Program-made: the position numbers and the translations under genes
Notes under the pieces: model-generated
What the model saw: the letters and a program-made list of their open reading frames with translations, nothing else
What the model was told of the DNA's origin: nothing
Database searches by the model: none
In this document: positions 1 to 64,000 of the stretch, in pieces
Numbering within the stretch: position 1 is the stretch's first letter
How the letters are laid out: every line of letters begins with the position of its first letter
Source of the DNA: Ruminococcus sp. FMBCY1
Lineage (GTDB): Bacteria > Bacillota > Clostridia > Oscillospirales > Acutalibacteraceae
Reading direction: 5' to 3'
DNA: 64,000 nt
Assembly: GCF_023921805.1 (NCBI RefSeq)
Contig: NZ_CP074197.1
Span: forward strand, 1,984,001 to 2,048,000

Positions 1-765
1 AGCGTAGAATGTGTTGTAAATATTGAGAGCCATCATCTGTGTCTGATAAATCATTGTACCGCTTGTTTCAGATAGAACGCCCGGAGCACCGCCTGTGAGG
101 GCAAGGTTCTGGTCAAACAATTTAAATGAGTTTGTAAGTGTAAGGAATGTACAAATTGTAATTGATGGAGCCATCATTGGAAGAGTTACATTTGTAAGTA
201 ACTGCTTTTTGTTTGCACCGTCTATTTTTGCTGCTTCATAGAGGTCGGACGGAACGCTTTGGAAACCGGCTATGTAAATAATCATCATATATCCGGCTTG
301 CTGCCAGCACATAAGAATTATAAGTCCCCAAAAGCCGAAGTTAGCATCAAGCACAATGTTTGTGCCGAAATTCTGTAAAATACCGTCAAATATAAGTTTC
401 CAAATGTAACCGAGAATAATACCACCAATAAGGTTTGGCATAAAGAACACGGTTCTGAAAACATTTGAGCCTCTTATGCCAAGCGTAAGAGCATAGGCGA
501 CAAAGAAAGCGATTGCGTTAATGAGAATTACCGATACTACCACAAAAAGTGCGGTAAACCAGAATGAGCGGATAAACGATTCGTTCTGAAAAGCTTTTAT
601 GTAGTTGTCAAAACCTACCCAGGTTGCATTACTTGTTGTACGGAATTTACAGAACGAAAGGTATATGCCCTGAAAGAATGGGTATATAAAGCCGATCATA
701 AAAGCAATAAGAGTAGGCACAACAAAAACAAGAAAATATATTTTTCTGCTGCGTTTTTTAAACAT
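1..765 (-). CDS. Sugar ABC transporter permease, MalF/UgpA type (3' end cut by window edge)
   Basis: Inner-membrane permease subunit of a carbohydrate ABC importer. The minus strand is open from an ATG at 765 to the window edge (255 residues, C-terminus missing). It starts with a basic stretch (MFKKRSRK) and a first membrane helix, followed by several more hydrophobic segments. Near residues 183-192 is the EAA loop (EAAKIDGA), the cytoplasmic helix that docks on the ATPase. Both the loop and the N-terminal layout are typical of the MalF/UgpA/LacF family. The solute-binding lipoprotein lies just upstream in the same direction (gap about 100 bp), so the two are probably one operon, with a second permease (MalG type) expected beyond the edge. 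Substrate cannot be told from sequence; an oligosaccharide is likely by family. Confidence 0.88.
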   Translation of the reverse strand, partial: MFKKRSRKIYFLVFVVPTLIAFMIGFIYPFFQGIYLSFCKFRTTSNATWVGFDNYIKAFQNESFIRSFWFTALFVVVSVILINAIAFFVAYALTLGIRGSNVFRTVFFMPNLIGGIILGYIWKLIFDGILQNFGTNIVLDANFGFWGLIILMCWQQAGYMMIIYIAGFQSVPSDLYEAAKIDGANKKQLLTNVTLPMMAPSITICTFLTLTNSFKLFDQNLALTGGAPGVLSETSGTMIYQTQMMALNIYNTFYA

Positions 766-866
766 ATTTTTACCTTTCTGTCAAACTTTCTGTCAAAAAA
801 ACAGGGAAGACGATGCCGCCTCCCCTGCCATACATTTTAACCTTTAATGATTAATGGATTTACGGA

Positions 867-2213
867 TTAGCCGTTAGCCTTAGCGTATTCTGTAGCCCAG
901 CCCTGTACGAATGCTGTCTTAACATCGTCCCATGAGCCTGTGCCTGCTGCATACTGTGTAAGAGCTGTACCTACGCCGTTTTTCCAGTCTTCACTTGGCA
1001 TTGTTGTAAAGTTCCAACTTACCGGAGTTTTGCCAGCTGCTGTGTATTCAGCATCAGCCTTTACAAATACATTTGTAGCTTCCTTAGCAGCCTTGAAAGG
1101 AATTACAAAGCCCATATTGTCAGCCATTGCAGATGTACCTGCTTCGCTTGTTACACACCAGTCTAAGAAATCAAGTGTAGCGTTGATGTCATCTTCACTT
1201 GCGTTTTTGTTTACACACCAGTAGTTCTCAGAACCTGTGCAAAGTCCCTGGTTCTCTTCGCCGTCAACACCGATGTAAATCGGGAGCATACCGAGATCGT
1301 CGTCTGTAAGACCTGCGTCCTTAATACCTGTGTATTCCCAAGTACCGTTCTGATAGAATACAGCCTCGCCTGATGTAAACTCTGTTACAGCGTCTGTAGC
1401 TGTCTTGTTTGCAAGATCAGTCGGAGCACAAGTTGAATCTGTGATGTAAAGATCAAAGATGTTCTTGTAGTTGTCAAGGTATGTACCCTTGATAGCGTCT
1501 GTTGAAGTAATGCCGTCTGCCTTGTACTCATAGTAGATTGGGAGGTTAGCAAGGTGAGTCTTGAATCTCCAGTCTGAAGATGAATCCATACCTGCCGATG
1601 TGAATGCGCCCTTAACGCCAAGGTCAGAAGCGTGAGCCTGAATTTCGTCTGCAACAGTCTTTAAAGCTGCAAAGTTGTTGAGCTTGTCAATTGATTTAAT
1701 TGTTGCAAAATCAGAATCAAAATATTTCTTAAGAAGTGTCTTGTTGTAAATAATACCGTATGTTTCTACAACATAAGCAATGCCGTAAACGCTGTCGCCT
1801 TCTTTAAGAGCAAAATCCTGATTTGTTAGCTGTGAATAAAGCTTCGAATCTTTAAGGTCATAGCAATAATCTTTCCAGTTTGCAAGACCTACAGGGCCGT
1901 TTACCTGGAAGAGTGTAGGAGCGTTGTCCTTATCCATTGCAGCTGTAAGGGTTGATTCGTATGTACCCTCGGCAGCAGTTTCAACAGTAACCTTAACGCC
2001 TGTTTCTTCTGTGTACTTAGCTGCTAAAGCCTGCCAATCCTTGTCCTGCTCAGGTTTAAAGTTTAAATAATAAACCGAACCTTTTTTAGCGCCGTCTGAT
2101 TTGCTACCGCTGTCGCTTGAAGTTGAGTTGCCGCCGCAGCCTACGAGTGATGTTGCAGCCATGAGAGCAGCAACGGAAAGAGCAGATGCTCTTATGATTG
2201 TTGACTTTTTCAT
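867..2213 (-). CDS. Sugar ABC transporter substrate-binding lipoprotein
   Basis: Extracytoplasmic solute-binding protein of family 1 (UgpB/MalE-like), which delivers a sugar to the neighbouring permease. The signal peptide has a basic start, a hydrophobic core and a lipobox ending L-V-G-C (Cys about residue 26 of the chosen start), followed by a Gly/Ser/Asp linker, so it is a lipoprotein anchored on the cell surface. About 448 residues is the usual family length. A GTG at 2222 is in frame three codons upstream, but the AAGGTG ribosome site sits correctly for the ATG at 2213. It is transcribed before the permease at 1-765. Ligand specificity is unknown. Confidence 0.9.
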   Translation of the reverse strand: MKKSTIIRASALSVAALMAATSLVGCGGNSTSSDSGSKSDGAKKGSVYYLNFKPEQDKDWQALAAKYTEETGVKVTVETAAEGTYESTLTAAMDKDNAPTLFQVNGPVGLANWKDYCYDLKDSKLYSQLTNQDFALKEGDSVYGIAYVVETYGIIYNKTLLKKYFDSDFATIKSIDKLNNFAALKTVADEIQAHASDLGVKGAFTSAGMDSSSDWRFKTHLANLPIYYEYKADGITSTDAIKGTYLDNYKNIFDLYITDSTCAPTDLANKTATDAVTEFTSGEAVFYQNGTWEYTGIKDAGLTDDDLGMLPIYIGVDGEENQGLCTGSENYWCVNKNASEDDINATLDFLDWCVTSEAGTSAMADNMGFVIPFKAAKEATNVFVKADAEYTAAGKTPVSWNFTTMPSEDWKNGVGTALTQYAAGTGSWDDVKTAFVQGWATEYAKANG

Positions 2214-2222
2214 AATTTTCAC

Positions 2223-2572
2223 CTTAATTTCAATTATTTACTCTTTGCGAGCATTGTGAAAAGCAATCCTTGCTTTTCTTCGTTATCACAAGGATAACAT
2301 ATTTTTGTCACAGTTGCAAGAGTTTTTTGAAAAAAGTTTAAAAAATTTATATCTGTTTTTAAAACATGGTGTTGCGTAAAATGAATAATTACAAAAAATT
2401 ACGGCAAATTTTTCAGTGAAAATCTGACTTGTTTCGCCGTAATCACATCAAAACAGCATAAATAATCGGTTGAATTTACAGTTTTGTAATTTATTAATGT
2501 TAAATTACTATTGCTATAAAAGCTTATAATGTGGTAGAATTGTATTAATATCTTTTAAAAGAGAAGGTTTTT
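2223..2572. promoter_or_regulatory. Divergent intergenic region between the ABC importer and the DUF624 gene
   Basis: A 350-bp AT-rich gap between divergent genes. It must hold promoters for both. For the plus-strand gene a TATAAT hexamer is visible at 2525-2530, about 45 bp before the start codon, but no good -35 at normal spacing. No riboswitch or clear operator palindrome was seen. Confidence 0.4.
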
Positions 2573-3451
2573 ATGAACAGTTTTTCAAATAGTGCTTTTG
2601 CACGGTTTTTTACTGAATTTCCCAGATTACTGCTTGCCCAACTTATCAATGCAGTTGCGTTTGCGGTATTTACGGCGTTGTTTGTTTTGATAGGTTACCT
2701 TACGGGTTTTAACAATATTATAGTATGGTGTCTGGGAATCATTCCGTCAATGCCGTTTTTTGCGGGACTTGTTATGACGGTGCGAAAAATAGGAATTGAA
2801 AAAAAGGATGTACCGGTTGCAAAAACATTTTTCGGTACAGTTAAAGAGAATTTTAAGGCGTTTTTATTGCACGGAGTTGTTACTTACGCAATTATAGCTT
2901 GTTCGATATTTGCGTTTATGTATTATTTTTCATTGCTCGGTTCAAGTCTTGCATACGGTTCAATGCTTACCGTATATGTTCTGTTTTCGCTTATTCTTAC
3001 ATCTATGATGTTTTATGTGCCGATAATGTCGGTTACGTATGAACTGAAAATATCAGATATTTATAAAAATTCTTTTATACTTGCTTTCGGTAATATCCTT
3101 AAAAATATTCTTGCAATGCTTTTCTTTATTGCTGTATCGCTTGGTTTTATATTATGGATTGCCGCAGCAGAGGGAGCAATGCTGGTGATTGCAATAACAG
3201 TTGCGGTTTTATTCTATCCCTTGATAGCAACTTATGGTGTGAATGTCATAATAGCGAAGGGATTACAGGAAAATGTTGGTTCTTTTACAGGTAAAGATTT
3301 ATTGGTTGATAAAGAATTTGAAGAAAAAGTAGAGAAAATAGTTGAACAGCAGGCTGTCGAAAGAGCAGACAGCAGTAATGATTATGTCTTTGTAAACGGA
3401 AAAATGATTAAGAGAGAATCAAATACTACAGACAGTAAAACAGAAAAATAA
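2573..3451 (+). CDS. DUF624 (YesL-like) integral membrane protein
   Basis: A 292-residue multi-pass membrane protein with about six hydrophobic segments (around residues 20-45, 50-68, 95-118, 125-150, 175-200 and 203-225) and a charged cytoplasmic tail. Layout and position beside a sugar ABC importer resemble the DUF624/YesL family, whose molecular role is unknown but which is often encoded with carbohydrate uptake systems. It is divergent from the importer and ends in an intrinsic terminator. Family assignment is by overall pattern rather than by a diagnostic motif. Confidence 0.6.
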   Translation: MNSFSNSAFARFFTEFPRLLLAQLINAVAFAVFTALFVLIGYLTGFNNIIVWCLGIIPSMPFFAGLVMTVRKIGIEKKDVPVAKTFFGTVKENFKAFLLHGVVTYAIIACSIFAFMYYFSLLGSSLAYGSMLTVYVLFSLILTSMMFYVPIMSVTYELKISDIYKNSFILAFGNILKNILAMLFFIAVSLGFILWIAAAEGAMLVIAITVAVLFYPLIATYGVNVIIAKGLQENVGSFTGKDLLVDKEFEEKVEKIVEQQAVERADSSNDYVFVNGKMIKRESNTTDSKTEK

Positions 3452-3463
3452 TATAAAATTACG

Positions 3464-3500
3464 CTCCGCATAGGTTGTCGGCTGACCTGTGCGGAGTTTT
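3464..3500 (+). terminator. Intrinsic terminator after the DUF624 gene
   Basis: Twelve-base-pair stem (CTCCGCATAGGT pairing with ACCTGTGCGGAG, one G-U) with a 9-nt loop, followed by TTTT. Confidence 0.85.
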
Positions 3501-3626
3501 GCTTTTGTACTTTTTTTAAGTGGGAATATTATGGTTTAACATAGTATTACAAAAAATATAAGACTATAACAAAGTATTTTGCTAAACCTTATTTTAACTT
3601 CTTTACTCCGATATAAAAACGGAATA

Positions 3627-3660
3627 AAAAAGACACCTTCATTACTTGAAGATGTCTTTT
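3627..3660 (-). terminator. Intrinsic terminator of the transglutaminase-dockerin gene
   Basis: Stem AAAGACAcCTTCA / TGAAGaTGTCTTT with a 5-nt loop. On the minus strand it is followed by a long T run, 30 bp after the stop codon at 3690. It may work in both directions. Confidence 0.75.
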
Positions 3661-3689
3661 CGGAAAAATGGTATAAAATGAAAAAACTA

Positions 3690-5225
3690 CTAACTGTTTT
3701 TAGAAATATAAATTTGCAATGCGGTTGCATCATTAACATCAATTTGTCCGTCAGCGTTATAGTCCGCCGCAAGTTTTTGCGATTCTTTTGCATCAAGTGA
3801 ATTTGTGCAAATCATTTGTAAAAGAGTAACATCAAGAATTGAAAGATTGCCGTCCTCATTAATATCACCTAATAAAAATTTAGGAGGAATTAACAAATCA
3901 GTGTTTACTTTGCCAAAACCAATATCAAGTTTTTCCTGTTTGTTTTCAGGCAAAACATTAAGTTTAATAATATTTGCATCGTCAAACGGGGATTTTTTTA
4001 CATCTGCAAGAAAATTTCCGTCGTTATCAACTTTCATACCATAGATGTATACATAGTTTGAAGTATTGATTTTATTTGTAACTTGGGTTACCGTTCCGTT
4101 TGCAGTATTGTATTTGCATACAAAATTGTTAAGATTGAAATAGATATTGCCGTTGTATTCGTCTGTACTTACAAAACTGTCGTGCCAATAACTTAAACCG
4201 CCGTTAGTGTACCATTTATCGGAAATATCCGCTACAGGTTCTGCATAACCGGTTTCGGGATTGAAAGCAACAAGTTTTTTTGAGTTTTTACCGCTGTTGC
4301 TATTGTCTGCGGCATAAAAAAGATTATTTGAGTAACAGAATTTTGTGTTAAGATTTTTGTAATATGAGTTATCATAAGCGGTGTCGGTACAAGAATTGTT
4401 TGTTTTAAATCCGTAATGTACCGAAATATCCGACGATGTTTTAATTGCGCTGTCGCTCAACAGAAAATATTTGTGTGATACAAAACCGTATCTGTCGGGC
4501 GTAGGATCATCAAATGTAGCGTCAATATGATAATAATTTCCGCCAATTTCAGCGAGATTCCAAATATGATTCATTTGAGAGGATTCAACAATTTCGGAAT
4601 TAATACCTACTTTTTCAAGCAAATAAGACATTGAGCTTGTATAGCCCTGGCAATTTGCATATCCGTTTACAATACAATCATAAACGGAAGTACGGGTATA
4701 TTGTGCGTCAGGTGAATTTGAGTATTCACAGTTAAGTACAATTTCATCGTGAATTATTGCGGCTTTTTGAAAATCAGTCATATTCGGCTGAATTTTTGCA
4801 AGAATTTCATTTGTCTTGCTTTCAAGCTCGCTTCGCATTTGTACAATCTGTTCGTTTGAATATATATATGTAGGAATAACTCTTGCTACGCAAGAACCGA
4901 TTGCAAGACCGTAGGTTGTTTTGCTTACATAGAAAAGGTCGGGGCTTATTTCCGATACCGTGCGCATAGCTTTTTTTATATCATTTATAGATAATTGATA
5001 TTTTTCAACATCAATTTCGCTGTTCAAATTTTCCATACTGTCTATAAGGGTATTGCAAAGCTCGGAGTTTGAATTGTAAAAATCCTGATTATATGAAATA
5101 TAGTTTGGGTTGCCCACAGAGGAATCGTTCACAGAGGCTGATGCGGAGATTACAAACATAGGCGCAGTAATTGCAAGTGCTGAAAAAACAGATAACATTT
5201 TGTATAAGCGACTGTGTTTTTTCAT
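3690..5225 (-). CDS. Secreted transglutaminase-like protein with C-terminal type I dockerin
   Basis: A 511-residue exported protein. Residues 1-31 form a signal peptide. The middle carries a transglutaminase/protease core: Cys192 in ANCQGYTSSM, His220 in NHIWN and Asp235 in YYHIDATFDD have the order and spacing of the catalytic triad. The C-terminus (about 447-511) has two dockerin repeats, each starting with a calcium-binding D-x-N-x-D-G loop (GDINEDGNLS and ADYNADGQID). A type I dockerin docks on a cohesin of a scaffoldin, so this is a likely cellulosome or amylosome component, acting on protein or peptide cross-links rather than polysaccharide. The ATG at 5225 was chosen because AAAGGAGG lies 8-10 bases before it; an upstream in-frame start lacks this. 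It is monocistronic with its own terminator. Confidence 0.85.
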   Translation of the reverse strand: MKKHSRLYKMLSVFSALAITAPMFVISASASVNDSSVGNPNYISYNQDFYNSNSELCNTLIDSMENLNSEIDVEKYQLSINDIKKAMRTVSEISPDLFYVSKTTYGLAIGSCVARVIPTYIYSNEQIVQMRSELESKTNEILAKIQPNMTDFQKAAIIHDEIVLNCEYSNSPDAQYTRTSVYDCIVNGYANCQGYTSSMSYLLEKVGINSEIVESSQMNHIWNLAEIGGNYYHIDATFDDPTPDRYGFVSHKYFLLSDSAIKTSSDISVHYGFKTNNSCTDTAYDNSYYKNLNTKFCYSNNLFYAADNSNSGKNSKKLVAFNPETGYAEPVADISDKWYTNGGLSYWHDSFVSTDEYNGNIYFNLNNFVCKYNTANGTVTQVTNKINTSNYVYIYGMKVDNDGNFLADVKKSPFDDANIIKLNVLPENKQEKLDIGFGKVNTDLLIPPKFLLGDINEDGNLSILDVTLLQMICTNSLDAKESQKLAADYNADGQIDVNDATALQIYISKNS

Positions 5226-5494
5226 AATTACAGCCTCCTTTATTTTGAACATAGTAACTAAAAATGTTTTATTTACTATTTACATTTTAGCATAAATATA
5301 AATATATAACAAGGCAAATAAACTCACAAACTTTGCCGCTTCTTTTTATTATTATCTACAAAAGCCGCAATTTCTGTGTTGCTTTTACATAAATATCTTG
5401 TAATAAAATGTCTGATTTCCACAAATGATATTATCTTGCATACACAAGTTGCCACTTTCATATAATTTACCATAAACCATTCGGAGGGGAATTT

Positions 5495-5791
5495 ATGAAA
5501 GGTATAGTTGAGGAACGGGCGGCAATGCTCGGCGAATATATAATAGAAAGCAAGGCAACCGTAAGAAAAGCCGCTAAAAAATTCGGAATTTCAAAGTCAA
5601 CAGTACATAAAGATGTAAGCCAAAGATTAAGAAAGGTAAATCCTGCATTGTACAGAGAGGTGCGGCAAATACTCGAAACCAACAAAAGCGAAAGACATAT
5701 AAGAGGCGGAATGGCAACAAAGAATAAATATTTACTTAAAAAACAGGCACAGGAGAGGGAAAAATTAAAAAATAGTGAACAAAATCAGTGA
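5495..5791 (+). CDS. spoIIID: Sporulation transcriptional regulator SpoIIID
   Basis: A 98-residue helix-turn-helix DNA-binding protein. In sporulating Firmicutes SpoIIID acts in the mother cell, modulating sigma-E genes and helping switch on sigK. The sequence matches the family along its length: start MKGIVEERA, HTH region AAKKFGISKSTVHKDVSQRL near residues 26-45, and a basic tail. A GGAGGGG ribosome site precedes the ATG. It stands alone, with about 240 bp upstream for its own promoter. Confidence 0.95.
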   Translation: MKGIVEERAAMLGEYIIESKATVRKAAKKFGISKSTVHKDVSQRLRKVNPALYREVRQILETNKSERHIRGGMATKNKYLLKKQAQEREKLKNSEQNQ

Positions 5792-5929
5792 AAAGTCAAT
5801 TTGTTTGCTTTACTTTTATAAACATATGATGTATAATGAAGTTTAGCATTTAATTACAAATATAGATTTTATAGTATTTTTATATACTTATTGTTTTCAC
5901 TGAATATCCCGTTACAAGGAGAAGTTGAA

Positions 5930-7135
5930 ATGAGAAAAATTCCGTTTTCGCCGCCTGATATTACACAGGCAGAAATTGACGAGGTTGTAAAGGTTTTAAA
6001 GTCGGGCTGGATTACTACAGGTCCCGAAACAAAACTTTTTGAAAGCCGTATTGCAGAATATTGCAATGTTGAGCGTGCGGCTTGCCTTTCTTCACAAACC
6101 TCTTGCGCAGAACTTACACTTCGTATTCTCGGTATCGGACCGGGCGACGAGGTAATTTTACCTGCATATACTTACACAGCTACAGCGTCTATAGTTTATC
6201 ATGTCGGTGCAAAGCCCGTTATGATTGACTGCAAAAGCGGTAGCTTTGAGATGGATTATGACAAAATGGAGGCTGCCATAAATCACAACACAAAGGCAAT
6301 CATTCCTGTTGACCTTGCGGGTGTTATCTGCGATTATGACAGAATTTTTGAGGCTGTTGAACGACAGAAAAGCGTGTTTAAGCCAAAGAATGAAATTCAG
6401 GAGAAATTCGGAAGAGTAATTGTTATGGCAGACGGCGCACATGCCTTTGGCGCAAGAAGAAAAGGCAAAATGTGCGGAGAAATTGCCGATTTTACAAACT
6501 TCAGTTTTCACGCAGTTAAAAATATGACTACTGCTGAGGGCGGTGCAGCCGTTCACCGTCCGCACGAATGGCTTGACGAGGACGACATATACAAGCAGTA
6601 TATGCTTTTGTCACTTCACGGTCAGACAAAGGACGCTTATCAGAAGAACAAGGTAGCGTCTTGGGAATATGATGTTGTGGATACTCAATATAAATGTAAT
6701 ATGCCGGATGTTCTTGCGGCACTCGGTGTGGTTCAGCTGCAAAGATACGAAAAAATCCTTGAACGCCGTCACGAGCTTATCCGTGTGTATAACGAGGAAT
6801 TTAAGGATTTGCCTATTCAGGTGCTTAACCATTGCGACGAAAATCACAGGAGCAGCGGTCATTTGTATTTTGTACGCTTTATCGGAAAAGATGACGAGTA
6901 TCGTAACAAGTTCTACAATATGATGGCGGAAAACGGTGTTATGTGCAATGTTCACTTTAAGCCGCTCCCAATGCTTTCCGCATACAAAAAGAGAGGCTTT
7001 AAGATTTCGGATTATCCGAATACCTATAATATGCATAAAAATCAGCTTACACTTCCGCTCAATACAACCATGTCGGACGATGACGCATGGTATGTTATTG
7101 AAACTTTTAAACAGTGTATTAATACTTTAAAGTAA
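5930..7135 (+). CDS. DegT/DnrJ/EryC1/StrS-family PLP aminotransferase
   Basis: A 401-residue sugar aminotransferase-like enzyme of the fold that makes amino sugars (nucleotide-linked 3- or 4-keto sugars) for cell-surface polysaccharides. The PLP lysine is in HAVKNMTTAEGG near residue 192; upstream is the DGAHAFGA motif, whose Asp binds the PLP pyridine nitrogen. N-terminal IPFSPPDI...EVVKVLKSGW is typical. The ATG at 5930 has AAGGAGAAG just before it; an in-frame ATG at 5891 has no ribosome site. No sugar-biosynthesis neighbours are present, so the substrate is unknown. A strong terminator follows. Confidence 0.9.
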   Translation: MRKIPFSPPDITQAEIDEVVKVLKSGWITTGPETKLFESRIAEYCNVERAACLSSQTSCAELTLRILGIGPGDEVILPAYTYTATASIVYHVGAKPVMIDCKSGSFEMDYDKMEAAINHNTKAIIPVDLAGVICDYDRIFEAVERQKSVFKPKNEIQEKFGRVIVMADGAHAFGARRKGKMCGEIADFTNFSFHAVKNMTTAEGGAAVHRPHEWLDEDDIYKQYMLLSLHGQTKDAYQKNKVASWEYDVVDTQYKCNMPDVLAALGVVQLQRYEKILERRHELIRVYNEEFKDLPIQVLNHCDENHRSSGHLYFVRFIGKDDEYRNKFYNMMAENGVMCNVHFKPLPMLSAYKKRGFKISDYPNTYNMHKNQLTLPLNTTMSDDDAWYVIETFKQCINTLK

Positions 7136-7158
7136 AATTTAATGTAATTTAATAAAAA

Positions 7159-7212
7159 CTTCCTTACAGACCGGTTAGGTTAAATTTATATCGGTTTGTA
7201 AGGGAATTTTTG
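7159..7212 (+). terminator. Intrinsic terminator after the DegT-family gene
   Basis: Long stem (CTTCCTTACAGACCG pairing with CGGTTTGTAAGGGAA, with G-U pairs) followed by TTTTT. Confidence 0.8.
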
Positions 7213-7218
7213 TTTTAA

Positions 7219-7485
7219 CATTTAATATATAATAATAAACTTATTGACAATGCCATTGTGGCTGTATCAATAACTTCAGACAGCACAAGCACATATTCAC
7301 TTGCAAAGCCGCAGGATATTCCAAAGGTGACTGTTACAAGCGAGCAGAGAAAGGCTTTGAAATACGCTATACTTAACGGTGAGTTTGCAAACGCAAAGCT
7401 TTTAACCGCAACAAAGAATAAGCTCAACCGGATTAACGGATATCTTGATCAGCTTACATTGCTCTATGATACAAATAGCTTTTGA
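7219..7485 (+). pseudogene. Short unrecognised reading frame, probably a gene remnant
   Basis: An open frame runs from just after the terminator at 7159-7212 to a stop at 7485. The only likely start is a GTG at 7258 (75 residues) with no good ribosome site. The frame stays protein-like upstream of it (INxxID...SITSDSTSTY) but has no start codon there, which looks like the C-terminal piece of a longer protein whose 5' part was lost. I do not recognise the family. It may also be a chance frame. Confidence 0.3.
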
Positions 7486-7505
7486 CTCTTTGGCGACAGA
7501 GAGCT

Positions 7506-7547
7506 AACCTGATTACAGCTTATCAGTTTGCTATTATTAATCAGGTT
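7506..7547. repeat. Perfect 10-bp inverted repeat
   Basis: AACCTGATTA at 7506-7515 and TAATCAGGTT at 7538-7547, 22 bp apart, with no T run after it. Hairpin or operator; function unknown. Confidence 0.5.
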
Positions 7548-7570
7548 GCAGAATAATTCCCATAAAATCA

Positions 7571-7597
7571 GCCTCCGCTTGATTGCGGAGGCTTTTT
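7571..7597 (+). terminator. Intrinsic terminator
   Basis: Perfect 8-bp stem GCCTCCGC / GCGGAGGC, 6-nt loop, then TTTTT. It lies after the 7219-7485 remnant. Confidence 0.85.
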
Positions 7598-7705
7598 GCT
7601 GTTAATCAGAGAAGAATTTAAGAGGAATAATTAAAAATTTAGACCAAAATTTTATAATTTTGGCATATAGCTTAGTGGTTGCCTGATTGTTACTTCGCTA
7701 AAACA

Positions 7706-8485
7706 TTATGATGTGGCATTTTGAGCAGGGAGCATTTTACCTTGTACATCGGTTGTGTAATTGCCTTTTAACAAAATTTGGCTTATCGGCACTATTTCGT
7801 ATCCCTGTGCTTTTATAGCCTCAATTACGATTGGCAGAGCTTCGGGTGTATTTGTTGCGCCGTTATGCATAAGTATAATACTGCCGTCTTTAAGTTTATT
7901 TGTTATGTTCAGGGTAATCTGATTTGGAGTAGGGTCTTTCCAATCAAGACTGTCAACATCCCACTGCACGCAGTACATATTATTAGCTTTTACCGTCTTT
8001 ACCACATCGTTGTTGTAGTCACCGTAAGGCGCACGGAACAGGGTAGGGCATTTGCCTGTCAATGCTTTGATTTTTTCGTTGCAAGTCTGAATCTGCATAT
8101 TCATATCATCAACCGACATCTGCGTCATATGCGGATGCGTATTGCTGTGATTGCCTACATCGTGACCACGCTTTGAAATCTCTTTTACAGACTCGGGATA
8201 TTTTTCTACCCAATCGCCGACAAGAAAAAATGTTGTTTTTACATTGTATTTATCAAGAATATCAAGTAAATGTTCGGTTTGTTCGTTGCCCCATGCGGCG
8301 TCAAAAGACAGCGCTACCTGCTTTTTATCTGTATCAACGCAGTAAATGGGGATTTCTCGCTGTGCGCTTGCGGTCTGAATTGCCTGTACGGTAGAAGTCA
8401 AAGCAATTCCGCCCGCAATTACACCAATCAGCAGACAAAATCCAATTGAAAATAAGGTTCGTTTTGTTATTATATAAAGACGCAT
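7706..8485 (-). CDS. pdaB: Polysaccharide deacetylase, PdaB-like (sporulation)
   Basis: A 259-residue NodB-homology deacetylase with one N-terminal membrane helix (about residues 10-32), so it is anchored with the enzyme outside. Catalytic motifs in order: SFDAAWG (the Asp of motif 1), HSNTHPHM (the two metal-binding His), RAPYGDYN (motif 3), D-V-D-S-L-D-W (motif 4) and LMHNG (motif 5). The AAWG form of motif 1 and the short length fit the PdaB group, needed for spore cortex maintenance, better than vegetative chitin deacetylases. Monocistronic. The subgroup name is an inference; the enzyme class is firm. Confidence 0.82.
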   Translation of the reverse strand: MRLYIITKRTLFSIGFCLLIGVIAGGIALTSTVQAIQTASAQREIPIYCVDTDKKQVALSFDAAWGNEQTEHLLDILDKYNVKTTFFLVGDWVEKYPESVKEISKRGHDVGNHSNTHPHMTQMSVDDMNMQIQTCNEKIKALTGKCPTLFRAPYGDYNNDVVKTVKANNMYCVQWDVDSLDWKDPTPNQITLNITNKLKDGSIILMHNGATNTPEALPIVIEAIKAQGYEIVPISQILLKGNYTTDVQGKMLPAQNATS

Positions 8486-8563
8486 AAAATCCCCTCCGTA
8501 TTGACTTTGCTTATGTCAAAGTATATGAAAGGGATTTTTATTTTATTCTATTCGGTTTTAAAA

Positions 8564-9961
8564 TCAGTTTTCAAAATGCCACTTAATGCCGTCTTTTGTA
8601 TCTTCCACAACAACTTTCATTTCTTTAAGTTTATCACGGATAGCGTCGGCAGTCGCCCAGTCTTTGTTTTTACGAGCCTCGGTACGCTGTGCAATAAGTA
8701 ACTCAACTTCTTCGTTTACAGGGTTTTCAGATTTATTCTCCTGTGCTTTTGTAAGGTCAAGAGAGAGAACCTTGTCAAATTCACCTATGAGATAAAGTTT
8801 AGTTGCATCGCTGATGTTGCCTTTTAATACGCTGTAAACGGCAGTAAGACCGAGTGAAGTGTTAAGGTCGTTGCCGAGAGCGTCATTAAATTCATTAAGA
8901 TAAGGCTTGGCAGCTTCCATATCAGGCTCTCCGTCAGGAGAAAGTGTAGAAATCTTCTTAATGAGTTTGTCATAAGCGATAGCCGCATTGTCAAGACTGT
9001 CATAAGAGAAAGTAAGCGGCTTGCGATAATGGCTCTGTAGGCAGAATAAACGGTAAACAAGAGGGTTATAACCTTTGCTTTCAAGTAAAGATACGGTAAG
9101 AAAATCACCCTTTGATTTACTCATTTTACCTCTTGCATCATTGAGGTGGAGTACATGGAACCAATACTTGCACCACTTATGACCGAGGTAAGCCTCGCTC
9201 TGTGCAATTTCATTGGTATGATGAGGAAATGCGTTGTCAATACCGCCGCAGTGAATGTCGAGATACTCGCCGTTGTGCTTACAGCTGATAGCTGAACATT
9301 CAATATGCCAGCCCGGATAACCGACGCCCCATGGGCTTTCCCACTTAAGCTCCTGTGAGTCAAATTTTGACTTGGTAAACCAGAGAACAAAGTCCGCTTT
9401 ATTACGCTTATTGTTGTCTTCTTCAACGCTGTCACGAACGCCGACAGCAAGGTCATCTTCGTTCATATTTCCGAAAACATAGTAATTATCAAGTTTTGAA
9501 GTATCAAAATATACATTGCCGCCTGCAATATAGGCATAGCCTTTTTCAAGCAGAACAGAAACCATATGAATAAACTCGTCAATGCAGTTTGTTGCAGGCT
9601 CTACAACATCAGGTCTTTTGATGTTGAGCTTTTTACAGTCCTCAAAAAATGCGTCAGTGTAAAACTTTGCGATTTCCATAACAGTCTTGTGCTCACGCTT
9701 TGCACCTTTGAGCATTTTGTCCTCGCCTGTATCCGCATCGCTTGAAAGGTGGCCGACATCGGTGATATTCATAACACGCTTAACATCATATCCCGCAAAA
9801 CGAAGGTACTTTTCAAGCACATCTTCCATAATATAAGTTCTAAGGTTGCCGATGTGGGCAAAGTGGTAAACAGTAGGGCCGCAGGTGTACATATTAACCT
9901 TGCCTGCTGTATGAGGTATAAATTCCTGTTTTGTCTGTCCCAATGAATTGTATAAAATCAT
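8564..9961 (-). CDS. cysS: Cysteinyl-tRNA synthetase
   Basis: Class I synthetase charging tRNA-Cys, 465 residues (normal length). Visible motifs: the zinc-site Cys in TCGPTVY (Cys27), the HIGH-like signature HFAHIGN near residues 34-40, the zinc-binding C-S/C-x-H region (HIECSAISC, HCGG), and the KMSKS loop KMSKSKGDF. It follows cysE by about 12 bp, the cysE-cysS pairing seen in many Firmicutes, where cysteine synthesis and tRNA charging are co-transcribed. Confidence 0.97.
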   Translation of the reverse strand: MILYNSLGQTKQEFIPHTAGKVNMYTCGPTVYHFAHIGNLRTYIMEDVLEKYLRFAGYDVKRVMNITDVGHLSSDADTGEDKMLKGAKREHKTVMEIAKFYTDAFFEDCKKLNIKRPDVVEPATNCIDEFIHMVSVLLEKGYAYIAGGNVYFDTSKLDNYYVFGNMNEDDLAVGVRDSVEEDNNKRNKADFVLWFTKSKFDSQELKWESPWGVGYPGWHIECSAISCKHNGEYLDIHCGGIDNAFPHHTNEIAQSEAYLGHKWCKYWFHVLHLNDARGKMSKSKGDFLTVSLLESKGYNPLVYRLFCLQSHYRKPLTFSYDSLDNAAIAYDKLIKKISTLSPDGEPDMEAAKPYLNEFNDALGNDLNTSLGLTAVYSVLKGNISDATKLYLIGEFDKVLSLDLTKAQENKSENPVNEEVELLIAQRTEARKNKDWATADAIRDKLKEMKVVVEDTKDGIKWHFEN

Positions 9962-9973
9962 TTTACTGCTCCT

Positions 9974-10624
9974 TTACTTTTTGCTTTCCTTTTCTGCCTT
10001 TAGAGCGTCAATTTCTTTTTGTAGATCTGTAATTTTTTGTTCCAGACTGCAAAGTGCAAGTGCGACAGGGTCTGAAACATGAATCTGGTCGAGAGTTTCG
10101 CTGCGTATTCCGTTGATTTTCACCACACGGGCAGGTACACCTACCGCTGTGGCATTCGGCGGAATTTCGCTCAATACTACCGCACCTGCGGCAATTCGTG
10201 CGTTATCTCCGACTTTAAACGGGCCGAGCACCTTTGCACCCGAACCTACAAGCACATTGTTGCCGAGTGTAGGGTGTCGTTTTCCCGTATCTTTACCTGT
10301 ACCGCCGAGGGTTACATTCTGATAAATTGTGCAGTTGTCGCCGATGATAGTTGTTTCACCGATAACTACGCCCATACCATGGTCAATAAATAATCCCTTG
10401 CCTATGGTAGCTCCCGGGTGTATTTCTATTCCTGTTTTATGCCTGCTGCGCTGTGAAATCCAGCGGGCAATAAACTTCATATTGTGCCTTAAAAACCAAT
10501 TAGCCTTACGGTGAGAGCGCACAGCCTTAAAACCCGAGTATAAAAAGAATACTTCGGCTCGGTTTCTTGCGGCAGGGTCACGCTCCATAACGGCGTCAAG
10601 GTCGGCCTTTAGTGTTTTAAACAA
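9974..10624 (-). CDS. cysE: Serine O-acetyltransferase
   Basis: Acetylates L-serine with acetyl-CoA, the first step of cysteine synthesis. The C-terminal half is a left-handed beta-helix of hexapeptide repeats (IHPGATIGKGLFIDHG, VVIGETTIIGDNCTIYQ, VTLGGTGKD), with the His/Asp pair of the active site in FIDHGMG. The TTG at 10624 was chosen: it gives about 216 residues beginning MFKTLKADLDAV as in the family, has GGATGTGA before it, and avoids overlap with pgsA. A longer in-frame extension to 10741 runs into pgsA and does not look like CysE. The C-terminus ends in a coiled coil (about the last 25 residues). Confidence 0.93.
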   Translation of the reverse strand: MFKTLKADLDAVMERDPAARNRAEVFFLYSGFKAVRSHRKANWFLRHNMKFIARWISQRSRHKTGIEIHPGATIGKGLFIDHGMGVVIGETTIIGDNCTIYQNVTLGGTGKDTGKRHPTLGNNVLVGSGAKVLGPFKVGDNARIAAGAVVLSEIPPNATAVGVPARVVKINGIRSETLDQIHVSDPVALALCSLEQKITDLQKEIDALKAEKESKK

Positions 10625-10653
10625 AGTATCACATCCGATGTGGTGTTGATTTT

Positions 10654-11244
10654 TTACATATCTGCTATAAACTGCTTGTTCTGAACAATATAAATTACGC
10701 CCGAAACAAGAGCCATAATTGTTGAAATCCAAATAAGGCAAAGTGAAACTACTGTAAATATGCCTTGGAGATACAAAATTGTATCAACGGAAAATGCAGA
10801 TTTTACGGTAAATAATTCAATTAAAAACTGCATTAACAGTATGGCAATAATAGCTACAAGCTGGGTTACGGTTTTGATTTTGCCGAAAATATTTGCGGCA
10901 ACGACTTTGCCTTTTGAAGCGGCAACAAGGCGGATAGAAGTTACTGAAAATTCTCTGAAAAGTACGATAATAACTGCGATGCAGTCGCACCAACCTGTTT
11001 GCACAAAGCAAAGCAATGCGCTTAATACAAGAATTTTGTCTGCAAGCGGGTCTGCAAACTTGCCGAAATCGGTTACAAGTCCTCTGCTTCTTGCGATTTT
11101 ACCGTCAAACATATCTGTAAAAGTTGCCACAACAAAAATTACAAGGGCAACTGCTGTGTGAAAAGGAAAATTTATTAACAAGGATGCCACGAAGAACGGC
11201 ACAAGTATTATTCTGCTTAAAGTAAGTTTGTTCGGTAAATTCAT
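10654..11244 (-). CDS. pgsA: CDP-diacylglycerol-glycerol-3-phosphate 3-phosphatidyltransferase
   Basis: Makes phosphatidylglycerol phosphate, the committed step of phosphatidylglycerol synthesis, in the membrane. About 196 residues with four to five membrane helices. The CDP-alcohol phosphotransferase signature D-G-x2-A-R-x8-G-x3-D-x3-D is complete in FDGKIARSRGLVTDFGKFAD. The start MNLPNKLTLSRI at 11244 is the standard N-terminus and has GGAGATCAGAGGG upstream. It sits between rimO and cysE in one minus-strand run. Confidence 0.95.
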   Translation of the reverse strand: MNLPNKLTLSRIILVPFFVASLLINFPFHTAVALVIFVVATFTDMFDGKIARSRGLVTDFGKFADPLADKILVLSALLCFVQTGWCDCIAVIIVLFREFSVTSIRLVAASKGKVVAANIFGKIKTVTQLVAIIAILLMQFLIELFTVKSAFSVDTILYLQGIFTVVSLCLIWISTIMALVSGVIYIVQNKQFIADM

Positions 11245-11311
11245 AATTGCCCTCTGATCTCCTTTTGACACCATTATATTATATGCCGATGTCGGTTATA
11301 TGTAAATAAAA

Positions 11312-12658
11312 TTATTCTGCCAATTCGCCGATTGGGTCACAATCCGTATAATCTGTAATCTTAACCTTTACAAAACTGCCGGGCTGTGGTTTGGTGCCGC
11401 TTGCGGTAAAGAATACACATCCGTCAATTTCAGGTGCGTCGGCATAGGTTCTGCCGTAGAAACATTCCGCAATTCTGTCATAACCTTCTACAAGCACCTC
11501 AATTTCTTTGCCGATGAGGCTTTCGCAGTATTCTGCCATAACGCTCTGCTGATGTTCCATAATAATATCGGCTCTGTGCTGTTTGATTTCATCGTCAACC
11601 TGGTCGGGAAAACTTGCCGCAGGTGTGCCTTCTTCTGCCGAGTAGGCAAAGCAACCCAGGCGCTGGAATTTAATTTCAGCGGCAAACTCCGCAAGTTCCT
11701 CAAACTGTTCGTCGGTTTCGCCCGGGAAACCTGTAATAAATGTTGAACGAAGAATCATATCGGGTACTTTTGCTCTTAACTTGTTAAGTAATGCGGTAAG
11801 ACTTTCACGATTGCCGTGTCTGTTCATTCTCTTTAAAATGTTGCCGTCGCAATGCTGGAGCGGTAAATCTATGTAATTAACAAGTTTTTCTTCCTCTGCA
11901 AAGGTGTCGATAAGTTCATCTGTAAGTCTGTCCGGATAGCAATAAAGCACTCTTATCCATTTTAATCCGTCAATTTTACAGAGCCTTTTTAAAAGTTTTG
12001 CAAGGTAAGGTTCACCGAAAAGGTCTTCACCGTAGCGTGTTGTATCTTGAGCAATAACAATAATCTCTTTTACGCCGTCTTTGGCAAGCTGTTCTGCTTC
12101 TTCAACAACCGCATCGGGTTGGCGGCTTCTGAATTTACCTCTAATCATAGGAATTGCGCAGTATGTACAACGGTTGTCGCAGCCCTCCGCAATTTTGAGA
12201 TAAGCGGTGTAGGGAGGAGTTGACTGTATTCTTCTGCCCTCAAGACATAAAAGCTGTTTGTCGGGGAATTCCTCGATTTTTTCTTTATGTTCTGTATTAT
12301 CCGAAAGCAACTCGGCTACAACATCCGCAATTTGAGAGTTAGCGCCGATTCCGAGTGCTGCGTCAACTTCGTAAAGCTGACGGGTGATTTCGTTTTTATA
12401 GCGCTCTGCAAGACAACCGGTTACAATAATGGCTTTGATTTTGCCCTCTTGCTTTAGCTTGCCAAGTTCTATAATTTCGTTAATGCTTTCCTGTTTTGCC
12501 GATTCAATAAATCCGCAGGTGTTTACAATAACCGCATCTGCGTCTGCGGGGTCGTTTACTAATTCAAAGCCCTTGCTTTTTAATGTAAAAAGCAGCATTT
12601 CAGCGTCAACCTGATTTTTAGGGCAACCGAGTGATACAATACCAACTTTAGAACTCAT
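11312..12658 (-). CDS. rimO: Ribosomal protein S12 methylthiotransferase RimO
   Basis: Radical-SAM enzyme that methylthiolates an Asp of ribosomal protein S12. Three parts are visible: an N-terminal MTTase domain with cysteines for one iron-sulfur cluster (SLGCPKNQVD, NTCGFI, TGCLAERY), the radical-SAM C-x3-C-x2-C motif CDNRCTYC, and a C-terminal TRAM RNA-binding domain. The SLGCPKN start separates RimO from MiaB. The ATG at 12658 has GAGGA upstream and overlaps the recX stop by about 11 bp, so the two are translationally linked. Confidence 0.96.
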   Translation of the reverse strand: MSSKVGIVSLGCPKNQVDAEMLLFTLKSKGFELVNDPADADAVIVNTCGFIESAKQESINEIIELGKLKQEGKIKAIIVTGCLAERYKNEITRQLYEVDAALGIGANSQIADVVAELLSDNTEHKEKIEEFPDKQLLCLEGRRIQSTPPYTAYLKIAEGCDNRCTYCAIPMIRGKFRSRQPDAVVEEAEQLAKDGVKEIIVIAQDTTRYGEDLFGEPYLAKLLKRLCKIDGLKWIRVLYCYPDRLTDELIDTFAEEEKLVNYIDLPLQHCDGNILKRMNRHGNRESLTALLNKLRAKVPDMILRSTFITGFPGETDEQFEELAEFAAEIKFQRLGCFAYSAEEGTPAASFPDQVDDEIKQHRADIIMEHQQSVMAEYCESLIGKEIEVLVEGYDRIAECFYGRTYADAPEIDGCVFFTASGTKPQPGSFVKVKITDYTDCDPIGELAE

Positions 12659-13265
12659 CTGTTTCATCCTCATTATATTCCGAAAGAACGCTTTTTATGT
12701 CGTCCCAGCGGTAACCGAGCCTTTGCAGTGCGGCAACAGCTCTTCTTTTTACCTTTTCATCGGATAGATTCCTATATTTTTTCTCAATAACCGCTCTTAT
12801 TTGTTCGTGAACATCAATATCAAGTTCATCGCATAACTGTTCGGCGGTTTCTTTATCAATGCCCTTTCTTGTAAGTTCAAAGGCAATGCCACGCTTTGAC
12901 ATATGCTTGGAGTTGAGCAGTTTTTCGGCATAGTGTCTTGCAAAACGCTCGTCATCCACAAGGCCGAGCTCTTCCATTCTGTCAACAGCTTTCTGTGCAG
13001 AAGCTTCGTCTGCCGTACGGCGGATTTTATCCTCAAGCTCTTTTTTTGAATGTTCTCTGTACGACAACAGCCAAAGAGCTTTTTCTTTTGCACGCCTTTC
13101 ATTGCTTAGCTTTATAATTTCGTGCAAATCTTCGTCGTCTATCTCTCTGCCGACATCAAAGCGGTTTTCAATCAGCGTTTGTGTGTCGAGAGAAACGGCA
13201 AATTCACCGTCAATATAAACAGCGCTAAGCCTTTTTCTGCGTGGTTTGATTTCTGTAATTTTCAT
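12648..13265 (-). CDS. recX: RecX, regulator of RecA
   Basis: A 205-residue helical protein that binds RecA filaments and limits recombination. It has the three-helix repeats typical of RecX, with ALWLLSYREHSKKELEDKI and GLVDDERFARHYAE as the most recognisable family segments. Its ATG shares one base with the recA stop (TAATG), so recA and recX are co-translated. Confidence 0.93.
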   Translation of the reverse strand: MKITEIKPRRKRLSAVYIDGEFAVSLDTQTLIENRFDVGREIDDEDLHEIIKLSNERRAKEKALWLLSYREHSKKELEDKIRRTADEASAQKAVDRMEELGLVDDERFARHYAEKLLNSKHMSKRGIAFELTRKGIDKETAEQLCDELDIDVHEQIRAVIEKKYRNLSDEKVKRRAVAALQRLGYRWDDIKSVLSEYNEDETDEF

Positions 13266-14383
13266 TATTCGTCAACAAGCACATCAATGTTTGCGCTGTT
13301 TGCATTTTCTGCAGGAGCGTCGGCGGGCTTTTTAGCGTTGGCAACTTCGGTTATCTTTGCCTTTGCGCCCTTTTTGGCTGGAGAGCTTGCCGCAACAACT
13401 TTGTCTATATTTGCCATAAGCTTATCTTCAATTTCTTTTGAAAGTTCTTTGTCGTTTTCAAGAAGTTCCTTTACATTATCTCTGCCTTGTCCGAGGCGCT
13501 TGCCGTCATAGCTGAACCATGCGCCTGCTTTCTGAACAACATCTGCCTTTACTGCAAGGTCAAGCAATTCGCCTGTTCTTGAAATACCCTTGCCGTACAT
13601 AATATCAAACTCAGCCTCTCTGAAAGGCGGTGCAAGTTTGTTCTTAACGACTTTTGCTTTTGTGTGTGCACCTATCATTTCGCCGTTTTGCTTAAGAACT
13701 TCCTGCTTACGAATATCTATTCTTACCGAGCTGTAGAACTTAAGCGCTCTGCCGCCCGTGGTAACCTCCGGGTTGCCGTAAACAACGCCGACTTTTTCAC
13801 GCAGCTGGTTGATAAAGATAGCAACGCAGTTGCTCTTGTTGATTGCGCCCGCAAGTTTTCTTAATGCCTGTGACATAAGTCTTGCGTGTAAGCCTACATG
13901 GCTGTCGCCCATTTCACCTTCGATTTCAGCCTTTGGTACAAGAGCGGCAACCGAGTCGATAACTATTACATCAATAGCGCCGCTTCGGATAAGTGCTTCG
14001 GCAATTTCAAGTGCGTCCTCACCTGTATCAGGCTGTGAAACGAGGAGGGAGTCAACATCTACTCCGAGTGCAGCCGCATAGGTAGGGTCAAGTGCGTGCT
14101 CAACATCTATAAAGGCAACATTACCGTTGTTTTTCTGTCCCTCTGCAATGCAGTGGAGTGAAAGCGTGGTTTTACCCGAAGATTCCGGGCCGTAAATTTC
14201 AACGATTCTGCCTCGTGGAAGACCGCCGATACCGAGTGCGATGTCAAGTGTGAGAGAACCTGTTGAAATGTGGTCAACATTCATATGTTTATTTTCGCCA
14301 AGGCGCATAACTGCACCTTTACCGAATTGCTTTTCTATTTGAGTAAGCGCAGTTTGCAACGCTTTTTCCTTATCTAAAGCCAT
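13265..14383 (-). CDS. recA: RecA recombinase
   Basis: DNA strand-exchange protein and SOS co-protease, 372 residues. Walker A is GPESSGKTT near residues 65-73; the Walker B region is [14 protein letters not shown]; the L2 DNA-binding loop follows [17 protein letters not shown]. The C-terminal about 45 residues are Ala/Lys-rich and variable, as usual. recX follows immediately. About 120 bp separate it from prmC; I saw no convincing LexA box in that gap. Confidence 0.99.
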
Positions 14384-14504
14384 TATTAAGTACCTCCCGT
14401 ATATGCAGGTTAAATTTTAGTTAATCCGTTTGATTACTTGTATATTATAAGATATCGTCATAAAAAATGCAATAAGTATAGGGCTAAAAAATCGAACTAA
14501 TTTT

Positions 14505-15356
14505 CTATTTTTGGAGCAAAGTCCCAATTATAGCCCTTTGAATACCGCCGAAGTCTATACTTTCGGTGATTCCGCCAAAGCCGTTGTCTGCCAAAATACG
14601 GCTTACCTCGTCATATTGACCTTCTCCAAGCTCAAAAGCAAGCGCACCGCCTGCTTTAAGTTTTGATTTCCATAAAGGAACAATTCTTCGGTAAAAGTCC
14701 AGACCGCTTTCGCCGCCGTCAAGTGCCATTGCAGGTTCGTGTTGAACTTCTTTCTGTAATGATGCAATATCGGCAGTTTTGATATACGGAGGATTTGATA
14801 CTATGAGATCAAGACTGTTATCGGCAATGTCTTTGTGACATTCAAAAATGTCGCCGTTCAGGGCGTTTACCGCAGAATTGTTTAATTTAATGTTTTGTGT
14901 AAGATACGAAAAAGCCTTGTCACTTAGTTCTACCGCTGTTACTTTGCAGTTTGCATATTTTTCAAGCGCAAGAGAAATAGCGCCGCTACCTGCACAAAGG
15001 TCAATTACATTCGGACTTTCTTTGCATGATAAGTAATCTATGCAAAGCGAAGTAACTACCTCTGTGTCATCTCTCGGAACAAGAACACCCTCGCCGACAA
15101 GCAAGTCAATTCCCATAAAACTCCACTTTCCAAGGAGATACTGCAGCGGTTCGTGATTAAGGCGTTTTTCTGTCAGCTCGGCAAGAACCGCAAGTTTTTC
15201 TTCACTTGCAACAGTTTCTTCGCCCTTTGTAATGAGCGCAAGACGGTTAAACCCGAAAACTTTTTCCGTAAGGCACAAAGCCTCAAAGGCAGGAGCTTCA
15301 AACCCTGCCTCTGTTAAAATGTCTTTAGTTTTTCTGTAAGCCTCGCCGACAGTCAT
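14505..15356 (-). CDS. prmC: Peptide chain release factor glutamine methyltransferase
   Basis: SAM-dependent enzyme that methylates the GGQ glutamine of release factors. The NPPY catalytic motif is present in SNPPYIKTAD, and the SAM-binding loop is DLCAGSGAIS. The ATG at 15356 (MTVGEAYRK) is preferred over a TTG five codons upstream because GCGAGG lies at proper spacing. It is encoded right after the DUF1385 gene, the common Firmicutes pairing. Confidence 0.93.
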   Translation of the reverse strand: MTVGEAYRKTKDILTEAGFEAPAFEALCLTEKVFGFNRLALITKGEETVASEEKLAVLAELTEKRLNHEPLQYLLGKWSFMGIDLLVGEGVLVPRDDTEVVTSLCIDYLSCKESPNVIDLCAGSGAISLALEKYANCKVTAVELSDKAFSYLTQNIKLNNSAVNALNGDIFECHKDIADNSLDLIVSNPPYIKTADIASLQKEVQHEPAMALDGGESGLDFYRRIVPLWKSKLKAGGALAFELGEGQYDEVSRILADNGFGGITESIDFGGIQRAIIGTLLQK

Positions 15357-15371
15357 AATAAAGCCTCGCAA

Positions 15372-16361
15372 TTATTTGTTGTTAATAATATCTGTGCCGT
15401 CATCGGGGATAACAGCTTTCATAGCCTCAATGGCAACTTCAATCATCTTGTCATCAGGCTCTTTTGTTGTAATTCTCTGCGCCCAAAGTCCCGGAGCGGC
15501 AATAATTCTTGTAAAAGCGTTATCGTGCTTTCCGCATATTTTAATAAGCTCATAGCCTACGCCGCAAGAAACAGGGAGGAGGAGAATTTTAAATACAGGT
15601 CTTAAAAATCCGATTCCAAACGGAGCAACGGGAATAAAAAGACCGATTACAATGCCTACAATAAGCATAAGCACCATAAAACTTGTTCCGCATCTGGGGT
15701 GGAAACGAATCTGTTTTCTTACATTCTCAACGGTAAGCTCTTCTTCGTTTTCGTAGCAGAAAATAGTTTTGTGCTCTGCACCGTGGTACATAAATACACG
15801 CTTCATTTCTGTCATTTGTGAACATAATACAATGTATCCGAGGAAGAGGGCTATCTTTAATACACCCTCAAAAACTGATTTCCAGAAAACAGCGCTCTCG
15901 CCGTCACCCTGAAAGACGGGTACGACATTTGCCGTAAGGTCAAACAGGAAAGACGGTAGAAAGAAGAACAGACCGACCGCAAGTGCCACACCCAAGATTG
16001 AAGCAAACACCATTATTACTTTAACAAGTTTGTCGCCGAATTTTTCGTCAAGCCATTTTTCAAACTTGCTCGGTTCTTCTTCTTCCACTTCGCCCGCTTC
16101 AACTGCTTTGTCAGCGGAAAGCATAAGCGATTTATAAGAAAGTCGCATTGAATCAATAAGTCCTGCTATTCCTCGTAAAAGCGGCAATTTAAAAAGTTTG
16201 CATTTTTCGGGAATAGTAGTCATTTTTATGTCTTCGCTGTAAATTTCGTTTTCGCCTGTTCTTACGCATACGGTAGTACGCTTAGGACCACGCATCATAA
16301 TACCTTCAATAAGAGCACTGCCGCCTATTGAAGTGATTTTTTTTGTACTGACTTTTCTCAT
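15372..16361 (-). CDS. DUF1385 membrane protein (YqhQ-like)
   Basis: A 329-residue membrane protein of unknown molecular function. Family hallmarks: start with GGSALIEGIMMRGP, then LPLLRGI, a central membrane region (about 115-190), the conserved MYHGAEHKTIFCYE segment with paired His, RFHPRCGTSFM, and two more helices. The conserved His/Glu/Cys residues suggest a metal site, but no activity is established. It lies directly upstream of prmC, as in many Firmicutes. Confidence 0.88.
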   Translation of the reverse strand: MRKVSTKKITSIGGSALIEGIMMRGPKRTTVCVRTGENEIYSEDIKMTTIPEKCKLFKLPLLRGIAGLIDSMRLSYKSLMLSADKAVEAGEVEEEEPSKFEKWLDEKFGDKLVKVIMVFASILGVALAVGLFFFLPSFLFDLTANVVPVFQGDGESAVFWKSVFEGVLKIALFLGYIVLCSQMTEMKRVFMYHGAEHKTIFCYENEEELTVENVRKQIRFHPRCGTSFMVLMLIVGIVIGLFIPVAPFGIGFLRPVFKILLLPVSCGVGYELIKICGKHDNAFTRIIAAPGLWAQRITTKEPDDKMIEVAIEAMKAVIPDDGTDIINNK

Positions 16362-16377
16362 CGCACAATCCTTTCGT

Positions 16378-17850
16378 TCATAGTTTTACATTTTCTGTTT
16401 GCGGCTGATCCTCGTCACCCTCTTTGTAGATAGGGAAGGTAAGAGTAACTGTTGTGCCAACGCCCTCTCCGCTTTCGATGTCAAGAGAGCCGTGGTGCAG
16501 ATTCATAATTTCGTCTGCAACTGCAAGACCGATTCCCGAGCCTCGTACCGTCTGATTTGCCTTATAGAACTTTTCTTTAACCTTTGGCAAGTCTTCGGCA
16601 GGTATTCCGCAGCCGGTGTCGGTAACTATAATTTTTATAATGTCGGGGTCATCCTTACTGTAAATAACCTGTGCCGCAACCACACCGCCCTTTGGTGTGT
16701 ATTTAAGTGCGTTGTCAATTACATTGAGGAAAACCTGCTTAAGTCTGTTGCTGTCACCGTAAACAGGCGGATACATTGCGTCCATAGGTTCGTCATAGAG
16801 TAAATGCTTGCCCTCGTTTACGGCTCTGTCCTTTAGCATATATACGGTTTCGTCAAATTCGGCAAGAATATCGAGTTTCTCTTTGTTAAGCACCATTCTG
16901 CCGCTCTGAATACGGCTGAAATCAAGAAGTTCTTCAACTATGCTTGTAAGTCTGGCACTTTCTTTTATAATAACGCCCATACCTTTGTCAAAGGTGCGCC
17001 TGTCGAGTTTGCCTTTTTCGTTGAGCTGCATGGTTTCTGCCCAGCCTTTTATTGCCGTGAGTGGGGTTCTTAATTCGTGAGATACTCTTGAAATAAAATC
17101 GTTTTTAGTCTGTTCGGTAGTTTGCAAATCCTTTGCCATATCCGATATAGCGTCACAAAGGTCGCCGATTTCGTCATCGTACTTATGCTCGATTTTTTCG
17201 GAGGCGGAAAAGTCGCCCTGTGCAATCTGACCGGCTATAAGTGAAAGTTCGCCTATCGGTTTAACAATGGAGCGGATAAACATAAGTCCCGACAAAAATA
17301 CAAGCGCCATTATTGCAAGACCGCCCGCAACGCAAAGAACAGAAATAAATAAGATTCTTGAGTGCACGGGTTCCATAGACACGATGTATCTTACGGCACC
17401 GAGCATAACGCCGTTTGAATTGCTGATAATGCGGGTTTCGCTCATTGCTCTTTCTCCGGAGAGAAGTTTGCCGTTCCATACGGCGTAACCGTTTGAGTTG
17501 TTTTGAGCGTCCTGAAAATCAGGCATTTGAGTTTTATCCGACGGGGTAAAACCCGTGGAAGTCATTATTACTCTGCCCGATGAATTTATTACAATAACTT
17601 CCATTTGCTCTTTACGGTCAAAGTTTTCAACATATTCACGGGCAGATGAATTAAAACTTGTTGTGTTGTCGCTCTCGTAGTCTGAAAATACAAGCGACAA
17701 TTCATTGCCTGCCGAAGAAAGTGTTTGTTCAACACTGCTTTGGTAAACATATGTAATAACAAAGATAAGGCTGACAACGATCAGAACTATTATTGTAAAT
17801 ATAACGCTCAATGTGTTTAACATCCAGCGTTTTGTAATACCCTTAAACAT
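16378..17850 (-). CDS. Sensor histidine kinase (HAMP-HisKA-HATPase)
   Basis: Membrane sensor of 490 residues. Membrane helices at about 11-35 and 165-193 flank a 130-residue extracellular sensor region; a HAMP linker follows (KPIGELSLIAGQIAQGDF). His258 in RVSHELRTPLT is the phosphorylated residue. The ATP-binding domain has the N box (NVIDNALKYT), G1 (TDTGCGIP) and G2 (GSGIGLAV). The cognate response regulator lies 36 bp upstream in the same operon. Extracellular signal unknown; layout resembles PhoR/WalK-type kinases but without a visible PAS domain. Confidence 0.94.
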   Translation of the reverse strand: MFKGITKRWMLNTLSVIFTIIVLIVVSLIFVITYVYQSSVEQTLSSAGNELSLVFSDYESDNTTSFNSSAREYVENFDRKEQMEVIVINSSGRVIMTSTGFTPSDKTQMPDFQDAQNNSNGYAVWNGKLLSGERAMSETRIISNSNGVMLGAVRYIVSMEPVHSRILFISVLCVAGGLAIMALVFLSGLMFIRSIVKPIGELSLIAGQIAQGDFSASEKIEHKYDDEIGDLCDAISDMAKDLQTTEQTKNDFISRVSHELRTPLTAIKGWAETMQLNEKGKLDRRTFDKGMGVIIKESARLTSIVEELLDFSRIQSGRMVLNKEKLDILAEFDETVYMLKDRAVNEGKHLLYDEPMDAMYPPVYGDSNRLKQVFLNVIDNALKYTPKGGVVAAQVIYSKDDPDIIKIIVTDTGCGIPAEDLPKVKEKFYKANQTVRGSGIGLAVADEIMNLHHGSLDIESGEGVGTTVTLTFPIYKEGDEDQPQTENVKL

Positions 17851-17886
17851 TACGCTGTCGCCCTCCTTAAAGGTGTTTCCTTAAGT

Positions 17887-18588
17887 TCAGGCGTTCCACT
17901 TGTAGCCAAGTCCCCATACGGTGATAATGTACTTAGGATTAGACGGCTCGTCTTCAACTTTCATTCTAAGTCTTCTGATGTTTACATCAACGATTTTGTC
18001 CTCGCCGACATAAGCGTCACCCCAAACATGGTTTAAAATGTCCATTCTGTCGAGGGCAGTACCCGGATTAGAGAAAAAGTATTCCATAATCTGAAATTCA
18101 ACCTGTGTAAGTTCAATCATCTTACCGTTTTTCATAAGTGCACGGTTTCTTAAGTTAAGTGTAAATTCGCCGCTTTTAAGCTCTTCTTTGAAGTTGTTTT
18201 CGGCGTGTGACTGTGCAAGTGCCACTCTTCTGTAAAGGGAGTCAACTCTTGCGAGCAATTCGCTTGGTGAAAAAGGCTTTGAAACATAATCGTCAGCACC
18301 GAGCATAAGACCTGTTACCTTATCCATTTCCTGTGTTTTTGCGGAAAGCATAATAATGCCGATACCGCCGTTGCGGCTTCTAAGCTCCTTACAAACCTGA
18401 AAACCGTCAATACCCGGCATCATAACATCAAGAATGGCAACATCAAAGTCGCCGTTGTGTTCTTCGTATTTTTGAAGTGCAGCCTCGCCGCAGTCAGCCT
18501 CGACTACATCATAGCCTGCTCTTGTAAGGTTGATAACGACAAAGTCACGAATTGCAGCCTCGTCCTCACAAACAAGAATTTTTTTCAT
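17887..18588 (-). CDS. OmpR/PhoB-family response regulator
   Basis: A 233-residue DNA-binding response regulator. Receiver domain: acidic pair CEDEA near the N-terminus, phospho-acceptor Asp54 in AILDVMMPG, and the switch Lys in VSKPFSP. The C-terminal winged helix has VNIRRLRMKVEDEP and ends IITVWGLGYKW. It is the partner of the kinase encoded just downstream. Target genes cannot be read from the window. Confidence 0.95.
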   Translation of the reverse strand: MKKILVCEDEAAIRDFVVINLTRAGYDVVEADCGEAALQKYEEHNGDFDVAILDVMMPGIDGFQVCKELRSRNGGIGIIMLSAKTQEMDKVTGLMLGADDYVSKPFSPSELLARVDSLYRRVALAQSHAENNFKEELKSGEFTLNLRNRALMKNGKMIELTQVEFQIMEYFFSNPGTALDRMDILNHVWGDAYVGEDKIVDVNIRRLRMKVEDEPSNPKYIITVWGLGYKWNA

Positions 18589-18622
18589 AATAAACCTCCG
18601 TAATGTGTTTTATCCAAAAAAA

Positions 18623-19966
18623 TTATATATTATTAACTGTCATCAGTGAAAAAGCTGTTTTTATATCGTCTTCGCTGATTGAAAGTGATGTTTCTTCGTT
18701 TACATCCGCAAAAGCGTATGCTGTGCTTTCGTTCTTATATATTAATGTATAAGCGTCACTGTCCTCGCCGACATCCCATTGCTCAAGTTTAAAAGCTCTG
18801 ATTTCAAATACTTTTTGTCCTAAGTTGTCGGAATCCCATTCAAAAAAGCTCATAGCCCGTTTTTCACTGTCAAGTCTGACGGTATATGTACCGTCTGCCC
18901 AGCTTTCGGGAACGGTAAAGCTGTAGCCGTTTTGGTAATCGGGAATTTGGTCGGATAAGTGATTTAAAATTTCACTCTGCGGATAAAAACTGTTCCAGCT
19001 TATTTTATCCGCAACAGCCGATTTATCTTCATCGCTTGTTGAAGGTAATTTGTCAACGACAGGAATTTCCGTAACGGAATCGTTGTTTATATCCGTACAG
19101 ATTATATCGGCAGAGCGTTGAGTAATATTTTTATCTTTTTCTTTATAAAGCGGATTTCTCAAAACCGAAAGTTCGGTATTAAAATAAATAATCTGTGTGA
19201 CGGTATCATCATTGGCAAAACAACCGTCAACTATAAGCACATTTTGTCCATTTTCGGCAGCTGTTACCGTAATATTTTTAAATCTTGTAATATTCGGGTC
19301 CATTTTTACGCTTGCCTTTGAGTAAAGACAGTTACGTTCCTCGCTGTAAACAAGCATATTTGCCGTTGCGTCGTTTTCTGTGGTATATAGTGACAGCAGC
19401 ATTACTTCGTTTACACCGTCACTGTCAAAATCGGAGCAGTAAAAACTTGAATAACTGCTTTCAACAGTAAGCCTGTTTGTTTTGCCGTTTGAGTATGAGT
19501 GGCAGGCAAGATTATTAATGCTTGAGTTATATGTAGTGTAGCCCGAAAGAATCTCAAGCGTACCGCTGCCCGTTACATCGGCAAAGTCAACGCAGTCAAC
19601 ATCGGTTGCGTCTAAGGCGCAGTTTTCGGAGAGCTTCCATTCGTCGTTTGCGCAGTACATTACAAGCATATGCACTTCCGCTTTGGTTTCGTTAGGCGTG
19701 CGGTAAAAAGCAATTGCTTCATCGGTACCGTCATTGTCAAGGTCTTTCATAACTATGGCACTGCGGTAGTTGCCCGACTTAGGATATTTTAAGGTGTATC
19801 CGCTGCCTGCGGTGTCGGCAATAAGCTGTTCGATTTCCGCCTCGTCACCGACAGTTTTCGGAGGGCGGATAAGGTTGTCTGTTCCTATGTCTGCGCCGTC
19901 ACAGCCGCTTGCGGAGATCGCAAACGCACACAACAGTGCGGCGGAAATAACCGCTTTGACTTTCAT
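18623..19966 (-). CDS. Lipoprotein with VCBS/FG-GAP-like repeats
   Basis: A 447-residue exported lipoprotein: signal peptide and lipobox ending S-A-S-G-C (Cys about 22). The body has repeats with acidic D-x-D-x-D-G motifs (DLDNDGTDEA, DFDSDGVNEV, DINNDSVTEI), as in VCBS/integrin-alpha-like calcium-binding blades. It lies upstream of and in line with the two-component genes (34 bp gap), so it may belong to the same signalling operon, perhaps as an extracellular accessory. Function not established. Confidence 0.75.
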   Translation of the reverse strand: MKVKAVISAALLCAFAISASGCDGADIGTDNLIRPPKTVGDEAEIEQLIADTAGSGYTLKYPKSGNYRSAIVMKDLDNDGTDEAIAFYRTPNETKAEVHMLVMYCANDEWKLSENCALDATDVDCVDFADVTGSGTLEILSGYTTYNSSINNLACHSYSNGKTNRLTVESSYSSFYCSDFDSDGVNEVMLLSLYTTENDATANMLVYSEERNCLYSKASVKMDPNITRFKNITVTAAENGQNVLIVDGCFANDDTVTQIIYFNTELSVLRNPLYKEKDKNITQRSADIICTDINNDSVTEIPVVDKLPSTSDEDKSAVADKISWNSFYPQSEILNHLSDQIPDYQNGYSFTVPESWADGTYTVRLDSEKRAMSFFEWDSDNLGQKVFEIRAFKLEQWDVGEDSDAYTLIYKNESTAYAFADVNEETSLSISEDDIKTAFSLMTVNNI

Positions 19967-19995
19967 ATCCGTCCCTCCTTTATAAAAAGTTAAAA

Positions 19996-20667
19996 TTAAT
20001 CGTGCTTTACAACAGCTCTTAAATACTTTATTTTTATACCCTCGGCAGAAAACATTTTTTCGTGCTCGGTTTCAATATTGTCTGTAACATCGCTGTTGTG
20101 CAGGTCGTATGTTTTGTAAATGATTTCGTAACCGCTCTGCTCAAAATATTCAAGACTGTCCGCAAAAAGTGCGTCGTCGTCGGTCTTAAATCGAATTTCG
20201 GCATTTTCGTCAAGAAAATTTTTGTACATTTCAAGTTTCTTGGGAAATGTAAGTCTTCTCTTGTTGTGCTTTGGACGAGGCCACGGGTTGCAGAAATTAA
20301 TAAACATACCCTTGATTTTATCGTCCTTTGTAATTATTTTATCAATTTGCTCTACATTGTAGTTTACAAGCAAAAGATTTGTAATATCGGCGTCTGTTTT
20401 GCCCTCGTTCTTGAAAATTTCAACAATGTTTCGTCTGCCGACGCCGAGCATATCAATTTTAATGTCAACCGCAATAATATTTTTATCCGGATTTTTAACG
20501 GCAAACTGTCCTGCAAACCCGCCTTTGCCGCAGCCTATTTCAAGGTAAAGAGGAAGTCCGTTGTTAAAAGTTTCGTTCCATTTGCCTGCGTGTTCTTCAG
20601 GATTTTTTACAAAAAAATCGCAAACCGCAAGTTCAGGCTCTGCCCATTTTTTCTTTCTGATTCTCAT
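19996..20667 (-). CDS. trmB: tRNA (guanine-N7-)-methyltransferase
   Basis: Makes m7G46 in tRNA, 223 residues. SAM loop EIGCGKGGF, then the conserved FINFCNPWPRPKHNKRRL segment that binds tRNA and SAM in TrmB. Gene stands between the lipoprotein and the Nif3-like gene on the same strand. Length is normal for a single-domain TrmB. Confidence 0.94.
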   Translation of the reverse strand: MRIRKKKWAEPELAVCDFFVKNPEEHAGKWNETFNNGLPLYLEIGCGKGGFAGQFAVKNPDKNIIAVDIKIDMLGVGRRNIVEIFKNEGKTDADITNLLLVNYNVEQIDKIITKDDKIKGMFINFCNPWPRPKHNKRRLTFPKKLEMYKNFLDENAEIRFKTDDDALFADSLEYFEQSGYEIIYKTYDLHNSDVTDNIETEHEKMFSAEGIKIKYLRAVVKHD

Positions 20668-20774
20668 AATGTAAAATTATGCACTTAATGTGCATCTCCT
20701 CATAAATATTCATCATACTATTATATCAAATTATTACAGATATTGCAACGAATATTTAATAAATAATACATTGC

Positions 20775-21527
20775 TTAAATGTATTTAATCTTATCGTTAC
20801 ATACTTCCGATTTTGTAAAGCCGGTGTTACCGAATCTTTCAGAAAGTTTACGGCAAAGCGGAGATATTACAATATCTTCGGTTTTAAAATGTCCTGCGTC
20901 AACAATTGAAATTCCGAGTTCGTTTGCAAGCAGAATTTCGTGGTGTTTTATTTCACCTGTAAGCAGAACATCGCCTCCCTCATAAAATGCACTTTCCACA
21001 TTGGAACCGCCTGCTCCCGATGATACTGCGACTTTGTGAATCTCGTTTTTTACATTAGTGTATCTTAGTCCGCTGCAATTGAGATTTGTTTTTACGGTTT
21101 TTGCAAAACTTTCAATATCCGTGTCGAGTTCGCCCATAAAAAGACATTCGCCGCTTTTGCAAAGTCTTGTGTTTTTAAGTCCCACTGCGTTTGCAAGGCA
21201 AAGGTTTACACCGAAACTTTCGGATAAATCAAGGTTTGTGTGCATACAAACGGCAGAAATGTTTTTTTCCGCAAGACGGTAGGGAACAGATGAGGAATCA
21301 AGTTTTTTTATTGCATTAAAAATAACGGGGTGATGACTTATGATAAGCTCTGCGCCGAGCCTATCTGCTTCGTCAACGACCTCGTTTGTTATGTCAAGAG
21401 CAACAAGCACACGGCTTACAGGTTTGTTTTTACTGCCTATAAGCAGACCGCAGTTGTCAAAATCCATAGCGGTATCAACGGGTGCAAATTCCTCAAAAAA
21501 TTCAAGTATATCTTTTATTGTAGTCAT
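20775..21527 (-). CDS. Nif3-like dinuclear metal centre protein
   Basis: A 250-residue NIF3/YqfO-family protein. It shows the conserved start (EEFAPVDTAMDFDNCGLLIG), the metal ligands in LIISHHPVIF and in VCMHTNLD, and the C-terminal DAGHFKTE. Members form hexamers with a two-metal site; GTP cyclohydrolase activity has been claimed for some, but the general role is unsettled. The ATG overlaps the trmK stop (TGATG), the usual trmK-nif3 pair. Confidence 0.92.
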   Translation of the reverse strand: MTTIKDILEFFEEFAPVDTAMDFDNCGLLIGSKNKPVSRVLVALDITNEVVDEADRLGAELIISHHPVIFNAIKKLDSSSVPYRLAEKNISAVCMHTNLDLSESFGVNLCLANAVGLKNTRLCKSGECLFMGELDTDIESFAKTVKTNLNCSGLRYTNVKNEIHKVAVSSGAGGSNVESAFYEGGDVLLTGEIKHHEILLANELGISIVDAGHFKTEDIVISPLCRKLSERFGNTGFTKSEVCNDKIKYI

Positions 21528-22192
21528 CAGAGCATCTCCCTTAGCTTTTTTGCGATTTCAGCGTAACGGGCATCGCCCTTTGCCTGTTTTTCAAGTTTTG
21601 TTATTTGCTTTTCTGTAAAAAGCCTGTGTGTGGATTTTACGGACGGCTGCAGCTTTGCACAATACAGCTCGGTTTGCGTGTATTCGTGTTTTTTACCGCT
21701 GTAGCATACAAGAAGTACTGTGTAGCATTTGCCTGCGGCGGTACAGCAGTCCTGTTTTAAAATTTCAAAACCGTTGTCAAAAAGGTATTTAATCAAAACT
21801 TCACTTTTGGTCATAGGCTGTAGAATAAAGTGCTTTTCACTGCTTTTTGCATATGTACAGCTGTCAAGAATGGCTGCGATAAGTTCCCCGCCCATACCTG
21901 CAATTACAAAATCGTCAGCTTCGTTTTCTGCTATGTTTTCAAGTCCGTTTGAAAGTCTTGCGGAAATCAAATGTTCGGCGTTAAAACTTTTTATTGCAGC
22001 CCGGCCTCTTGAGAGAGGTTCGGGGTTAATGTCTGCGGCAACAGCAGACGGGCAGGTGCCGTTAAGGCACAGCCACAGCGGAAGATATGCGTGGTCTGTG
22101 CCAATATCGGCAAGCCTTGCGTTTTGCCTTACAAAATCCGCACACATTCTAAGCCTGTTGTCGAGAGATATTTTATTTTGCAAATTAATCAA
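21527..22192 (-). CDS. trmK: tRNA (adenine-N1-)-methyltransferase TrmK
   Basis: Methylates A22 of bacterial tRNA. 221 residues with LDNRLRMCADFV at the start, the SAM motif LADIGTDHAYLP, and VIAGMGGELIAAIL, all characteristic of TrmK (YqfN). It overlaps the Nif3-like gene by one base. Confidence 0.92.
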   Translation of the reverse strand: MINLQNKISLDNRLRMCADFVRQNARLADIGTDHAYLPLWLCLNGTCPSAVAADINPEPLSRGRAAIKSFNAEHLISARLSNGLENIAENEADDFVIAGMGGELIAAILDSCTYAKSSEKHFILQPMTKSEVLIKYLFDNGFEILKQDCCTAAGKCYTVLLVCYSGKKHEYTQTELYCAKLQPSVKSTHRLFTEKQITKLEKQAKGDARYAEIAKKLREML

Positions 22193-22224
22193 TCCTTTCA
22201 GCCCGAATGTGAAAAACGGACAAA

Positions 22225-22422
22225 TTATTTGTTTGCAATCTGATTGAGAACATCAATAAGCTCATCGGCATTTGCACCGTGAACCATACAAGCCTCTTCA
22301 ATTGTTTCGCCTCTTGATGCAGGGCAACCAAGGCAGTGCATACCAATGCTGAAGAAAGCCTCGGCAGTTTCGGGATATTTGTCGAGAACATCACCGATGA
22401 TAGAATTCTTTGTGATTTCCAT
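22225..22422 (-). CDS. DUF1858 small cysteine protein
   Basis: A 65-residue protein starting MEITKNSIIGDVLDKYPE with HCLGCPASRGET in the middle, the DUF1858 signature found alone or next to hybrid-cluster and sulfur-carrier proteins. The C-x2-C pair suggests redox or metal chemistry; the role is unknown. The ATG at 22422 has AAGGAGG upstream. It appears to have its own promoter with a hairpin just after the -10 (22470-22537). Confidence 0.8.
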   Translation of the reverse strand: MEITKNSIIGDVLDKYPETAEAFFSIGMHCLGCPASRGETIEEACMVHGANADELIDVLNQIANK

Positions 22423-22469
22423 AATTAAAAACCTCCTTGTCGGCAAAGCCAAAATTAAATCTAAAAGCA

Positions 22470-22537
22470 GATTTATCCGCCAAAAACGGTATTTTAGCGG
22501 ATAAATCATTATAACATATTTTTTAACCGAAAGTCAA
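22470..22537 (-). promoter_or_regulatory. Promoter and inverted repeat upstream of the DUF1858 gene
   Basis: On the minus strand TTGACT (22537-22532), an 18-bp spacer and TATAAT (22513-22508) form a good housekeeping promoter. Immediately downstream is a perfect 11-bp inverted repeat, GCGGATAAATC at 22497-22507 with GATTTATCCGC at 22470-22480, which covers the likely transcription start. It could be an operator or a leader hairpin. Confidence 0.6.
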
Positions 22538-22564
22538 AAAATATATATTAAATTTTAGGATTTT

Positions 22565-25018
22565 TTACTTTGCTTCGGCAAAGGTAAACTTTCCGTCTGC
22601 AAAGTCGCATTTAACCTTGCTTTTTGCTTTAATTGTGCCGTCAAGCATTTTCTCCGAAAGCGGATCTTCAATGTCTGATGTTATGGCACGGCGAAGAGGT
22701 CTTGCACCGTAGACTTCGTCAAAGCCCTTGTCGGCAATTGCGGAAACAGCCTCGTCTGTAAATTCAATTTCAATTTCCATATCGGACAAACGCTTTTTAA
22801 GACCTGCAAGCATCTTGACTGCAATTTCTTTAATCTCGTCCTTGCTGAGTCTGTCAAATACGATGATGTCGTCAATACGGTTAATAAATTCGGGACGGAA
22901 AGCCTTTTTGAGTTCGCCGAGCACAAGCTCCTTGGTGTTTTCGGTTTCCTTGTTTTCACTGTTTTCATCGGTAAATCCGAGTGAACTGTGCTTTTCCGTA
23001 AGAAGTTTTGCACCTATGTTAGATGTCATAATGATAACAGTGTTTTTGAAGTCAACCGTTCTGCCCTGTGAGTCGGTAAGTCTGCCGTCATCAAGGATTT
23101 GGAGAAGAATGTTAAATACATCCGGGTGTGCCTTTTCGATTTCATCAAAGAGGATTACCGAGTATGGTTTTCTTCTTACCTTTTCCGTAAGCTGACCGCC
23201 CTCGTCAAAACCGACATATCCTGGAGGTGAACCTACAAGACGGGATACCGTATGCTTCTCCATATATTCACTCATATCAATACGGAGCATAGCGTTTTCA
23301 TCACCGAACATAGCGGCGGCAAGTGCCTTGCAAAGTTCTGTTTTACCTACGCCTGTCGGACCGAGGAAGATAAATGAACCGATAGGACGCTTAGGGTCTT
23401 TAAGACCTACTCTGCCACGGCGGATTGCCTTGGCAACGGAGCTTACTGCCTCGTTTTGACCGACAACTCTTTCGTGAAGTTCTTTTTCAAGGTTGAGAAG
23501 TCGCTCACTTTCCTCTTTTGTAAGCTGAACAACAGGGATTCCTGTCCATTCCGATACAATTTCAGCGATAACCTCCGGAGTAACTTCGCCGTTGCGGTTC
23601 TCTCTGTTTTCGTACCATTCCTTTTTGGCTGTGTCAAGCTGTGACTGAACATTTTTCTGTTCATCTCTTAATTTTGCGGCACGCTCAAAGTCCTGCTCGT
23701 TAATGGCACTTGCTTTTTCCTGCTCAAGTTTGTCAATTAACTCTTCAAGCGACTTGATGTCCGGAGGAGAGGTAAGACCCTTAAGTTTTACCTTAGATGC
23801 ACCCTCATCAATAAGGTCGATAGCCTTATCCGGGAGGTATCTGTCGGCAATGTAACGGGAAGAAAGATTTACGGCGGCCTCAATAGCCTCGTTTGTAATT
23901 CTTACCTTGTGGTGTGCCTCGTAGCTGTCACGCAAGCCTTTAAGAATTTCAACAGCCTGCTCCTTTGTAGGTTCGCCAACCTTTACAGGCTGGAATCTAC
24001 GCTCAAGAGCCGCATCTTTTTCAATGTATTTTCTGTATTCGTTAATGGTTGTTGCACCGATAACCTGGAAGTCACCTCTTGCAAGCGACGGCTTTAAGAT
24101 GTTTGCCGCATCGGCACTGCCCTCGGCAGACCCTGCACCTACAATGGTGTGGAGTTCATCAATAAAGAGGATAGTGTCCTTTGACTTTTTAACTTCATCA
24201 ATTGCGGACTTGATTCTTTCCTCAAAGTCGCCACGGTACTTAGCACCTGCAATCATACCTGTAAGGTCAAGACTTACAACCTTTTTGTCACGCAGAATTT
24301 CAGGTACATTGCCGTTTGCAATTTCAAGGGCAAGTCCCTCGGCTACTGCTGTTTTACCTACGCCCGGCTCACCGATAAGCACAGGGTTGTTTTTGGTACG
24401 CCTTGAGAGAATCTGAATAACTCTCTTTATTTCTTTTTCTCTGCCGATAACAGGGTCAATTTCACCGTTCTTGGCAGCCTTTGTCAAATCTCTGCCGAAT
24501 TTCTCGAGTGCGGAGCCGCCCTCTTCTTTGCCTTGTGGGTAGCCGTTTTCCATCCCCGAAAACTGATTTTCGGATGAGCCTTTCTGTAAGCCGCCTGCAA
24601 CCGCATTTGCAACAGCATTAGAACTTACGCCGAGTTTTCTTAAAATACTTGTAGCGTAGCTGTCACTTTCGGAAACTATTGCAAGCAAAATATGCTCTGT
24701 GCCTACATAGCTGCTGCCTGTCCTTGCAGAAATCATCATTGCGGTTCTGAGAACACGCTTTGTACGGGGAGTAAAGCTGTCGGGTGAGAGGGAAGTCTGA
24801 ATACCTCTGCCGTCAACATTGGCAATCTCTTTTTCGAGTGCCTCCGCCGTTACGCCGCATTCTTCAAGAGCTGCGGCGGCAACACCGCTGCCCTCTTTTA
24901 TAAGACCAAGCAGAATATGCTCGGTGCCAATATAGTCGTGACCGAAATTTTGAGCTGACTCAATAGAAAGGTTTAATGCCTTGTTTGCCTTTTGAGTAAA
25001 TCCTCTGAATTCATACAT
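22565..25018 (-). CDS. clpC: ATP-dependent Clp protease ATP-binding subunit ClpC
   Basis: AAA+ unfoldase of 817 residues that feeds ClpP. Two N-terminal Clp repeats (about 1-150), first AAA module with Walker A GEPGVGKT (about 213), a UVR motif in the middle domain (about 428-463, LEQEKASAINEQDFERAAKL), second AAA module with GPTGVGKT (about 555), and a C-terminal ClpB-D2-small domain. The middle UVR domain is the site where McsB and adaptors act in the ClpC group. Last gene of the ctsR operon. Confidence 0.97.
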   Translation of the reverse strand: MYEFRGFTQKANKALNLSIESAQNFGHDYIGTEHILLGLIKEGSGVAAAALEECGVTAEALEKEIANVDGRGIQTSLSPDSFTPRTKRVLRTAMMISARTGSSYVGTEHILLAIVSESDSYATSILRKLGVSSNAVANAVAGGLQKGSSENQFSGMENGYPQGKEEGGSALEKFGRDLTKAAKNGEIDPVIGREKEIKRVIQILSRRTKNNPVLIGEPGVGKTAVAEGLALEIANGNVPEILRDKKVVSLDLTGMIAGAKYRGDFEERIKSAIDEVKKSKDTILFIDELHTIVGAGSAEGSADAANILKPSLARGDFQVIGATTINEYRKYIEKDAALERRFQPVKVGEPTKEQAVEILKGLRDSYEAHHKVRITNEAIEAAVNLSSRYIADRYLPDKAIDLIDEGASKVKLKGLTSPPDIKSLEELIDKLEQEKASAINEQDFERAAKLRDEQKNVQSQLDTAKKEWYENRENRNGEVTPEVIAEIVSEWTGIPVVQLTKEESERLLNLEKELHERVVGQNEAVSSVAKAIRRGRVGLKDPKRPIGSFIFLGPTGVGKTELCKALAAAMFGDENAMLRIDMSEYMEKHTVSRLVGSPPGYVGFDEGGQLTEKVRRKPYSVILFDEIEKAHPDVFNILLQILDDGRLTDSQGRTVDFKNTVIIMTSNIGAKLLTEKHSSLGFTDENSENKETENTKELVLGELKKAFRPEFINRIDDIIVFDRLSKDEIKEIAVKMLAGLKKRLSDMEIEIEFTDEAVSAIADKGFDEVYGARPLRRAITSDIEDPLSEKMLDGTIKAKSKVKCDFADGKFTFAEAK

Positions 25019-25057
25019 AATCGTCAGTCCTTTCGATAATTTTTTACTGATTATTTT

Positions 25058-26056
25058 TTACACTTCTTCAAGTGCTTTTCTGAGCAAATCTGCTCTTGCC
25101 ACATCACGCTGTGCAGCGGAAAGATTTTTACCGCTGTTTACCATAAGCGTAGCAGGTTCAACATCTGTCATCAGCTTGTCGATTGTAAGCAAAGGAACAT
25201 CTTTAAGCTGTCCCGAAACTATGCCCAAACGAACATTTGAAAGCAACTGTAAAGCCTCATCGTGTGCGATTGTACGGGCATATTTAAGAATACCCAAGCT
25301 GCGGCTTATGCTGTCCTGAACATCAATGTTTGAACAGATACGCTCCCTTGCAAGCTCCTCTTGCGAGATAAGCTGTGATGTTATATTTTTAAGGTTTTCA
25401 ATGGCAGCTTTTTCGGAGATGCCGAGTGTAACCTGGTTAGAAAGCTGATATAAACTTCCCTTTGGCTCTGTGCCCTCGCCGTGAGTGCCTCTTATGGTAA
25501 GACCGAGTTTTGAAAGATTGCCTGCAATTCTGCCGATTGCTCGGCTCTTTTCAAGTGCCGGCAAATGCAACATTACCGACGCTCTCATACCTGTGCCGAG
25601 GTTTGTCGGGCATTGGGTAAGATAACCGAGTTTCTCGCTGAAAGCAAAGTCAAGGCTTTCATCAAGCAAGGTGTCGAGTTTATCGACAAGGTCATATGTC
25701 TGCTCAAGCGCAAGACCTTTTGTAATTGCCTGTATTCTGATGTGATCCTCTTCGTTAATCATAATCGAAAGGCTTTCATCGGAATTTACAAGCAATGCTC
25801 TGCCCTCTGTATTGCTTATGAACTCGGGGCTTACTATTCGGCGCTCTACAAGGGAAACACACTGTGCCTCGGTGAGGTCGCTCATCTTAATGAATTTAAA
25901 GTCGGAGGCGATTGAGCTGTTGCTGTTTTTGACAGCCGATCTTACTTTTTCAATAACCTTTTCCATTCCGTCGGGTGAAAGCTTGCAGGGAAAAGGAAAA
26001 TCCTTTAGGTTTCTTGCAAGTCTTACTCTTGTGGAAATTACTGAATTGTCACTCAT
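25058..26056 (-). CDS. mcsB: Protein-arginine kinase McsB
   Basis: ATP:guanido phosphotransferase-fold kinase, 332 residues, which phosphorylates arginines of CtsR and of proteins to be degraded by ClpCP. Visible: STRVRLARNLKDFPFP at the N-terminus, the catalytic Glu/Asn loop in NEEDHIRIQ, CPTNLGTGMRASVMLHLP, and RGTHGEGTE. Sits between mcsA and clpC as in Bacillus. Confidence 0.96.
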   Translation of the reverse strand: MSDNSVISTRVRLARNLKDFPFPCKLSPDGMEKVIEKVRSAVKNSNSSIASDFKFIKMSDLTEAQCVSLVERRIVSPEFISNTEGRALLVNSDESLSIMINEEDHIRIQAITKGLALEQTYDLVDKLDTLLDESLDFAFSEKLGYLTQCPTNLGTGMRASVMLHLPALEKSRAIGRIAGNLSKLGLTIRGTHGEGTEPKGSLYQLSNQVTLGISEKAAIENLKNITSQLISQEELARERICSNIDVQDSISRSLGILKYARTIAHDEALQLLSNVRLGIVSGQLKDVPLLTIDKLMTDVEPATLMVNSGKNLSAAQRDVARADLLRKALEEV

Positions 26057-26058
26057 TA

Positions 26059-26559
26059 TTATGCCTCCATTCCTTTGATTGTATCTCTTAATTCTGCGGC
26101 TCTTTCAAAATTCTGTTCTTTGACTGCTGCGTCAAGTTCATTTTTTAATTGAGCAATTTTTTCTTCTTTTGTAGGTTCGTGCTTTTCGGCTTTCTGAACC
26201 GTTCTGTCGCTGTTCTTGCCGCAATGTGTTGTGTTGCCGTGAATTCTTCTGATAAGTGGGAAGAGTTCGTCGCCAAATACATCATAGCAATTGGCACAGC
26301 CTACATGACCTGTTTTTGCAATTTCCGAATAAGTGCTGCCACAGGTTTCGCATCTTCTTGCCTGTGTTCTTGCCGGAAGTGCGTTGCCAAAGAAACTGCC
26401 GAGGAAGTTTGAAAATTCATCCTCAATGTCAGAGAACACATTTGTGTATCCCATTTTCTTTGCACATTCACTGCAAAGGTCATATTCTTTGATTTCTCCG
26501 TTGATTATAGATTTAACATGTGTGTTAGCATTATTAACACCGCATTTTTGACATTTCAT
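26059..26559 (-). CDS. mcsA: McsA, zinc-binding activator of McsB
   Basis: A 166-residue protein with four C-x2-C pairs: MKCQKCG, DLCSEC, RCETCGS and VGCANC, and a C-terminal UVR motif (QLKNELDAAVKEQNFERAAE). It binds metal and stimulates the arginine kinase McsB. Two bases separate it from mcsB. Confidence 0.95.
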   Translation of the reverse strand: MKCQKCGVNNANTHVKSIINGEIKEYDLCSECAKKMGYTNVFSDIEDEFSNFLGSFFGNALPARTQARRCETCGSTYSEIAKTGHVGCANCYDVFGDELFPLIRRIHGNTTHCGKNSDRTVQKAEKHEPTKEEKIAQLKNELDAAVKEQNFERAAELRDTIKGMEA

Positions 26560-26577
26560 AATAAATACCTCCTGCTT

Positions 26578-27027
26578 TTATGATATTGCTAAAAGCATAT
26601 TCTTAAAAAGATCAGCTCTGAGCGAATCTCTTTTTTCCTGCTCGACTGTATGAAGCGCTCTGTCCGACAACGCAGACGCCATAACCTTTGCAACGCTAAG
26701 TTGAATAATCGACCTGTTGACCATATTGTTAAGCATTGCCTCGGCAGAAGCTTTGTCAAGCGAATTGCCTACAGAGTTAATTATATGCATTATAGCAGTA
26801 CCTCTATCCATACTTACACGGCTTATTCTTATGTAACCGCCGCCGCCTCGTCTGCTTTCAACAATGTAACCTTGTTCCGGAGTAAAGCGTGAGGTGATAA
26901 CATAATTTATTTGACTTGGCACACAACCAAGATTTCCCGCAAGTTCATTTCGCTGAATTTCCGCACTGCCGTTCTGCTCGTCGAGCATTTCTGTAATATA
27001 TTTAGCGACCAAATCGCTCATTCTCAT
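26578..27027 (-). CDS. ctsR: CtsR heat-shock repressor
   Basis: Repressor of class III heat-shock genes, 149 residues. Starts MSDLVAKYITEML, and the winged-helix wing contains the glycine-rich RRGGGGYIRI, the heat-sensing/DNA-contacting tetraglycine of CtsR. First gene of ctsR-mcsA-mcsB-clpC and preceded by CtsR boxes, so autoregulated. Two in-frame ATGs (27027 and 27021) are both possible starts. Confidence 0.95.
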   Translation of the reverse strand: MRMSDLVAKYITEMLDEQNGSAEIQRNELAGNLGCVPSQINYVITSRFTPEQGYIVESRRGGGGYIRISRVSMDRGTAIMHIINSVGNSLDKASAEAMLNNMVNRSIIQLSVAKVMASALSDRALHTVEQEKRDSLRADLFKNMLLAIS

Positions 27028-27059
27028 CTTTTCTCGCCTCTCTTTCAGATTGTGACTTT

Positions 27060-27105
27060 ATTATAGAACTAAAGTCAGAGAAAGTCAAAGTCAAATAAAG
27101 TCAAA
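27060..27105 (-). promoter_or_regulatory. ctsR promoter embedded in two tandem CtsR boxes
   Basis: Plus-strand heptads AGTCAGA (27073-27079), AGTCAAA (27083-27089), AGTCAAA (27089-27095) and AGTCAAA (27099-27105) make two boxes of the form heptad-N3-heptad, matching the known CtsR operator. On the minus strand TTGACT (27088-27083), a 17-bp spacer and TATAAT (27065-27060) form the promoter, so the inner heptad is the -35 itself. Repression by occlusion is the direct reading. Confidence 0.88.
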
Positions 27106-27125
27106 AATCAAATGCTAATTTAAAA

Positions 27126-27165
27126 AATACTCGCAAATACTCCTGAATACTCGCAAATACTAAAT
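27126..27165. repeat. Four 10-bp phased repeats (AATACTCGCA type)
   Basis: AATACTCGCA, AATACTCCTG, AATACTCGCA and AATACTAAAT follow one another with exact 10-bp period between the ctsR promoter and the antitoxin gene. One turn of helix per unit suggests a protein-binding array; no known box recognised. Confidence 0.6.
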
Positions 27166-27176
27166 TTTAAAATTTT

Positions 27177-27193
27177 TTTGACTTTTTCTGACC
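27177..27193 (-). promoter_or_regulatory. Third CtsR box
   Basis: On the minus strand GGTCAGA-AAA-AGTCAAA, again heptad-N3-heptad. It lies about 90 bp upstream of the ctsR promoter and about 100 bp before the antitoxin gene, and could control either. Confidence 0.6.
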
Positions 27194-27289
27194 TTTTTAA
27201 AAATGCCGATATTTTCTTGACTTTTAAAAACATACAAATGAAAAATACTTCATATAATAAGTATAGTAAATAAAAACGGAAGTGATAAA

Positions 27290-27541
27290 ATGATTGTCAG
27301 TACAAATATAAACATAGACAGCGAGTTAAAGAAATCGGCACAGGAATTGTACTCGGATTTAGGGCTTGATTTGTCAACAGCGGTTAATTTGTTTTTAAAG
27401 CAGTCCTTGCGAGAACAGAAGATACCGTTTGAAATAAAAAGGGAGAGTGAGGAAGAAGGTTTTTTTGATACTTTGAAAAGTTTTACAAAAAAGCCGGAGT
27501 ATTCGTCCTTTGCGGAAATTGTTAATTCAAATACAGATTAA
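27290..27541 (+). CDS. RelB/DinJ-type antitoxin without adjacent toxin
   Basis: An 83-residue protein with an N-terminal ribbon-helix-helix region: STNINIDSELKKSAQEL then GLDLSTAVNLFLKQ and IPFEIK, the DinJ/RelB antitoxin pattern. Such antitoxins are normally followed by a RelE/YafQ toxin; here a strong terminator comes straight after and no toxin frame follows, so it is an orphan. Possible remaining roles are DNA-binding autoregulation or cross-neutralisation of a toxin encoded elsewhere. Confidence 0.82.
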   Translation: MIVSTNINIDSELKKSAQELYSDLGLDLSTAVNLFLKQSLREQKIPFEIKRESEEEGFFDTLKSFTKKPEYSSFAEIVNSNTD

Positions 27542-27590
27542 AACAGCCGCACCTTGCAAAAAAGAACCGCAAGGTGTGGCTGTTTATATT
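27542..27590 (+). terminator. Intrinsic terminator after the antitoxin gene
   Basis: Sixteen-base-pair stem (AACAGCCGCACCTTGC with GCAAGGTGTGGCTGTT, one G-U), 11-nt loop, then TTTATATT. It starts just after the stop codon. Confidence 0.8.
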
Positions 27591-27614
27591 AATAACAGTA
27601 TGATAATTTTATAG

Positions 27615-28151
27615 TCAGTCAGACAATTTTTATTATCCAATCTGAATTTTATAACCGAAAATCATTTTCCCCAATACTTTCTGTCCAAACTGCGATACTG
27701 CACTGCCTCAAGAATATGGTCGGATTTAATGATTTCGCTGTTATCAAGGTCGGCAATCGTCCTTGCGACTTTAAGCACTCTGTCGTAGGCTCTTGCGGTC
27801 ATTCCCATACTTTCAAACGCACTTTTCAGCATTTGTTCCGCCTCGTAATCAATAATACATACTTTTTCAAACTGTTCGGCATTTATATTTGCGTTACAGC
27901 TTGTACTTGTGCCTTTGTAGCGTTCGGACTGAATTTTTCTTGCTTTGTCAACACGCTTTTTAATTTCGGCAGACGGCTCCGTCTGTTCTTTATCTCTAAG
28001 CTCGTCAAATTTAACTGCCGATACCTCTATATGTATATCAAAACGGTCAAGCAGCGGACCGCTGATTTTATTAAGGTAATTATGTATCTTTTGTGGAGTA
28101 CAGGTGCATTTCCCTGACGGGTCATTAAAATATCCGCACGGGCACGGATTC
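27615..28151. repeat. 537-bp direct repeat, copy A (displaced comM 3' end)
   Basis: Near-identical to 30051-30587 (constant offset 2436 bp). Both copies begin at TCAGTCAGAC and end at CACGGATTC, with sequence unrelated outside. A handful of single-base differences are visible between copies. Confidence 0.95.
27662..28151 (-). pseudogene. comM 3' fragment (duplicate, no start)
   Basis: Encodes the last about 162 residues of ComM on the minus strand but stops being homologous at 28151, where unrelated sequence begins. It has no promoter or start of its own. Compared with the intact copy, most differences are silent but at least one changes a residue (a Tyr codon in place of Asp in the IIDDEAEQ segment). 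It is the leftover of a duplication around the insert at 28152-30050. Confidence 0.9.
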
Positions 28152-28193
28152 GTTGGAACACTGAACTTGATACAATTTAACCTTATTTCCCCT

Positions 28194-28228
28194 AGGGGTG
28201 TTCAAAGGGGGTTCATTTGAACACCCCT
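28194..28228. terminator. Perfect 13-bp hairpin at the insert edge
   Basis: AGGGGTGTTCAAA (28194-28206) and TTTGAACACCCCT (28216-28228) with a 9-nt loop, 43 bp inside the left edge of the insert. No long T run, so a terminator or an element-end structure are both possible. A second, imperfect hairpin follows at about 28258-28291. Confidence 0.5.
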
Positions 28229-28370
28229 TGAGAAATGGCACTTGCAGGCATAAAAGAAGGCAGACGGTCTCGTTACAAGACCACCTGCCTGTTGATTATT
28301 GTTATCTAGTTTTCTGTATCTCGTCAGCCCGACAAACTTGAATTTATCACTATGATAAACAACCAATAGA

Positions 28371-29426
28371 TTATTCGTTAATTTCTTGTTTGTCGCGAAA
28401 AGCCTTTTTTGTAACCATTGTGAAATCGAATTTCTCCATGTGGAGTGTGTTATATGGCTTTTCTTCAATTACGATGTCAGATTTGTCTGCTTCTATTATA
28501 ATGTTTTTTCCGGAAAGATCGCAGGATATCTGCGTTTGAGCTATTGATGGAAGCCCCAATGAATGACAATTTCTTTGGTCATCTTCAAAAGAAGAGCTTT
28601 CTTCAAAATAGTCAAGGAAACATTTAAAATATAATCTGCCATTCTCAAAACCGTTGAGCTCTATTTTTGTCCAAGAAGAAGTATATTTATTAATATGTTC
28701 TTTAGGGATATCAAAAAACATTCCTACCATTTCAATTATCTTATTACGGTCTTTATTACTGAAAAAACATTTCTTTTTCATAGAATTAGTATCATAAATC
28801 CAGGTATGATTAAGACCTTTGTAGATAATTGTTTCATCATCAAGGAAAAACATAACAGATCCATCAAAATGCGGATTGATAAGTTTTTGTGTTTCACGGT
28901 CATACCACATTGTATTGTTATTACTATGTGTCCAGTGCTGAAAAAAGATACGCTTTGGCGTAATATGCAAGTCTATGCCGCTTTTCTTGATGCCTGAATG
29001 CTTGAACAATACTTCGGATTCTCCGCTGTTTAAGTGATATACAGCAACTTTGTTGCCTATATTGAAAAACAAATCGTTTTCGTAAAAGCAAAGATCACCG
29101 TAACATTCACCTTTATATATCAGCTTTTCTTTTCCCGTAGAGAAATCTCCAATATATATGCTTGCTTTTTTGCTTAACTTGTAATCGGCTCCGTCGGGCA
29201 GAAATTCCTGAGTATACCATGCAGCCATATTATTTCCGATAGCAATGTCCTGAACGGCTGTATGCTTTTCGATTTTTATATCCTCGCTTCTGTTTGACAA
29301 ATGCTTTCCACCAACGCTGATTGCAGGCATTATTGACGGACGAGGATACTCTCCGTGAGCATCAAAAGAATATTTAATATTATTCTCGCTAAAAATGATT
29401 TTGCCGTTTTCAATCTTTATATCCAT
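28371..29426 (-). CDS. Unrecognised 351-residue protein, probable beta-propeller, element cargo
   Basis: I do not recognise the family. The protein has no signal peptide or membrane helix and is rich in short beta-strand patterns with recurring aromatic-Asp turns (NMAAWYTQE, LFFNIGNKVAVYHL, RIFFQHWTH, TIIYKGLNHTWIYD), suggesting a beta-propeller with several blades. It starts MDIKIENGKIIF with an ordinary ribosome region (GAGGTGAC). It is the only full-length gene of the insert and is more AT-rich than host neighbours, so it is likely foreign. The tail end overlaps a spurious frame on the same strand. Confidence 0.65.
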   Translation of the reverse strand: MDIKIENGKIIFSENNIKYSFDAHGEYPRPSIMPAISVGGKHLSNRSEDIKIEKHTAVQDIAIGNNMAAWYTQEFLPDGADYKLSKKASIYIGDFSTGKEKLIYKGECYGDLCFYENDLFFNIGNKVAVYHLNSGESEVLFKHSGIKKSGIDLHITPKRIFFQHWTHSNNNTMWYDRETQKLINPHFDGSVMFFLDDETIIYKGLNHTWIYDTNSMKKKCFFSNKDRNKIIEMVGMFFDIPKEHINKYTSSWTKIELNGFENGRLYFKCFLDYFEESSSFEDDQRNCHSLGLPSIAQTQISCDLSGKNIIIEADKSDIVIEEKPYNTLHMEKFDFTMVTKKAFRDKQEINE

Positions 29427-29726
29427 AAGTCACCTCATAAACAAATCCCAATTTTTCTGTATCTTGCTCCCATCTTCTTGCCCATCGGACAAGAATCATC
29501 CCTCGCTCAAAGAGCTCTGTCAATTCCGATTTGTAAAACTCAACACACTTATTATACCTTATATCGGCTGATTCGCATATCAATTTTATGTCATATTTAT
29601 GTCATATTTTTGCAATATAAAAGGTCAAACCCGACAAGCCCGATGGTTACTGACGAATACGACCTTTTATTATCAAATTTCTGAATTTTTTCTTCTATTA
29701 TAATATATGTCAAATCAGGATTTAAT
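29427..29726. other. Gap inside the insert
   Basis: 300 bp without a credible gene. At about 29619-29675 AAAAGGTC and GACCTTTT are found as inverted 8-mers around CCCGACAAGCCCGATGG, a loose hairpin just downstream of the recombinase stop that could end transcription or be part of a recombination site. Nothing else seen. Confidence 0.4.
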
Positions 29727-30050
29727 TTATCTCGTTTTTATCTTAAATCCGTTCTTAAAGATGAATAGTATATCATCCTTTGACTTTACCACCACTTCAT
29801 GAACAAGGCTGCTCCAAAGTCCCTCATCGAATTCCTCTACCAAAGCACCCTGCTTTTCCAATGCCCGGATGAAACCCTTGAATAATTCCCTCTGAGCCTT
29901 TTTGCTTTCAATCTGTTCTGAAATCTTGTCATAATCTGCTTTGATGGTATTGTACCTTTCGGTAAGGTCAGCATATCTTCTCTCATATTCATTCTGTTCA
30001 AGTGCCATCCGGCTGTTCTCCGCTATGGCTGTCTGCATCTGATCTGTGAT
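29727..30050 (-). pseudogene. Large serine recombinase, C-terminal fragment
   Basis: Only the last about 107 residues remain: a coiled coil (YADLTERYNTIKADYDKISE, then IESKKAQRELFKGF) followed by FDEGLWSSLVHEVVVKSKDD and FIFKNGFKI, the usual end of clostridial large serine recombinases (TnpX/CcrB type). Upstream, the frame meets a TGA created exactly at the junction with the comM repeat, so the catalytic domain (resolvase Ser) and DNA-binding parts are missing. An internal ATG at 30038 could start a 103-residue peptide, but it would have no recombinase activity. Confidence 0.85.
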
Positions 30051-30587
30051 TCAGTCAGACAATTTTTATTATCCAATCTGAATTTTATAACCGAAAATCA
30101 TTTTCCCCAATACTTTCTGTCCAAACTGCGATACTGCACTGCCTCAAGAATATGGTCGGATTTAATGATTTCGCTGTTATCAAGGTCGGCAATCGTCCTT
30201 GCGACTTTAAGCACTCTGTCGTAGGCTCTTGCGGTCATTCCCATACTTTCAAACGCACTTTTCAGCATTTGCTCCGCCTCGTCATCAATAATACATACTT
30301 TTTCAAACTGTTCGGCATTTATATTTGCGTTACAGCTTGTACTTGTGCCTTTGTAGCGTTCGGATTGAATTTTTCTTGCTTTGTCAACACGCTTTTTAAT
30401 TTCGGCAGACGGCTCCGTCTGTTCTTTATCTCTAAGCTCGTCAAATTTAACTGCCGATACCTCTATATGTATATCAAAACGGTCAAGCAGCGGACCGCTG
30501 ATTTTATTAAGGTAATTATGTATCTTTTGCGGAGTACAGGTGCATTTTCCTGACGGGTCATTAAAATATCCGCACGGGCACGGATTC
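30051..30587. repeat. 537-bp direct repeat, copy B (in intact comM)
   Basis: Second copy of the repeat at 27615-28151. It covers the last 490 bp of comM plus 47 bp after its stop codon. This copy is joined to the intact 5' part of the gene. Confidence 0.95.
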
Positions 30588-31627
30588 ATTGCCGCAACCA
30601 ACATAATGTTGCAAGGATAAGTGTAGCTTCCGTGCGAACGGGAAATCGTAATTTTTCCGTCCTCAATAGGCTGACGGAGCACTTCAAGCGACATTCGGGA
30701 AAATTCGGGTAATTCGTCAAGAAAAAGTACGCCGTTATGAGCAAGCGATACTTCACCCGGTCGAACTGTTCCTGTACCTCCTCCGCCAAGACCCACGGCA
30801 GTTACCGTATGATGCGGCGAACGGAACGGTCGTGTGCGTACAAGTCCGTTTTTGTCGAGCAAACCTGCTATTGAATGAATTTTTGTGGTTTCAATCATTT
30901 CTTCAAATGTCATATCGGGCAGAATTGACGGAATACGCTTTGCAAGCATACTTTTACCCGATCCGGGAGGACCGATTAACAGTATGTTGTGACCTCCTGC
31001 AGCCGCAATTTCCAGTGCTCTTTTTACTTCTGCCTGCCCCTTAACCTGTGAAAAATCGGGCACAAACTGTTTGTCTGTATTATCTTCATCAATTTCCGCA
31101 ACGGCAGGTTCAATAGGTTTATCGCCGCTCAAGTGTGCAATCAGTTGTAAAATATTTTTAACGGGATAAACTTCAATGCCGTCAACCACTGCGCCCTCTG
31201 CGCCGTTTGCAAAAGGTACATATATCTTTTGATAACCGAGTTCACGGGCTTTTATTACCATAGGGAGTACGCCGTTTATGGGTCGTACATCTCCGCCGAG
31301 TGACAGTTCTCCCAAAAATGCCGAGTCGGAAATTTCCGCAACTACAGCGCCTGTCATCTTAAGCACTGCAATAAGAATTGGCAAATCGTATATAGGACCT
31401 TCCTTTTTTATATCGGCAGGGGCGAGGTTAATTGTGATATGTGCGGTCGGAAAATTAAATCCGCAATTTTTCATTGCACTTTTAACACGGTCACGGCTTT
31501 CCTTTACGGCGGCATCCGGCAGTCCTACCATATCGAATGTGGGAAATCCTTTGTTAATTGCGCCCTCAACCTCTACGGGATAGCTGTCCATTCCCATAAG
31601 ACCGAAACTGTTAATTTTCACAACCAT
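30098..31627 (-). CDS. comM: ComM/YifB-family Mg-chelatase-like AAA+ ATPase
   Basis: A 509-residue protein of the ComM family; in competent bacteria ComM is a helicase that promotes branch migration during transformation. N-terminal Lon-like domain (SYPVEVEGAINKGFPTFDMV), Walker A GPPGSGKS near residue 221, Walker B VLFLDELPEF, a four-Cys zinc motif (MNPCPCGYFN, KCTC), C-terminal Mg_chelatase_C domain. The ATG at 31627 has AGAGGTG upstream; a GTG three codons earlier is less likely. Its 3' end lies in repeat copy B, so the reading frame was kept intact by the duplication. Confidence 0.93.
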   Translation of the reverse strand: MVVKINSFGLMGMDSYPVEVEGAINKGFPTFDMVGLPDAAVKESRDRVKSAMKNCGFNFPTAHITINLAPADIKKEGPIYDLPILIAVLKMTGAVVAEISDSAFLGELSLGGDVRPINGVLPMVIKARELGYQKIYVPFANGAEGAVVDGIEVYPVKNILQLIAHLSGDKPIEPAVAEIDEDNTDKQFVPDFSQVKGQAEVKRALEIAAAGGHNILLIGPPGSGKSMLAKRIPSILPDMTFEEMIETTKIHSIAGLLDKNGLVRTRPFRSPHHTVTAVGLGGGGTGTVRPGEVSLAHNGVLFLDELPEFSRMSLEVLRQPIEDGKITISRSHGSYTYPCNIMLVAAMNPCPCGYFNDPSGKCTCTPQKIHNYLNKISGPLLDRFDIHIEVSAVKFDELRDKEQTEPSAEIKKRVDKARKIQSERYKGTSTSCNANINAEQFEKVCIIDDEAEQMLKSAFESMGMTARAYDRVLKVARTIADLDNSEIIKSDHILEAVQYRSLDRKYWGK

Positions 31628-31771
31628 TTTAAGCACCTCTTATTAAAAACTACATAATATTATACCATTTTATCTTTTTGCTTACAAGTCAAAAAATATA
31701 TAAATATGTAAATTCTGCACAATTATTGACGAACGGATTAAAAAAATTTACAAATAATATTTACTTTCTTA

Positions 31772-31800
31772 TTGACAAATAAAAGGAAATAGGTTATTAT
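31772..31800 (+). promoter_or_regulatory. Promoter of the sigma-H-like gene
   Basis: TTGACA (31772-31777), 17-bp spacer, TATTAT (31795-31800): a near-consensus sigma-A promoter ending 33 bp before the GTG start. Confidence 0.75.
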
Positions 31801-31833
31801 TTACAGTAAGGAAAAGTCTTTTGAGGTGAGCTT

Positions 31834-32430
31834 GTGTCTGAATCGTTAAAAAATCTTTCAGAGCTTTCGGATGCAAAGCTTGCAGAGCTTGTAAAAAGCG
31901 GAAATGACAGTGCTTTTGATGTGCTTACGCTAAGATACTTGCGAAATATTGGCTTTTTGGCAAAAAAATATTCTGCGGACGGTTACGAGCGCAACGACTT
32001 TGTTCAGGAAGGACTTTTGGGACTTTTGTACGCTTGTCGAACATTTGACAGCAACAACAAAGCCTCTTTTAAAAGTTATGTTGATATTGTTGCAAAACGC
32101 AGATTTATTTCTATTGTGCGTAAAGCTCAAAGGCAAAAAGCCGTGCCGAGTTCAAGCCTTGTGTCGCTTGATGCAGACAACGACGAGCTTGAGGGCGAAA
32201 GTACAGACCCGGAGCAGCTGATGCTTGCAAAAGAACATTATTCTTTGCTTTTAGACGAACTTAAAACCTTGCTTTCGGAAAGAGAGTATATGGTACTGAT
32301 GCTGTACTGCGGCGGAATGAGTTATGTTGAGGCTGCAAAAAAACTTGGCATATCCGCAAAGTCAGCCGACAATGCGTTGCAAAGAGCCAAAAAGAAAATT
32401 TCCTTACATTATATGTCCTTAAAAGATTAA
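31834..32430 (+). CDS. RNA polymerase sigma factor, SigH-like
   Basis: A 198-residue sigma-70 family factor with region 2 (ERNDFVQEGLLGLLYACRTFD, -10 recognition and core binding) and a C-terminal region 4 helix-turn-helix (MSYVEAAKKLGISAKSADNALQRA). This is the small sporulation/stationary-phase SigH group. It starts with GTG after GAGGTGAG. Its size lacks region 1.1 and 3. Regulon not visible; promoters in the window look like sigma-A types. Confidence 0.85.
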   Translation: MSESLKNLSELSDAKLAELVKSGNDSAFDVLTLRYLRNIGFLAKKYSADGYERNDFVQEGLLGLLYACRTFDSNNKASFKSYVDIVAKRRFISIVRKAQRQKAVPSSSLVSLDADNDELEGESTDPEQLMLAKEHYSLLLDELKTLLSEREYMVLMLYCGGMSYVEAAKKLGISAKSADNALQRAKKKISLHYMSLKD

Positions 32431-32490
32431 GCGGTGCAATTCCGCAAAAGGGCAAAACAATTATACAGTACAAAAGTGAGGTAAAAAACA

Positions 32491-32760
32491 ATGTACGAAG
32501 ATAAGACATTAGTATGTAAAGAATGTGGAAATGAATTTGTTTTCACAGCAGGCGAGCAGGAATTTTATGCTGAAAAAGGTTTCGTAAACGAGCCACAGCG
32601 TTGCAAAGCTTGCAGACAGGCTCGTAAGAATGCTGCTAAACCGGCTCGTGAACTTTTTGAAACAACCTGCGCAGAGTGTGGCGGTGTTGCAAAGATTCCT
32701 TTCAAGCCAATGGAAGGCAAGTCTTACTACTGCAGCGATTGCTTTGCAAAGAGAAAGTAA
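32491..32760 (+). CDS. Zinc-ribbon protein with paired C-x2-C motifs
   Basis: An 89-residue protein with two zinc ribbons in tandem: VCKECGN...RCKACRQ and TCAECGG...YCSDCFAKR. The repeat form (C-x2-C, about 20 residues, C-x2-C) is a known small family in Firmicutes of unknown function, probably nucleic-acid or protein binding. It lies 60 bp after the sigma gene and may be co-transcribed. GAGG ribosome site present. Confidence 0.85.
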   Translation: MYEDKTLVCKECGNEFVFTAGEQEFYAEKGFVNEPQRCKACRQARKNAAKPARELFETTCAECGGVAKIPFKPMEGKSYYCSDCFAKRK

Positions 32761-32848
32761 CAACAGACAGACTTATATTTATTATAGCGATTTTAAAAGA
32801 CATTGTTTTAAAACCAATATAGTTTGTATATTTTTTTAAGCTGTAACG

Positions 32849-32884
32849 AACGGCGGATTTCATTGTAAATCCGCCGTTTTTCTC
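32849..32884 (+). terminator. Intrinsic terminator
   Basis: Perfect 12-bp stem AACGGCGGATTT / AAATCCGCCGTT, 6-nt loop, then TTTTCTCTTT. Ends the sigma/zinc-ribbon unit. Confidence 0.9.
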
Positions 32885-33046
32885 TTTTTAATGATGTTTT
32901 TGTGAGTTTTTCTTTTCAAAACTTTCATATATAAAACACAAAATCTCTATTGACATTTTGTAATACAGGCTTTAAAATAGTTACTAATCGGTAATAATTT
33001 AGATACAATTTTTTAACATTTTTGAAGTGATAAAGGAGTTTTCTTA

Positions 33047-34060
33047 ATGGGAAAGCTTGGCTATATTGTAAGATGTATTGCACATATGGATTACAGCGCA
33101 CTTTTTGATACTGTAAAGCAGGTGCATAAACTTTCAGGCAAACCGAGAGCGGTTATACTCGCCGATATAGTTTCCTGCGGATTTAAGTACGGCGCAGGAT
33201 ATAAGGATTATTTGCTTTGTGAATTTTATAATCTCAACAGCGAACAGAGGGCAACATTTGTGACAAGAGGTATAAACAATACCGTTGTAAAGCTCTTGAA
33301 TGACCCTGATTACTATCATATTCTTGATAATAAAACTGAATTTTACACTATGTTTAACGATTATCTTCACCGCAAGTGGCTTAATTTTGCAAAATGCAGT
33401 AAAAGTGAATTTGTTGAATTTATGCAGAAATTTGACGAAATTATATGTAAGCCTGATGATTTGTGCTGCGGCAAAGGTGTAGACAAGCTGAAAAAAGCGG
33501 ATTTTGGCAGTCTTGACGATATGTATGACGAACTGAAAAGACGGCATATCAGTATTGTTGAAGAAGTGGTAAAACAGCATCACAATATGAGCAGAATCAA
33601 CCCCGATTCCGTAAACACAATCCGTGTTTATACTGTTTTGACAGATGGCAAGGCTAATGCTATATATGCGTGTATCCGTATGGGCAACAGCGATCGCCCT
33701 GTAGATAATATTAACGCAGGCGGTATGTATTCGCCTATTGATATGAAAACGGGCAAAATTGCATTTCCTGCTTGTGATAAACAGAGAAAAGTTTACGAAA
33801 AACACCCACGCTCGGGATGTGAACTTAAAGGTTATCAAATTCCGTTCTGGGAGGAATCAATGGCTATGTGTTGTGAGGCGGCGGAAAAACTCCCGCAACT
33901 CGGATATATCGGTTGGGATGTTGCAATTACAGAGAACGGACCGTTGTTTATTGAGGCAAATAATATGCCCGGACACGACGCTTTACCGCAAATGCCGTTG
34001 CAAGCACCCGATAAAATCGGCTTTTTACCGACATTAAGACAATATGTTAAGGGAATATAA
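33047..34060 (+). CDS. Sugar-transfer-associated ATP-grasp protein
   Basis: A 337-residue ATP-grasp enzyme. The C-terminal part carries the family's metal and ATP residues: VNTIRVYTVLTDG, NINAGGMYSPID, GWDVAITENGPLFIEANNMP (the E-x-N metal ligands) and GHDALPQMP. This subgroup is often found in exopolysaccharide or capsule gene clusters and is thought to ligate an amino acid-like group to a sugar or lipid, but no reaction is proven. It is a single gene here with terminators on both sides. Confidence 0.82.
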   Translation: MGKLGYIVRCIAHMDYSALFDTVKQVHKLSGKPRAVILADIVSCGFKYGAGYKDYLLCEFYNLNSEQRATFVTRGINNTVVKLLNDPDYYHILDNKTEFYTMFNDYLHRKWLNFAKCSKSEFVEFMQKFDEIICKPDDLCCGKGVDKLKKADFGSLDDMYDELKRRHISIVEEVVKQHHNMSRINPDSVNTIRVYTVLTDGKANAIYACIRMGNSDRPVDNINAGGMYSPIDMKTGKIAFPACDKQRKVYEKHPRSGCELKGYQIPFWEESMAMCCEAAEKLPQLGYIGWDVAITENGPLFIEANNMPGHDALPQMPLQAPDKIGFLPTLRQYVKGI

Positions 34061-34472
34061 ATTATTTGGCAAATTGTCGGCTTGGTGTCAGATTTTAAAA
34101 TTTTTATTCTGATTTTTTGCAAAAAATTTAACATATAATATCAAAAAGCACGGCTGTCATTATGACAGTTGTGCTTTTTTGCGCTTTCTGTATTTATTGT
34201 GACATAATGCAGTAAGATAAAATTATTTAACTCTTTGATTGCGTTAATGTTTAAAAATTACTTAATAACGGCTTAAATACTGATAAAAATAAGCATAAGA
34301 GTTATATTTACCGAATATAAATTAATTAATTTAGCAAGCAATATTATTTCTACAAAAGAATATATAAACTGCCTTCCACATACTGACAAAACGATTGAGT
34401 GCAAAATTTTATAATATAGGTAAAGGTTGCAGACAATGCTATCTAAATATAAAAAAGAAAAGGATGTTAAAA
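34061..34472. promoter_or_regulatory. Intergenic region upstream of spoIIE
   Basis: 412 bp, AT-rich. It holds the terminator at 34143-34180 and then about 290 bp that must include the spoIIE promoter. In Bacillus this gene is switched on by Spo0A~P; I saw no exact TGTCGAA box, only weak resemblances, so no operator is claimed. Confidence 0.4.
34143..34180 (+). terminator. Intrinsic terminator after the ATP-grasp gene
   Basis: Stem AAAAAGCACGGCTGTCA / TGACAGTTGTGCTTTTT with a tiny loop and a T run; A-rich on the left arm, so bidirectional in principle. Confidence 0.9.
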
Positions 34473-36791
34473 ATGGAGGCAAAAAAAGCTCTGGTTCGCA
34501 AAAATTTTGATGGCTCGGCTGAATTTGCAAGAACGGTGATTACAAACATAGTATATTTTGTCAGCGGTGTTCTTGTGTCAAAGGGGGCAATGCTTGGAAA
34601 TCTATCTCCTTTCGGAGCGTCTTTTGCGGCGGCTGTACCAAAAAAATATTTGCTGTCGGCACTTGCAGGCACAGGGCTTGGCTATATTTTGCTTACGCCC
34701 TCGGACAGTTTCAGGTACATAGCTGTTGTGGTTGCGATAGGAGGTATAAGGTGGCTTACAAGCGATATAAAAAGGGTGAAGAACAGCGCACTTTTTGCTC
34801 CGCTTGTTGCATTTTTGCCTATTCTTGCAACGGGTGTTGTACTCACATTTGTCAGCACAAGCACGCTTTCCTCGCTTACCGACTGCATTATCGAGGCGGT
34901 GCTTGCAGGTACGGCGGCTTATTTTTTCAGCAGTACGGTAAGGCTTTCAACCGAAAGACGCAGTATTGCCGCATTTTCCCAACAGGAAACCGCAAGTCTT
35001 GTGCTTACAGGCTGTGTTTTAATGCTATCGTTCGGCAGTGTTGCCATTGAGGGCATTTCTGTCGGCAGAATACTTGCCGTTCTTGTTACCTTGCTTTGTG
35101 CAAGATACGGGGGTGTTGCAGGCGGTTCGGTCTGCGGAATTGCAACGGGAGCAATATTCAGTATTGCAAGCAGAAATCAAGGTTTTATCTGCGGAGGATA
35201 CGCATTTGGCGGACTTATGGCAGGATTGTTTTCGACTGTCGGCAAATTTGCCTGCGTAATAGCGTTTATGATTTCCGATGCGGTTATGTGCCTTGCTTTC
35301 AGCGACAGGGTGGCTCTTGCCGAGGTACTTATAGAAAGTTTTACGGCGTCTGTCATTTTTATGATTTTGCCCAAAGAAGTAGGTAATTTTATTGCACCTG
35401 TTTTTTCTCATGAAAAAAATGCTTCTCTCGGTGAAACTTTGAGGAAAAATGTGGTTATGAGGCTTGATTTTGCCTCAAAAGCCATTAATAATGTTAAAAA
35501 CGATGTCAACGGAGTATCCGACAGACTTAAAAGGCTGTATTCGCCCACACTTGATATGGTATGCGACAATGTCAGAAAAAATGTCTGTTCAGGCTGTGGA
35601 TTAAAAGTTTACTGTCACGATAAACAGGAGGGAGTGACCTATGATGATTTTCGCCGCCTTGAGGAAAGGCTTGAACAACAGGGAAGAGTGAGTGAAAACG
35701 ATATTGAGGAGGTCTTTGTCAAAAAGTGCTGCAAAAAGCGTGAGATAGCCGACAGTATGAACAGCAATTACAGGGAATATATTTCTTGTCTGGAGGCTCA
35801 ACGCAGGGTAGATGATGTACGCAGTGTCGTTGCGGGACAATTCTCGGGAATCGGGGATATTTTATCCGATTTATCTGATGAATTTAAAAGCGCAATGAAA
35901 TGTGACACCGAGGCGGCAGAAAGGGTAATTTCCGCTTTGTCGGCTGTCGGAATTATTCCCATGGAATGTATTTGCCTTATAACTTCGGGCGGAAGAATGA
36001 ATGTTGAACTTTCAATTTCTCCCAAATCAAAGCGCTTTTCAAAAGGACAGTTAATGCGTGAAATTTCAAAATGCTGCGGCAGAAGATTTGATTTGCCTCT
36101 TATTACCAAAGAGGGCGGCAGTATAATGGCAAAATTCTGCGAAATGCCTGTTTACGATGTGGAAATAGGTACGGAACAGCATATTGCAAATCGTGGCAAA
36201 CTTTGCGGCGACTGCCTTAATTATTTTAACGACGGCACAGGCAATACTTATGCCATTGTGTGTGACGGTATGGGCACAGGCGGCAGAGCGGCGGTTGACG
36301 GCAATATGGCAACTTCTATTATGACAAGACTTCTAAAGTCCGGACTTACCCCGGAAAGCTCACTGCAGATTGTAAATTCCGCACTTATGGTAAAGAGCGA
36401 GGACGAATCGCTTTCAACCGTAGATGTGGCAAAAATAGATTTGTACAGCGGAAGAGTAACTCTTAACAAAGCAGGTGCACCGCTTACCTATATAAAGAAA
36501 AACGGCAGAGTGATTGCAAAAGAAATGCCGTCACTTCCTGCCGGAATACTCAACAATATTAAATTTTCGACCGATACGGTCAACTTGACAACAGGAGATG
36601 TGGTGGTTATGGTGTCTGACGGTGTATTATCAGGTAACGAAAAATGGCTTGAAAATCTTATAAGAACATGGAACAAGGGCAGCACACAGGAACTTGCGCA
36701 GGCGGTTGTTGCGGAAGCAATAAAGCACCGCAATGACGGTCACGATGACGACATTACGGTGCTTGCTGTAAAATTGACTGATAACGAATAA
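34473..36791 (+). CDS. spoIIE: Stage II sporulation protein E (PP2C-type phosphatase)
   Basis: About 772 residues. The N-terminal 310 residues are about ten membrane helices; a central regulatory region with Cys-rich CSGCGLKVYC follows; the C-terminal 200 residues form a PP2C phosphatase with metal-binding Asp in VCDGMGTGGRAA and DDDITVL at the end. SpoIIE dephosphorylates SpoIIAA to release sigma-F in the forespore and helps place the asymmetric septum. The ATG at 34473 was chosen because AAAGGATG lies at proper spacing; a longer in-frame start at 34395 has no ribosome site. Confidence 0.93.
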   Translation: MEAKKALVRKNFDGSAEFARTVITNIVYFVSGVLVSKGAMLGNLSPFGASFAAAVPKKYLLSALAGTGLGYILLTPSDSFRYIAVVVAIGGIRWLTSDIKRVKNSALFAPLVAFLPILATGVVLTFVSTSTLSSLTDCIIEAVLAGTAAYFFSSTVRLSTERRSIAAFSQQETASLVLTGCVLMLSFGSVAIEGISVGRILAVLVTLLCARYGGVAGGSVCGIATGAIFSIASRNQGFICGGYAFGGLMAGLFSTVGKFACVIAFMISDAVMCLAFSDRVALAEVLIESFTASVIFMILPKEVGNFIAPVFSHEKNASLGETLRKNVVMRLDFASKAINNVKNDVNGVSDRLKRLYSPTLDMVCDNVRKNVCSGCGLKVYCHDKQEGVTYDDFRRLEERLEQQGRVSENDIEEVFVKKCCKKREIADSMNSNYREYISCLEAQRRVDDVRSVVAGQFSGIGDILSDLSDEFKSAMKCDTEAAERVISALSAVGIIPMECICLITSGGRMNVELSISPKSKRFSKGQLMREISKCCGRRFDLPLITKEGGSIMAKFCEMPVYDVEIGTEQHIANRGKLCGDCLNYFNDGTGNTYAIVCDGMGTGGRAAVDGNMATSIMTRLLKSGLTPESSLQIVNSALMVKSEDESLSTVDVAKIDLYSGRVTLNKAGAPLTYIKKNGRVIAKEMPSLPAGILNNIKFSTDTVNLTTGDVVVMVSDGVLSGNEKWLENLIRTWNKGSTQELAQAVVAEAIKHRNDGHDDDITVLAVKLTDNE

Positions 36792-38111
36792 TCAGAAATC
36801 AACTGTTCCGATGTAAAGCGGAATGTTGCTTTCGTTATCTATAAGCATAAATATGAACGGACGGTCAAACTTTAGAGTGCTGTCGGCTGTTTTGGAGTCG
36901 GATTTAAGTGTGTTTGCGGTAACTGTTGCTTTAACGCTTTCACTGCCGCCGATACCTGCTGAATTTACGGTAACAGACGGCTGAATTTCGGAAATATCAT
37001 TTACGAAAAGGTCATCTGAAAGAGTGATATTTGAAAGGTTAATGCTGTCGGTAAATATATCCGCAAGGCCGCAATCCTCAAGTTCGGATTTAAGGCTTGT
37101 AGGTTTGCCGTCTGACTTTATACTGAATTCGGGAACAGAGGCATTTGTAAGAGATGTTATTTTAAAGCTGTCGAGCATATCGGAATACTCAAGATATGTC
37201 ATTGAGGATATGTAGCTTTCAAGCGAAGTATCCTCATTTGGCATAATTGCAACAAATTTTACAGGTGTGTTGCGCATATATTTTATAATGCCCTGCGCTT
37301 TGTCTGTATGAATATAATTTTCTGCAGAGGTCATATATTTTACTGTTTTTTCGCCGCTTTCGGAGTAAAAAGTACCGTCCGCAACAGCGTCTTTTTCGTA
37401 AGCGTTAAGCCATTCGTCATATATATCCGATGTGCTTGTACAGAAAAGGTTATTTGAGTTGTCAAGAGAAGTCACGGCATTTCCGCCGAGTACGGAATTA
37501 ACCTTTTTAACTGCGTTTTCATCTGAAAATACAAATCTGAAAATATTTGATCCGTAAAAGTCAGCGTTTGCCTTCAGAAAATTCTTTCTTATATCAACCG
37601 TGTCGTTAAAAAACATTGATTGATTAAGTTTTACATAAGCTTTTTCTGAATTTTTATCGTTTTCATCTGTATTTGTGCCGTCAGAAGAAAAGGCTTTAAG
37701 TCTGCTCTGAAAATATGACGAACATTGATTTTCGGAATCAAGTACAAGCTCATCACTCAGCGCATTGACAATATTTGTCTGGCTTTGTTTTGCGGCACCG
37801 TTTGCAAGTAATCCGAGTGTGAGAGCAGTATTGGCAGGCGCAAACACAAAACTCTTTTTATCGGAATTGTTTTTGTAATAGTTACGGAAAAGTTTTAATT
37901 CAAAATCACTTACTTCGCTTGAGTAAGAATTATATTCCGTAGGAGCGCTAACTGCTCCATCGGAATAATTAAATGTGGTTTCAGTATCGCTGTTTCTTTC
38001 AACATTTTTTGAAAGATTTTCCTTGTCTGAAAAACTGTCTGCACTTGAGCAGGCTGTAAATGTTACTGCGATTAAGCCTGCGCAAAGCAGGGCTGATATA
38101 GTTCTTTTCAT
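36792..38111 (-). CDS. Secreted serpin (serine protease inhibitor) lipoprotein
   Basis: A 439-residue serpin exported as a lipoprotein (signal peptide then T-F-T-A-C-S, Cys about 21). Family segments: FVFAPANTALTLGLLANGAA (helix B), PVKFVAIMPNED (strand 6B region), and the C-terminal DRPFIFMLIDNESNIPLYIG. The reactive loop lies between VNSAGIGG and FDRPF; either reasonable alignment puts Lys at P1 (TLK-S or DSK-T), predicting inhibition of trypsin-like proteases. Gut Eubacterium/Ruminococcus species are known to secrete serpins acting on host proteases. It neighbours a glycosyltransferase gene with which it has no obvious link. Confidence 0.85.
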   Translation of the reverse strand: MKRTISALLCAGLIAVTFTACSSADSFSDKENLSKNVERNSDTETTFNYSDGAVSAPTEYNSYSSEVSDFELKLFRNYYKNNSDKKSFVFAPANTALTLGLLANGAAKQSQTNIVNALSDELVLDSENQCSSYFQSRLKAFSSDGTNTDENDKNSEKAYVKLNQSMFFNDTVDIRKNFLKANADFYGSNIFRFVFSDENAVKKVNSVLGGNAVTSLDNSNNLFCTSTSDIYDEWLNAYEKDAVADGTFYSESGEKTVKYMTSAENYIHTDKAQGIIKYMRNTPVKFVAIMPNEDTSLESYISSMTYLEYSDMLDSFKITSLTNASVPEFSIKSDGKPTSLKSELEDCGLADIFTDSINLSNITLSDDLFVNDISEIQPSVTVNSAGIGGSESVKATVTANTLKSDSKTADSTLKFDRPFIFMLIDNESNIPLYIGTVDF

Positions 38112-38131
38112 TTATTTGAACGGTCCTTTCG

Positions 38132-39256
38132 TTAATCTTCATTGACGAGCTTTTTAGCGAGGTCATAAATTTTTTCTGCCGAATTTTCTTGTGCAAGATT
38201 GCCGCAAAACCTTTTCATTTCGGCAAGTTTGTCCGGATTGCCGAGAAGTCTGCAAACCTGTTCGGCACCGTTTAATTTATCAAGCATAATTGCGGCACCC
38301 GTTTTTACAAGAAATTCTGCATTATCACGCTCTTGTCCGGGAAAAGCATTGTAAATTGCAAGTGGAAGTCGGCAAGCAAGACTTTCGGTAACTGTAAGTC
38401 CGCCGGGTTTTGTTACGATGAGGTCGGATATATGCATATAATCCTCAACATTGTCAACAAAGTACAGAAGTTTTGTGCAGTCCTGGGCATTAAGTTCTTC
38501 CATTACTTCTTTAAGATGTGTATAAAGGTGCTTGTTTCTTCCTGTAATTACGATAAATTGAATTTGCTTTTTCTGCAAAACAAGGCTTTTATAAAATTTT
38601 AATACGCTTGTAACGCCGAAAGAGCCTGCCATAAGCAAAACAGTCGGAATGTTGGGGTCAAGTCCCTCTCTTTTACAGATTTCAGCTTTATCAAACGGCT
38701 CGGAAAATCTGTCAAAAATCGGGATGCCGAGCGGATAAATTATATTTTTATCTACATCATATTCGTTGACTAATTTTTCCGCCATTTGAGGTTCGGCAAG
38801 TACATAAGCGTCAATGTTCGGTACAAAATATGTGCGGTGTGCATCATAGTCTGTTATAAGGCTGATTGCTTTTGCACTGATTTTGCCCTTTCTTCTCAAT
38901 CTTGATACCATCGTTGTAATAAACGGGTGGCACATAATGATAACATCGGGATTAAACTCATCTATAATGCTCAAAAGCTTGTTTGACATTGCGGTATTTG
39001 ATTTCATAACTGCGTCATAGACTATGGTTTTGCGGTCTGTTACTTTGTAGCACACACCGTAAACCTTCGGAATTTTTGTAGCCATAAAGTGATAACCGCC
39101 GCAGACTGTTTTGTCATAAACTTTGCCGATTGCTTTTAATGCGTCAACGACCTTTACCTCATTGTTTGCATCGAGCGCTTTTATTTTGGCGTCAAGTGCG
39201 GCAGCGGCTCTTTTGTGCCCGCCGCCTGTTGAGGCGGTAAAAATCAATATTTTCAT
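38132..39256 (-). CDS. Diacylglycerol glucosyltransferase-like glycosyltransferase (MGDG synthase/UgtP family)
   Basis: A 374-residue GT-B enzyme of family GT28. N-terminal LIFTASTGGGHKRAA is the glycine-rich acceptor-side loop of MGDG synthases and UgtP; the C-terminal TKPGGLTVTESLACRLP binds the nucleotide sugar. The likely role is to add glucose or galactose to diacylglycerol, making membrane glycolipid or a lipoteichoic acid anchor, working at the inner face of the membrane. The ATG at 39256 follows GGAGCT; an ATG five codons upstream is less well placed. Confidence 0.85.
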   Translation of the reverse strand: MKILIFTASTGGGHKRAAAALDAKIKALDANNEVKVVDALKAIGKVYDKTVCGGYHFMATKIPKVYGVCYKVTDRKTIVYDAVMKSNTAMSNKLLSIIDEFNPDVIIMCHPFITTMVSRLRRKGKISAKAISLITDYDAHRTYFVPNIDAYVLAEPQMAEKLVNEYDVDKNIIYPLGIPIFDRFSEPFDKAEICKREGLDPNIPTVLLMAGSFGVTSVLKFYKSLVLQKKQIQFIVITGRNKHLYTHLKEVMEELNAQDCTKLLYFVDNVEDYMHISDLIVTKPGGLTVTESLACRLPLAIYNAFPGQERDNAEFLVKTGAAIMLDKLNGAEQVCRLLGNPDKLAEMKRFCGNLAQENSAEKIYDLAKKLVNED

Positions 39257-39469
39257 AATAAAAAGCTCCATTAAATATTAATGTCTGTAAACTATATTAT
39301 ATCGTTAATATAAACAATTTTCAACCGAAAAGTAAAAAAAGATTAATAAATAATTTTTTGCAATAAATATTTGTCACAAAAATGTAGCATTGCATAAAAA
39401 TTAAGGCTGAAAGTATAATTAAAATTTGGGAATTATTTTAGGATGATTTTTGAAATTATGTCTTTATTT

Positions 39470-39502
39470 TTACCAAAAAGTGTAGTAAAATTATATTGGT
39501 AA
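39470..39502. promoter_or_regulatory. Inverted repeat TTACCAA...TTGGTAA before the VanW gene
   Basis: Perfect 7-bp arms at 39470-39476 and 39496-39502, 55 bp before the start codon. Operator or leader hairpin; the surrounding 39257-39556 gap is otherwise AT-rich with nothing recognised. Confidence 0.35.
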
Positions 39503-39556
39503 CATACATAATAAAGAAATTGTAAATGTTCATTTCCCAAACGGAGGAATTTTTTA

Positions 39557-41356
39557 ATGGTCGATTATGACAAGGATTTTATTTTTTACAATGATTCGGA
39601 CGATGAACTTGTAGATGTTTCAAACGGTATTAAGACTGCCGAAGAATCTGCAAATTCTAAAAAAGGCGCAAAACATTCACCTTCGGGCGCTCACCATTAT
39701 GCAGGTGTGTTTTCTTACGAAGATGAAAACAAACGCAAAAAGAAAAAAGAAAATAAAAAGTCTGAACCAAAGGAAAAAAACGATAATAAAGACAATAAAA
39801 AAGACGGCAAAAAAAGTAATAAGAAAAAAATTATTATTGCAAGCTGCGCAGCCGGTGCGGTAGTTATCGGTATTGCCGTTGCGGGTGTGGTTATGCTTAT
39901 GCCAAGCAAAAACGGACAGACTACTGTCGATAATCTTGGCTTGGGATTCCATTTTTCCGATGATGCACAGGTGTCGGGAATTTCACTTGCGGGCAAAACT
40001 TATGATGAGGCGCTCAAACTTTTGACTTCAAAGCAGGAGTCGTTTATAACTCCTGTTTCAATTTCTGTAAAGGCGAAAGAAAAGACATACACAATTACAC
40101 AGAAAGACTTAAAATATACATACAATACAGAGAGTGTTCTTACACAGCTTAAGAATGACGAACTTAACAAAGAAAGTTCGGGCAAAACCGCAAAGACATA
40201 TACTGTCGTTGCCACTTGCACAGATGATTCTATCAAGAGCAATGCCGAAAAGATTAAAAAAGAAGTTGATGTAAAGGCGACAAATGCCCGTGTTTCTGAA
40301 TTTAATCCGTATGACGGTGACAACAGATTTAAATATGCCGATGCCGAAAAAGGTGCGGAGCTTGACGAAAAAGACCTTGTTACACAGCTTTCGTCAGCTA
40401 TAAAAAGCGGTACGGGCACAATGGCACTCAATGCTGTAGTTAAAGATGTTGACGCAGATATTTCTCTTGATATGGTTAAGAAAAATATTGTGAAGCTTTC
40501 TACATACGAAACCGTTTCTTACAACAGCGCAAACGGTAATTCAAATATGAAAACTGCGCTTGAGGCTTGCAACGGTTCTGTACTTGAACCGGGGGAAGTA
40601 TGGTCGTTTAACGAATGCACAGGCGATTCAAACCTTTCTGAAAACGGTTACAAGCCTGCAGGTGTGATTGCAGACGGTAAACTTGTGCAGGGCAACGGCG
40701 GCGGAATTTGTCAGGCAAGTTCAACTATTTATAATGCCGCAATAAGAGCAAATGTTGAGATTGAGGAAAGATACTGCCACCTTTGGGCATCCGATTATGT
40801 TCCTACAGGTCTTGACGCAACAATTGATTATCCTAACCTTGACCTTAAGTTCTCTAATCAGACAGATTACCAGATGTTTATAGAATGTAGAATGGACGGT
40901 ACAACGCTTTCTGCTACATTTTGGGGATGGCAAAGTCCTGATTATGATGAAATAAGAACAGAAAATGAAATCGGCTCTACAAGCGGAAAAGAATTTTCTG
41001 CAAGAGCGTGGAGAGTATATTATAAGGACGGCAAAGAAGTTGACCGTGAGGAACTCCCGTCATCAACTTATGAGAGCAGCGGCGGTATTGGCGGCGGCTC
41101 TGCCGACGGCGACGACGGTGTAGTTTCAAGACCGAGCAATAATAACTCGAACTCTTCTGACAATAACTCATCTTCAAACAATAACTCGTCATCACAGGTT
41201 ACACCTGATGTACCTACCCCGGCTCCGGAGCCTGCTCCGCAGCCTGATCCGGAACCTACTGTAACTCCCGAACCCGATCCGGAACCGACTCCTGCTCCGA
41301 CAGAACCGGAACCCGATCCGGAACCTACTCCGACAGAACCGGAAGTTACCGAATAA
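39557..41356 (+). CDS. VanW-family membrane-anchored cell-wall protein
   Basis: A 599-residue protein. Residues 1-92 are cytoplasmic and very Lys-rich; one membrane helix at about 93-118 makes it a type II protein. Outside are a PG-binding_4 domain (about 140-300) and a VanW domain (about 320-470, with SFNECTG, GNGGGICQASSTIYNAA and EERYCHLW). The tail (about 515-599) is low complexity: Ser/Asn-rich, then Pro-Glu-Pro-Thr repeats, probably a wall-spanning spacer. VanW domains occur in vancomycin clusters and in many wall proteins, but their function is unknown. Confidence 0.88.
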   Translation: MVDYDKDFIFYNDSDDELVDVSNGIKTAEESANSKKGAKHSPSGAHHYAGVFSYEDENKRKKKKENKKSEPKEKNDNKDNKKDGKKSNKKKIIIASCAAGAVVIGIAVAGVVMLMPSKNGQTTVDNLGLGFHFSDDAQVSGISLAGKTYDEALKLLTSKQESFITPVSISVKAKEKTYTITQKDLKYTYNTESVLTQLKNDELNKESSGKTAKTYTVVATCTDDSIKSNAEKIKKEVDVKATNARVSEFNPYDGDNRFKYADAEKGAELDEKDLVTQLSSAIKSGTGTMALNAVVKDVDADISLDMVKKNIVKLSTYETVSYNSANGNSNMKTALEACNGSVLEPGEVWSFNECTGDSNLSENGYKPAGVIADGKLVQGNGGGICQASSTIYNAAIRANVEIEERYCHLWASDYVPTGLDATIDYPNLDLKFSNQTDYQMFIECRMDGTTLSATFWGWQSPDYDEIRTENEIGSTSGKEFSARAWRVYYKDGKEVDREELPSSTYESSGGIGGGSADGDDGVVSRPSNNNSNSSDNNSSSNNNSSSQVTPDVPTPAPEPAPQPDPEPTVTPEPDPEPTPAPTEPEPDPEPTPTEPEVTE

Positions 41357-41416
41357 TTTATAAAAAATCCTCCGTACATTTGTGCGGAGGTAAAATTTTA
41401 GAAAAGAGGTGTAGTG

Positions 41417-41665
41417 ATGCCGTATTCTGTAGAGATAGATTTGCACGGTCACACCGTGGAAAGTGCGGGAAAAGTTTTAACGCAAAGATTAAAGCAATTG
41501 CCGAATGATGTGCGTGAAGTTACCGTTTTGCACGGATTTCACGGCGGAACTGCACTGCGAGATATGGTGCGCAGATATAAAAATCCGAAAATAGAGAGAA
41601 AAATTCTCGGACTGAATCAAGGCGAAACCATATTTGTGATTGTTCCGTATAATAAAGAAAGGTGA
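41417..41665 (+). CDS. Small Smr-domain protein
   Basis: An 82-residue stand-alone Smr domain (the C-terminal part of MutS2), a family with nicking endonuclease or RNA-nuclease activity. Hallmarks: IDLHGHTVESA at the start and LHGFHGGTALRDMVR (the H-G-x-G-G-x-L-R catalytic loop). The second of two adjacent start codons (ATG 41417, after GTG 41414) is taken, with AGAGGTG upstream. Next to the cupin gene, 9 bp apart. Confidence 0.85.
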   Translation: MPYSVEIDLHGHTVESAGKVLTQRLKQLPNDVREVTVLHGFHGGTALRDMVRRYKNPKIERKILGLNQGETIFVIVPYNKER

Positions 41666-41671
41666 TATGTA

Positions 41672-42004
41672 ATGTATATAGATTTTGACGGTATGCAAAC
41701 AAAGGAACTTCCTAATTTTAAGGGAGGAGAAAAAACTTTCAGAGCCGATATGTTTGATGACGGCGATACCAAAATTATGCGTGGCAGACTTGAAAGCGGT
41801 GCGTCAATCGGACTTCATACTCATGAGGGTAACTGCGAGATTATTTATATTCTTAGCGGCAACGGCAAGGTAAAGTATGATGATACGGAAGAAAAACTTT
41901 CCGCAGGCTCTTGCCATTATTGCCCAAAGGGACACAGCCACAGTTTGATTAATGACGGTGATGAGGACTTAGTCTTTTTTGCCGTAGTGCCTGAATTAAG
42001 GTAA
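41672..42004 (+). CDS. Cupin-domain protein
   Basis: A 110-residue single-domain cupin. Metal-binding motif 1 is in GLHTHEGNCEIIYILSGNG and motif 2 in CHYCPKGHSHSLIN. Small cupins of this type bind a metal and a small ligand; no specific role can be given. It is the last host gene before the prophage, and no host terminator follows it before prophage-like repeats begin. Confidence 0.85.
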   Translation: MYIDFDGMQTKELPNFKGGEKTFRADMFDDGDTKIMRGRLESGASIGLHTHEGNCEIIYILSGNGKVKYDDTEEKLSAGSCHYCPKGHSHSLINDGDEDLVFFAVVPELR

Positions 42005-42076
42005 ATCGAATAAAATATTTGGTGATGCAATGATGATGTTTATTGTAAGTTTTCACATAGAATAGGAAAAAGCGTA

Positions 42077-42290
42077 AAAAGCCGTTAAAAAAAGTTAAAA
42101 GTATAAAAATATAGTAAACAAGCCGTTTTTTAGGTGTAAAAAAAGATTACACTTTGAAAAACGGCTTGTTTTTTCTATTTAGTGCGAAAACGAAAAACGG
42201 AGTAATTAGACTGCTTTGTGGCAGAATGATTACTCCGTAATATTTTAAATATCGGGTGTTTAAAAGCGTTTAAAACGGCTTTAAATCGGC
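42077..42290. repeat. Left-end repeat cluster (AAGCCGTTTT type), candidate transposase sites
   Basis: Four copies of AAGCCGTTTT or close variants: 42079-42088 (AAGCCGTTAA), 42120-42129, 42158-42167 (reverse) and 42272-42281 (reverse). The two middle copies form the arms of a hairpin (about 42117-42172). Clustered short repeats of this sort at the repressor-side end are how MuA-type transposases mark phage ends. The rest of the 42005-42477 gap holds a second hairpin (42195-42235) and no gene. Confidence 0.55.
42195..42235. terminator. Hairpin ACGGAGTAAT / ATTACTCCGT
   Basis: Perfect 10-bp outer stem with an inner CTGC/GCAG pairing, between the end repeats and the repressor gene. No clear T run. 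It could stop transcription running in from the cupin gene or out from the repressor. Confidence 0.45.
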
Positions 42291-42477
42291 TTTTTATTGG
42301 AATTATTCAATAAAACTAATGAATTACTTAAAGCAAATCAAAGGGAAGAAAAATACAATTTAATAGGAACTCACTTCCTATTACGATAAACACTATGTTT
42401 TTAACATTTTAATAGTTTGTTTGTTAATAATCGGTTTATTTAACAGCTTTACATAATTATTTATAAAATGTGTATAT

Positions 42478-43101
42478 TTATTCAAAATCCACTGTGCCTA
42501 TAACTTTGCCTGCACAGCGAATGTCATCATACTCGGCTAATTTGATTGGTTTGTATGCAGGATTGAGGGAAATAAGCTCTCCTTTTCCCATTTGCTTAAC
42601 ATATGAATCACCGTTCAAAATGAAAATTCCGATTTCTCCTTCTAAAATTGAAGGAGATTTTTTTATTAATAGAACATCGTTATCGAAGAATTTAGGCTGC
42701 ATACTATCTCCCCTAACTTTAAGCATAAAATCAGCCTGTTCTGTTAGAGAAGTTTTGGGAATAGTCATCCATTCAACAGGAATATCATCAGACAACCAAT
42801 TACCGGTGCCGGCAGAAGCTCCGGTAATATATAAAGGAATAATTCTGCTTTTTGTTGGTTCTTTTACAACTTGTGATTCCTGCTTTTCAACCTGTTTGGG
42901 CATTTCATCAGTTCTGCCAAGCAGAAAATCTCCTGAAACATTGAAATAATCAGCAAGGATATTTAAGCTATCATACTTTGGAAGTTGTCTTCCGCTTTTC
43001 CAATTACTTATTAAAGATTCAGAAATACCAGTATCTTTTGACATCTGATAAGCTGTAACATTGCAATTTTGTAGTAATTGCTTAAAAATATCACTAAACA
43101 T
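42478..43101 (-). CDS. Phage repressor with LexA-like (S24) cleavage domain
   Basis: A 207-residue lysogeny repressor. N-terminal XRE helix-turn-helix (about residues 17-36, TAYQMSKDTGISESLISNWK). C-terminal S24 peptidase: Ala97-Gly98 cleavage site in GASAGTG, catalytic Ser133 in RGDSMQP and Lys169 in DSYVKQ. RecA-stimulated self-cleavage would link induction to DNA damage. This is unlike the Mu c repressor, which is not LexA-like, and is closer to D3112/lambda-type control. GGAGATG precedes the ATG at 43101. Leftward, divergent from the early genes. Confidence 0.92.
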   Translation of the reverse strand: MFSDIFKQLLQNCNVTAYQMSKDTGISESLISNWKSGRQLPKYDSLNILADYFNVSGDFLLGRTDEMPKQVEKQESQVVKEPTKSRIIPLYITGASAGTGNWLSDDIPVEWMTIPKTSLTEQADFMLKVRGDSMQPKFFDNDVLLIKKSPSILEGEIGIFILNGDSYVKQMGKGELISLNPAYKPIKLAEYDDIRCAGKVIGTVDFE

Positions 43102-43122
43102 TTATGCACATCTCCAAACTTT

Positions 43123-43210
43123 GCAAAAGCGAAGTATTTTATCTTGAATACTTAGCAAATGCGTAGTATAATAATACCATAGTAATTTATTTACTTAATA
43201 ATACCATAGT
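43123..43210. promoter_or_regulatory. Immunity-region operators and early rightward promoter
   Basis: Two pairs of direct repeats. GCAAAAGCGAAGTAT (43123-43137) and GCAAATGCGTAGTAT (43155-43169) are 32 bp apart; TAATAATACCATAGT occurs twice exactly (43169-43183 and 43196-43210), 27 bp apart. A promoter TTGAAT (43144-43149), 17 bp, TATAAT (43167-43172) reads rightward, and the second GCAAATGCG repeat lies across its spacer and -10. The first set would bind the S24 repressor, the second the Cro-like protein, or the reverse. Confidence 0.7.
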
Positions 43211-43238
43211 CATATTTTAAAAACAAGGAGGTATTGCA

Positions 43239-43436
43239 ATGAAAATAGCTGAAAATCTAAAAAAATTCAGAAAACAACAAGGCTTGTCACAAAAAGAGCT
43301 TGCTCAGGTTGTAGGCGTTAATCAAACAATGATTGCTCATATAGAAAACGGTGTAAAAATCCCCTCGCTTGCGGTTAGTCTTGAATTAGCAGCCGCACTC
43401 AACACAACTGTTGATGAGCTTTGCAAGGGGGCATAA
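43239..43436 (+). CDS. Cro/XRE-family regulator (Ner position)
   Basis: A 65-residue single-domain helix-turn-helix protein: FRKQQGLSQKELAQVVGVNQ then MIAHIENGVKIPSL, a plain XRE fold. First gene of the rightward early operon, opposite the repressor, so it probably acts like Cro or Ner in shutting down repressor or early transcription. AAGGAGG ribosome site. Confidence 0.9.
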   Translation: MKIAENLKKFRKQQGLSQKELAQVVGVNQTMIAHIENGVKIPSLAVSLELAAALNTTVDELCKGA

Positions 43437-43438
43437 AA

Positions 43439-43630
43439 ATGATTGGAAAAGTATTTAACAGATACACAGTTTTAGGAAATGTAAATAATCGTGTAATTAT
43501 TGCTCACAATCCAAAAGCGGTTGAGCCTTGGGTTGTATGGTGGCTTGACAGTGACGGTGATCCGTACAGTGGAAGTTACTTCTCCGATCGTGCAGCAGCG
43601 GTCAAGGAATTTATTGCAAGGTCTTTTTAA
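43439..43630 (+). CDS. Small early phage protein, unknown
   Basis: A 63-residue protein with three consecutive aromatic motifs (EPWVVWWLDSDGDPYSGSYF). Not recognised. The ATG at 43439 directly follows the Cro-like gene with AAGGGGG as ribosome site. Confidence 0.65.
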   Translation: MIGKVFNRYTVLGNVNNRVIIAHNPKAVEPWVVWWLDSDGDPYSGSYFSDRAAAVKEFIARSF

Positions 43631-43651
43631 ATTTTAAATAGGAGGCTCATT

Positions 43652-44002
43652 ATGGGCGAGCTTATCAGTAAGAAGTGTGCAAAATGCGAAGTAAGATTTG
43701 AAACTGTTTATCCATTCCAAAAGCTTTGCTACAGGTGCGGACACCCTCTTCGCAAACCTAAGAAGAAAGTTGAAAAGCCGTACAGAGAACTTACAGAAGA
43801 TACTGAATTTCTTGTTTGCGTGTATTATTGGCGAGGTGACAGTACAGAGCAAATAGGCAATGACCTTGACAGAAATCCTAATCAGATTTCAGACATAGTA
43901 TATGAAGCTAAGAAAAGCGGCAGATATAACGAACATATCAAACGGCATATCGACTATGCCGGGGACACAAGAAAAATCAAGGAGGATATATGGAAAGATT
44001 AA
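43652..44002 (+). CDS. Early phage protein with zinc finger and helix-turn-helix-like tail
   Basis: A 116-residue protein. Cys pairs KKCAKCEVRFE and LCYRCGHPLR (about residues 8-31) form a zinc ribbon; the C-terminal half (GDSTEQIGNDLDRNPNQISDIVYEA) looks like a recognition helix unit. A DNA-binding role is inferred. It overlaps the next gene by 13 bp. Confidence 0.7.
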   Translation: MGELISKKCAKCEVRFETVYPFQKLCYRCGHPLRKPKKKVEKPYRELTEDTEFLVCVYYWRGDSTEQIGNDLDRNPNQISDIVYEAKKSGRYNEHIKRHIDYAGDTRKIKEDIWKD

Positions 44003-44373
44003 CAATAAAATTAGGAAGCTGCATTGTTGGATACAAAGCGAGCAATAAAACACTTGCTCCTGCGGAGTTGTCGGTAGGTCAGACACGAGAAGTGCTGCAA
44101 AGACTTTGCGAATACGAGGAAACCGGATTATTACCTGATGAAATCTTAGAACTAAAAAAATCAAGGAGAATAATTATGAGTGACATTTTAGAAAAACTAC
44201 ACAGAGAAGCGAGATACGCTTTGAACAGTCATTCTCTTAACTTAACATACCAAACATATGGAAAAGCCGAAATGGCTTATAAGCTGAAAGCAATTACTTG
44301 GGATGAGTTTTCAGAACTTAATACTATTTTAGTGAGAAATGGTATTAACAATCCGTCCGCTCAACTCAGCTAA
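43990..44373 (+). CDS. Early phage protein, unknown
   Basis: A 127-residue protein. Residues 1-60 resemble short phage proteins with a REVLQRLCEYEETGL-like helical motif; the second half is helical (IMSDILEKLHREARYAL). An internal ATG at about residue 63 preceded by AAGGAG could produce a separate 65-residue product. Function unknown. Confidence 0.65.
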   Translation: MERLTIKLGSCIVGYKASNKTLAPAELSVGQTREVLQRLCEYEETGLLPDEILELKKSRRIIMSDILEKLHREARYALNSHSLNLTYQTYGKAEMAYKLKAITWDEFSELNTILVRNGINNPSAQLS

Positions 44374-44380
44374 AGCCGAA

Positions 44381-44436
44381 ACCGCCGCAAGGCGGTCAGC
44401 AGGAAATGACCTCCCTGCTCTGATGATGGCAGGTCA
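44381..44436 (+). ncRNA. Structured leader of the transposase gene
   Basis: ACCGCC-GCAA-GGCGGT (44381-44396) is a perfect hairpin with a GNRA-type tetraloop. It is followed by AGCAGG/CCTGCT (44398-44403 with 44414-44419), whose loop contains TGACCT (44407-44412) complementary to AGGTCA (44431-44436): a possible pseudoknot or switch ending just before the ribosome site of the TTG-started transposase gene. Control of transposase translation is an inference. Confidence 0.4.
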
Positions 44437-44451
44437 AAAGGATGTGATTTT

Positions 44452-46410
44452 TTGACTTATCTTACAGTTAAAGAAGTTGCTGAAATACGAGGATGTTCTG
44501 AAAGATATATAAAAATGCTTATTTCGGGTGGCAATATCTGCAGTAACGAAACAGTGAACAACAACAATCGAAAAAAGTATTTAATACCTTTATCGGAGCT
44601 TTCTCATTCAGAACAACTTAAATATTATAAATCTCACGCAATACCTATCCCTGAGGATTTGTTACCTGAACGCAAGACAGAACGACCTCACAAGGAATTT
44701 GATGAATTTTCGGCTGAACAGCGAGAAGAAATTGCAAGCTGGATACGAATTATCAAGTCGTGGGATGAATATTGTGCAACATCAAAGTTGAGCAAAGTGA
44801 ATGCTACCGAAAAATTTGTCCAGCTGCAACAGGTTGCAAACCCTGAAATCAACATTTCAAAAAGCATTTTATATAGAAAGAAAAAGGCTTTAAAAGAAGA
44901 TGACCTTGCAGGGTTGATTGACAACCGAGGAAGTTGGAAAAAGGGTACATCAACTATACCCGATGTAGCGTGGGACTGCTTTATGAGCTTTTATCTTGAT
45001 GAGGCTCAGCACCCGATTAAGGCTTGTTATGAGTACACTAATATGTGGATTAAACAAGCTGCTCCTCAGCTCTTACCACTGCCGGCTTATTCGGCATTTT
45101 ATCGTAAAGTACAGAATGATATTCCAAAGCCACTTGAGATTATGGGGCGTGAGGGAATGAAAGCATTTAGAGATAGATGTGCTCCGTACATACGCAGAAC
45201 ATATGAGGGTATGGCATCGAATGAATGGTGGATTGCAGATAACCACACCTTCGATGTTCAGACAAAAGGAGCGGACGGAAGTGTTCACAGACTTTACCTT
45301 ACAGCGTTTTTTGATGCTCGTTCGGGTATTTTTACAGGCTGTTATGTAACATCTGCTCCGTCCTCACAGGCTACGCTCATTGCTCTGCGAAAAGGTATTA
45401 TGAAATACGGAATACCAGAAAATATATATGTAGATAACGGTAGAGAATTTTTAACCTTTGATGTCGGCGGACTTGGACACAGAACTAAGAAAAGCCAAAA
45501 GGGCAAATTTACACCGCCACCTATATTTGAGCGTCTTGGAATAAAAATGACAAATGCTCTTGTACGAAACGCAAAGGCTAAAATCATTGAACGCAGATTC
45601 AGAGATGTCAAGGACAGGCTATCGAGATTATTCCCGACTTATACAGGCGGAAATGTTGTAGAACGCCCTGAAAGGCTTAAGTTTGTTCTTAAAGATGATG
45701 ATAAAATCCCTACTGATGAAGAATTTACAAACGCAGTTGAGGATATACTCACTTACTATATGAATGAAAAGCAATATAGCGGTGCTGTTAATTCTGACAG
45801 TGGCAAAACTCGTATGCAGGTGTATAGAGAACAGCTCAAGGAAAAGCGTATTGCATCAGAGCTTGATCTCAACCTTATGCTTATGCGTTCTACAAGAAGT
45901 CAGAAGGTCGGTAGAAGAGGTGTCCATCTTACTATTGCAGGAGAAAAGATTGATTACTACAATGATGAGCTGATCCTCAATTACTTTGGTAAAGATATGT
46001 ATTGCCGATACGATCCGGAGGACATTTCAACCGTGAGAGTGTACGATTTACAGGATAACTACATTATGACAGTGCATGTAGATAATGATGCGGTACTTGC
46101 TTACGGCTCATCAAAGGACGCTGTTGCTAAGGCTCTCCGCAAAGTAAAGAGCTTTGAAAAGCTTACCAAGCAAGAGCTGAAAGCAACTCAGATTACGGCT
46201 CTCGGCAAGAAGACAGCACTTGAGCTTGTTCTTGCCACAGCAGAGGAGAATAAACTCAAGTCTGATGAGCTTAGTCCTAAGATTATTTCCGTACACCGTG
46301 CCGATGAAGAGCCTGCCGAAATCAAACAGGCAGTCGGTCAGAATAATATAGTAAAAATTGATAAAGCAAAAATGATCAGGAATCTTGAAGAAAGACAGAG
46401 GGAGGAATAA
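44452..46410 (+). CDS. MuA-like DDE transposase
   Basis: A 652-residue transposase for replicative transposition and integration. N-terminal helix-turn-helix (TVKEVAEIRGCSERYIKML), a second DNA-binding region, then an RNase-H fold with catalytic Asp263 (WIADNHTFD), Asp328 (YVDNGREF) and Glu380 (KAKIIERRFRD), followed by a Mu-transposase C-terminal barrel and a helical tail that would contact the ATPase and ClpX. It begins with TTG at 44452; GTG and ATG alternatives are blocked by stops. Co-transcribed with the MuB-like gene 3 bp downstream. Confidence 0.95.
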   Translation: MTYLTVKEVAEIRGCSERYIKMLISGGNICSNETVNNNNRKKYLIPLSELSHSEQLKYYKSHAIPIPEDLLPERKTERPHKEFDEFSAEQREEIASWIRIIKSWDEYCATSKLSKVNATEKFVQLQQVANPEINISKSILYRKKKALKEDDLAGLIDNRGSWKKGTSTIPDVAWDCFMSFYLDEAQHPIKACYEYTNMWIKQAAPQLLPLPAYSAFYRKVQNDIPKPLEIMGREGMKAFRDRCAPYIRRTYEGMASNEWWIADNHTFDVQTKGADGSVHRLYLTAFFDARSGIFTGCYVTSAPSSQATLIALRKGIMKYGIPENIYVDNGREFLTFDVGGLGHRTKKSQKGKFTPPPIFERLGIKMTNALVRNAKAKIIERRFRDVKDRLSRLFPTYTGGNVVERPERLKFVLKDDDKIPTDEEFTNAVEDILTYYMNEKQYSGAVNSDSGKTRMQVYREQLKEKRIASELDLNLMLMRSTRSQKVGRRGVHLTIAGEKIDYYNDELILNYFGKDMYCRYDPEDISTVRVYDLQDNYIMTVHVDNDAVLAYGSSKDAVAKALRKVKSFEKLTKQELKATQITALGKKTALELVLATAEENKLKSDELSPKIISVHRADEEPAEIKQAVGQNNIVKIDKAKMIRNLEERQREE

Positions 46411-46412
46411 AT

Positions 46413-47339
46413 ATGTCAATCAATCCTGAATTACAGCAAAAGCTAAGAGATTATATTAAAAACGCTTGCAAAGGCTCGCAAAATCAAGCGGCTAAAGCAC
46501 TTGGTTGGTCACCTGCGTATATTTCAACTTACCTTAAAGGTGAATTCAAGGGTGATATAGCTAAGTTTGAAGCTTCATTGACCGAGGCTTTTGCAAACAA
46601 GAACGCAGCGGAAAACCTCAGGAGTGCAGTTGTAAGCGGTACATACAAGCCTACAGGCATAAGTGAGGGAGTATATGAAACAATCCGCTTGTGTCACCTC
46701 AAGGGCGGTCTGGCTATTGAGTGCGGAGATGCAGGAATCGGAAAGACTATGGCTTGTAAGAAGTATGCAGAGGATTTTCCTACTTCGGCGATATATGTTA
46801 CCGTTAATCCTTGTCTGGTTACTCTTAACGCATTTTTAAAGCTGATGTGCCGTACTCAGAAGATTACGGCAAGTGGTCGCAAGGATGAAATGTGGATGAG
46901 GCTGTCAGACAGCTTTGCAGGAGAACGCAAGGTGATTATCATTGATGAAGCTCAGCACCTTCCTATAAAGACTATTGAGGCAATCAGAGCTTTCTTCGAT
47001 AGCAACCCCACACTCGGTATTTGCCTTGTCGGCAACATTGAAACTGTAACCAATACAGGCAGAAGTAAGGAGGCTTTCGCTCAGATAAGAAACAGAACAA
47101 AACTTACTGAAATCAGACACACAACATCAATTACTGCAAATGATATAGCGTTGCTTTTCCCACCTGTTGCAGATGACGAAAAAGCAAAAGGTTTACTGCT
47201 CGGAATATCTCGCTCAGAGCAGGGTATTCGAGGAGCAAGTAATGTATTTTCAAATGCAGTTGACAACGGCAATATTACATATGACGGTTTACTTGCAATG
47301 GCTAAAGCCATGAAAATTAATGTTTACGGAGGAATTTAA
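46413..47339 (+). CDS. MuB-like AAA+ ATPase, transposition target protein
   Basis: A 308-residue ATPase that selects target DNA and activates the transposase. N-terminal helix-turn-helix (NQAAKALGWSPAYISTYLKG) as in MuB, Walker A GDAGIGKT (105-112), Walker B KVIIIDEAQHL, and sensor region ICLVGNIE. The small C-terminal domain completes the family. Directly after the transposase gene. Confidence 0.94.
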   Translation: MSINPELQQKLRDYIKNACKGSQNQAAKALGWSPAYISTYLKGEFKGDIAKFEASLTEAFANKNAAENLRSAVVSGTYKPTGISEGVYETIRLCHLKGGLAIECGDAGIGKTMACKKYAEDFPTSAIYVTVNPCLVTLNAFLKLMCRTQKITASGRKDEMWMRLSDSFAGERKVIIIDEAQHLPIKTIEAIRAFFDSNPTLGICLVGNIETVTNTGRSKEAFAQIRNRTKLTEIRHTTSITANDIALLFPPVADDEKAKGLLLGISRSEQGIRGASNVFSNAVDNGNITYDGLLAMAKAMKINVYGGI

Positions 47340-47340
47340 A

Positions 47341-47562
47341 ATGAGCTTAAAGAGAATTATGTTGTATGTTTTAACAGGATTTTGTATGGGAGCAATTACC
47401 CTTGCAATGCTCGAAAAGATGGGATTTCGCATAGCCTCATATGGCGTTGAAATGCTGTTTATCCCTTGTGTAGTGCTTTGCATCTGCTTTGGCTGGGCGT
47501 TAAAAACAGATGTATTAAGACTATTTAGGAGGAATAAGAATGTTAATTCACGCAGAAAATGA
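47341..47562 (+). CDS. Small membrane protein, unknown
   Basis: A 73-residue protein with two membrane helices (about 5-24 and 38-55) and a basic tail (RLFRRNKNVNSRRK), so its C-terminus is cytoplasmic. Early-region position. Possibly involved in host-membrane effects or exclusion. GGAGG before the ATG at 47341. Confidence 0.65.
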   Translation: MSLKRIMLYVLTGFCMGAITLAMLEKMGFRIASYGVEMLFIPCVVLCICFGWALKTDVLRLFRRNKNVNSRRK

Positions 47563-47746
47563 AAAGCAAAAGGAAGTTACCGCAATACATATTTGTAAGG
47601 GCAGTATTTGCGGTAACTGTCTGAATTACAGCAAAAGTATCCTTAACAGTCAAAAAGGTTATTGCATATCTTCAAACTCTGCTGTTGAAAGGTGCGATTA
47701 TTGCAGTTTATTCAAGGAGGTTAAAATGAATGCTAACAAAAAATAA
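47540..47746 (+). CDS. Small cysteine-rich early protein
   Basis: A 68-residue protein with Cys in pairs (HICKGSICGNC, ERCDYCSLFKE). It overlaps the membrane-protein gene by 23 bp. The CDYCSLF end recurs in the next gene (DFCSLFE), so the two are probably old duplicates. Zinc binding inferred. Confidence 0.6.
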   Translation: MLIHAENEKQKEVTAIHICKGSICGNCLNYSKSILNSQKGYCISSNSAVERCDYCSLFKEVKMNANKK

Positions 47747-47912
47747 TCAATCAAACCAACTGTTAAAAGAAGCACAGAAACTTGGTGTTTTGTGCAAAAA
47801 TTGTAAAAATGGCATTATAACTAAAAACAATTGTTTTTGCCTGATTATAAATCGTGGTGGTATGAATCCAGCAACTGATTTTTGCAGTTTATTTGAAAGA
47901 AAAGAGGGATAA
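47730..47912 (+). CDS. Small cysteine-rich early protein, paralogue of the previous gene
   Basis: A 60-residue protein with LCKNCKNG and a DFCSLFERKEG end like the previous gene. Overlaps it by 17 bp. Unknown; a zinc-finger protein by composition. Confidence 0.6.
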   Translation: MLTKNNQSNQLLKEAQKLGVLCKNCKNGIITKNNCFCLIINRGGMNPATDFCSLFERKEG

Positions 47913-47914
47913 CA

Positions 47915-48310
47915 GTGACCGCAGAAGATTGGAAAACGGTCGATAAAGCCTTAAAATCCGTTTTATTACCGGGAGTTAAGCTGCTTATTGACGGATACGA
48001 AGTAACACTTACATTATGCCAAAAATCACAGTTTAAAAACGCTATTGCAATATGGATTAACGGAAGTTTTAAAGGCAAATGGCTTGCAGAAGATTGTGAG
48101 GAACGCAGGCGTTTCCTCTGCTGTAAGAAGAGAACACTTGTTAAAGAAGCAGATTATAAGGCTTATGGCATACGCAGTAAGAAAGCTAAAAAAGAATTAG
48201 CAGACAGATATGCCTACGAGGAGTGGTTCTCATATTGGACTAATTTCAACAAGATGAAAAAGCACTTTATCGACAACAATAAAAGCATTGAAATTTTGGA
48301 GGTTTTATAA
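47915..48310 (+). CDS. Early phage protein, unknown
   Basis: A 131-residue protein starting with GTG. It has an N-terminal beta pattern (GVKLLIDGYEVTLTLCQ, AIAIWINGSFKGKWL) then a basic helical half (CCKKRTLVKEADYKAYGIRSKK). Not recognised. Shares a base with the next gene (TAATG). Confidence 0.6.
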   Translation: MTAEDWKTVDKALKSVLLPGVKLLIDGYEVTLTLCQKSQFKNAIAIWINGSFKGKWLAEDCEERRRFLCCKKRTLVKEADYKAYGIRSKKAKKELADRYAYEEWFSYWTNFNKMKKHFIDNNKSIEILEVL

Positions 48311-48609
48311 TGGATATTACTTTTGATGAAAAGATAGCTAAAAAGGCAGGCTGTGCATACATAAACGATTTGATGGAGAAAGCCAAGAAAGCTATTATTG
48401 CAGAGAAAACCGTTATTATCTCAGTAATCGGAGATGATGAGCAAAGAGAGGCCACTATTGCCGGAAATCCTTTGGATGTAACAGTAGAACTTGCATCCTT
48501 AATTGTGATTTATCTTGAAAAAATAAAAAATCAAAAAGGAAAAGCAATAGCAAATATGTACTTAAATGCTTTGTTGAAAAGTATTGATCAGTATTGGAAT
48601 CAGGGATAA
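48310..48609 (+). CDS. Early phage protein, unknown
   Basis: A 99-residue, mostly helical protein (YINDLMEKAKKAIIAEKTVI, ASLIVIYLEKIKNQ). Not recognised. The gap after it (48610-48711) has a palindrome CAGGGA/TCCCTG and no gene. Confidence 0.6.
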   Translation: MDITFDEKIAKKAGCAYINDLMEKAKKAIIAEKTVIISVIGDDEQREATIAGNPLDVTVELASLIVIYLEKIKNQKGKAIANMYLNALLKSIDQYWNQG

Positions 48610-48711
48610 TTTCCCTGTTCCTTAATGCAGCTCCTTTAGGAACGGTCACAAGCCCGTAAAATGCAGAGTGAGGAACACACAATTCAAAAATAATTAAGGA
48701 GGTAAACACAT

Positions 48712-48966
48712 ATGGAAACATCAAAAAAGATTTGCAAAAACGGCTCAATTACTTTGCCAAAGCAGATAAGAGCCGAAGCAGGCATGTTCCCCGGCAACGC
48801 TGTTAATATTAGCACCTCGGCTGACGGAACGGTAACAATTAAGCCGTCAGCTCCCTGTTGTCGCTTTTGTGGAACAGTTGAAAATGTAATCGTTGCTGAC
48901 AATGTTGTTATTTGCCGCAAATGTGCTGAAAAATTACTTGCAAAGGTGGATGTAACAAATGACTGA
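48712..48966 (+). CDS. AbrB/SpoVT-domain protein fused to a zinc ribbon
   Basis: An 84-residue protein. Residues 1-45 are a SpoVT/AbrB swapped-hairpin domain (KICKNGSITLPKQIRAEAGM, then AVNISTSADGTVTIKP); residues 49-78 add a zinc ribbon (CCRFCGTVE...VICRKCAEK). The AbrB part binds DNA as a dimer; the zinc part is unusual for this class. A transition-state-like phage regulator is possible. Confidence 0.8.
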   Translation: METSKKICKNGSITLPKQIRAEAGMFPGNAVNISTSADGTVTIKPSAPCCRFCGTVENVIVADNVVICRKCAEKLLAKVDVTND

Positions 48967-49597
48967 TTTAAGAAAACAGATTGATGAGCTTGCGGCAATT
49001 AAGGTTGATATGGGAAAGCTCAAGGAGCGTAAGGATAAGCTTGAGGCTGAAATTATAAAGCAGTGCACATCTGACCTTGAGAATACGAAGTATAAGAGTA
49101 TTCGATATGAGGGTGATGTGTTTGACCTGACAGCCGTTACAGCTGAAAGTCTTAAGGTTACATACGATTCCTTCTTACCAATAATTTTCGGTAAAGCATA
49201 CGAGGATGCAGTTACCGAAAAAACGGACTATTCTATATCATCTCCGGCAAAGCGAATGCTGATAGGTCTTTGGACAGGAAATTATGTAAAATGCACTGTA
49301 AAAGAAGTCATTGAGCAAATGAACGGCGTTACTGATGAAGAGCGCAAGCAGCTCATTAAGAAGTGTAAAGGCATTAACTATGACAAGGATGTCAGCAATA
49401 TCTTAAAGTTTACTTCCTTGTCAGAGGAAGATGCAAAGGAATATGCTTATCTCATTTCTGATGCTGCCGTCTGGCAGGATTTTAAAAATCTTCTCACTAT
49501 TAACGGCATTGATGATGAAGAGCAGATTAACGATATTCTTCTTAAAATTCAGAGTGCATTTGTGGTTGAGGAAAGCACAAAAATTTCATTAAGCTGA
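48959..49597 (+). CDS. Early phage protein with N-terminal coiled coil, unknown
   Basis: A 212-residue protein. The first about 45 residues are a heptad coiled coil (IDELAAIKVDMGKLKERKDK). The rest is helical and mixed. It lies where Mu encodes Gam and other semi-essential early proteins, but I cannot match it to Gam. The start overlaps the previous stop (AATGACTGA). Confidence 0.7.
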   Translation: MTDLRKQIDELAAIKVDMGKLKERKDKLEAEIIKQCTSDLENTKYKSIRYEGDVFDLTAVTAESLKVTYDSFLPIIFGKAYEDAVTEKTDYSISSPAKRMLIGLWTGNYVKCTVKEVIEQMNGVTDEERKQLIKKCKGINYDKDVSNILKFTSLSEEDAKEYAYLISDAAVWQDFKNLLTINGIDDEEQINDILLKIQSAFVVEESTKISLS

Positions 49598-49607
49598 GGT
49601 GATTGAC

Positions 49608-50117
49608 TTGTTAAAACCACAGCAAACACAACGAATATACGCTATCGGTGCAAGGCTTGGACTTGTTGAAAGCGGTAATAAAAATGACTTACTGCACGAA
49701 CTTGTGTATAGCATAGCACAAAAAAGCAGCGTCCGAGAGCTCGACGAACAGGAATATAAAAAAGTTGTTGCAGAACTTGTGAACAAGCTTAGAATCGCTA
49801 ATCTTACAGAACCTAAAACGGTACATCCTTTCAAAGCAAAAAAGCGTGAAGATAAAGGTATTGGTAAGATGTCAGACGGTCAGACACGCAAGGTATGGCA
49901 GCTTATGTATAGCCTTGAAAAACTTGATAAAAAGCCGTCAAGTGCAAAACTTGGTGACCGCTTATGTGGTATAATTAAAAAAGAATTGCATATTGATGCT
50001 TTACCGAAAGACCCCTTTGCGTGGCTTACATATCAGCAGGGAGTTAAACTGATTGAAATACTAAAAAAATACATTGCAAATGCTCAAAGGAGGAAGGACG
50101 GTGGAAATACATCTTGA
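49608..50117 (+). CDS. GemA/gp16-like phage protein
   Basis: A 169-residue protein that begins LLKPQQTQRIYAIGARLGL and continues GIGKMSDGQTRKVWQLMYSL, the DUF1018/gp16 (GemA) pattern of Mu-like phages; in Mu this gene directly precedes mor, exactly as here. The GemA family is thought to alter host DNA supercoiling or gene expression. A TTG at 49608 after GAGGTGATT is preferred to a GTG at 49599. Confidence 0.85.
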   Translation: MLKPQQTQRIYAIGARLGLVESGNKNDLLHELVYSIAQKSSVRELDEQEYKKVVAELVNKLRIANLTEPKTVHPFKAKKREDKGIGKMSDGQTRKVWQLMYSLEKLDKKPSSAKLGDRLCGIIKKELHIDALPKDPFAWLTYQQGVKLIEILKKYIANAQRRKDGGNTS

Positions 50118-50388
50118 TGATCTCATAGGCACTCAGCGTGATATAGCTGAGGTAATAGGTATTGAAAGTTATGTAAAACTTTGCAAGATTTTCGGTGGTG
50201 ATACAGTGTATATACAAAAATACAGTGAACTGCAGAAAATAGAAAGAAATGCGGAAATCAAAGCTAAATACAACGGCTATAACAGTCGTTTGCTTGCAAA
50301 AGAATATGATCTGTCTGAACGATATGTAAGAACAATATGTTCACAAAACAGCCTTGATGGTCAGTTAAGTATTTTTGATGATATTTAG
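50101..50388 (+). CDS. Mor-like transcription activator
   Basis: A 95-residue protein: EIHLDDLIGTQRDIAEVIG at the start, then YVKLCKIFGGDTVYIQKYSE and a C-terminal helix-turn-helix (GYNSRLLAKEYDLSERYVRTI). This is the Mor/C family, which binds as a dimer upstream of middle or late promoters. The GTG at 50101 is taken because AAAGGAGG precedes it. It is followed by a strong terminator and then the late genes, so a Mor-dependent promoter is expected in 50389-50500. Confidence 0.9.
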   Translation: MEIHLDDLIGTQRDIAEVIGIESYVKLCKIFGGDTVYIQKYSELQKIERNAEIKAKYNGYNSRLLAKEYDLSERYVRTICSQNSLDGQLSIFDDI

Positions 50389-50499
50389 TGGCTTGAGAAA
50401 AATATAGGATATTCGTCCTCTACAGACATATAGAATTATAAGGTATTATTGAGTTAGAAACTTGATAATACCTTATTTTTATGGAGTTGAAAAGAAAAT
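50389..50499 (+). promoter_or_regulatory. Putative late promoter region
   Basis: 110 bp between the Mor-like gene and the first late gene. Contains ATATAGAATTATAA (possible -10) and the terminator at 50439-50480. No consensus -35, as expected for an activator-dependent promoter. Confidence 0.4.
50439..50480 (+). terminator. Intrinsic terminator between the Mor-like gene and late genes
   Basis: Perfect 11-bp stem TAAGGTATTAT / ATAATACCTTA, 15-nt loop, then TTTTT. It ends the early operon. Confidence 0.88.
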
Positions 50500-50844
50500 A
50501 TGAATTTTACGGCAGACACTTGGTGGTTGTTCGGTCTTATTGTAACAGGAGCAATAGCAATTATCGGCTTTTTTCTTAAGCGTACTATTAATGAGGCTGA
50601 CAGGCACGACAAGGAAATTAAAGAGATACAACTGTCTTATGTTACGAAAGATGAGCTTAAAGATGTTAAAAATGATGTAAATAAATCTATCGGCAAACTG
50701 CAGACAGATGTAGAACAAATTAAGGATACTTGCTTAACAAAGAAAGATTATTACAACTCAATAAACGAGGTTAAAGAAGAAATAAAAACACAGAACAAGC
50801 TAATTATGGAGCTTATCAGAGGAGGAAAAAGAAATGATGATTGA
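50500..50844 (+). CDS. Membrane protein with coiled coil (XhlA-like), lysis or gp25-like role
   Basis: A 114-residue protein with one N-terminal membrane helix (WWLFGLIVTGAIAIIGFF, residues 8-25) and a coiled-coil rest. The design is like XhlA/hemolysin-type holin partners, but in Mu-like phages the gene before gp27 (gp25, DUF2730) also has this layout; the second is favoured by position. Overlaps the next gene by 11 bp. Confidence 0.65.
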   Translation: MNFTADTWWLFGLIVTGAIAIIGFFLKRTINEADRHDKEIKEIQLSYVTKDELKDVKNDVNKSIGKLQTDVEQIKDTCLTKKDYYNSINEVKEEIKTQNKLIMELIRGGKRNDD

Positions 50845-51169
50845 TGCAGCACAGGAATATATGCAGAAAATCAAAGCAAGAAACTTTGTTAAAAACAACG
50901 GTCAGGTTTTGAGAACTATTAACATTCTTCGTGTAGGTTATGAGAAATTATCTGATGTTAAATATGCCCTTGGTGATGTGTCTGAGCATGACTTTCTTTC
51001 TTCTGTAAATTATTTATTCCTATCAGAGTACATCTTACTTCGTAAGATTAAAACTAAAGAGTTTGCGGATATTGCTGATGTACCATATGAGGAGCTTGAG
51101 GCAAAGTTATCACAGAAAGGCATTAAGTTGCTTGACGGCACAATTAGCGACAACTCGGTTGAGGTGTAA
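50834..51169 (+). CDS. Late-region phage protein (gp26 position)
   Basis: A 111-residue protein, all helical, probably soluble (LRTINILRVGYEKLSDVKYALG, FLSSVNYLFLSEYILLRK). It starts with an ATG (50834) or the ATG after it. By position it corresponds to Mu gp26, but sequence alone does not show it. Confidence 0.6.
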   Translation: MMIDAAQEYMQKIKARNFVKNNGQVLRTINILRVGYEKLSDVKYALGDVSEHDFLSSVNYLFLSEYILLRKIKTKEFADIADVPYEELEAKLSQKGIKLLDGTISDNSVEV

Positions 51170-51171
51170 CT

Positions 51172-51729
51172 ATGGGCAGAAACAACCGCAGGGCTTGCGG
51201 AAAGATTGATAAACTTCCTGCTGATCTCAAGGACACAGTAGACCAAATGCTTGTTAGTGGTCAGACATACAGAGAAATCGTATCATATCTCTCTGAAAAC
51301 GGAGAGCAGCTGTCGCAGGCGGCAGTCAGTCGTTATGCATCAAGATTTTTAGCAAACGCACAGCAGTTGAGAATAGCACAAGAAAATTTCCGAATGATAC
51401 TCACCGAAACCGAGCGTTATCCTGAACTTGATCCGGCAGAGGCTATTTTAAGAATGGCATCACAAAAAGTGTTTGATGCAATTGCAAAACTTGATGAAGG
51501 TCAGTTTGATGATGTGTCAGCTGATGACCTTTTAAGGCAGGCAACAGCACTTGCAAGAGCAGTTGCTTACAAACGCAAAACAGACATTGATGTCAAGTCA
51601 GACAAGCAGATTGCACTTGAGGAAAATCAGAGCTTGCTTTATGAAACTATCAAGAAAAGTAACCCACGCTTGTATAACGAGCTTATGGATGAAATTAATA
51701 AGCTCAAAAAGCAGGCAAAGGAGGCTTAG
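51172..51729 (+). CDS. DUF3486 protein (Mu gp27-like, small terminase-type)
   Basis: A 185-residue protein: GKIDKLPADLKDTVDQML, YREIVSYLSENGEQLSQAAVSRY, KSNPRLYNELMDEINKL. This is the Mu gp27/DUF3486 pattern, considered the small terminase or packaging recognition protein. It has an N-terminal helix-turn-helix for packaging-site binding. Note another terminase-like small gene at 52396, so the phage may have two candidate small subunits. Confidence 0.82.
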   Translation: MGRNNRRACGKIDKLPADLKDTVDQMLVSGQTYREIVSYLSENGEQLSQAAVSRYASRFLANAQQLRIAQENFRMILTETERYPELDPAEAILRMASQKVFDAIAKLDEGQFDDVSADDLLRQATALARAVAYKRKTDIDVKSDKQIALEENQSLLYETIKKSNPRLYNELMDEINKLKKQAKEA

Positions 51730-51730
51730 T

Positions 51731-52252
51731 ATGGAAAAATACGAATGGTATGTACTTCATGTCAGAACAGACAGTGAGCTTGATGTTGCAAATGCTTTAG
51801 AAAAGCGAGGCTTTTCAACGGCTGTACCTGTTGAAAATCGTATTATTCGCAAGAGCGGAAAATGGATTAAGAAAGCATACATTGTTTTTGCAGGCTATGT
51901 TTTTGTGTTTATGCGATACAACTGGGCAAAATACTACGCTATGAATAACATCAGCGGAATAATTAAAATTCTTGGCGGCGGTCAGAATCCTGTTCCGTTA
52001 AGCGAGAGTGAATCAGAGTTTGTTCTTAGACTATCGGATTTGCTCTCTGAACCGTCAGTTTTAAAATTTAATGACGACAACAGTTATAAAGTTGTCAGCG
52101 GATTTTTAACAGATTATGCAGATAAAATTGTAAAAATTGAACGCAGATACAAGAAAGCAACAGTCAAGGTTACTGTTGCCGGAGAAGAAAAAGAAATAAA
52201 AGTATCTTTTATAGAAGATACAGAACAAATGCCGGAGCAGACAGCGGATTGA
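51731..52252 (+). CDS. NusG-family transcription elongation factor (LoaP-like antiterminator candidate)
   Basis: A 173-residue NusG paralogue. N-terminal NGN domain: EWYVLHVRTDSELDVANAL, VPVENRIIRKSGKWIKKAY and FAGYVFVFMRYNW (the aromatic core that contacts RNA polymerase). C-terminal KOW-type segment: GFLTDYADKIVKIERRYKKA followed by TVKVTVAGEEKEIKVSF. It is not the host nusG: no secE or L11 neighbours, and it is embedded in the late phage operon (1 bp after gp27-like). A structured RNA and an intrinsic terminator lie straight after it. In LoaP systems such a protein modifies polymerase at a leader RNA to read through terminators. Confidence 0.88.
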   Translation: MEKYEWYVLHVRTDSELDVANALEKRGFSTAVPVENRIIRKSGKWIKKAYIVFAGYVFVFMRYNWAKYYAMNNISGIIKILGGGQNPVPLSESESEFVLRLSDLLSEPSVLKFNDDNSYKVVSGFLTDYADKIVKIERRYKKATVKVTVAGEEKEIKVSFIEDTEQMPEQTAD

Positions 52253-52257
52253 TTCGT

Positions 52258-52322
52258 CTTCGCTTGATGAATGGTTGTTATACACTTAGCACCGATAACA
52301 TCAAAGTTAGCGGATGGCGAAG
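52258..52322 (+). ncRNA. Structured RNA between the NusG-like gene and the late terminator
   Basis: An outer stem CTTCGC (52258-52263) / GCGAAG (52317-52322) closes over an inner region with TTGATG (52264-52269) / CATCAA (52299-52304) and TGTTAT (52276-52281) / ATAACA (52295-52300); the two inner pairings share bases, so they are alternatives or stack partly. Location just before a terminator suggests a recognition leader for the NusG paralogue. Confidence 0.55.
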
Positions 52323-52330
52323 CTTGCATA

Positions 52331-52344
52331 AAACGGTATTTAAA
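52331..52344 (+). repeat. AAACGGTATTTAAA element, copy 1
   Basis: A 14-mer repeated exactly at 57374-57387. Both copies stand just before an intrinsic terminator. See also AAAACGGCTTTAAA at 42272-42285. Confidence 0.6.
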
Positions 52345-52352
52345 CTTATTTT

Positions 52353-52380
52353 AAGCACCCTTTAATGGGTGTTTTTATTT
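52353..52380 (+). terminator. Intrinsic terminator upstream of the terminase genes
   Basis: Stem AAGCACCC / GGGTGTTT with a TTTAAT loop, followed by a T-rich tract. It would stop late transcription unless the polymerase is made resistant, since the head genes follow without another obvious promoter. Confidence 0.85.
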
Positions 52381-52395
52381 TGGAGGTGAGTGCGA

Positions 52396-52731
52396 ATGGA
52401 TAAGCTGTCAAAACTTGAACAATTACTTAAAGATACAAATACAAAGCAGGAATTTAATATTGTGGAGGACTTAAAGGCTTTAGCTCTCTCCTATGGAGTA
52501 GTCAAGTCAAAGGATTTCCGCAAAAAGCTCAACGCCCTGATTGAAAAATACGAAAATGACGAACTGACGGCAATTCGTGAGGCACTCGTTAAGAAGTGCC
52601 AAAGCGGAGATGTTCAGGCTATTAGGCTCTATGCAGACTATTTCAAGCCTGAAACAGTTGCAACCGTTGATGACGGATTGATTGAGGCACTTGCAGGTGC
52701 AGGCAAGGAGGCTTTCGCTGATGAAATTTAA
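52396..52731 (+). CDS. Terminase small subunit-like protein
   Basis: A 111-residue helical protein (KLEQLLKDTNTKQEFNIVED, ALVKKCQSGDVQAIRLYADY). Directly upstream of, and overlapping (11 bp), the large terminase subunit gene, which is the usual place of the small subunit; the QSGDVQAIRLYADYF segment resembles ones in Firmicutes phage small terminases. The ATG at 52396 is favoured: GGAGGTGAG lies at proper distance, while a GTG at 52390 would be too close. Confidence 0.7.
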   Translation: MDKLSKLEQLLKDTNTKQEFNIVEDLKALALSYGVVKSKDFRKKLNALIEKYENDELTAIREALVKKCQSGDVQAIRLYADYFKPETVATVDDGLIEALAGAGKEAFADEI

Positions 52732-53968
52732 ACCTTTTTCCAAAAAGCAATTAAAAGTCCTCTCTTGGTGGAAGGTTGATGGAATTAAGGATAAATACGA
52801 TGCAATAATTGCAGACGGTTCAGTCCGTTCCGGCAAGACGGTAAGTATGAGCATATCTTTTATCTTTTGGGCAATGACAACATTTGTTGACTGCAACTTT
52901 GCCATATGCGGTAAAACCGTAGGCTCTTGCAGACGAAATGTTATTAAGCCACTTATTAATATGCTTAACAACCGTTATGACATCAAAGACAAGCGGTCGG
53001 AAAACTTGCTGATAATCAGCAAAGACGGCAAATCAAACACATTTTACATTTTCGGCGGTAAAGATGAAAGCTCGCAGGATTTAATTCAGGGCATTACGCT
53101 TGCAGGCGTTCTCTTCGATGAGGTTGCTCTGATGCCGAGGTCATTTGTTGAGCAGGCTCTTGCCCGGTGCTCTATTGAGGGTGCAAGGTCTTGGTTTAAC
53201 TGCAATCCCGATAACCCCAACCATTGGTTCTATCGTGAGTGGGTTTTAAAGGCTCCTGAAAAGCACGCTTTGCGGCTTAAATTCTTAATGGACGATAACC
53301 TTAGTCTTTCTGAAAAGGTTAAGCAACGGTATTACAGCCTTTATCAAGGCACATTTTACCGCCGCTTTATCCTTGGTGAGTGGGTTATTGCCGAAGGTCT
53401 TGTGTATCAGGATTACAATGACCATATTAAGGATAAGTTGTGGGACGGCAATCCGGATGAGCTTGTCGGACGGTGGTACATATCAATGGACTACGGTACT
53501 ATTAACCCTTGCTCTATGGGACTGTGGTGCGTAACTGACAACGAGGCTATTAGAGTGGATGAATACTACTACAACAGTCGCAAGGAAGGCTATCAACGCA
53601 CCGATGAAGAGCATTATGCAGAGCTTGATAAGCTCGCAGGTGACCGCTATATAGAGCGTGTGATAATTGACCCGTCCGCCGCATCATTTAAAGCTACAAT
53701 CAAAAAGCATGGCAAGTTTTTTGTTAAGTCGGCGAAAAATGATGTTATAAACGGCATCCGAACCACGAGCCAAATGCTCAATGACGGCAGAATTAAAATC
53801 GGCGTTAAGTGCAAGGCATCACAAGAGGAGTTTGGAATGTACCGCTGGGACGATAAAGCCGAGGTTGACAAAGTAGTTAAGGAAAATGACCACGCAATGG
53901 ACGATATACGCTATTTAGCTTATACAGTCTTAAAGCGTGAGTTTAAATACAAGGAGGTGAGCAGTTGA
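52721..53968 (+). CDS. Terminase large subunit, PBSX type
   Basis: A 415-residue DNA-packaging motor. Walker A GSVRSGKT near residue 33, Walker B VLFDEVAL near residue 144, and a C-terminal nuclease part with SMDYGTINPCSMGLWC and VIIDPSAASF (RuvC-like acidic residues), then HAMDDIRYL at the end. Cuts and packages DNA into the prohead. The ATG at 52721 follows AGGAGG; an in-frame start at 52682 is upstream of the previous stop. Mu itself uses a different large terminase, so this is a mosaic. Confidence 0.93.
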   Translation: MKFKPFSKKQLKVLSWWKVDGIKDKYDAIIADGSVRSGKTVSMSISFIFWAMTTFVDCNFAICGKTVGSCRRNVIKPLINMLNNRYDIKDKRSENLLIISKDGKSNTFYIFGGKDESSQDLIQGITLAGVLFDEVALMPRSFVEQALARCSIEGARSWFNCNPDNPNHWFYREWVLKAPEKHALRLKFLMDDNLSLSEKVKQRYYSLYQGTFYRRFILGEWVIAEGLVYQDYNDHIKDKLWDGNPDELVGRWYISMDYGTINPCSMGLWCVTDNEAIRVDEYYYNSRKEGYQRTDEEHYAELDKLAGDRYIERVIIDPSAASFKATIKKHGKFFVKSAKNDVINGIRTTSQMLNDGRIKIGVKCKASQEEFGMYRWDDKAEVDKVVKENDHAMDDIRYLAYTVLKREFKYKEVSS

Positions 53969-55377
53969 AAAGGCGTGCTAAATATGTATTTTTGAGTTGG
54001 CTAAGGACACTCGTGAATAAGTTATCTCCGGATGATATAGTAAGTTATCATTATGATGATATGGAAGACGCCATGGAAGATTGGCTTGAAATTTATGCTG
54101 ATGAACCACGGTGGAGCAATGCCTGTCACGGCAAAACGCTCAACCTCGGAGCTACGATAGCATCAGAATTTGCAAGACTTATTATGATTGAGTTTGAAAG
54201 TAAGATAACAGGTTCAAAGCGAGCAGACTATTTGCAGGAACAGTACGAAAAACTGACTAAACAGCTTAGAGTAAGACTGGAGGCAGGCTGTACTGTTGGC
54301 GGCATAATGCTTAAGCCGTATGTTCGCAATGGTGTAATCCTCCCCGATTGCAACACACAGGATAAGTTTATCCCTCTTAGTTACAGCAATGGTATAATTA
54401 CTGCTGCTGCATTTTTTAATCAGGAAGTCAAAGGAAAAAATTACTACACTCGAATTGAAAAGCAGACTTACAGTTACGAAAACAAATCGCATACGATTGA
54501 AAGTCACTTTTTTGTTTCTTCCAATCCCGACAACATCGGATCCGAAATTAAGCCTGAAAATCTTGACAGCAAAATGTGGGCAGGAATTGATCCGTACATT
54601 GTCATAAATGATGTTGACCGTCCTCTTTTTGCGTTTTGGAAAGTACCGTTTGCAAACCACATTGAAAGCGACAGTCCTCTCGGAGTGTCGGTTTACAGCC
54701 GAGCAGTTAAGCTGCTTAACGAAGCTGACTTGCAATGGGACAGATATTTGTGGGAATTTGAAGGCGGTGAGCTTGCTGTTGATGCAGGCGAAGAAGTTTT
54801 GCGACAGCGACCGGGTGAAAAATCACTTGAAACAGCATCTACTCGTGACAGGCTTTTTAGGAAAATCAACATTGACTCTGACTCAAACAGTGATAAATCG
54901 TTTTATGAAGTTTTTAATCCAAATTTGCGTGATGAAAACTATGCAAGGGGTCTTAATGAAATTTTAAGACGAATTGAATGGAACTGCTCCCTTGCTTACG
55001 GCACACTCTCTAATCCGCAGAATGTAGATAAAACAGCTGAGGAAATAAAAGCATCCAAACAGCGCAGCTATACGGCAGTGTCTGATATGCAGTCCTCTCT
55101 TGAGTCTGTGCTTGAAGACTACATATATGCTTGCAATGCTATGGCAGATGCTTGTAATCTTGCACCAAGCGGAGAGTACGAAGTCAGCTTTAATTGGGGT
55201 GACGGTGTACTTGAGGACAAAGACAAGGAGCAAGCTATACAGCTTAACGAAGTCAACAGCAGTATCCGCAAAAAGACCGATTATCTCAAGTGGCGTTACG
55301 GTGTAGACGACAAACAGGCGGCAGAAATGTTGCCTGAAAGCGGTGTGCAGAGCTTTTTTAACGAGGGTGGTGCTTAA
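53965..55377 (+). CDS. Portal protein (SPP1 gp6-like)
   Basis: A 470-residue portal, the dodecameric channel at the capsid vertex through which DNA passes. Family segments: EIYADEPRWSNACHGKTLNL, LRVRLEAGCTVGGIMLKPYV, FWKVPFANHIESDSPLGVSV. Starts with TTG overlapping the terminase stop (TTGA). Confidence 0.9.
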   Translation: MKRRAKYVFLSWLRTLVNKLSPDDIVSYHYDDMEDAMEDWLEIYADEPRWSNACHGKTLNLGATIASEFARLIMIEFESKITGSKRADYLQEQYEKLTKQLRVRLEAGCTVGGIMLKPYVRNGVILPDCNTQDKFIPLSYSNGIITAAAFFNQEVKGKNYYTRIEKQTYSYENKSHTIESHFFVSSNPDNIGSEIKPENLDSKMWAGIDPYIVINDVDRPLFAFWKVPFANHIESDSPLGVSVYSRAVKLLNEADLQWDRYLWEFEGGELAVDAGEEVLRQRPGEKSLETASTRDRLFRKINIDSDSNSDKSFYEVFNPNLRDENYARGLNEILRRIEWNCSLAYGTLSNPQNVDKTAEEIKASKQRSYTAVSDMQSSLESVLEDYIYACNAMADACNLAPSGEYEVSFNWGDGVLEDKDKEQAIQLNEVNSSIRKKTDYLKWRYGVDDKQAAEMLPESGVQSFFNEGGA

Positions 55378-57020
55378 TGCTTACACCTGAACAGCTTGCA
55401 CATTGTGCAGATGATATTGTAGAGCTTTACAGTCAGCTTGAAGAGGCTATCGTCCGAGATGTTGCCCGAAGAATTGTTAAAACCGGAACAATGACCGACA
55501 CAGCAATATGGCAAACACAGCATATGCATGAGCTTGGCACTCTCAATGCTGATATTTTAAGCAGTATATCAAAGTATAGCGGTAAATGCGAATCAGAGCT
55601 TAAAAAGCTGTTTGAAGATGCAGCCATTACTGCAACAGAGTATGATAATGAGATTTACCGTAAAAACGGTCTTACCCCTAAGTCAATCAAGGTGTCTGAT
55701 ACTCAACTGCAGATATTAGAAGCAGGATTTAAGAAAACTCAAGGCAATTTAAGCAATCTTACTTTGACTACTGCGGTATCATCACAGACAAACTTTATCA
55801 ATGCTTGCAGTTTAGCAGAACTTAAAGCAACAAGTGGTGCATTTTCGCCGCAACAGGCTATTGTTGATGCTATAAAGCAAGTAGCATTAAACGGAGCGGA
55901 AGTTGTTTATCCGTCAGGTCACAAGGATAAGATGGATGTAGCGGTTCGCCGCAATGTAATGACAGGTATAGGTCAGACAACAGGGCAAATATGCCTTGCC
56001 AACGCTCGTGAGCTTGGCTGTGACCTTATGGAGATTACCGCCCACGCAGGAGCAAGACCGAGTCATTCATATTGGCAAGGTCAGGTTGTAAGTTTGAGCG
56101 GCAGAAAGGGTTACCTTTCCCTTTCTGACATCGGCTACGGCTCAGGCGACGGCTTTAAGGGGTGGAACTGCAGGCACGATTGGTATCCGTACTTTGGCGG
56201 TACACGAATGTATGACGAAGAAAAGCTAAAGCAGATGGACGCTAAAAATATTGAGTATCCTGACGGCTCTATGCACACGCTTTATGAGGCGGAGCAAAAG
56301 CAACGAGCTTATGAGAGAAAAATCAGGGAGTCAAAACGCATACTTGCCGCTTACGATGAAAGCATTAAAAATGCCGATGACGAAGCAATAAAAAAGGCTT
56401 ATCAGAATATTTTTAATAAAGAATCCGTAAAGCTGAAAAATCGTGAAGCTGAGCTTAACAATTTCTGTGACAAAACAGGTTTGCTCAAGCGTAATGACAG
56501 GGTACAAAAGTATGGTTTTGGCAGGAGTACGGCTCAAAAAGCAGTTTCATCAGCTAACAAGCATTATAAAACTTGGAGTAAAGAGCATAACATAAATAAC
56601 ATAAAAACACTTGCAGAATATTACAATGTGAAGTATAATGATACTGAAAGATATGCACTTTTGAAAAATTATGTTAGTTCTATTGATAAAGGTATGTTAT
56701 CACCATTAACTGGTTTTGATAAATATGAAGAGTATTATGACAAAGTACAAAATGAACTTATAGGATTAACTACTGCATCAGGTATAAAAATCAAATCACA
56801 AAGTAAGCATTTTCTTGAGCGTGTTTTTGGTACTAAAAATGACCCTACACATAACGATAAACCAAGAAGTGGAGTACCTTTATCTGATATTGAAGATGCT
56901 TTGATAAACGGAAAAACAAAATCCACGCATAATGGAGATAGTATTTTGCATTATACTGATAAGTGTGGTGTAACGGTCAATCCATATACAGGTAATTTAA
57001 TACAAGTGAATTTGAAATAG
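55377..57020 (+). CDS. Minor capsid protein with C-terminal nuclease-like extension
   Basis: A 547-residue protein. Residues 1 to about 330 form a phage minor capsid protein 2 unit (FSPQQAIVDAIKQVALNGAE, ITAHAGARPSHSYWQGQVVS, GWNCRHDWYPYFGGTR), bound inside the prohead near the portal. After a helical linker (about 330-440) the tail differs in composition (more AT-rich codons) and from about residue 455 has SKHFLERVFGTKNDP...VPLSDIEDALINGK...HYTDKCGVTVNPYTGNL, the look of a BECR-fold (barnase/EndoU/ColicinE5-RelE) phage nuclease. Such fusions are known as polyvalent head proteins carrying toxins into the host. The next gene, 8 bp on, is a candidate immunity protein. Toxin call is tentative. 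Confidence 0.8.
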   Translation: MLTPEQLAHCADDIVELYSQLEEAIVRDVARRIVKTGTMTDTAIWQTQHMHELGTLNADILSSISKYSGKCESELKKLFEDAAITATEYDNEIYRKNGLTPKSIKVSDTQLQILEAGFKKTQGNLSNLTLTTAVSSQTNFINACSLAELKATSGAFSPQQAIVDAIKQVALNGAEVVYPSGHKDKMDVAVRRNVMTGIGQTTGQICLANARELGCDLMEITAHAGARPSHSYWQGQVVSLSGRKGYLSLSDIGYGSGDGFKGWNCRHDWYPYFGGTRMYDEEKLKQMDAKNIEYPDGSMHTLYEAEQKQRAYERKIRESKRILAAYDESIKNADDEAIKKAYQNIFNKESVKLKNREAELNNFCDKTGLLKRNDRVQKYGFGRSTAQKAVSSANKHYKTWSKEHNINNIKTLAEYYNVKYNDTERYALLKNYVSSIDKGMLSPLTGFDKYEEYYDKVQNELIGLTTASGIKIKSQSKHFLERVFGTKNDPTHNDKPRSGVPLSDIEDALINGKTKSTHNGDSILHYTDKCGVTVNPYTGNLIQVNLK

Positions 57021-57028
57021 GTGGTATT

Positions 57029-57286
57029 ATGACTTTCTTATTACAAAAAAATGATTTTAATTTTCTTAAAGATAAGATTCCATATGCATATAAAATGGTT
57101 GCGAATATAAAAGAAAAGGGAAACCTTGTTTATTTTGATGTAGAAAAAACTGGTGATTTCCAAGATGAAATAACTATGGAAATTGTTGATAGTGGTATGG
57201 ATAATGAAGACACTGTTAATAATAACGGAAAGCGAATGTACAAAATTTATGATGAAATACTTTATCAGAAACACAATAACATTTGA
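57029..57286 (+). CDS. Small AT-rich gene, candidate immunity protein
   Basis: An 85-residue protein starting MTFLLQKNDFNFLKDKIPYA, mildly acidic, without Cys or signal peptide. No family recognised. It sits in the place where phage genomes otherwise go directly from minor capsid protein to scaffold, only 8 bp after the capsid protein's nuclease-like tail and sharing its AT-rich composition. A toxin-immunity pair is the simplest explanation. GGTGG(T) as ribosome site. Confidence 0.55.
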   Translation: MTFLLQKNDFNFLKDKIPYAYKMVANIKEKGNLVYFDVEKTGDFQDEITMEIVDSGMDNEDTVNNNGKRMYKIYDEILYQKHNNI

Positions 57287-57373
57287 CTTTACTTTATTTG
57301 CTTTATATCAGCTTTGTTATATAAAATGTAAAGTTACACCACTAATCAATTAAAATGCAAATTAAACGAATTT

Positions 57374-57387
57374 AAACGGTATTTAAA
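57374..57387 (+). repeat. AAACGGTATTTAAA element, copy 2
   Basis: Identical to 52331-52344, directly abutting the terminator stem at 57388. Confidence 0.6.
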
Positions 57388-57416
57388 GGGGTATTTGAAA
57401 TACTCCTTTTACTTTT
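57388..57416 (+). terminator. Intrinsic terminator upstream of the scaffold gene (first)
   Basis: Stem GGGGTATTT / AAATACTCC (one G-U, very small loop) then TTTTACTTTT. Confidence 0.7.
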
Positions 57417-57442
57417 GCCACAAATTTATATTTATAGGTTAT

Positions 57443-57467
57443 AAGCTCCCGATTTTCGGGGGCTTTT
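57443..57467 (+). terminator. Intrinsic terminator upstream of the scaffold gene (second)
   Basis: AAGCTCCCG / CGGGGGCTT with a 5-nt ATTTT loop, followed by TT and AATATTG. Two terminators in a row ahead of the scaffold and capsid genes. Confidence 0.75.
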
Positions 57468-57500
57468 AATATTGTAAAAAATTTAAACGGAGGTAAAACT

Positions 57501-58040
57501 ATGGACTTAATGGAAATCCTTAAAGCCTTGTTTGGTGATGAGGCTCTGACATTTGACCAGTTTGCCGAAAAGGTAAACAATGCTGCAGATGTCAAGCTCG
57601 GTAACCTTGCAGGCGGTCAGTACATTGAAAAAGAAAAGTATGACGATGTGTCAAAGCAGCTCGAAACCGCAAACGCTAATCTTGAGGGGTATGACCCTGA
57701 TTGGCAGACAAAGCTTGCACAGGCACAGGCAGACGGCGAGAAAAAGCTCAACGACTACAAATTTGAGCAGTCGGTTGAATCTGCAATCAACAACGCAGGT
57801 GCAGCGGATTTGGTATCTGTCAAGGCTAATCTTGATATGTCGAAGATTGCACAGGGCGAAGACGGCAAAATCACAGGTCTTGACGAACAGCTTGCAGAGC
57901 TTAAAACAAACAAGCCTTTCCTTTTCAAGGCTGCAGACGAACCTAAAAAGAAACTCGACCTCGGCGGACCTACAGGCGGAGCAAAAGCAAAGTCAGGCTC
58001 GAACATAAAGTCTGCCGTTGAAGATTTTTACAAGAAATAA
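57501..58040 (+). CDS. Phage scaffold protein (Gp20-like)
   Basis: A 179-residue helical, charged protein with a central coiled coil (YIEKEKYDDVSKQLETANAN, KLNDYKFEQSVESAINNAG) and a Gly/Lys-rich end with terminal DFYKK, the standard design of GP20-type capsid scaffolds. Directly before the major capsid gene. Confidence 0.88.
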   Translation: MDLMEILKALFGDEALTFDQFAEKVNNAADVKLGNLAGGQYIEKEKYDDVSKQLETANANLEGYDPDWQTKLAQAQADGEKKLNDYKFEQSVESAINNAGAADLVSVKANLDMSKIAQGEDGKITGLDEQLAELKTNKPFLFKAADEPKKKLDLGGPTGGAKAKSGSNIKSAVEDFYKK

Positions 58041-58052
58041 GGAGGAAAACAT

Positions 58053-59039
58053 ATGCCTATTACATTAGCAGAAGCAAGTGTCGGCAGAGCCGACAAGGTC
58101 ACACAGGAGGTAATTGATACTCTCCGCAGAGGTTCTCTTTTTATGGATGAACTAACATTTGATGATGCCGTATCTCCGGGTGTCGGCGGTTCAACAATGA
58201 CATACGGCTACTTGCAGTTACAGACACCGTCAACCGCCGCCGGCAGAGCTATTAACAGCGAATACACAGCCAATGAGGCAAAGAAAGTCAAGAAAACCGT
58301 TGACCTTAAAATCTTCGGCGGTGCTGCTGAGGTTGACAGAGTAATTCAAGAGGCGACAACAGATGAGATTGCTTTTCAGCTTGAGCAGAAGACAAAGGCA
58401 ACAAAAAACTACTTCCAGTACACTTGCATTAATGGTTCAAAGACTGATAAGTCGGTTGATTTTGACGGTCTTTCCACTATGCTCAAGGGTACAAGCACAG
58501 AGTACAATGCAGGAACGGACAAGACGGTTATTGACCTTTCTACCTCGGCACTCCTTACGAGCAACTATCAGTCAATGATTGATATGCTCAATGAGTTTCT
58601 CTCAGGAATTGACGGCAAGCCGACAATGTTCCTTGGAAACAGTAAAATCATTGCAAAGCTCAAGAGTGTTGCTCAGCGTGCAGGCTATCTTACAAAGTCA
58701 GAGGACGCATTTGGCAAAACAGCAAGAGGATATGACGATATTATTTTCTATGATATGGGCAACTTCTATAACGGCAGTGCCACTGTTCCCTGTGTACCAA
58801 TCTATGAAACAGGTGCATCAAGTTCAAAGGTAACAGGACTTACCGACCTTTATGCTGTACAGCTTGGTCTTGATGCTTTCCACGGAGTTTCCCTCAGCGG
58901 TTCATCAATCATTAAAACATATATGCCTGACCTTACTGCACCGGGTGCAGTTAAGAAAGCAGAGGTTGAAATGGTTGCCGCTGTCGCACTCAAAAATACA
59001 ACTAAGTGCGGCGTTTTCAGGAATATTAAGGTATCTTGA
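58053..59039 (+). CDS. Major capsid protein
   Basis: A 328-residue HK97-fold capsid protein of the Firmicutes N4-gp56/P22-coat-like group: ITLAEASVGRADKVTQEVID at the start, GGSTMTYGYLQLQTPSTAAG, IKTYMPDLTAPGAVKKAEVE near the end. No protease gene beside it; proteolysis is not expected because the N-terminus is short. AAGGAGG ribosome site. It follows the scaffold, 12 bp apart. Confidence 0.85.
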   Translation: MPITLAEASVGRADKVTQEVIDTLRRGSLFMDELTFDDAVSPGVGGSTMTYGYLQLQTPSTAAGRAINSEYTANEAKKVKKTVDLKIFGGAAEVDRVIQEATTDEIAFQLEQKTKATKNYFQYTCINGSKTDKSVDFDGLSTMLKGTSTEYNAGTDKTVIDLSTSALLTSNYQSMIDMLNEFLSGIDGKPTMFLGNSKIIAKLKSVAQRAGYLTKSEDAFGKTARGYDDIIFYDMGNFYNGSATVPCVPIYETGASSSKVTGLTDLYAVQLGLDAFHGVSLSGSSIIKTYMPDLTAPGAVKKAEVEMVAAVALKNTTKCGVFRNIKVS

Positions 59040-59040
59040 T

Positions 59041-59403
59041 ATGTTTGCAGATTATTCTTATTATACAGATTCTTGGGCAGGTACTTTGATACCTGCTCAG
59101 GAGTTTAACAGCTATGCACGCAAGGCTGAACGGCTGATCAACTATATTGTCAACGGCGGTGTTAAGAAGGTTACTGAGCCTGTAAAAAATGCTGTTTGCG
59201 CCGCTGCCGAGGCGGCATATGAACTCCGTCAGAGCGTGGCAAATATTCCGCAAGGTATTAAGTCCGAGAACACAGACGGTTACAGTGTTACATACAAGGA
59301 CTACAACGCAGATGACCTTGCAGACCGAGAAAAAAGGGCAATGTTTAAAGCTATCAGACAAGAGCTATACAACACAGGCTTGCTGTATCAGGGGGTATGC
59401 TGA
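59041..59403 (+). CDS. Head-tail connector (gp6-like)
   Basis: A 120-residue protein (FADYSYYTDSWAGTLIPAQE, FNSYARKAERLINYIV, ending RQELYNTGLLYQGVC). The alpha-helical pattern with a conserved tail is that of head-tail connector proteins, in the canonical place after the capsid. ATG lies 1 bp after the capsid stop. Confidence 0.75.
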   Translation: MFADYSYYTDSWAGTLIPAQEFNSYARKAERLINYIVNGGVKKVTEPVKNAVCAAAEAAYELRQSVANIPQGIKSENTDGYSVTYKDYNADDLADREKRAMFKAIRQELYNTGLLYQGVC

Positions 59404-59807
59404 TGTTTACTAATCATACAACTATAACTCTTTTTTGCAGCAAAGCCTTAGGGCGTGAAAAGCTATGGAGCAAATACACATTGCGTGATGTAAATTTCCA
59501 TGGTGCAGACCAGTTTCTTGTCAGCGATAAAGAAGTAAAGCGAACCGAGGAATACATAGTCCGTGTACCACACTCGGCTCTTGAAAATTATGTTGACAAG
59601 GCAACCTACAAGGCAATGCCTGCCGATGAGGCTTACAACTGCTTTACGCTCAAGAAAGGCGATTATATCGTCAAAGGCGAAGTTGATTGCGATATTTCAA
59701 ATTTAGCAGACTTAATTAAGAATTATGACGCACTTGAAATTGTATCAGTAACTGAAAATCTCAATGCATCTAACTATTCAAAGCATATTAAATTGGTGGT
59801 TAAATGA
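59403..59807 (+). CDS. Head closure-type protein
   Basis: A 134-residue beta-rich protein (LGREKLWSKYTLRDVNFHGA, ALEIVSVTENLNASNYSKHI). Position second after the capsid suggests a head-completion or stopper protein. The ATG at 59403 overlaps the previous stop (ATGA pattern). Confidence 0.65.
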   Translation: MFTNHTTITLFCSKALGREKLWSKYTLRDVNFHGADQFLVSDKEVKRTEEYIVRVPHSALENYVDKATYKAMPADEAYNCFTLKKGDYIVKGEVDCDISNLADLIKNYDALEIVSVTENLNASNYSKHIKLVVK

Positions 59808-60160
59808 TTATTAAACTGCTTTTTAACACAACTGAAACAATGCTTAAAGACCGAGGCTTGCAGGCTGAGGGCAAGGTACAGAAAATTGTTGACAGCGAAG
59901 TCTTACGCAGATGTGACCCTTATGTACCGTTTGACACAGGCTATCTTAAAAAGAGTGGCATTACAGGCACTAAGATTGGTAAAGGTGAAGTTGTTTACGA
60001 TGCTGTCTATGCTCATACAAATTACTATATGAATGCCGGCAAAGGAAAAGAAGGCACATCAAAAGGCGGTTTGCGAGGTAAATTTTGGTTCGAGCGTATG
60101 AAAGCAGACCATTTGGAAGATATTTTGAAAACCGCAAAGGAAAAGTGCGGAGGTAAATAA
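59804..60160 (+). CDS. Minor capsid / HK97 gp10-like protein
   Basis: A 118-residue protein with RCDPYVPFDTGYLKKSG and YAHTNYYMNAGKGKEGT, hallmarks of the gp10/Minor_capsid group that joins head and tail. Overlaps neighbours by 4 bp and 1 bp. Confidence 0.8.
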   Translation: MIIKLLFNTTETMLKDRGLQAEGKVQKIVDSEVLRRCDPYVPFDTGYLKKSGITGTKIGKGEVVYDAVYAHTNYYMNAGKGKEGTSKGGLRGKFWFERMKADHLEDILKTAKEKCGGK

Positions 60161-60603
60161 TGGAAACATCAATTATAAAATCATTGTTTAAATGGTTTTG
60201 TGACTGTGAAATTCTTGAGGCTGATTCAGAGCTGAATGTTGACTATCTCGGCGAAGATGCAGAGCAGTACAGCATTGAAACTGTACCTTGCAAAACTGTA
60301 GTAAAAAGCTACATTGACGGCTCGGCTAAGTGTCAGTATCTCTTTATCTTTGCAAGCCGAGAATGTTACAGTCAGGAAAACGGAATAAATATGGCAAACC
60401 TTGAATTTTACGAAAGGCTTGAGGATTGGATTGCAGAACAGAACATAAACCGCAAATTACCTAAGCTCCCTGATTGCTGTACTGCTCAGTCAATCAAGGT
60501 TTTGTCATCAGGCTATGTAATGAACAATGATACGAAGACGGCAAGGTATCAAATACAGTGCCGTTTGGAATATACTAAAAATTTGGAGGTAAAAAATGGC
60601 TGA
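60160..60603 (+). CDS. Tail terminator-like protein
   Basis: A 147-residue protein (SIIKSLFKWFCDCEILEADS, KSYIDGSAKCQYLFIFASRE, KTARYQIQCRLEYTKNLEV). Its pattern and its position just before the major tail protein are those of tail terminators of siphophages. Confidence 0.7.
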   Translation: METSIIKSLFKWFCDCEILEADSELNVDYLGEDAEQYSIETVPCKTVVKSYIDGSAKCQYLFIFASRECYSQENGINMANLEFYERLEDWIAEQNINRKLPKLPDCCTAQSIKVLSSGYVMNNDTKTARYQIQCRLEYTKNLEVKNG

Positions 60604-61090
60604 AGTAATTAGACAGAGAAGAATGCAGGCAAATTATCTTAACTGCAGTAACGGCAGCAAAGAAAAAGCATTTGCACTTTTGGGTGTCGGTGCAAAAACA
60701 CTTGATGAAAATCCATCAGCTCAGACTAAGAGCCGTAAGTATGTATGTGATAAATCAGCAACTAAGTCAATCAGCGGATATGATTGGACTACTGCTTTTG
60801 ATATTGACCAGATTAGAGAGCAGGACGCTATTAACTTTATCGTGAACATAGGTGAAAATCAGCTCGTTGGCGAAGATGCAGAAACCGAGTATGTTATCGT
60901 TGACCTCGACCAGAAGGAAGGTTCAACGGGTGCATCATATCACGCACGCAAGTTTAATGTCGCTGTCGAAGTTGCATCTTTTACAAATGATGACGGCGAA
61001 ATGGGCTGCACAGGTAACTTTTTAGGCAAGGGTGACCCTATTGAGGGTACTTTTGACACATCAACTAAAACTTTTACAGCTAAATCATAA
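60596..61090 (+). CDS. Major tail tube protein
   Basis: A 164-residue protein (SAQTKSRKYVCDKSATKSIS, YVIVDLDQKEG, GKGDPIEGTFDTSTKTFTAK). Family resemblance is to the phi13/TP901-type tail tube of Firmicutes phages. Located immediately before tail assembly chaperones. Overlaps the previous gene by 8 bp. Confidence 0.8.
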   Translation: MAEVIRQRRMQANYLNCSNGSKEKAFALLGVGAKTLDENPSAQTKSRKYVCDKSATKSISGYDWTTAFDIDQIREQDAINFIVNIGENQLVGEDAETEYVIVDLDQKEGSTGASYHARKFNVAVEVASFTNDDGEMGCTGNFLGKGDPIEGTFDTSTKTFTAKS

Positions 61091-61103
61091 GGAGGAATAA
61101 ATA

Positions 61104-61490
61104 ATGGTTATTAATAATGTAACACTTCCTGACATTGATGTAGCCGATGCCCTCGAAATGGAACGCTACGAAAAAGCAAACGATACCGTAAGTGCAAAAA
61201 TGAAACAGCTTGATACAAACGGTAAACGCAGGTCAGAGCTTATTCGTATTCAGTGCACTGCTATTTTTGAGTTCTTTGATGATGTTTTCAGTGAAGGTAC
61301 TGCAAAAAAGGTGTTTGGTGAATCGGTAAATCTTACAACCTGCATTAATGCGTATGAGGGCGTTATTGTTGCGGTTAATAAGCTTGACAAGGCAGTCGGC
61401 GAACAGTATAAATCAAAACTCGGCAACCGTCAGCAGCGTAGAAATAAGCACAAAAATCATTACATCAACCGTCAAAAGATTGTTAAGTGA
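61104..61490 (+). CDS. Tail assembly chaperone-type protein
   Basis: A 128-residue protein (NVTLPDIDVADALEMERYEK, IQCTAIFEFFDDVFSEGTAK), ends basic. The sequence resembles the DUF6673 group that precedes Gp15. Works with the following gene as a pair before the tape measure. Confidence 0.7.
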   Translation: MVINNVTLPDIDVADALEMERYEKANDTVSAKMKQLDTNGKRRSELIRIQCTAIFEFFDDVFSEGTAKKVFGESVNLTTCINAYEGVIVAVNKLDKAVGEQYKSKLGNRQQRRNKHKNHYINRQKIVK

Positions 61491-62080
61491 TGAATATGCT
61501 TATTAATTCTGTGCCCGACAGATTGAACATTGTCGGGACGGAATACAAAATCAACACTGATTTCAGAACTTGGTTGGAATTTGAAATGCTTTTATCGGAA
61601 AATGCGGAAAAAGCAGAAAATACTTTAGCTGATATTAAAAAACTTGTTTTTTGCAAAAATCAACCTCCGTCATTTGCTGATGAAACGACTGTAAATCAAA
61701 TTCTTTGGTTTTACCGCTGTGGAAAGCCTCCTCAAAAGGTCAACGGTAAATCTCATAAAGAAGTGTTCAGTTACGAATATGATGACGGTTATATCTGTGC
61801 CGCTTTTATGCAGCAGTATCATATTGATTTAAACTCGGAAAAGCTTCACTGGTGGAAGTTTCACGCACTGATGTTGTCATTGTCTGATAGTACAGAGTTT
61901 GTAAAAATAATGGGTTACAGGTCTATTGAAATCAATTCAAAGATGACTGCCTCACAAAAAGCATTTTATCAAAAAATGAAAAAGCAGTACAAACTTCCGC
62001 TCAAAAAAGAAGTGCAAAAGCAAATATCAAACATTGAAGATGCACTGATAAACGGAGAAACAATTGACAATCTATTGTGA
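61490..62080 (+). CDS. Gp15-like tail assembly chaperone
   Basis: A 196-residue protein of the bacteriophage Gp15 family (VGTEYKINTDFRTWLEFEML, WWKFHALMLSLSDSTEFVKI, NGETIDNLL). In phages with this gene it takes the place of the frameshifted gpG/gpGT pair; I saw no slippery sequence. One-base overlap with the previous gene. Confidence 0.85.
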   Translation: MNMLINSVPDRLNIVGTEYKINTDFRTWLEFEMLLSENAEKAENTLADIKKLVFCKNQPPSFADETTVNQILWFYRCGKPPQKVNGKSHKEVFSYEYDDGYICAAFMQQYHIDLNSEKLHWWKFHALMLSLSDSTEFVKIMGYRSIEINSKMTASQKAFYQKMKKQYKLPLKKEVQKQISNIEDALINGETIDNLL

Positions 62081-62092
62081 AATTTGTATAAT
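62064..62092 (+). promoter_or_regulatory. Perfect sigma-A promoter for the lipoprotein gene
   Basis: TTGACA (62064-62069), exactly 17 bp, TATAAT (62087-62092). It starts inside the end of the Gp15-like gene. Both hexamers are full consensus, very strong for an internal phage promoter. Confidence 0.85.
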
Positions 62093-62127
62093 ATTGTTAA
62101 AGTTATATTATTTCACGAGGTGGTACT

Positions 62128-62700
62128 ATGAAAAAGACTTTATGTTTTCTTATCTTGTCATTGTTTGCAATCAACTGCACAGCTTGCTCAAGTAATGTTA
62201 ATAATTCAAATCCTACTTTTGAAAATGTTACGCAAATAACATCTCCTGCTTCTAAAGCAGTTGAGGAAACTACTCTTGAACCTGAAACAACACAAAGTGA
62301 TGTTTTATCTACATTAAGTGAAGACGACCTCATTCAAAGTATTGTGTCTGATTTTACGATAGATGGTGTAAATTTTACATATAAAAAATGCAGCGACAAT
62401 CTATACTTGGTTAATTCGGATAATGACAAGATTGATATAGATATTGCTCTGCTTAAACTTGATAATAAAATTTCAGTAGATTATATTAATGTAATTTTAT
62501 CGACTGAAAGTACTGATGATATTTGTTACAAAGCACTTGTAAGAATGTTAAAGTCTGATATTTTCGGTTTAAGTTTACAGGAACAAATGGATATACTTGT
62601 TAATTATAAAACAGGTAAGGTATCTTTTGAAAATGGGACTTTATCTATATCAGAAGCTCAAAAAGATAATATTAGAGTAATTGATTTTAATTTTAAATGA
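62128..62700 (+). CDS. Prophage-encoded lipoprotein (moron candidate)
   Basis: A 190-residue lipoprotein: signal peptide 1-20 and lipobox ending C-T-A-C (Cys20). Then a Ser/Thr/Glu-rich linker and an about 110-residue domain in two parts (IDGVNFTYKKCSDNLYLVNS, SLQEQMDILVNYKTGKVSFE). It is more AT-rich than its neighbours, has its own full-consensus promoter and its own terminator-like hairpin, and breaks the tail gene order. These are the marks of a lysogenic-conversion gene, for example a superinfection-exclusion lipoprotein that blocks DNA entry through the tape measure. No family recognised. Confidence 0.75.
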   Translation: MKKTLCFLILSLFAINCTACSSNVNNSNPTFENVTQITSPASKAVEETTLEPETTQSDVLSTLSEDDLIQSIVSDFTIDGVNFTYKKCSDNLYLVNSDNDKIDIDIALLKLDNKISVDYINVILSTESTDDICYKALVRMLKSDIFGLSLQEQMDILVNYKTGKVSFENGTLSISEAQKDNIRVIDFNFK

Positions 62701-62858
62701 TGAAAAATAAATCAAAAGTAAAATGCCCCTACTGTGGTTATGAAATGCCCATATACTTTGACAAATCGTCAAGGTGTAGGGGCATTTTTGTATGCTGCAA
62801 AGGGCGAAACTGTAAGAAACAGTTTGAAATCGTAATAAACGATAACAAAAATAAATAA
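62700..62858 (+). CDS. Com-like zinc-finger small protein
   Basis: A 52-residue protein: KVKCPYCGYEMPIYFDKSS, then RCRGIFVCCKGRNCKKQFEI. Four-Cys (or more) zinc finger like the Mu Com/KTR small proteins found before tape measures in Firmicutes phages. Com of Mu binds its own mRNA to activate a downstream gene. The gene overlaps the lipoprotein stop (ATGATGA). Its codons contain a perfect 12-bp inverted repeat (next entry). Confidence 0.7.
   Translation: MKNKSKVKCPYCGYEMPIYFDKSSRCRGIFVCCKGRNCKKQFEIVINDNKNK
62721..62789 (+). terminator. Terminator-like hairpin inside the zinc-finger gene
   Basis: AAATGCCCCTAC (62721-62732) and GTAGGGGCATTT (62776-62787) pair perfectly and end in a T run (62785-62789), with a 43-nt loop. 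It could terminate the lipoprotein transcript. Confidence 0.6.
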
Positions 62859-62914
62859 GGTCAAGTAGAGCCATTATGTGCCGATGACCTCAACACTAAA
62901 GGGTGGTGAGTAAT

Positions 62915-64000
62915 TTGGCATATGATGGCTCTATTAAAATTGATACAAAAATAGATACAAGCGGCTTTAAGGGCGGTATTGATAAAATAAAATCAATCGC
63001 TCAAGCGGGTGTATCTGCTGTAACAGCAACGCTTGCAGGCATTACAGCCGCACTCGGTGCAGGAGCAACCGCAGCGGCAACAGTCGGCTCGTCATTTGAG
63101 GCTGCTATGTCAAAAGTATCTGCAATCAGCGGTGCAACAGGTGATTCATTGCAAAGCCTGACTGACAAGGCAAAAGAAATGGGTGCAAAAACAAAGTTCT
63201 CTGCATCCGAGTCGGCAGCAGCTTTACAATATATGGCTATGGCAGGCTGGGACACAGAGTCAATGCTCAATGGTATTGACGGTATTATGAACCTTGCCGC
63301 CGCTGATGGTTTGGACTTAGCAACAACCTCGGATATTGTAACAGACGCACTTACAGCGTTTAACCTAAAAGCATCAGACAGCACACACTTTGCAGATGTA
63401 CTTGCCAAAGCCTCATCAAGTGCAAATACTAATGTATCTATGCTTGGTGAAAGTTTTAAATATGTTGCTCCTCTTGCCGGCACAATGGGCTACTCTGTCG
63501 AAGATGTTTCCCTTGCCCTCGGTCTTATGGCTAATGCAAGTGTCAAGGGCAGTATGGCAGGCACAAGCCTTAAAACTGCTCTTTCTAACCTTGCATCTCC
63601 AACGGAAGATATGGCTAATGTAATGACACAGTATGGCATATCTATCTCCGATACCGAGGGTAACGCTTTGCCTCTTATAGATGTAATGAAACAGCTTAGA
63701 GAGAAGTTTAGCGGATTGAGCGAAACCGAACAGGCTGCTACAGCAAGCATTCTCTTTGGTAAAGAAGCAATGAGCGGTATGCTTGCGATTATCAACGCAA
63801 GCGACAGCGACTTTGACAACCTTACTCAGAACATCAACAACGCTGACGGTGCGGCTGCGGCAATGGCTGATACTATGCAGGATAACCTGCAAGGTCAAAT
63901 TACTATTCTTAAATCAGGACTTGAGGGCTTAGGCATTGAAATTTATGAGGGTATGTCAGAACCCTTGCAAGAAGCAGCTGTCGAGGCACAAAACTATGTA
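62915..64000 (+). CDS. Phage tail tape measure protein, N-terminal part (cut by window edge)
   Basis: Open to the window edge (362 residues seen). Starts TTG at 62915 after GGGTGGTGAG (MAYDGSIKIDTKIDTSGFK). A hydrophobic Ala/Gly segment (VTATLAGITAALGAGATA) is followed by the TP901-type core: AAMSKVSAISGATGDSLQSL, AAALQYMAMAGWDTESML, LGESFKYVAPLAGTMGYSVE, LGLMANASVKGSMAGTSLK. It sets the tail length and acts in DNA ejection. A much longer product is expected. Confidence 0.93.
   Translation, partial: MAYDGSIKIDTKIDTSGFKGGIDKIKSIAQAGVSAVTATLAGITAALGAGATAAATVGSSFEAAMSKVSAISGATGDSLQSLTDKAKEMGAKTKFSASESAAALQYMAMAGWDTESMLNGIDGIMNLAAADGLDLATTSDIVTDALTAFNLKASDSTHFADVLAKASSSANTNVSMLGESFKYVAPLAGTMGYSVEDVSLALGLMANASVKGSMAGTSLKTALSNLASPTEDMANVMTQYGISISDTEGNALPLIDVMKQLREKFSGLSETEQAATASILFGKEAMSGMLAIINASDSDFDNLTQNINNADGAAAAMADTMQDNLQGQITILKSGLEGLGIEIYEGMSEPLQEAAVEAQNYV

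Follow-up and report, generated by a model that had tools for sequence, protein, structure and literature searches.

In Mu-type phages of Clostridia, most of them from the gut, a conserved signal behind a phage nusG gene probably allows RNA polymerase to continue into the genes for the virus particle. The signal was found in a 64,000-nucleotide stretch of the genome of Ruminococcus sp. FMBCY1, here called the window, where the gene for a NusG paralogue is followed by an RNA element of the RAGATH-28 family, an intrinsic terminator and the genes for packaging and head formation. In our judgement it is likely, from the comparison of related elements, that the head genes are governed by processive antitermination in cis, combining a LoaP-type capture of the protein by RNA with an ops-like pause and acting on top of Mor.

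The element present in the window is a transposable phage of the Mu type, with a transposase and a transposition protein (phrog_310 and phrog_296), GemA, Mor, gp27 and the corresponding head families. On the plus strand, positions 50074-50388 encode a Mor-family late transcription activator (Pfam Mor, 4.7e-12; phrog_836, late transcriptional activator), and a Mu gp27-like gene at 51172-51729 (PF11985, 2.3e-19; plus strand) abuts the 5' side of nusG. The latter occupies positions 51731-52252 of the same strand and encodes a 173 aa NusG paralogue predicted to be an antiterminator (Pfam NusG, 2.8e-17; phrog_6386, 'transcription antiterminator', 4.5e-29). The first gene behind the terminator, also on the plus strand, is small terminase-like (52396-52731; phrog_24579, 1.1e-9 when scanned from the GTG at 52390), its ATG start being preceded by GGAGGTGA, and it is followed by the large terminase gene (52682-53968, plus strand; phrog_2, 9.2e-49). 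According to the phrog profiles, the gene order 3' of the terminator is small and large terminase, portal, minor head, scaffold and major head.

This arrangement recurs. The Mu gp27 family was found 5' of nusG in at least 55 of 62 related elements, a lower bound because the ORF picked upstream was not always the nearest gene (the window's element included). Among 96 downstream ORFs, which are the first two per element with spurious ORFs counted too, the commonest families were the large terminases phrog_38 (21) and phrog_2 (17), the portal phrog_64 (15) and the small terminase phrog_24579 (13). The order gp27-nusG-RNA-terminase is common to diverse elements. A preliminary description of this DNA had placed the module ahead of the phage head genes, which holds for the terminase, portal and head genes found downstream; the gp27 homologue lies upstream, so not all head genes are covered. 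The same description had proposed a NusG-type switch instead of one working only through Mor/C, the activation by which the late programme of Mu-like phages is otherwise described. The phage does have a Mor activator, so the NusG step would act on top of Mor. That an ordinary Mor switch alone runs late control, with nusG as a cargo gene of unrelated function, seems to us hardly credible: the Mor-family gene is indeed there, but the nusG-RNA pair stays beside gp27 and terminase across very divergent elements, as cargo would not.

The protein belongs to the NusG superfamily, and so the NGN/KOW-type NusG paralogue seen in the preliminary description is borne out by both profile (Pfam, 2.8e-17) and fold. 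The NGN domain in ORF 51731-52252 scored 63.4 bits against a Pfam gathering threshold of 22.2, and the AlphaFold2 model (mean pLDDT 91.2) is confident and folds into two parts, of which the C-terminal one is mostly beta. The model matched NusG structures by fold, and RfaH-ops complexes were also matched. The closest solved structure was 8f5g, a 'NusG-RNA complex' (5.2e-12 by sequence; fold E 1.1e-11, TM 0.71), which we take to be LoaP with its RNA. Alignment of the homologues disclosed that R40, G43 and W45 of the paralogue are nearly invariant, and R40 aligns opposite the R of an E-R pair in 8f5g. An account of Bacillus velezensis LoaP names the pair E40/R41 for RNA binding (PMC12691694), and we infer that the E-R pair of 8f5g facing R40 would be this E40/R41.

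Assignment to a known family within the superfamily was less direct. The phage paralogue failed the housekeeping NusG equivalog TIGR00922 (55 vs 135.7 bits), and the whole genome holds two NusG-domain places in all, the second gene scoring better than the phage paralogue. Profile comparison, while placing the protein in the NusG superfamily, left it short of the cut-offs for RfaH and LoaP alike. It lay far below the cut-off of the RfaH equivalog (24 vs 144.5 bits), and the helical-hairpin C-terminal domain of RfaH is absent from the AlphaFold2 model, which has beta strands and one short helix (125-132) and in which a fold switch would not show. On the LoaP model NF033641 it reached 103.1 bits, below the curated cut-off of 125, and identification as LoaP was rejected. 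A score of 103 bits on this model says little, because other NusG proteins reach 114: this was the top value among the places ranked next below the LoaPs in an NF033641 search of 398 genomes of the phylum. From these sub-LoaP places 19 were fetched, and 16 form one separate tree group (100/100 support), presumed to be housekeeping NusG. In the tree, which comprises 72 rows and leaves out L029 and L056 with their truncated nusG, a branch supported at 83/87 sets 37 of the 43 RAGATH-28-linked proteins apart; the remaining six are on the LoaP/NusG side, and LoaP appears in two places. The phage NusG family is thus weakly resolved from LoaP. L095, a protein known solely from the NusG-like hits of the search across the phylum, clusters in the tree with the RAGATH-28 proteins, and an RNA match of 28.8 bits lies behind its gene. 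The RAGATH-28-linked proteins go down to 26% identity with the NusG of the window, hence the pairing of protein and RNA is old.

The RNA is RAGATH-28 (RF03052), which spans positions 52243-52323 of the plus strand and overlaps the nusG stop codon in the window. It scores 58.2 bits with the Rfam model, and as the gathering threshold is 45.3 bits the match is more than chance. Rfam files RAGATH-28 as an sRNA gene, and it has been an orphan motif. The comparison in both directions shows the nusG gene and RAGATH-28 to be near-obligate partners. Starting from the RNA, 398 genomes of the family gave 14 RAGATH-28 matches, nine of them above the Rfam cut-off, and a NusG-like ORF lies directly 5' on the same strand at all 14. 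The element is uncommon, being confined to 12 of these 398 genomes. A DNA pattern derived from the two most conserved stretches, run on viral and species-genome collections, retrieved 66 loci, element copies included. A NusG-like ORF is upstream in 42 of them, ending anywhere from 17 bases inside the motif to 261 bases before it, and 24 have none. The Rfam model exceeded its own cut-off at 38 of 41 scanned NusG loci (L025, L038 and L050 fell below) versus 0 of the 24 NusG-less loci; the unscanned 42nd NusG locus, L015, has an RNA identical to that of L025.

Starting from the protein, searches with two protein alignments gave 53 loci, distributed over 40 viral contigs. Of these loci, 48 have exactly one match (E up to 0.05) to a covariance model built in this analysis (R1), invariably on the strand of nusG and close to the 3' end of the gene. 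The conserved RNA fold for which the preliminary description had proposed a covariance search is present beside nusG, with covariation in its first hairpin. On 37 of the 40 phage contigs found by protein alone the RNA adjoins nusG, while the other three contigs end inside nusG; 29 of the 37 were new relative to the pattern scan, and they contain 22 distinct RNA sequences. Chance pattern hits reach 30.9 bits, a range that includes L113, L115 and L165, which count mainly by position; the two lowest matches, at 19.9 and 22.2 bits, count by position only. These weakest RNAs are also off pattern, L113 (19.9 bits) being without the UNCG loop and L115 (22.2 bits) and L165 (26.3 bits) having an extra base behind it. 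Among human-gut phage records with a related NusG the RNA was detected in L164 (35.4 bits), L165 (26.3 bits) and L166 (58.7 bits), and the covariance scan returned no RAGATH-28 match in L168; these are four of eight 'Bacteriophage sp.' records. A single-protein scan of the viral contigs with the NusG of the window gave no matches. The counts do not represent independent events, because the members are related and the locus sets overlap (the contigs of L045 and L049, for instance, are those of L002 and L005). In the whole genome of the host there is one RAGATH-28 (59.5 bits with R1), the next match having 13.6 bits; with one such RNA and one extra NusG gene in this genome, the target is local.

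Three parts of the element were distinguished, followed by a tail. The first, P1 (52243-52264, plus strand), is a hairpin overlapping the nusG stop codon and composed of the stem 52243-52248/52259-52264, a UU bulge at 52249-52250, GA/UC pairs and a UUCG tetraloop at 52253-52256. Across 42 sequences, 84.7% of its cells are paired vs 62.8% in shuffled alignments, and its covariation score of 0.544 compares with 0.164 after shuffling and 0.06-0.165 when the stem was slid. Seven of nine pairs changed on both sides, a count on which the shuffles reach 5.9. The loop is UNCG, its N being U, G or A, and L164 has G-C in place of the closing A-U. The 42-row alignment leaves out the near-copies L040 and L080, and the other set used, of 44 unique RNAs, was gathered by regular expression, with L004 falling outside. 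P1 is followed by a middle segment (52265-52291, plus strand) with a conserved A-T-A core, which serves many relatives as the 5' arm of a long-range helix resembling a terminator. The second hairpin, P2 (52292-52313, plus strand), was deduced by folding of the homologues (mean z -2.67; z < -1.5 in 37 of 44) and ends 12 nt ahead of the predicted pause; this distance is close to the spacing of hairpin-assisted pauses. A closing stem, 52258-52263/52317-52322, had been drawn in the preliminary description. It pairs in the window, and across 42 homologues it is paired at 42.9% vs 43.1% for shuffled sequences, with no covariation, and was rejected. Hence the structured RNA described behind nusG exists, as RAGATH-28, and the fold drawn for it is not conserved.

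The tail (52314-52326, plus strand) reads ATGGCGAAGC-T-T-G in the window. It contains a putative mini-hairpin of the non-template DNA strand, in which G52317 C52318 would face G52322 C52323 around a GAA loop, and the predicted pause, in the -1/+1 numbering of ops, has T52325 at -1 and G52326 at +1. Most of 64 distinct tails (L080, which shares its tail with L073, was counted once) consist of ATGGCGAAGC and then N-Y-R, often with CCC; the CCC found behind Y-R in most relatives is missing from the tail of the window, and the extended pattern GGCGAAGCNYRCCC had no match anywhere in the window. A Y-R step occurs at +2/+3 in 49 of the 64 tails, and in 63 if the position one base further is also accepted, as compared with 16 to 34 of 64 when the same either-or test was applied at control offsets. 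The G-C/G-C stem is kept in 62 tails. The loops are GAA (47), GGA (4), GTA (2), GCA (2), GAAA (1), AAC (3), AGC (2) and AAA (1), with none in two tails, such that 56 of the 64 fit a GNA/GNNA rule and eight depart from it. DNA mini-hairpins with GNA/GNNA loops on at least two G-C pairs are described as extraordinarily stable, GCGAAGC melting at 78 degrees (PMC4686876); generic DNA energy parameters gave no stable fold for GGCGAAGC. The RfaH-recruiting site ops12 is given as GGCGGTAGCGTG (PMC5995543). Aligned from the 3' side, ops G8 C9 G10 T11 | G12 falls over G C N Y | R of the tail; ops12 has GC-GGTA-GC and ends T|G, and the phage tail has GC-GNA-GC and ends Y|R at an equal distance from the stem. 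The tail, with GC-GNA-GC and then N-Y-R, thus resembles ops and may form a pause together with a DNA hairpin.

Alternatively, GGCGAAGC could act as RNA, its GGCGAA pairing with UUCGUC of the P1 loop in a pseudoknot, and neither a DNA hairpin nor a pause would be involved. Across the alignment 96% of cells do pair, and in the close relatives L095 and L154 the loop UGCGUC faces GGCGCA with pairing kept. Both sides, however, are nearly invariant and covariation is at the shuffle level (453 of 500 shuffles were as high), while most loop and tail variants break the pairing: it is kept in two of 12 RNAs with a non-U at the N of UNCG, and is lost with the tails GGCAAC and GGCGTA and with GGCGCA facing a UUCG loop. 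Loop N and tail N vary independently, as expected of UNCG and GNA loops. We rejected this pairing, and a pseudoknot in place of the ops-like pause is very improbable.

The intrinsic terminator that the preliminary description had seen ahead of terminase was recovered by an independent scan, as a terminator-like hairpin (52353-52374) with a U tract, together spanning 52353-52380 of the plus strand. From the U tract to the start codon of the small terminase gene there are 15 bases in the window. Local intrinsic terminators within 150 bases behind the element were present in 27 of 64 members, the window included, vs 4.2 (sd 2.0) for letter shuffles. In the 44 RNAs, moreover, the middle segment between P1 and P2 pairs better with its own downstream DNA (mean duplex -22.8 kcal/mol) than with that of another member (-18.0 kcal/mol swapped; 0 of 10000 permutations). 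Ahead of U-rich stretches, nine of 64 members have a strong long-range helix vs 0.8 by swapping under the stricter score; under a laxer one there are 19 vs 7.4, a smaller excess. Such helices account for some of the members in which no local terminator was found. Local terminators and long-range helices both being in excess, an early stop behind the element is common and of varied construction, and was detected in part of the members. A consensus scan listed no plus-strand sigma-70-like site at 51287-53639, weak evidence because it found 27 sites in total where shuffles gave 27.4.

The preference of the middle segment for its own downstream DNA and the excess of strong long-range helices would also suit an attenuator with mutually exclusive folds, in which the paralogue or the departing ribosome picks P2 against the long-range terminator, locally and without processivity. 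By inspection, the long helix overlaps a P2 arm in L003, L032, L073 and L077; in L006, L009 and L013, on the other hand, P2 fits within the loop of the long helix. The local terminator of 27 members, the window among them, is clear of the RNA in nearly all, and a purely local switch would need no NusG factor bound to polymerase. We regard the attenuator as decidedly unlikely.

A further explanation is autoregulation alone, RAGATH-28 being a 3' UTR element bound by NusG for the stability or termination of its own mRNA, with the head genes unaffected. It draws on the RNA overlapping or closely trailing the nusG stop codon in many members, on the frequent terminators behind the element, on its single copy in the genome, and on the first downstream ORF of the relatives, often more than 100 bases behind the element, which leaves room for a separate promoter. 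Yet terminase and portal genes recur behind the element, and in the window the U tract nearly reaches the start codon. In addition, loaP, taA and upxY are described as adjoining their target operons (PMC7819879), and the tail resembles a polymerase pause more than an mRNA stability element. Autoregulation as the sole function is therefore unlikely.

Under the favoured reading, antitermination of the head genes in cis, events would proceed as follows. Transcription, with a start probably assisted by Mor, would pass through gp27 and nusG. P1, the UNCG hairpin of the nascent transcript, would then capture the NusG paralogue, as the dfn hairpin does with LoaP, a step proposed because gene and RNA are near-obligate partners and LoaP offers a precedent. 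P2 and the GGCGAAGC-N-Y-R tail would halt the polymerase, and the non-template strand would show the GC-GNA-GC mini-hairpin, as ops does for RfaH; this step is proposed because the tail is conserved. The paralogue, kept close by P1, could then load on the polymerase, which would pass the terminator, perhaps also later ones, into the terminase, portal and head genes. With the factor absent, transcription would end after nusG. The broader claim of the preliminary description, that a NusG paralogue and a leader RNA gate a terminator before the packaging genes, is supported by comparison as regards the link, the terminators and the gene order; the RNA fold drawn, the kinship with LoaP, whose cut-off the protein does not reach, and the part of Mor, which is present as well, are the three points corrected.

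The nearest known system is LoaP with its dfn/mln leader in B. velezensis (PMC12691694), where a NusG paralogue of a Gram-positive host likewise serves a succession of UNCG-type hairpin, pause (predicted in the phage) and intrinsic terminator. In that account the hairpin of the leader is essential and the polymerase pauses roughly midway to a NusA-dependent terminator; removal of the pause moderately lowers antitermination, and LoaP acts against NusA (PMC12691694). A UNCG hairpin in the transcript before the terminator is provided in the phage by P1, as deduced from covariation and loop variation. The phage paralogue differs in scoring below the LoaP cut-off and standing outside the LoaP rows of the tree, with weak support; it precedes a head operon whereas LoaP serves a biosynthetic one, and, unlike with LoaP, its gene lies just upstream of its own target RNA. 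P1, in contrast to the dfn hairpin, belongs to a larger conserved element that also includes a second hairpin and a nearly invariant tail. Beside genuine LoaP genes (11 loci, L081-L091) a strict search for UNCG hairpins gave one candidate, at the far end of L081. By eye, L088 has behind loaP a UUCG hairpin, a GGTCATAG middle and a GGGCGAAGC-TATACC tail, and L091 has a GGTGGCGAAGCTTACCC tail ahead of loaP; both tails are leads, since the bare GGCGAAGC is expected about once by chance there.

RfaH and ops of Escherichia coli (PMC5995543, PMC6370827) share with the phage module, as described there, the recruitment of a paralogue at a pause, which in the phage is predicted. They differ in that the phage module has an upstream RNA hairpin and ops none, and in that the phage C-terminal domain is predicted to be mostly beta, not a helical hairpin. 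With N/nut and Q of lambda the proposed system has in common a phage factor and a cis site by which polymerase passes terminators into later genes; these proteins are unrelated to the phage NusG paralogue. An annotated NusG gene is also present in the rhizobial phages phi3LM21 and PPF1; that of phi3LM21 follows the replication genes and stands a short way ahead of terminase. Their hosts are other than those of the RAGATH-28 phages, and a covariance scan found no RAGATH-28 match in either.

Annotated phage NusG genes (phrog_6386; rhizobial phages) and RAGATH-28 in Rfam were thus already known. A full-text literature search, with the original RAGATH description outside its reach, found no link between RAGATH-28 and NusG, and the mutual dependence of the two is new by this measure, as are the interpretation of P1 as a UNCG hairpin and of the tail as ops-like, and the location of the module in the head operon of Mu-like phages. 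The same kind of search found no papers on NusG antitermination together with terminase and late genes.

A more far-reaching and tentative proposal, to which we give somewhat under an even chance, is that RAGATH-28 is a two-part loading site uniting both modes of NusG-paralogue recruitment, after which polymerase would be terminator-proof across the head operons of a broad group of Clostridia Mu-like phages. Ops would fall in the same GNA/GNNA class, and the two modes may share an origin, as the LoaP-proper locus L088 shows a seemingly divergent form of RAGATH-28. Should the tail prove to be a pause of the ops kind, the RNA-based and the DNA-based way of recruiting NusG paralogues would be halves of one device. 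According to the account of LoaP cited above, the role of its RNA-protein complex needs more work, and the downstream pause is speculated to give time for association (PMC12691694); how a LoaP-like factor loads on polymerase after binding RNA becomes a testable question in the phage module, whose parts span about 650 bases and make the system portable and directly testable.

The conserved module may serve as a marker for transposable phages in Clostridia and possibly as a compact tool for the expression of long operons. An orphan structured RNA, RAGATH-28, would gain a likely job and a wide group of phage NusG paralogues a cis partner, and a NusG-type antitermination step would enter the late programme of Mu-like phages.

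The nusG stop codon of the window, a TGA, lies inside the conserved UUGA of P1 (52249-52252), the UNCG-tetraloop hairpin that forms the first part of the RAGATH-28 RNA, and the same arrangement occurs in several relatives. This overlap probably reflects compactness, since in other relatives nusG ends up to 261 bases away. By eye, a box ACAAACGC was recognized a few to about 20 bases 5' of P1 at eight comparison loci that are relatives of the window's element (L002, L005, L006, L008, L011, L013, L066 and L072), its counterpart in the window being ACAAATGC.

Upstream of nusG, a terminator-like hairpin of 18 pairs is found on the + strand at 50438-50476, shortly 3' of the Mor gene, and this position suggests that a Mor-driven unit begins behind the hairpin. 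A MazE-like antitoxin is encoded at 48712-48966 (+; phrog_4681, 1.3e-12), and no family match was found for the 212-residue ORF that follows it. A type II hammerhead ribozyme (44374-44438, +; 43.9 bits, cut-off 37) adjoins on the 5' side the Mu-type transposase ORF starting at 44452. Hammerheads of the same type occur at other loci: the 26 kb phage contig L036 carries six within the single stretch 7063-12525 (-), oriented like the nusG gene and RAGATH-28 element of that contig, and L027 carries two (2234-3255, +). The Gemmiger record L069 also has two (4453-5082, -), with equal scores, and probably represents the same phage as L036.

In Sinorhizobium phage phi3LM21 (L167, region 3519-4000) the annotated NusG lies between the replication genes and the terminase. 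The sequence GCGAAAGCTATGACC, found 3' of this gene by a small inspection without control, is possibly another ops-like site.

Sequences resembling parts of RAGATH-28 were also seen near loaP and NusG-like genes. Tail-like GGTGGCGAAGCTTACCC lies 5' of the loaP gene of L091 (-; about 1453 in reverse coordinates), and a hairpin and tail-like AATGGCGAAGCCAACCC precede a NusG-like start in L098 (1085-1139, +). The region 3' of LoaP proper (185 bits) in L088 (1960-2200) displays a UUCG hairpin, GGTCATAG, a hairpin and then GGGCGAAGC-TATACC; it may represent a divergent form of RAGATH-28, scoring just 12.8 bits with R1, the covariance model built here.
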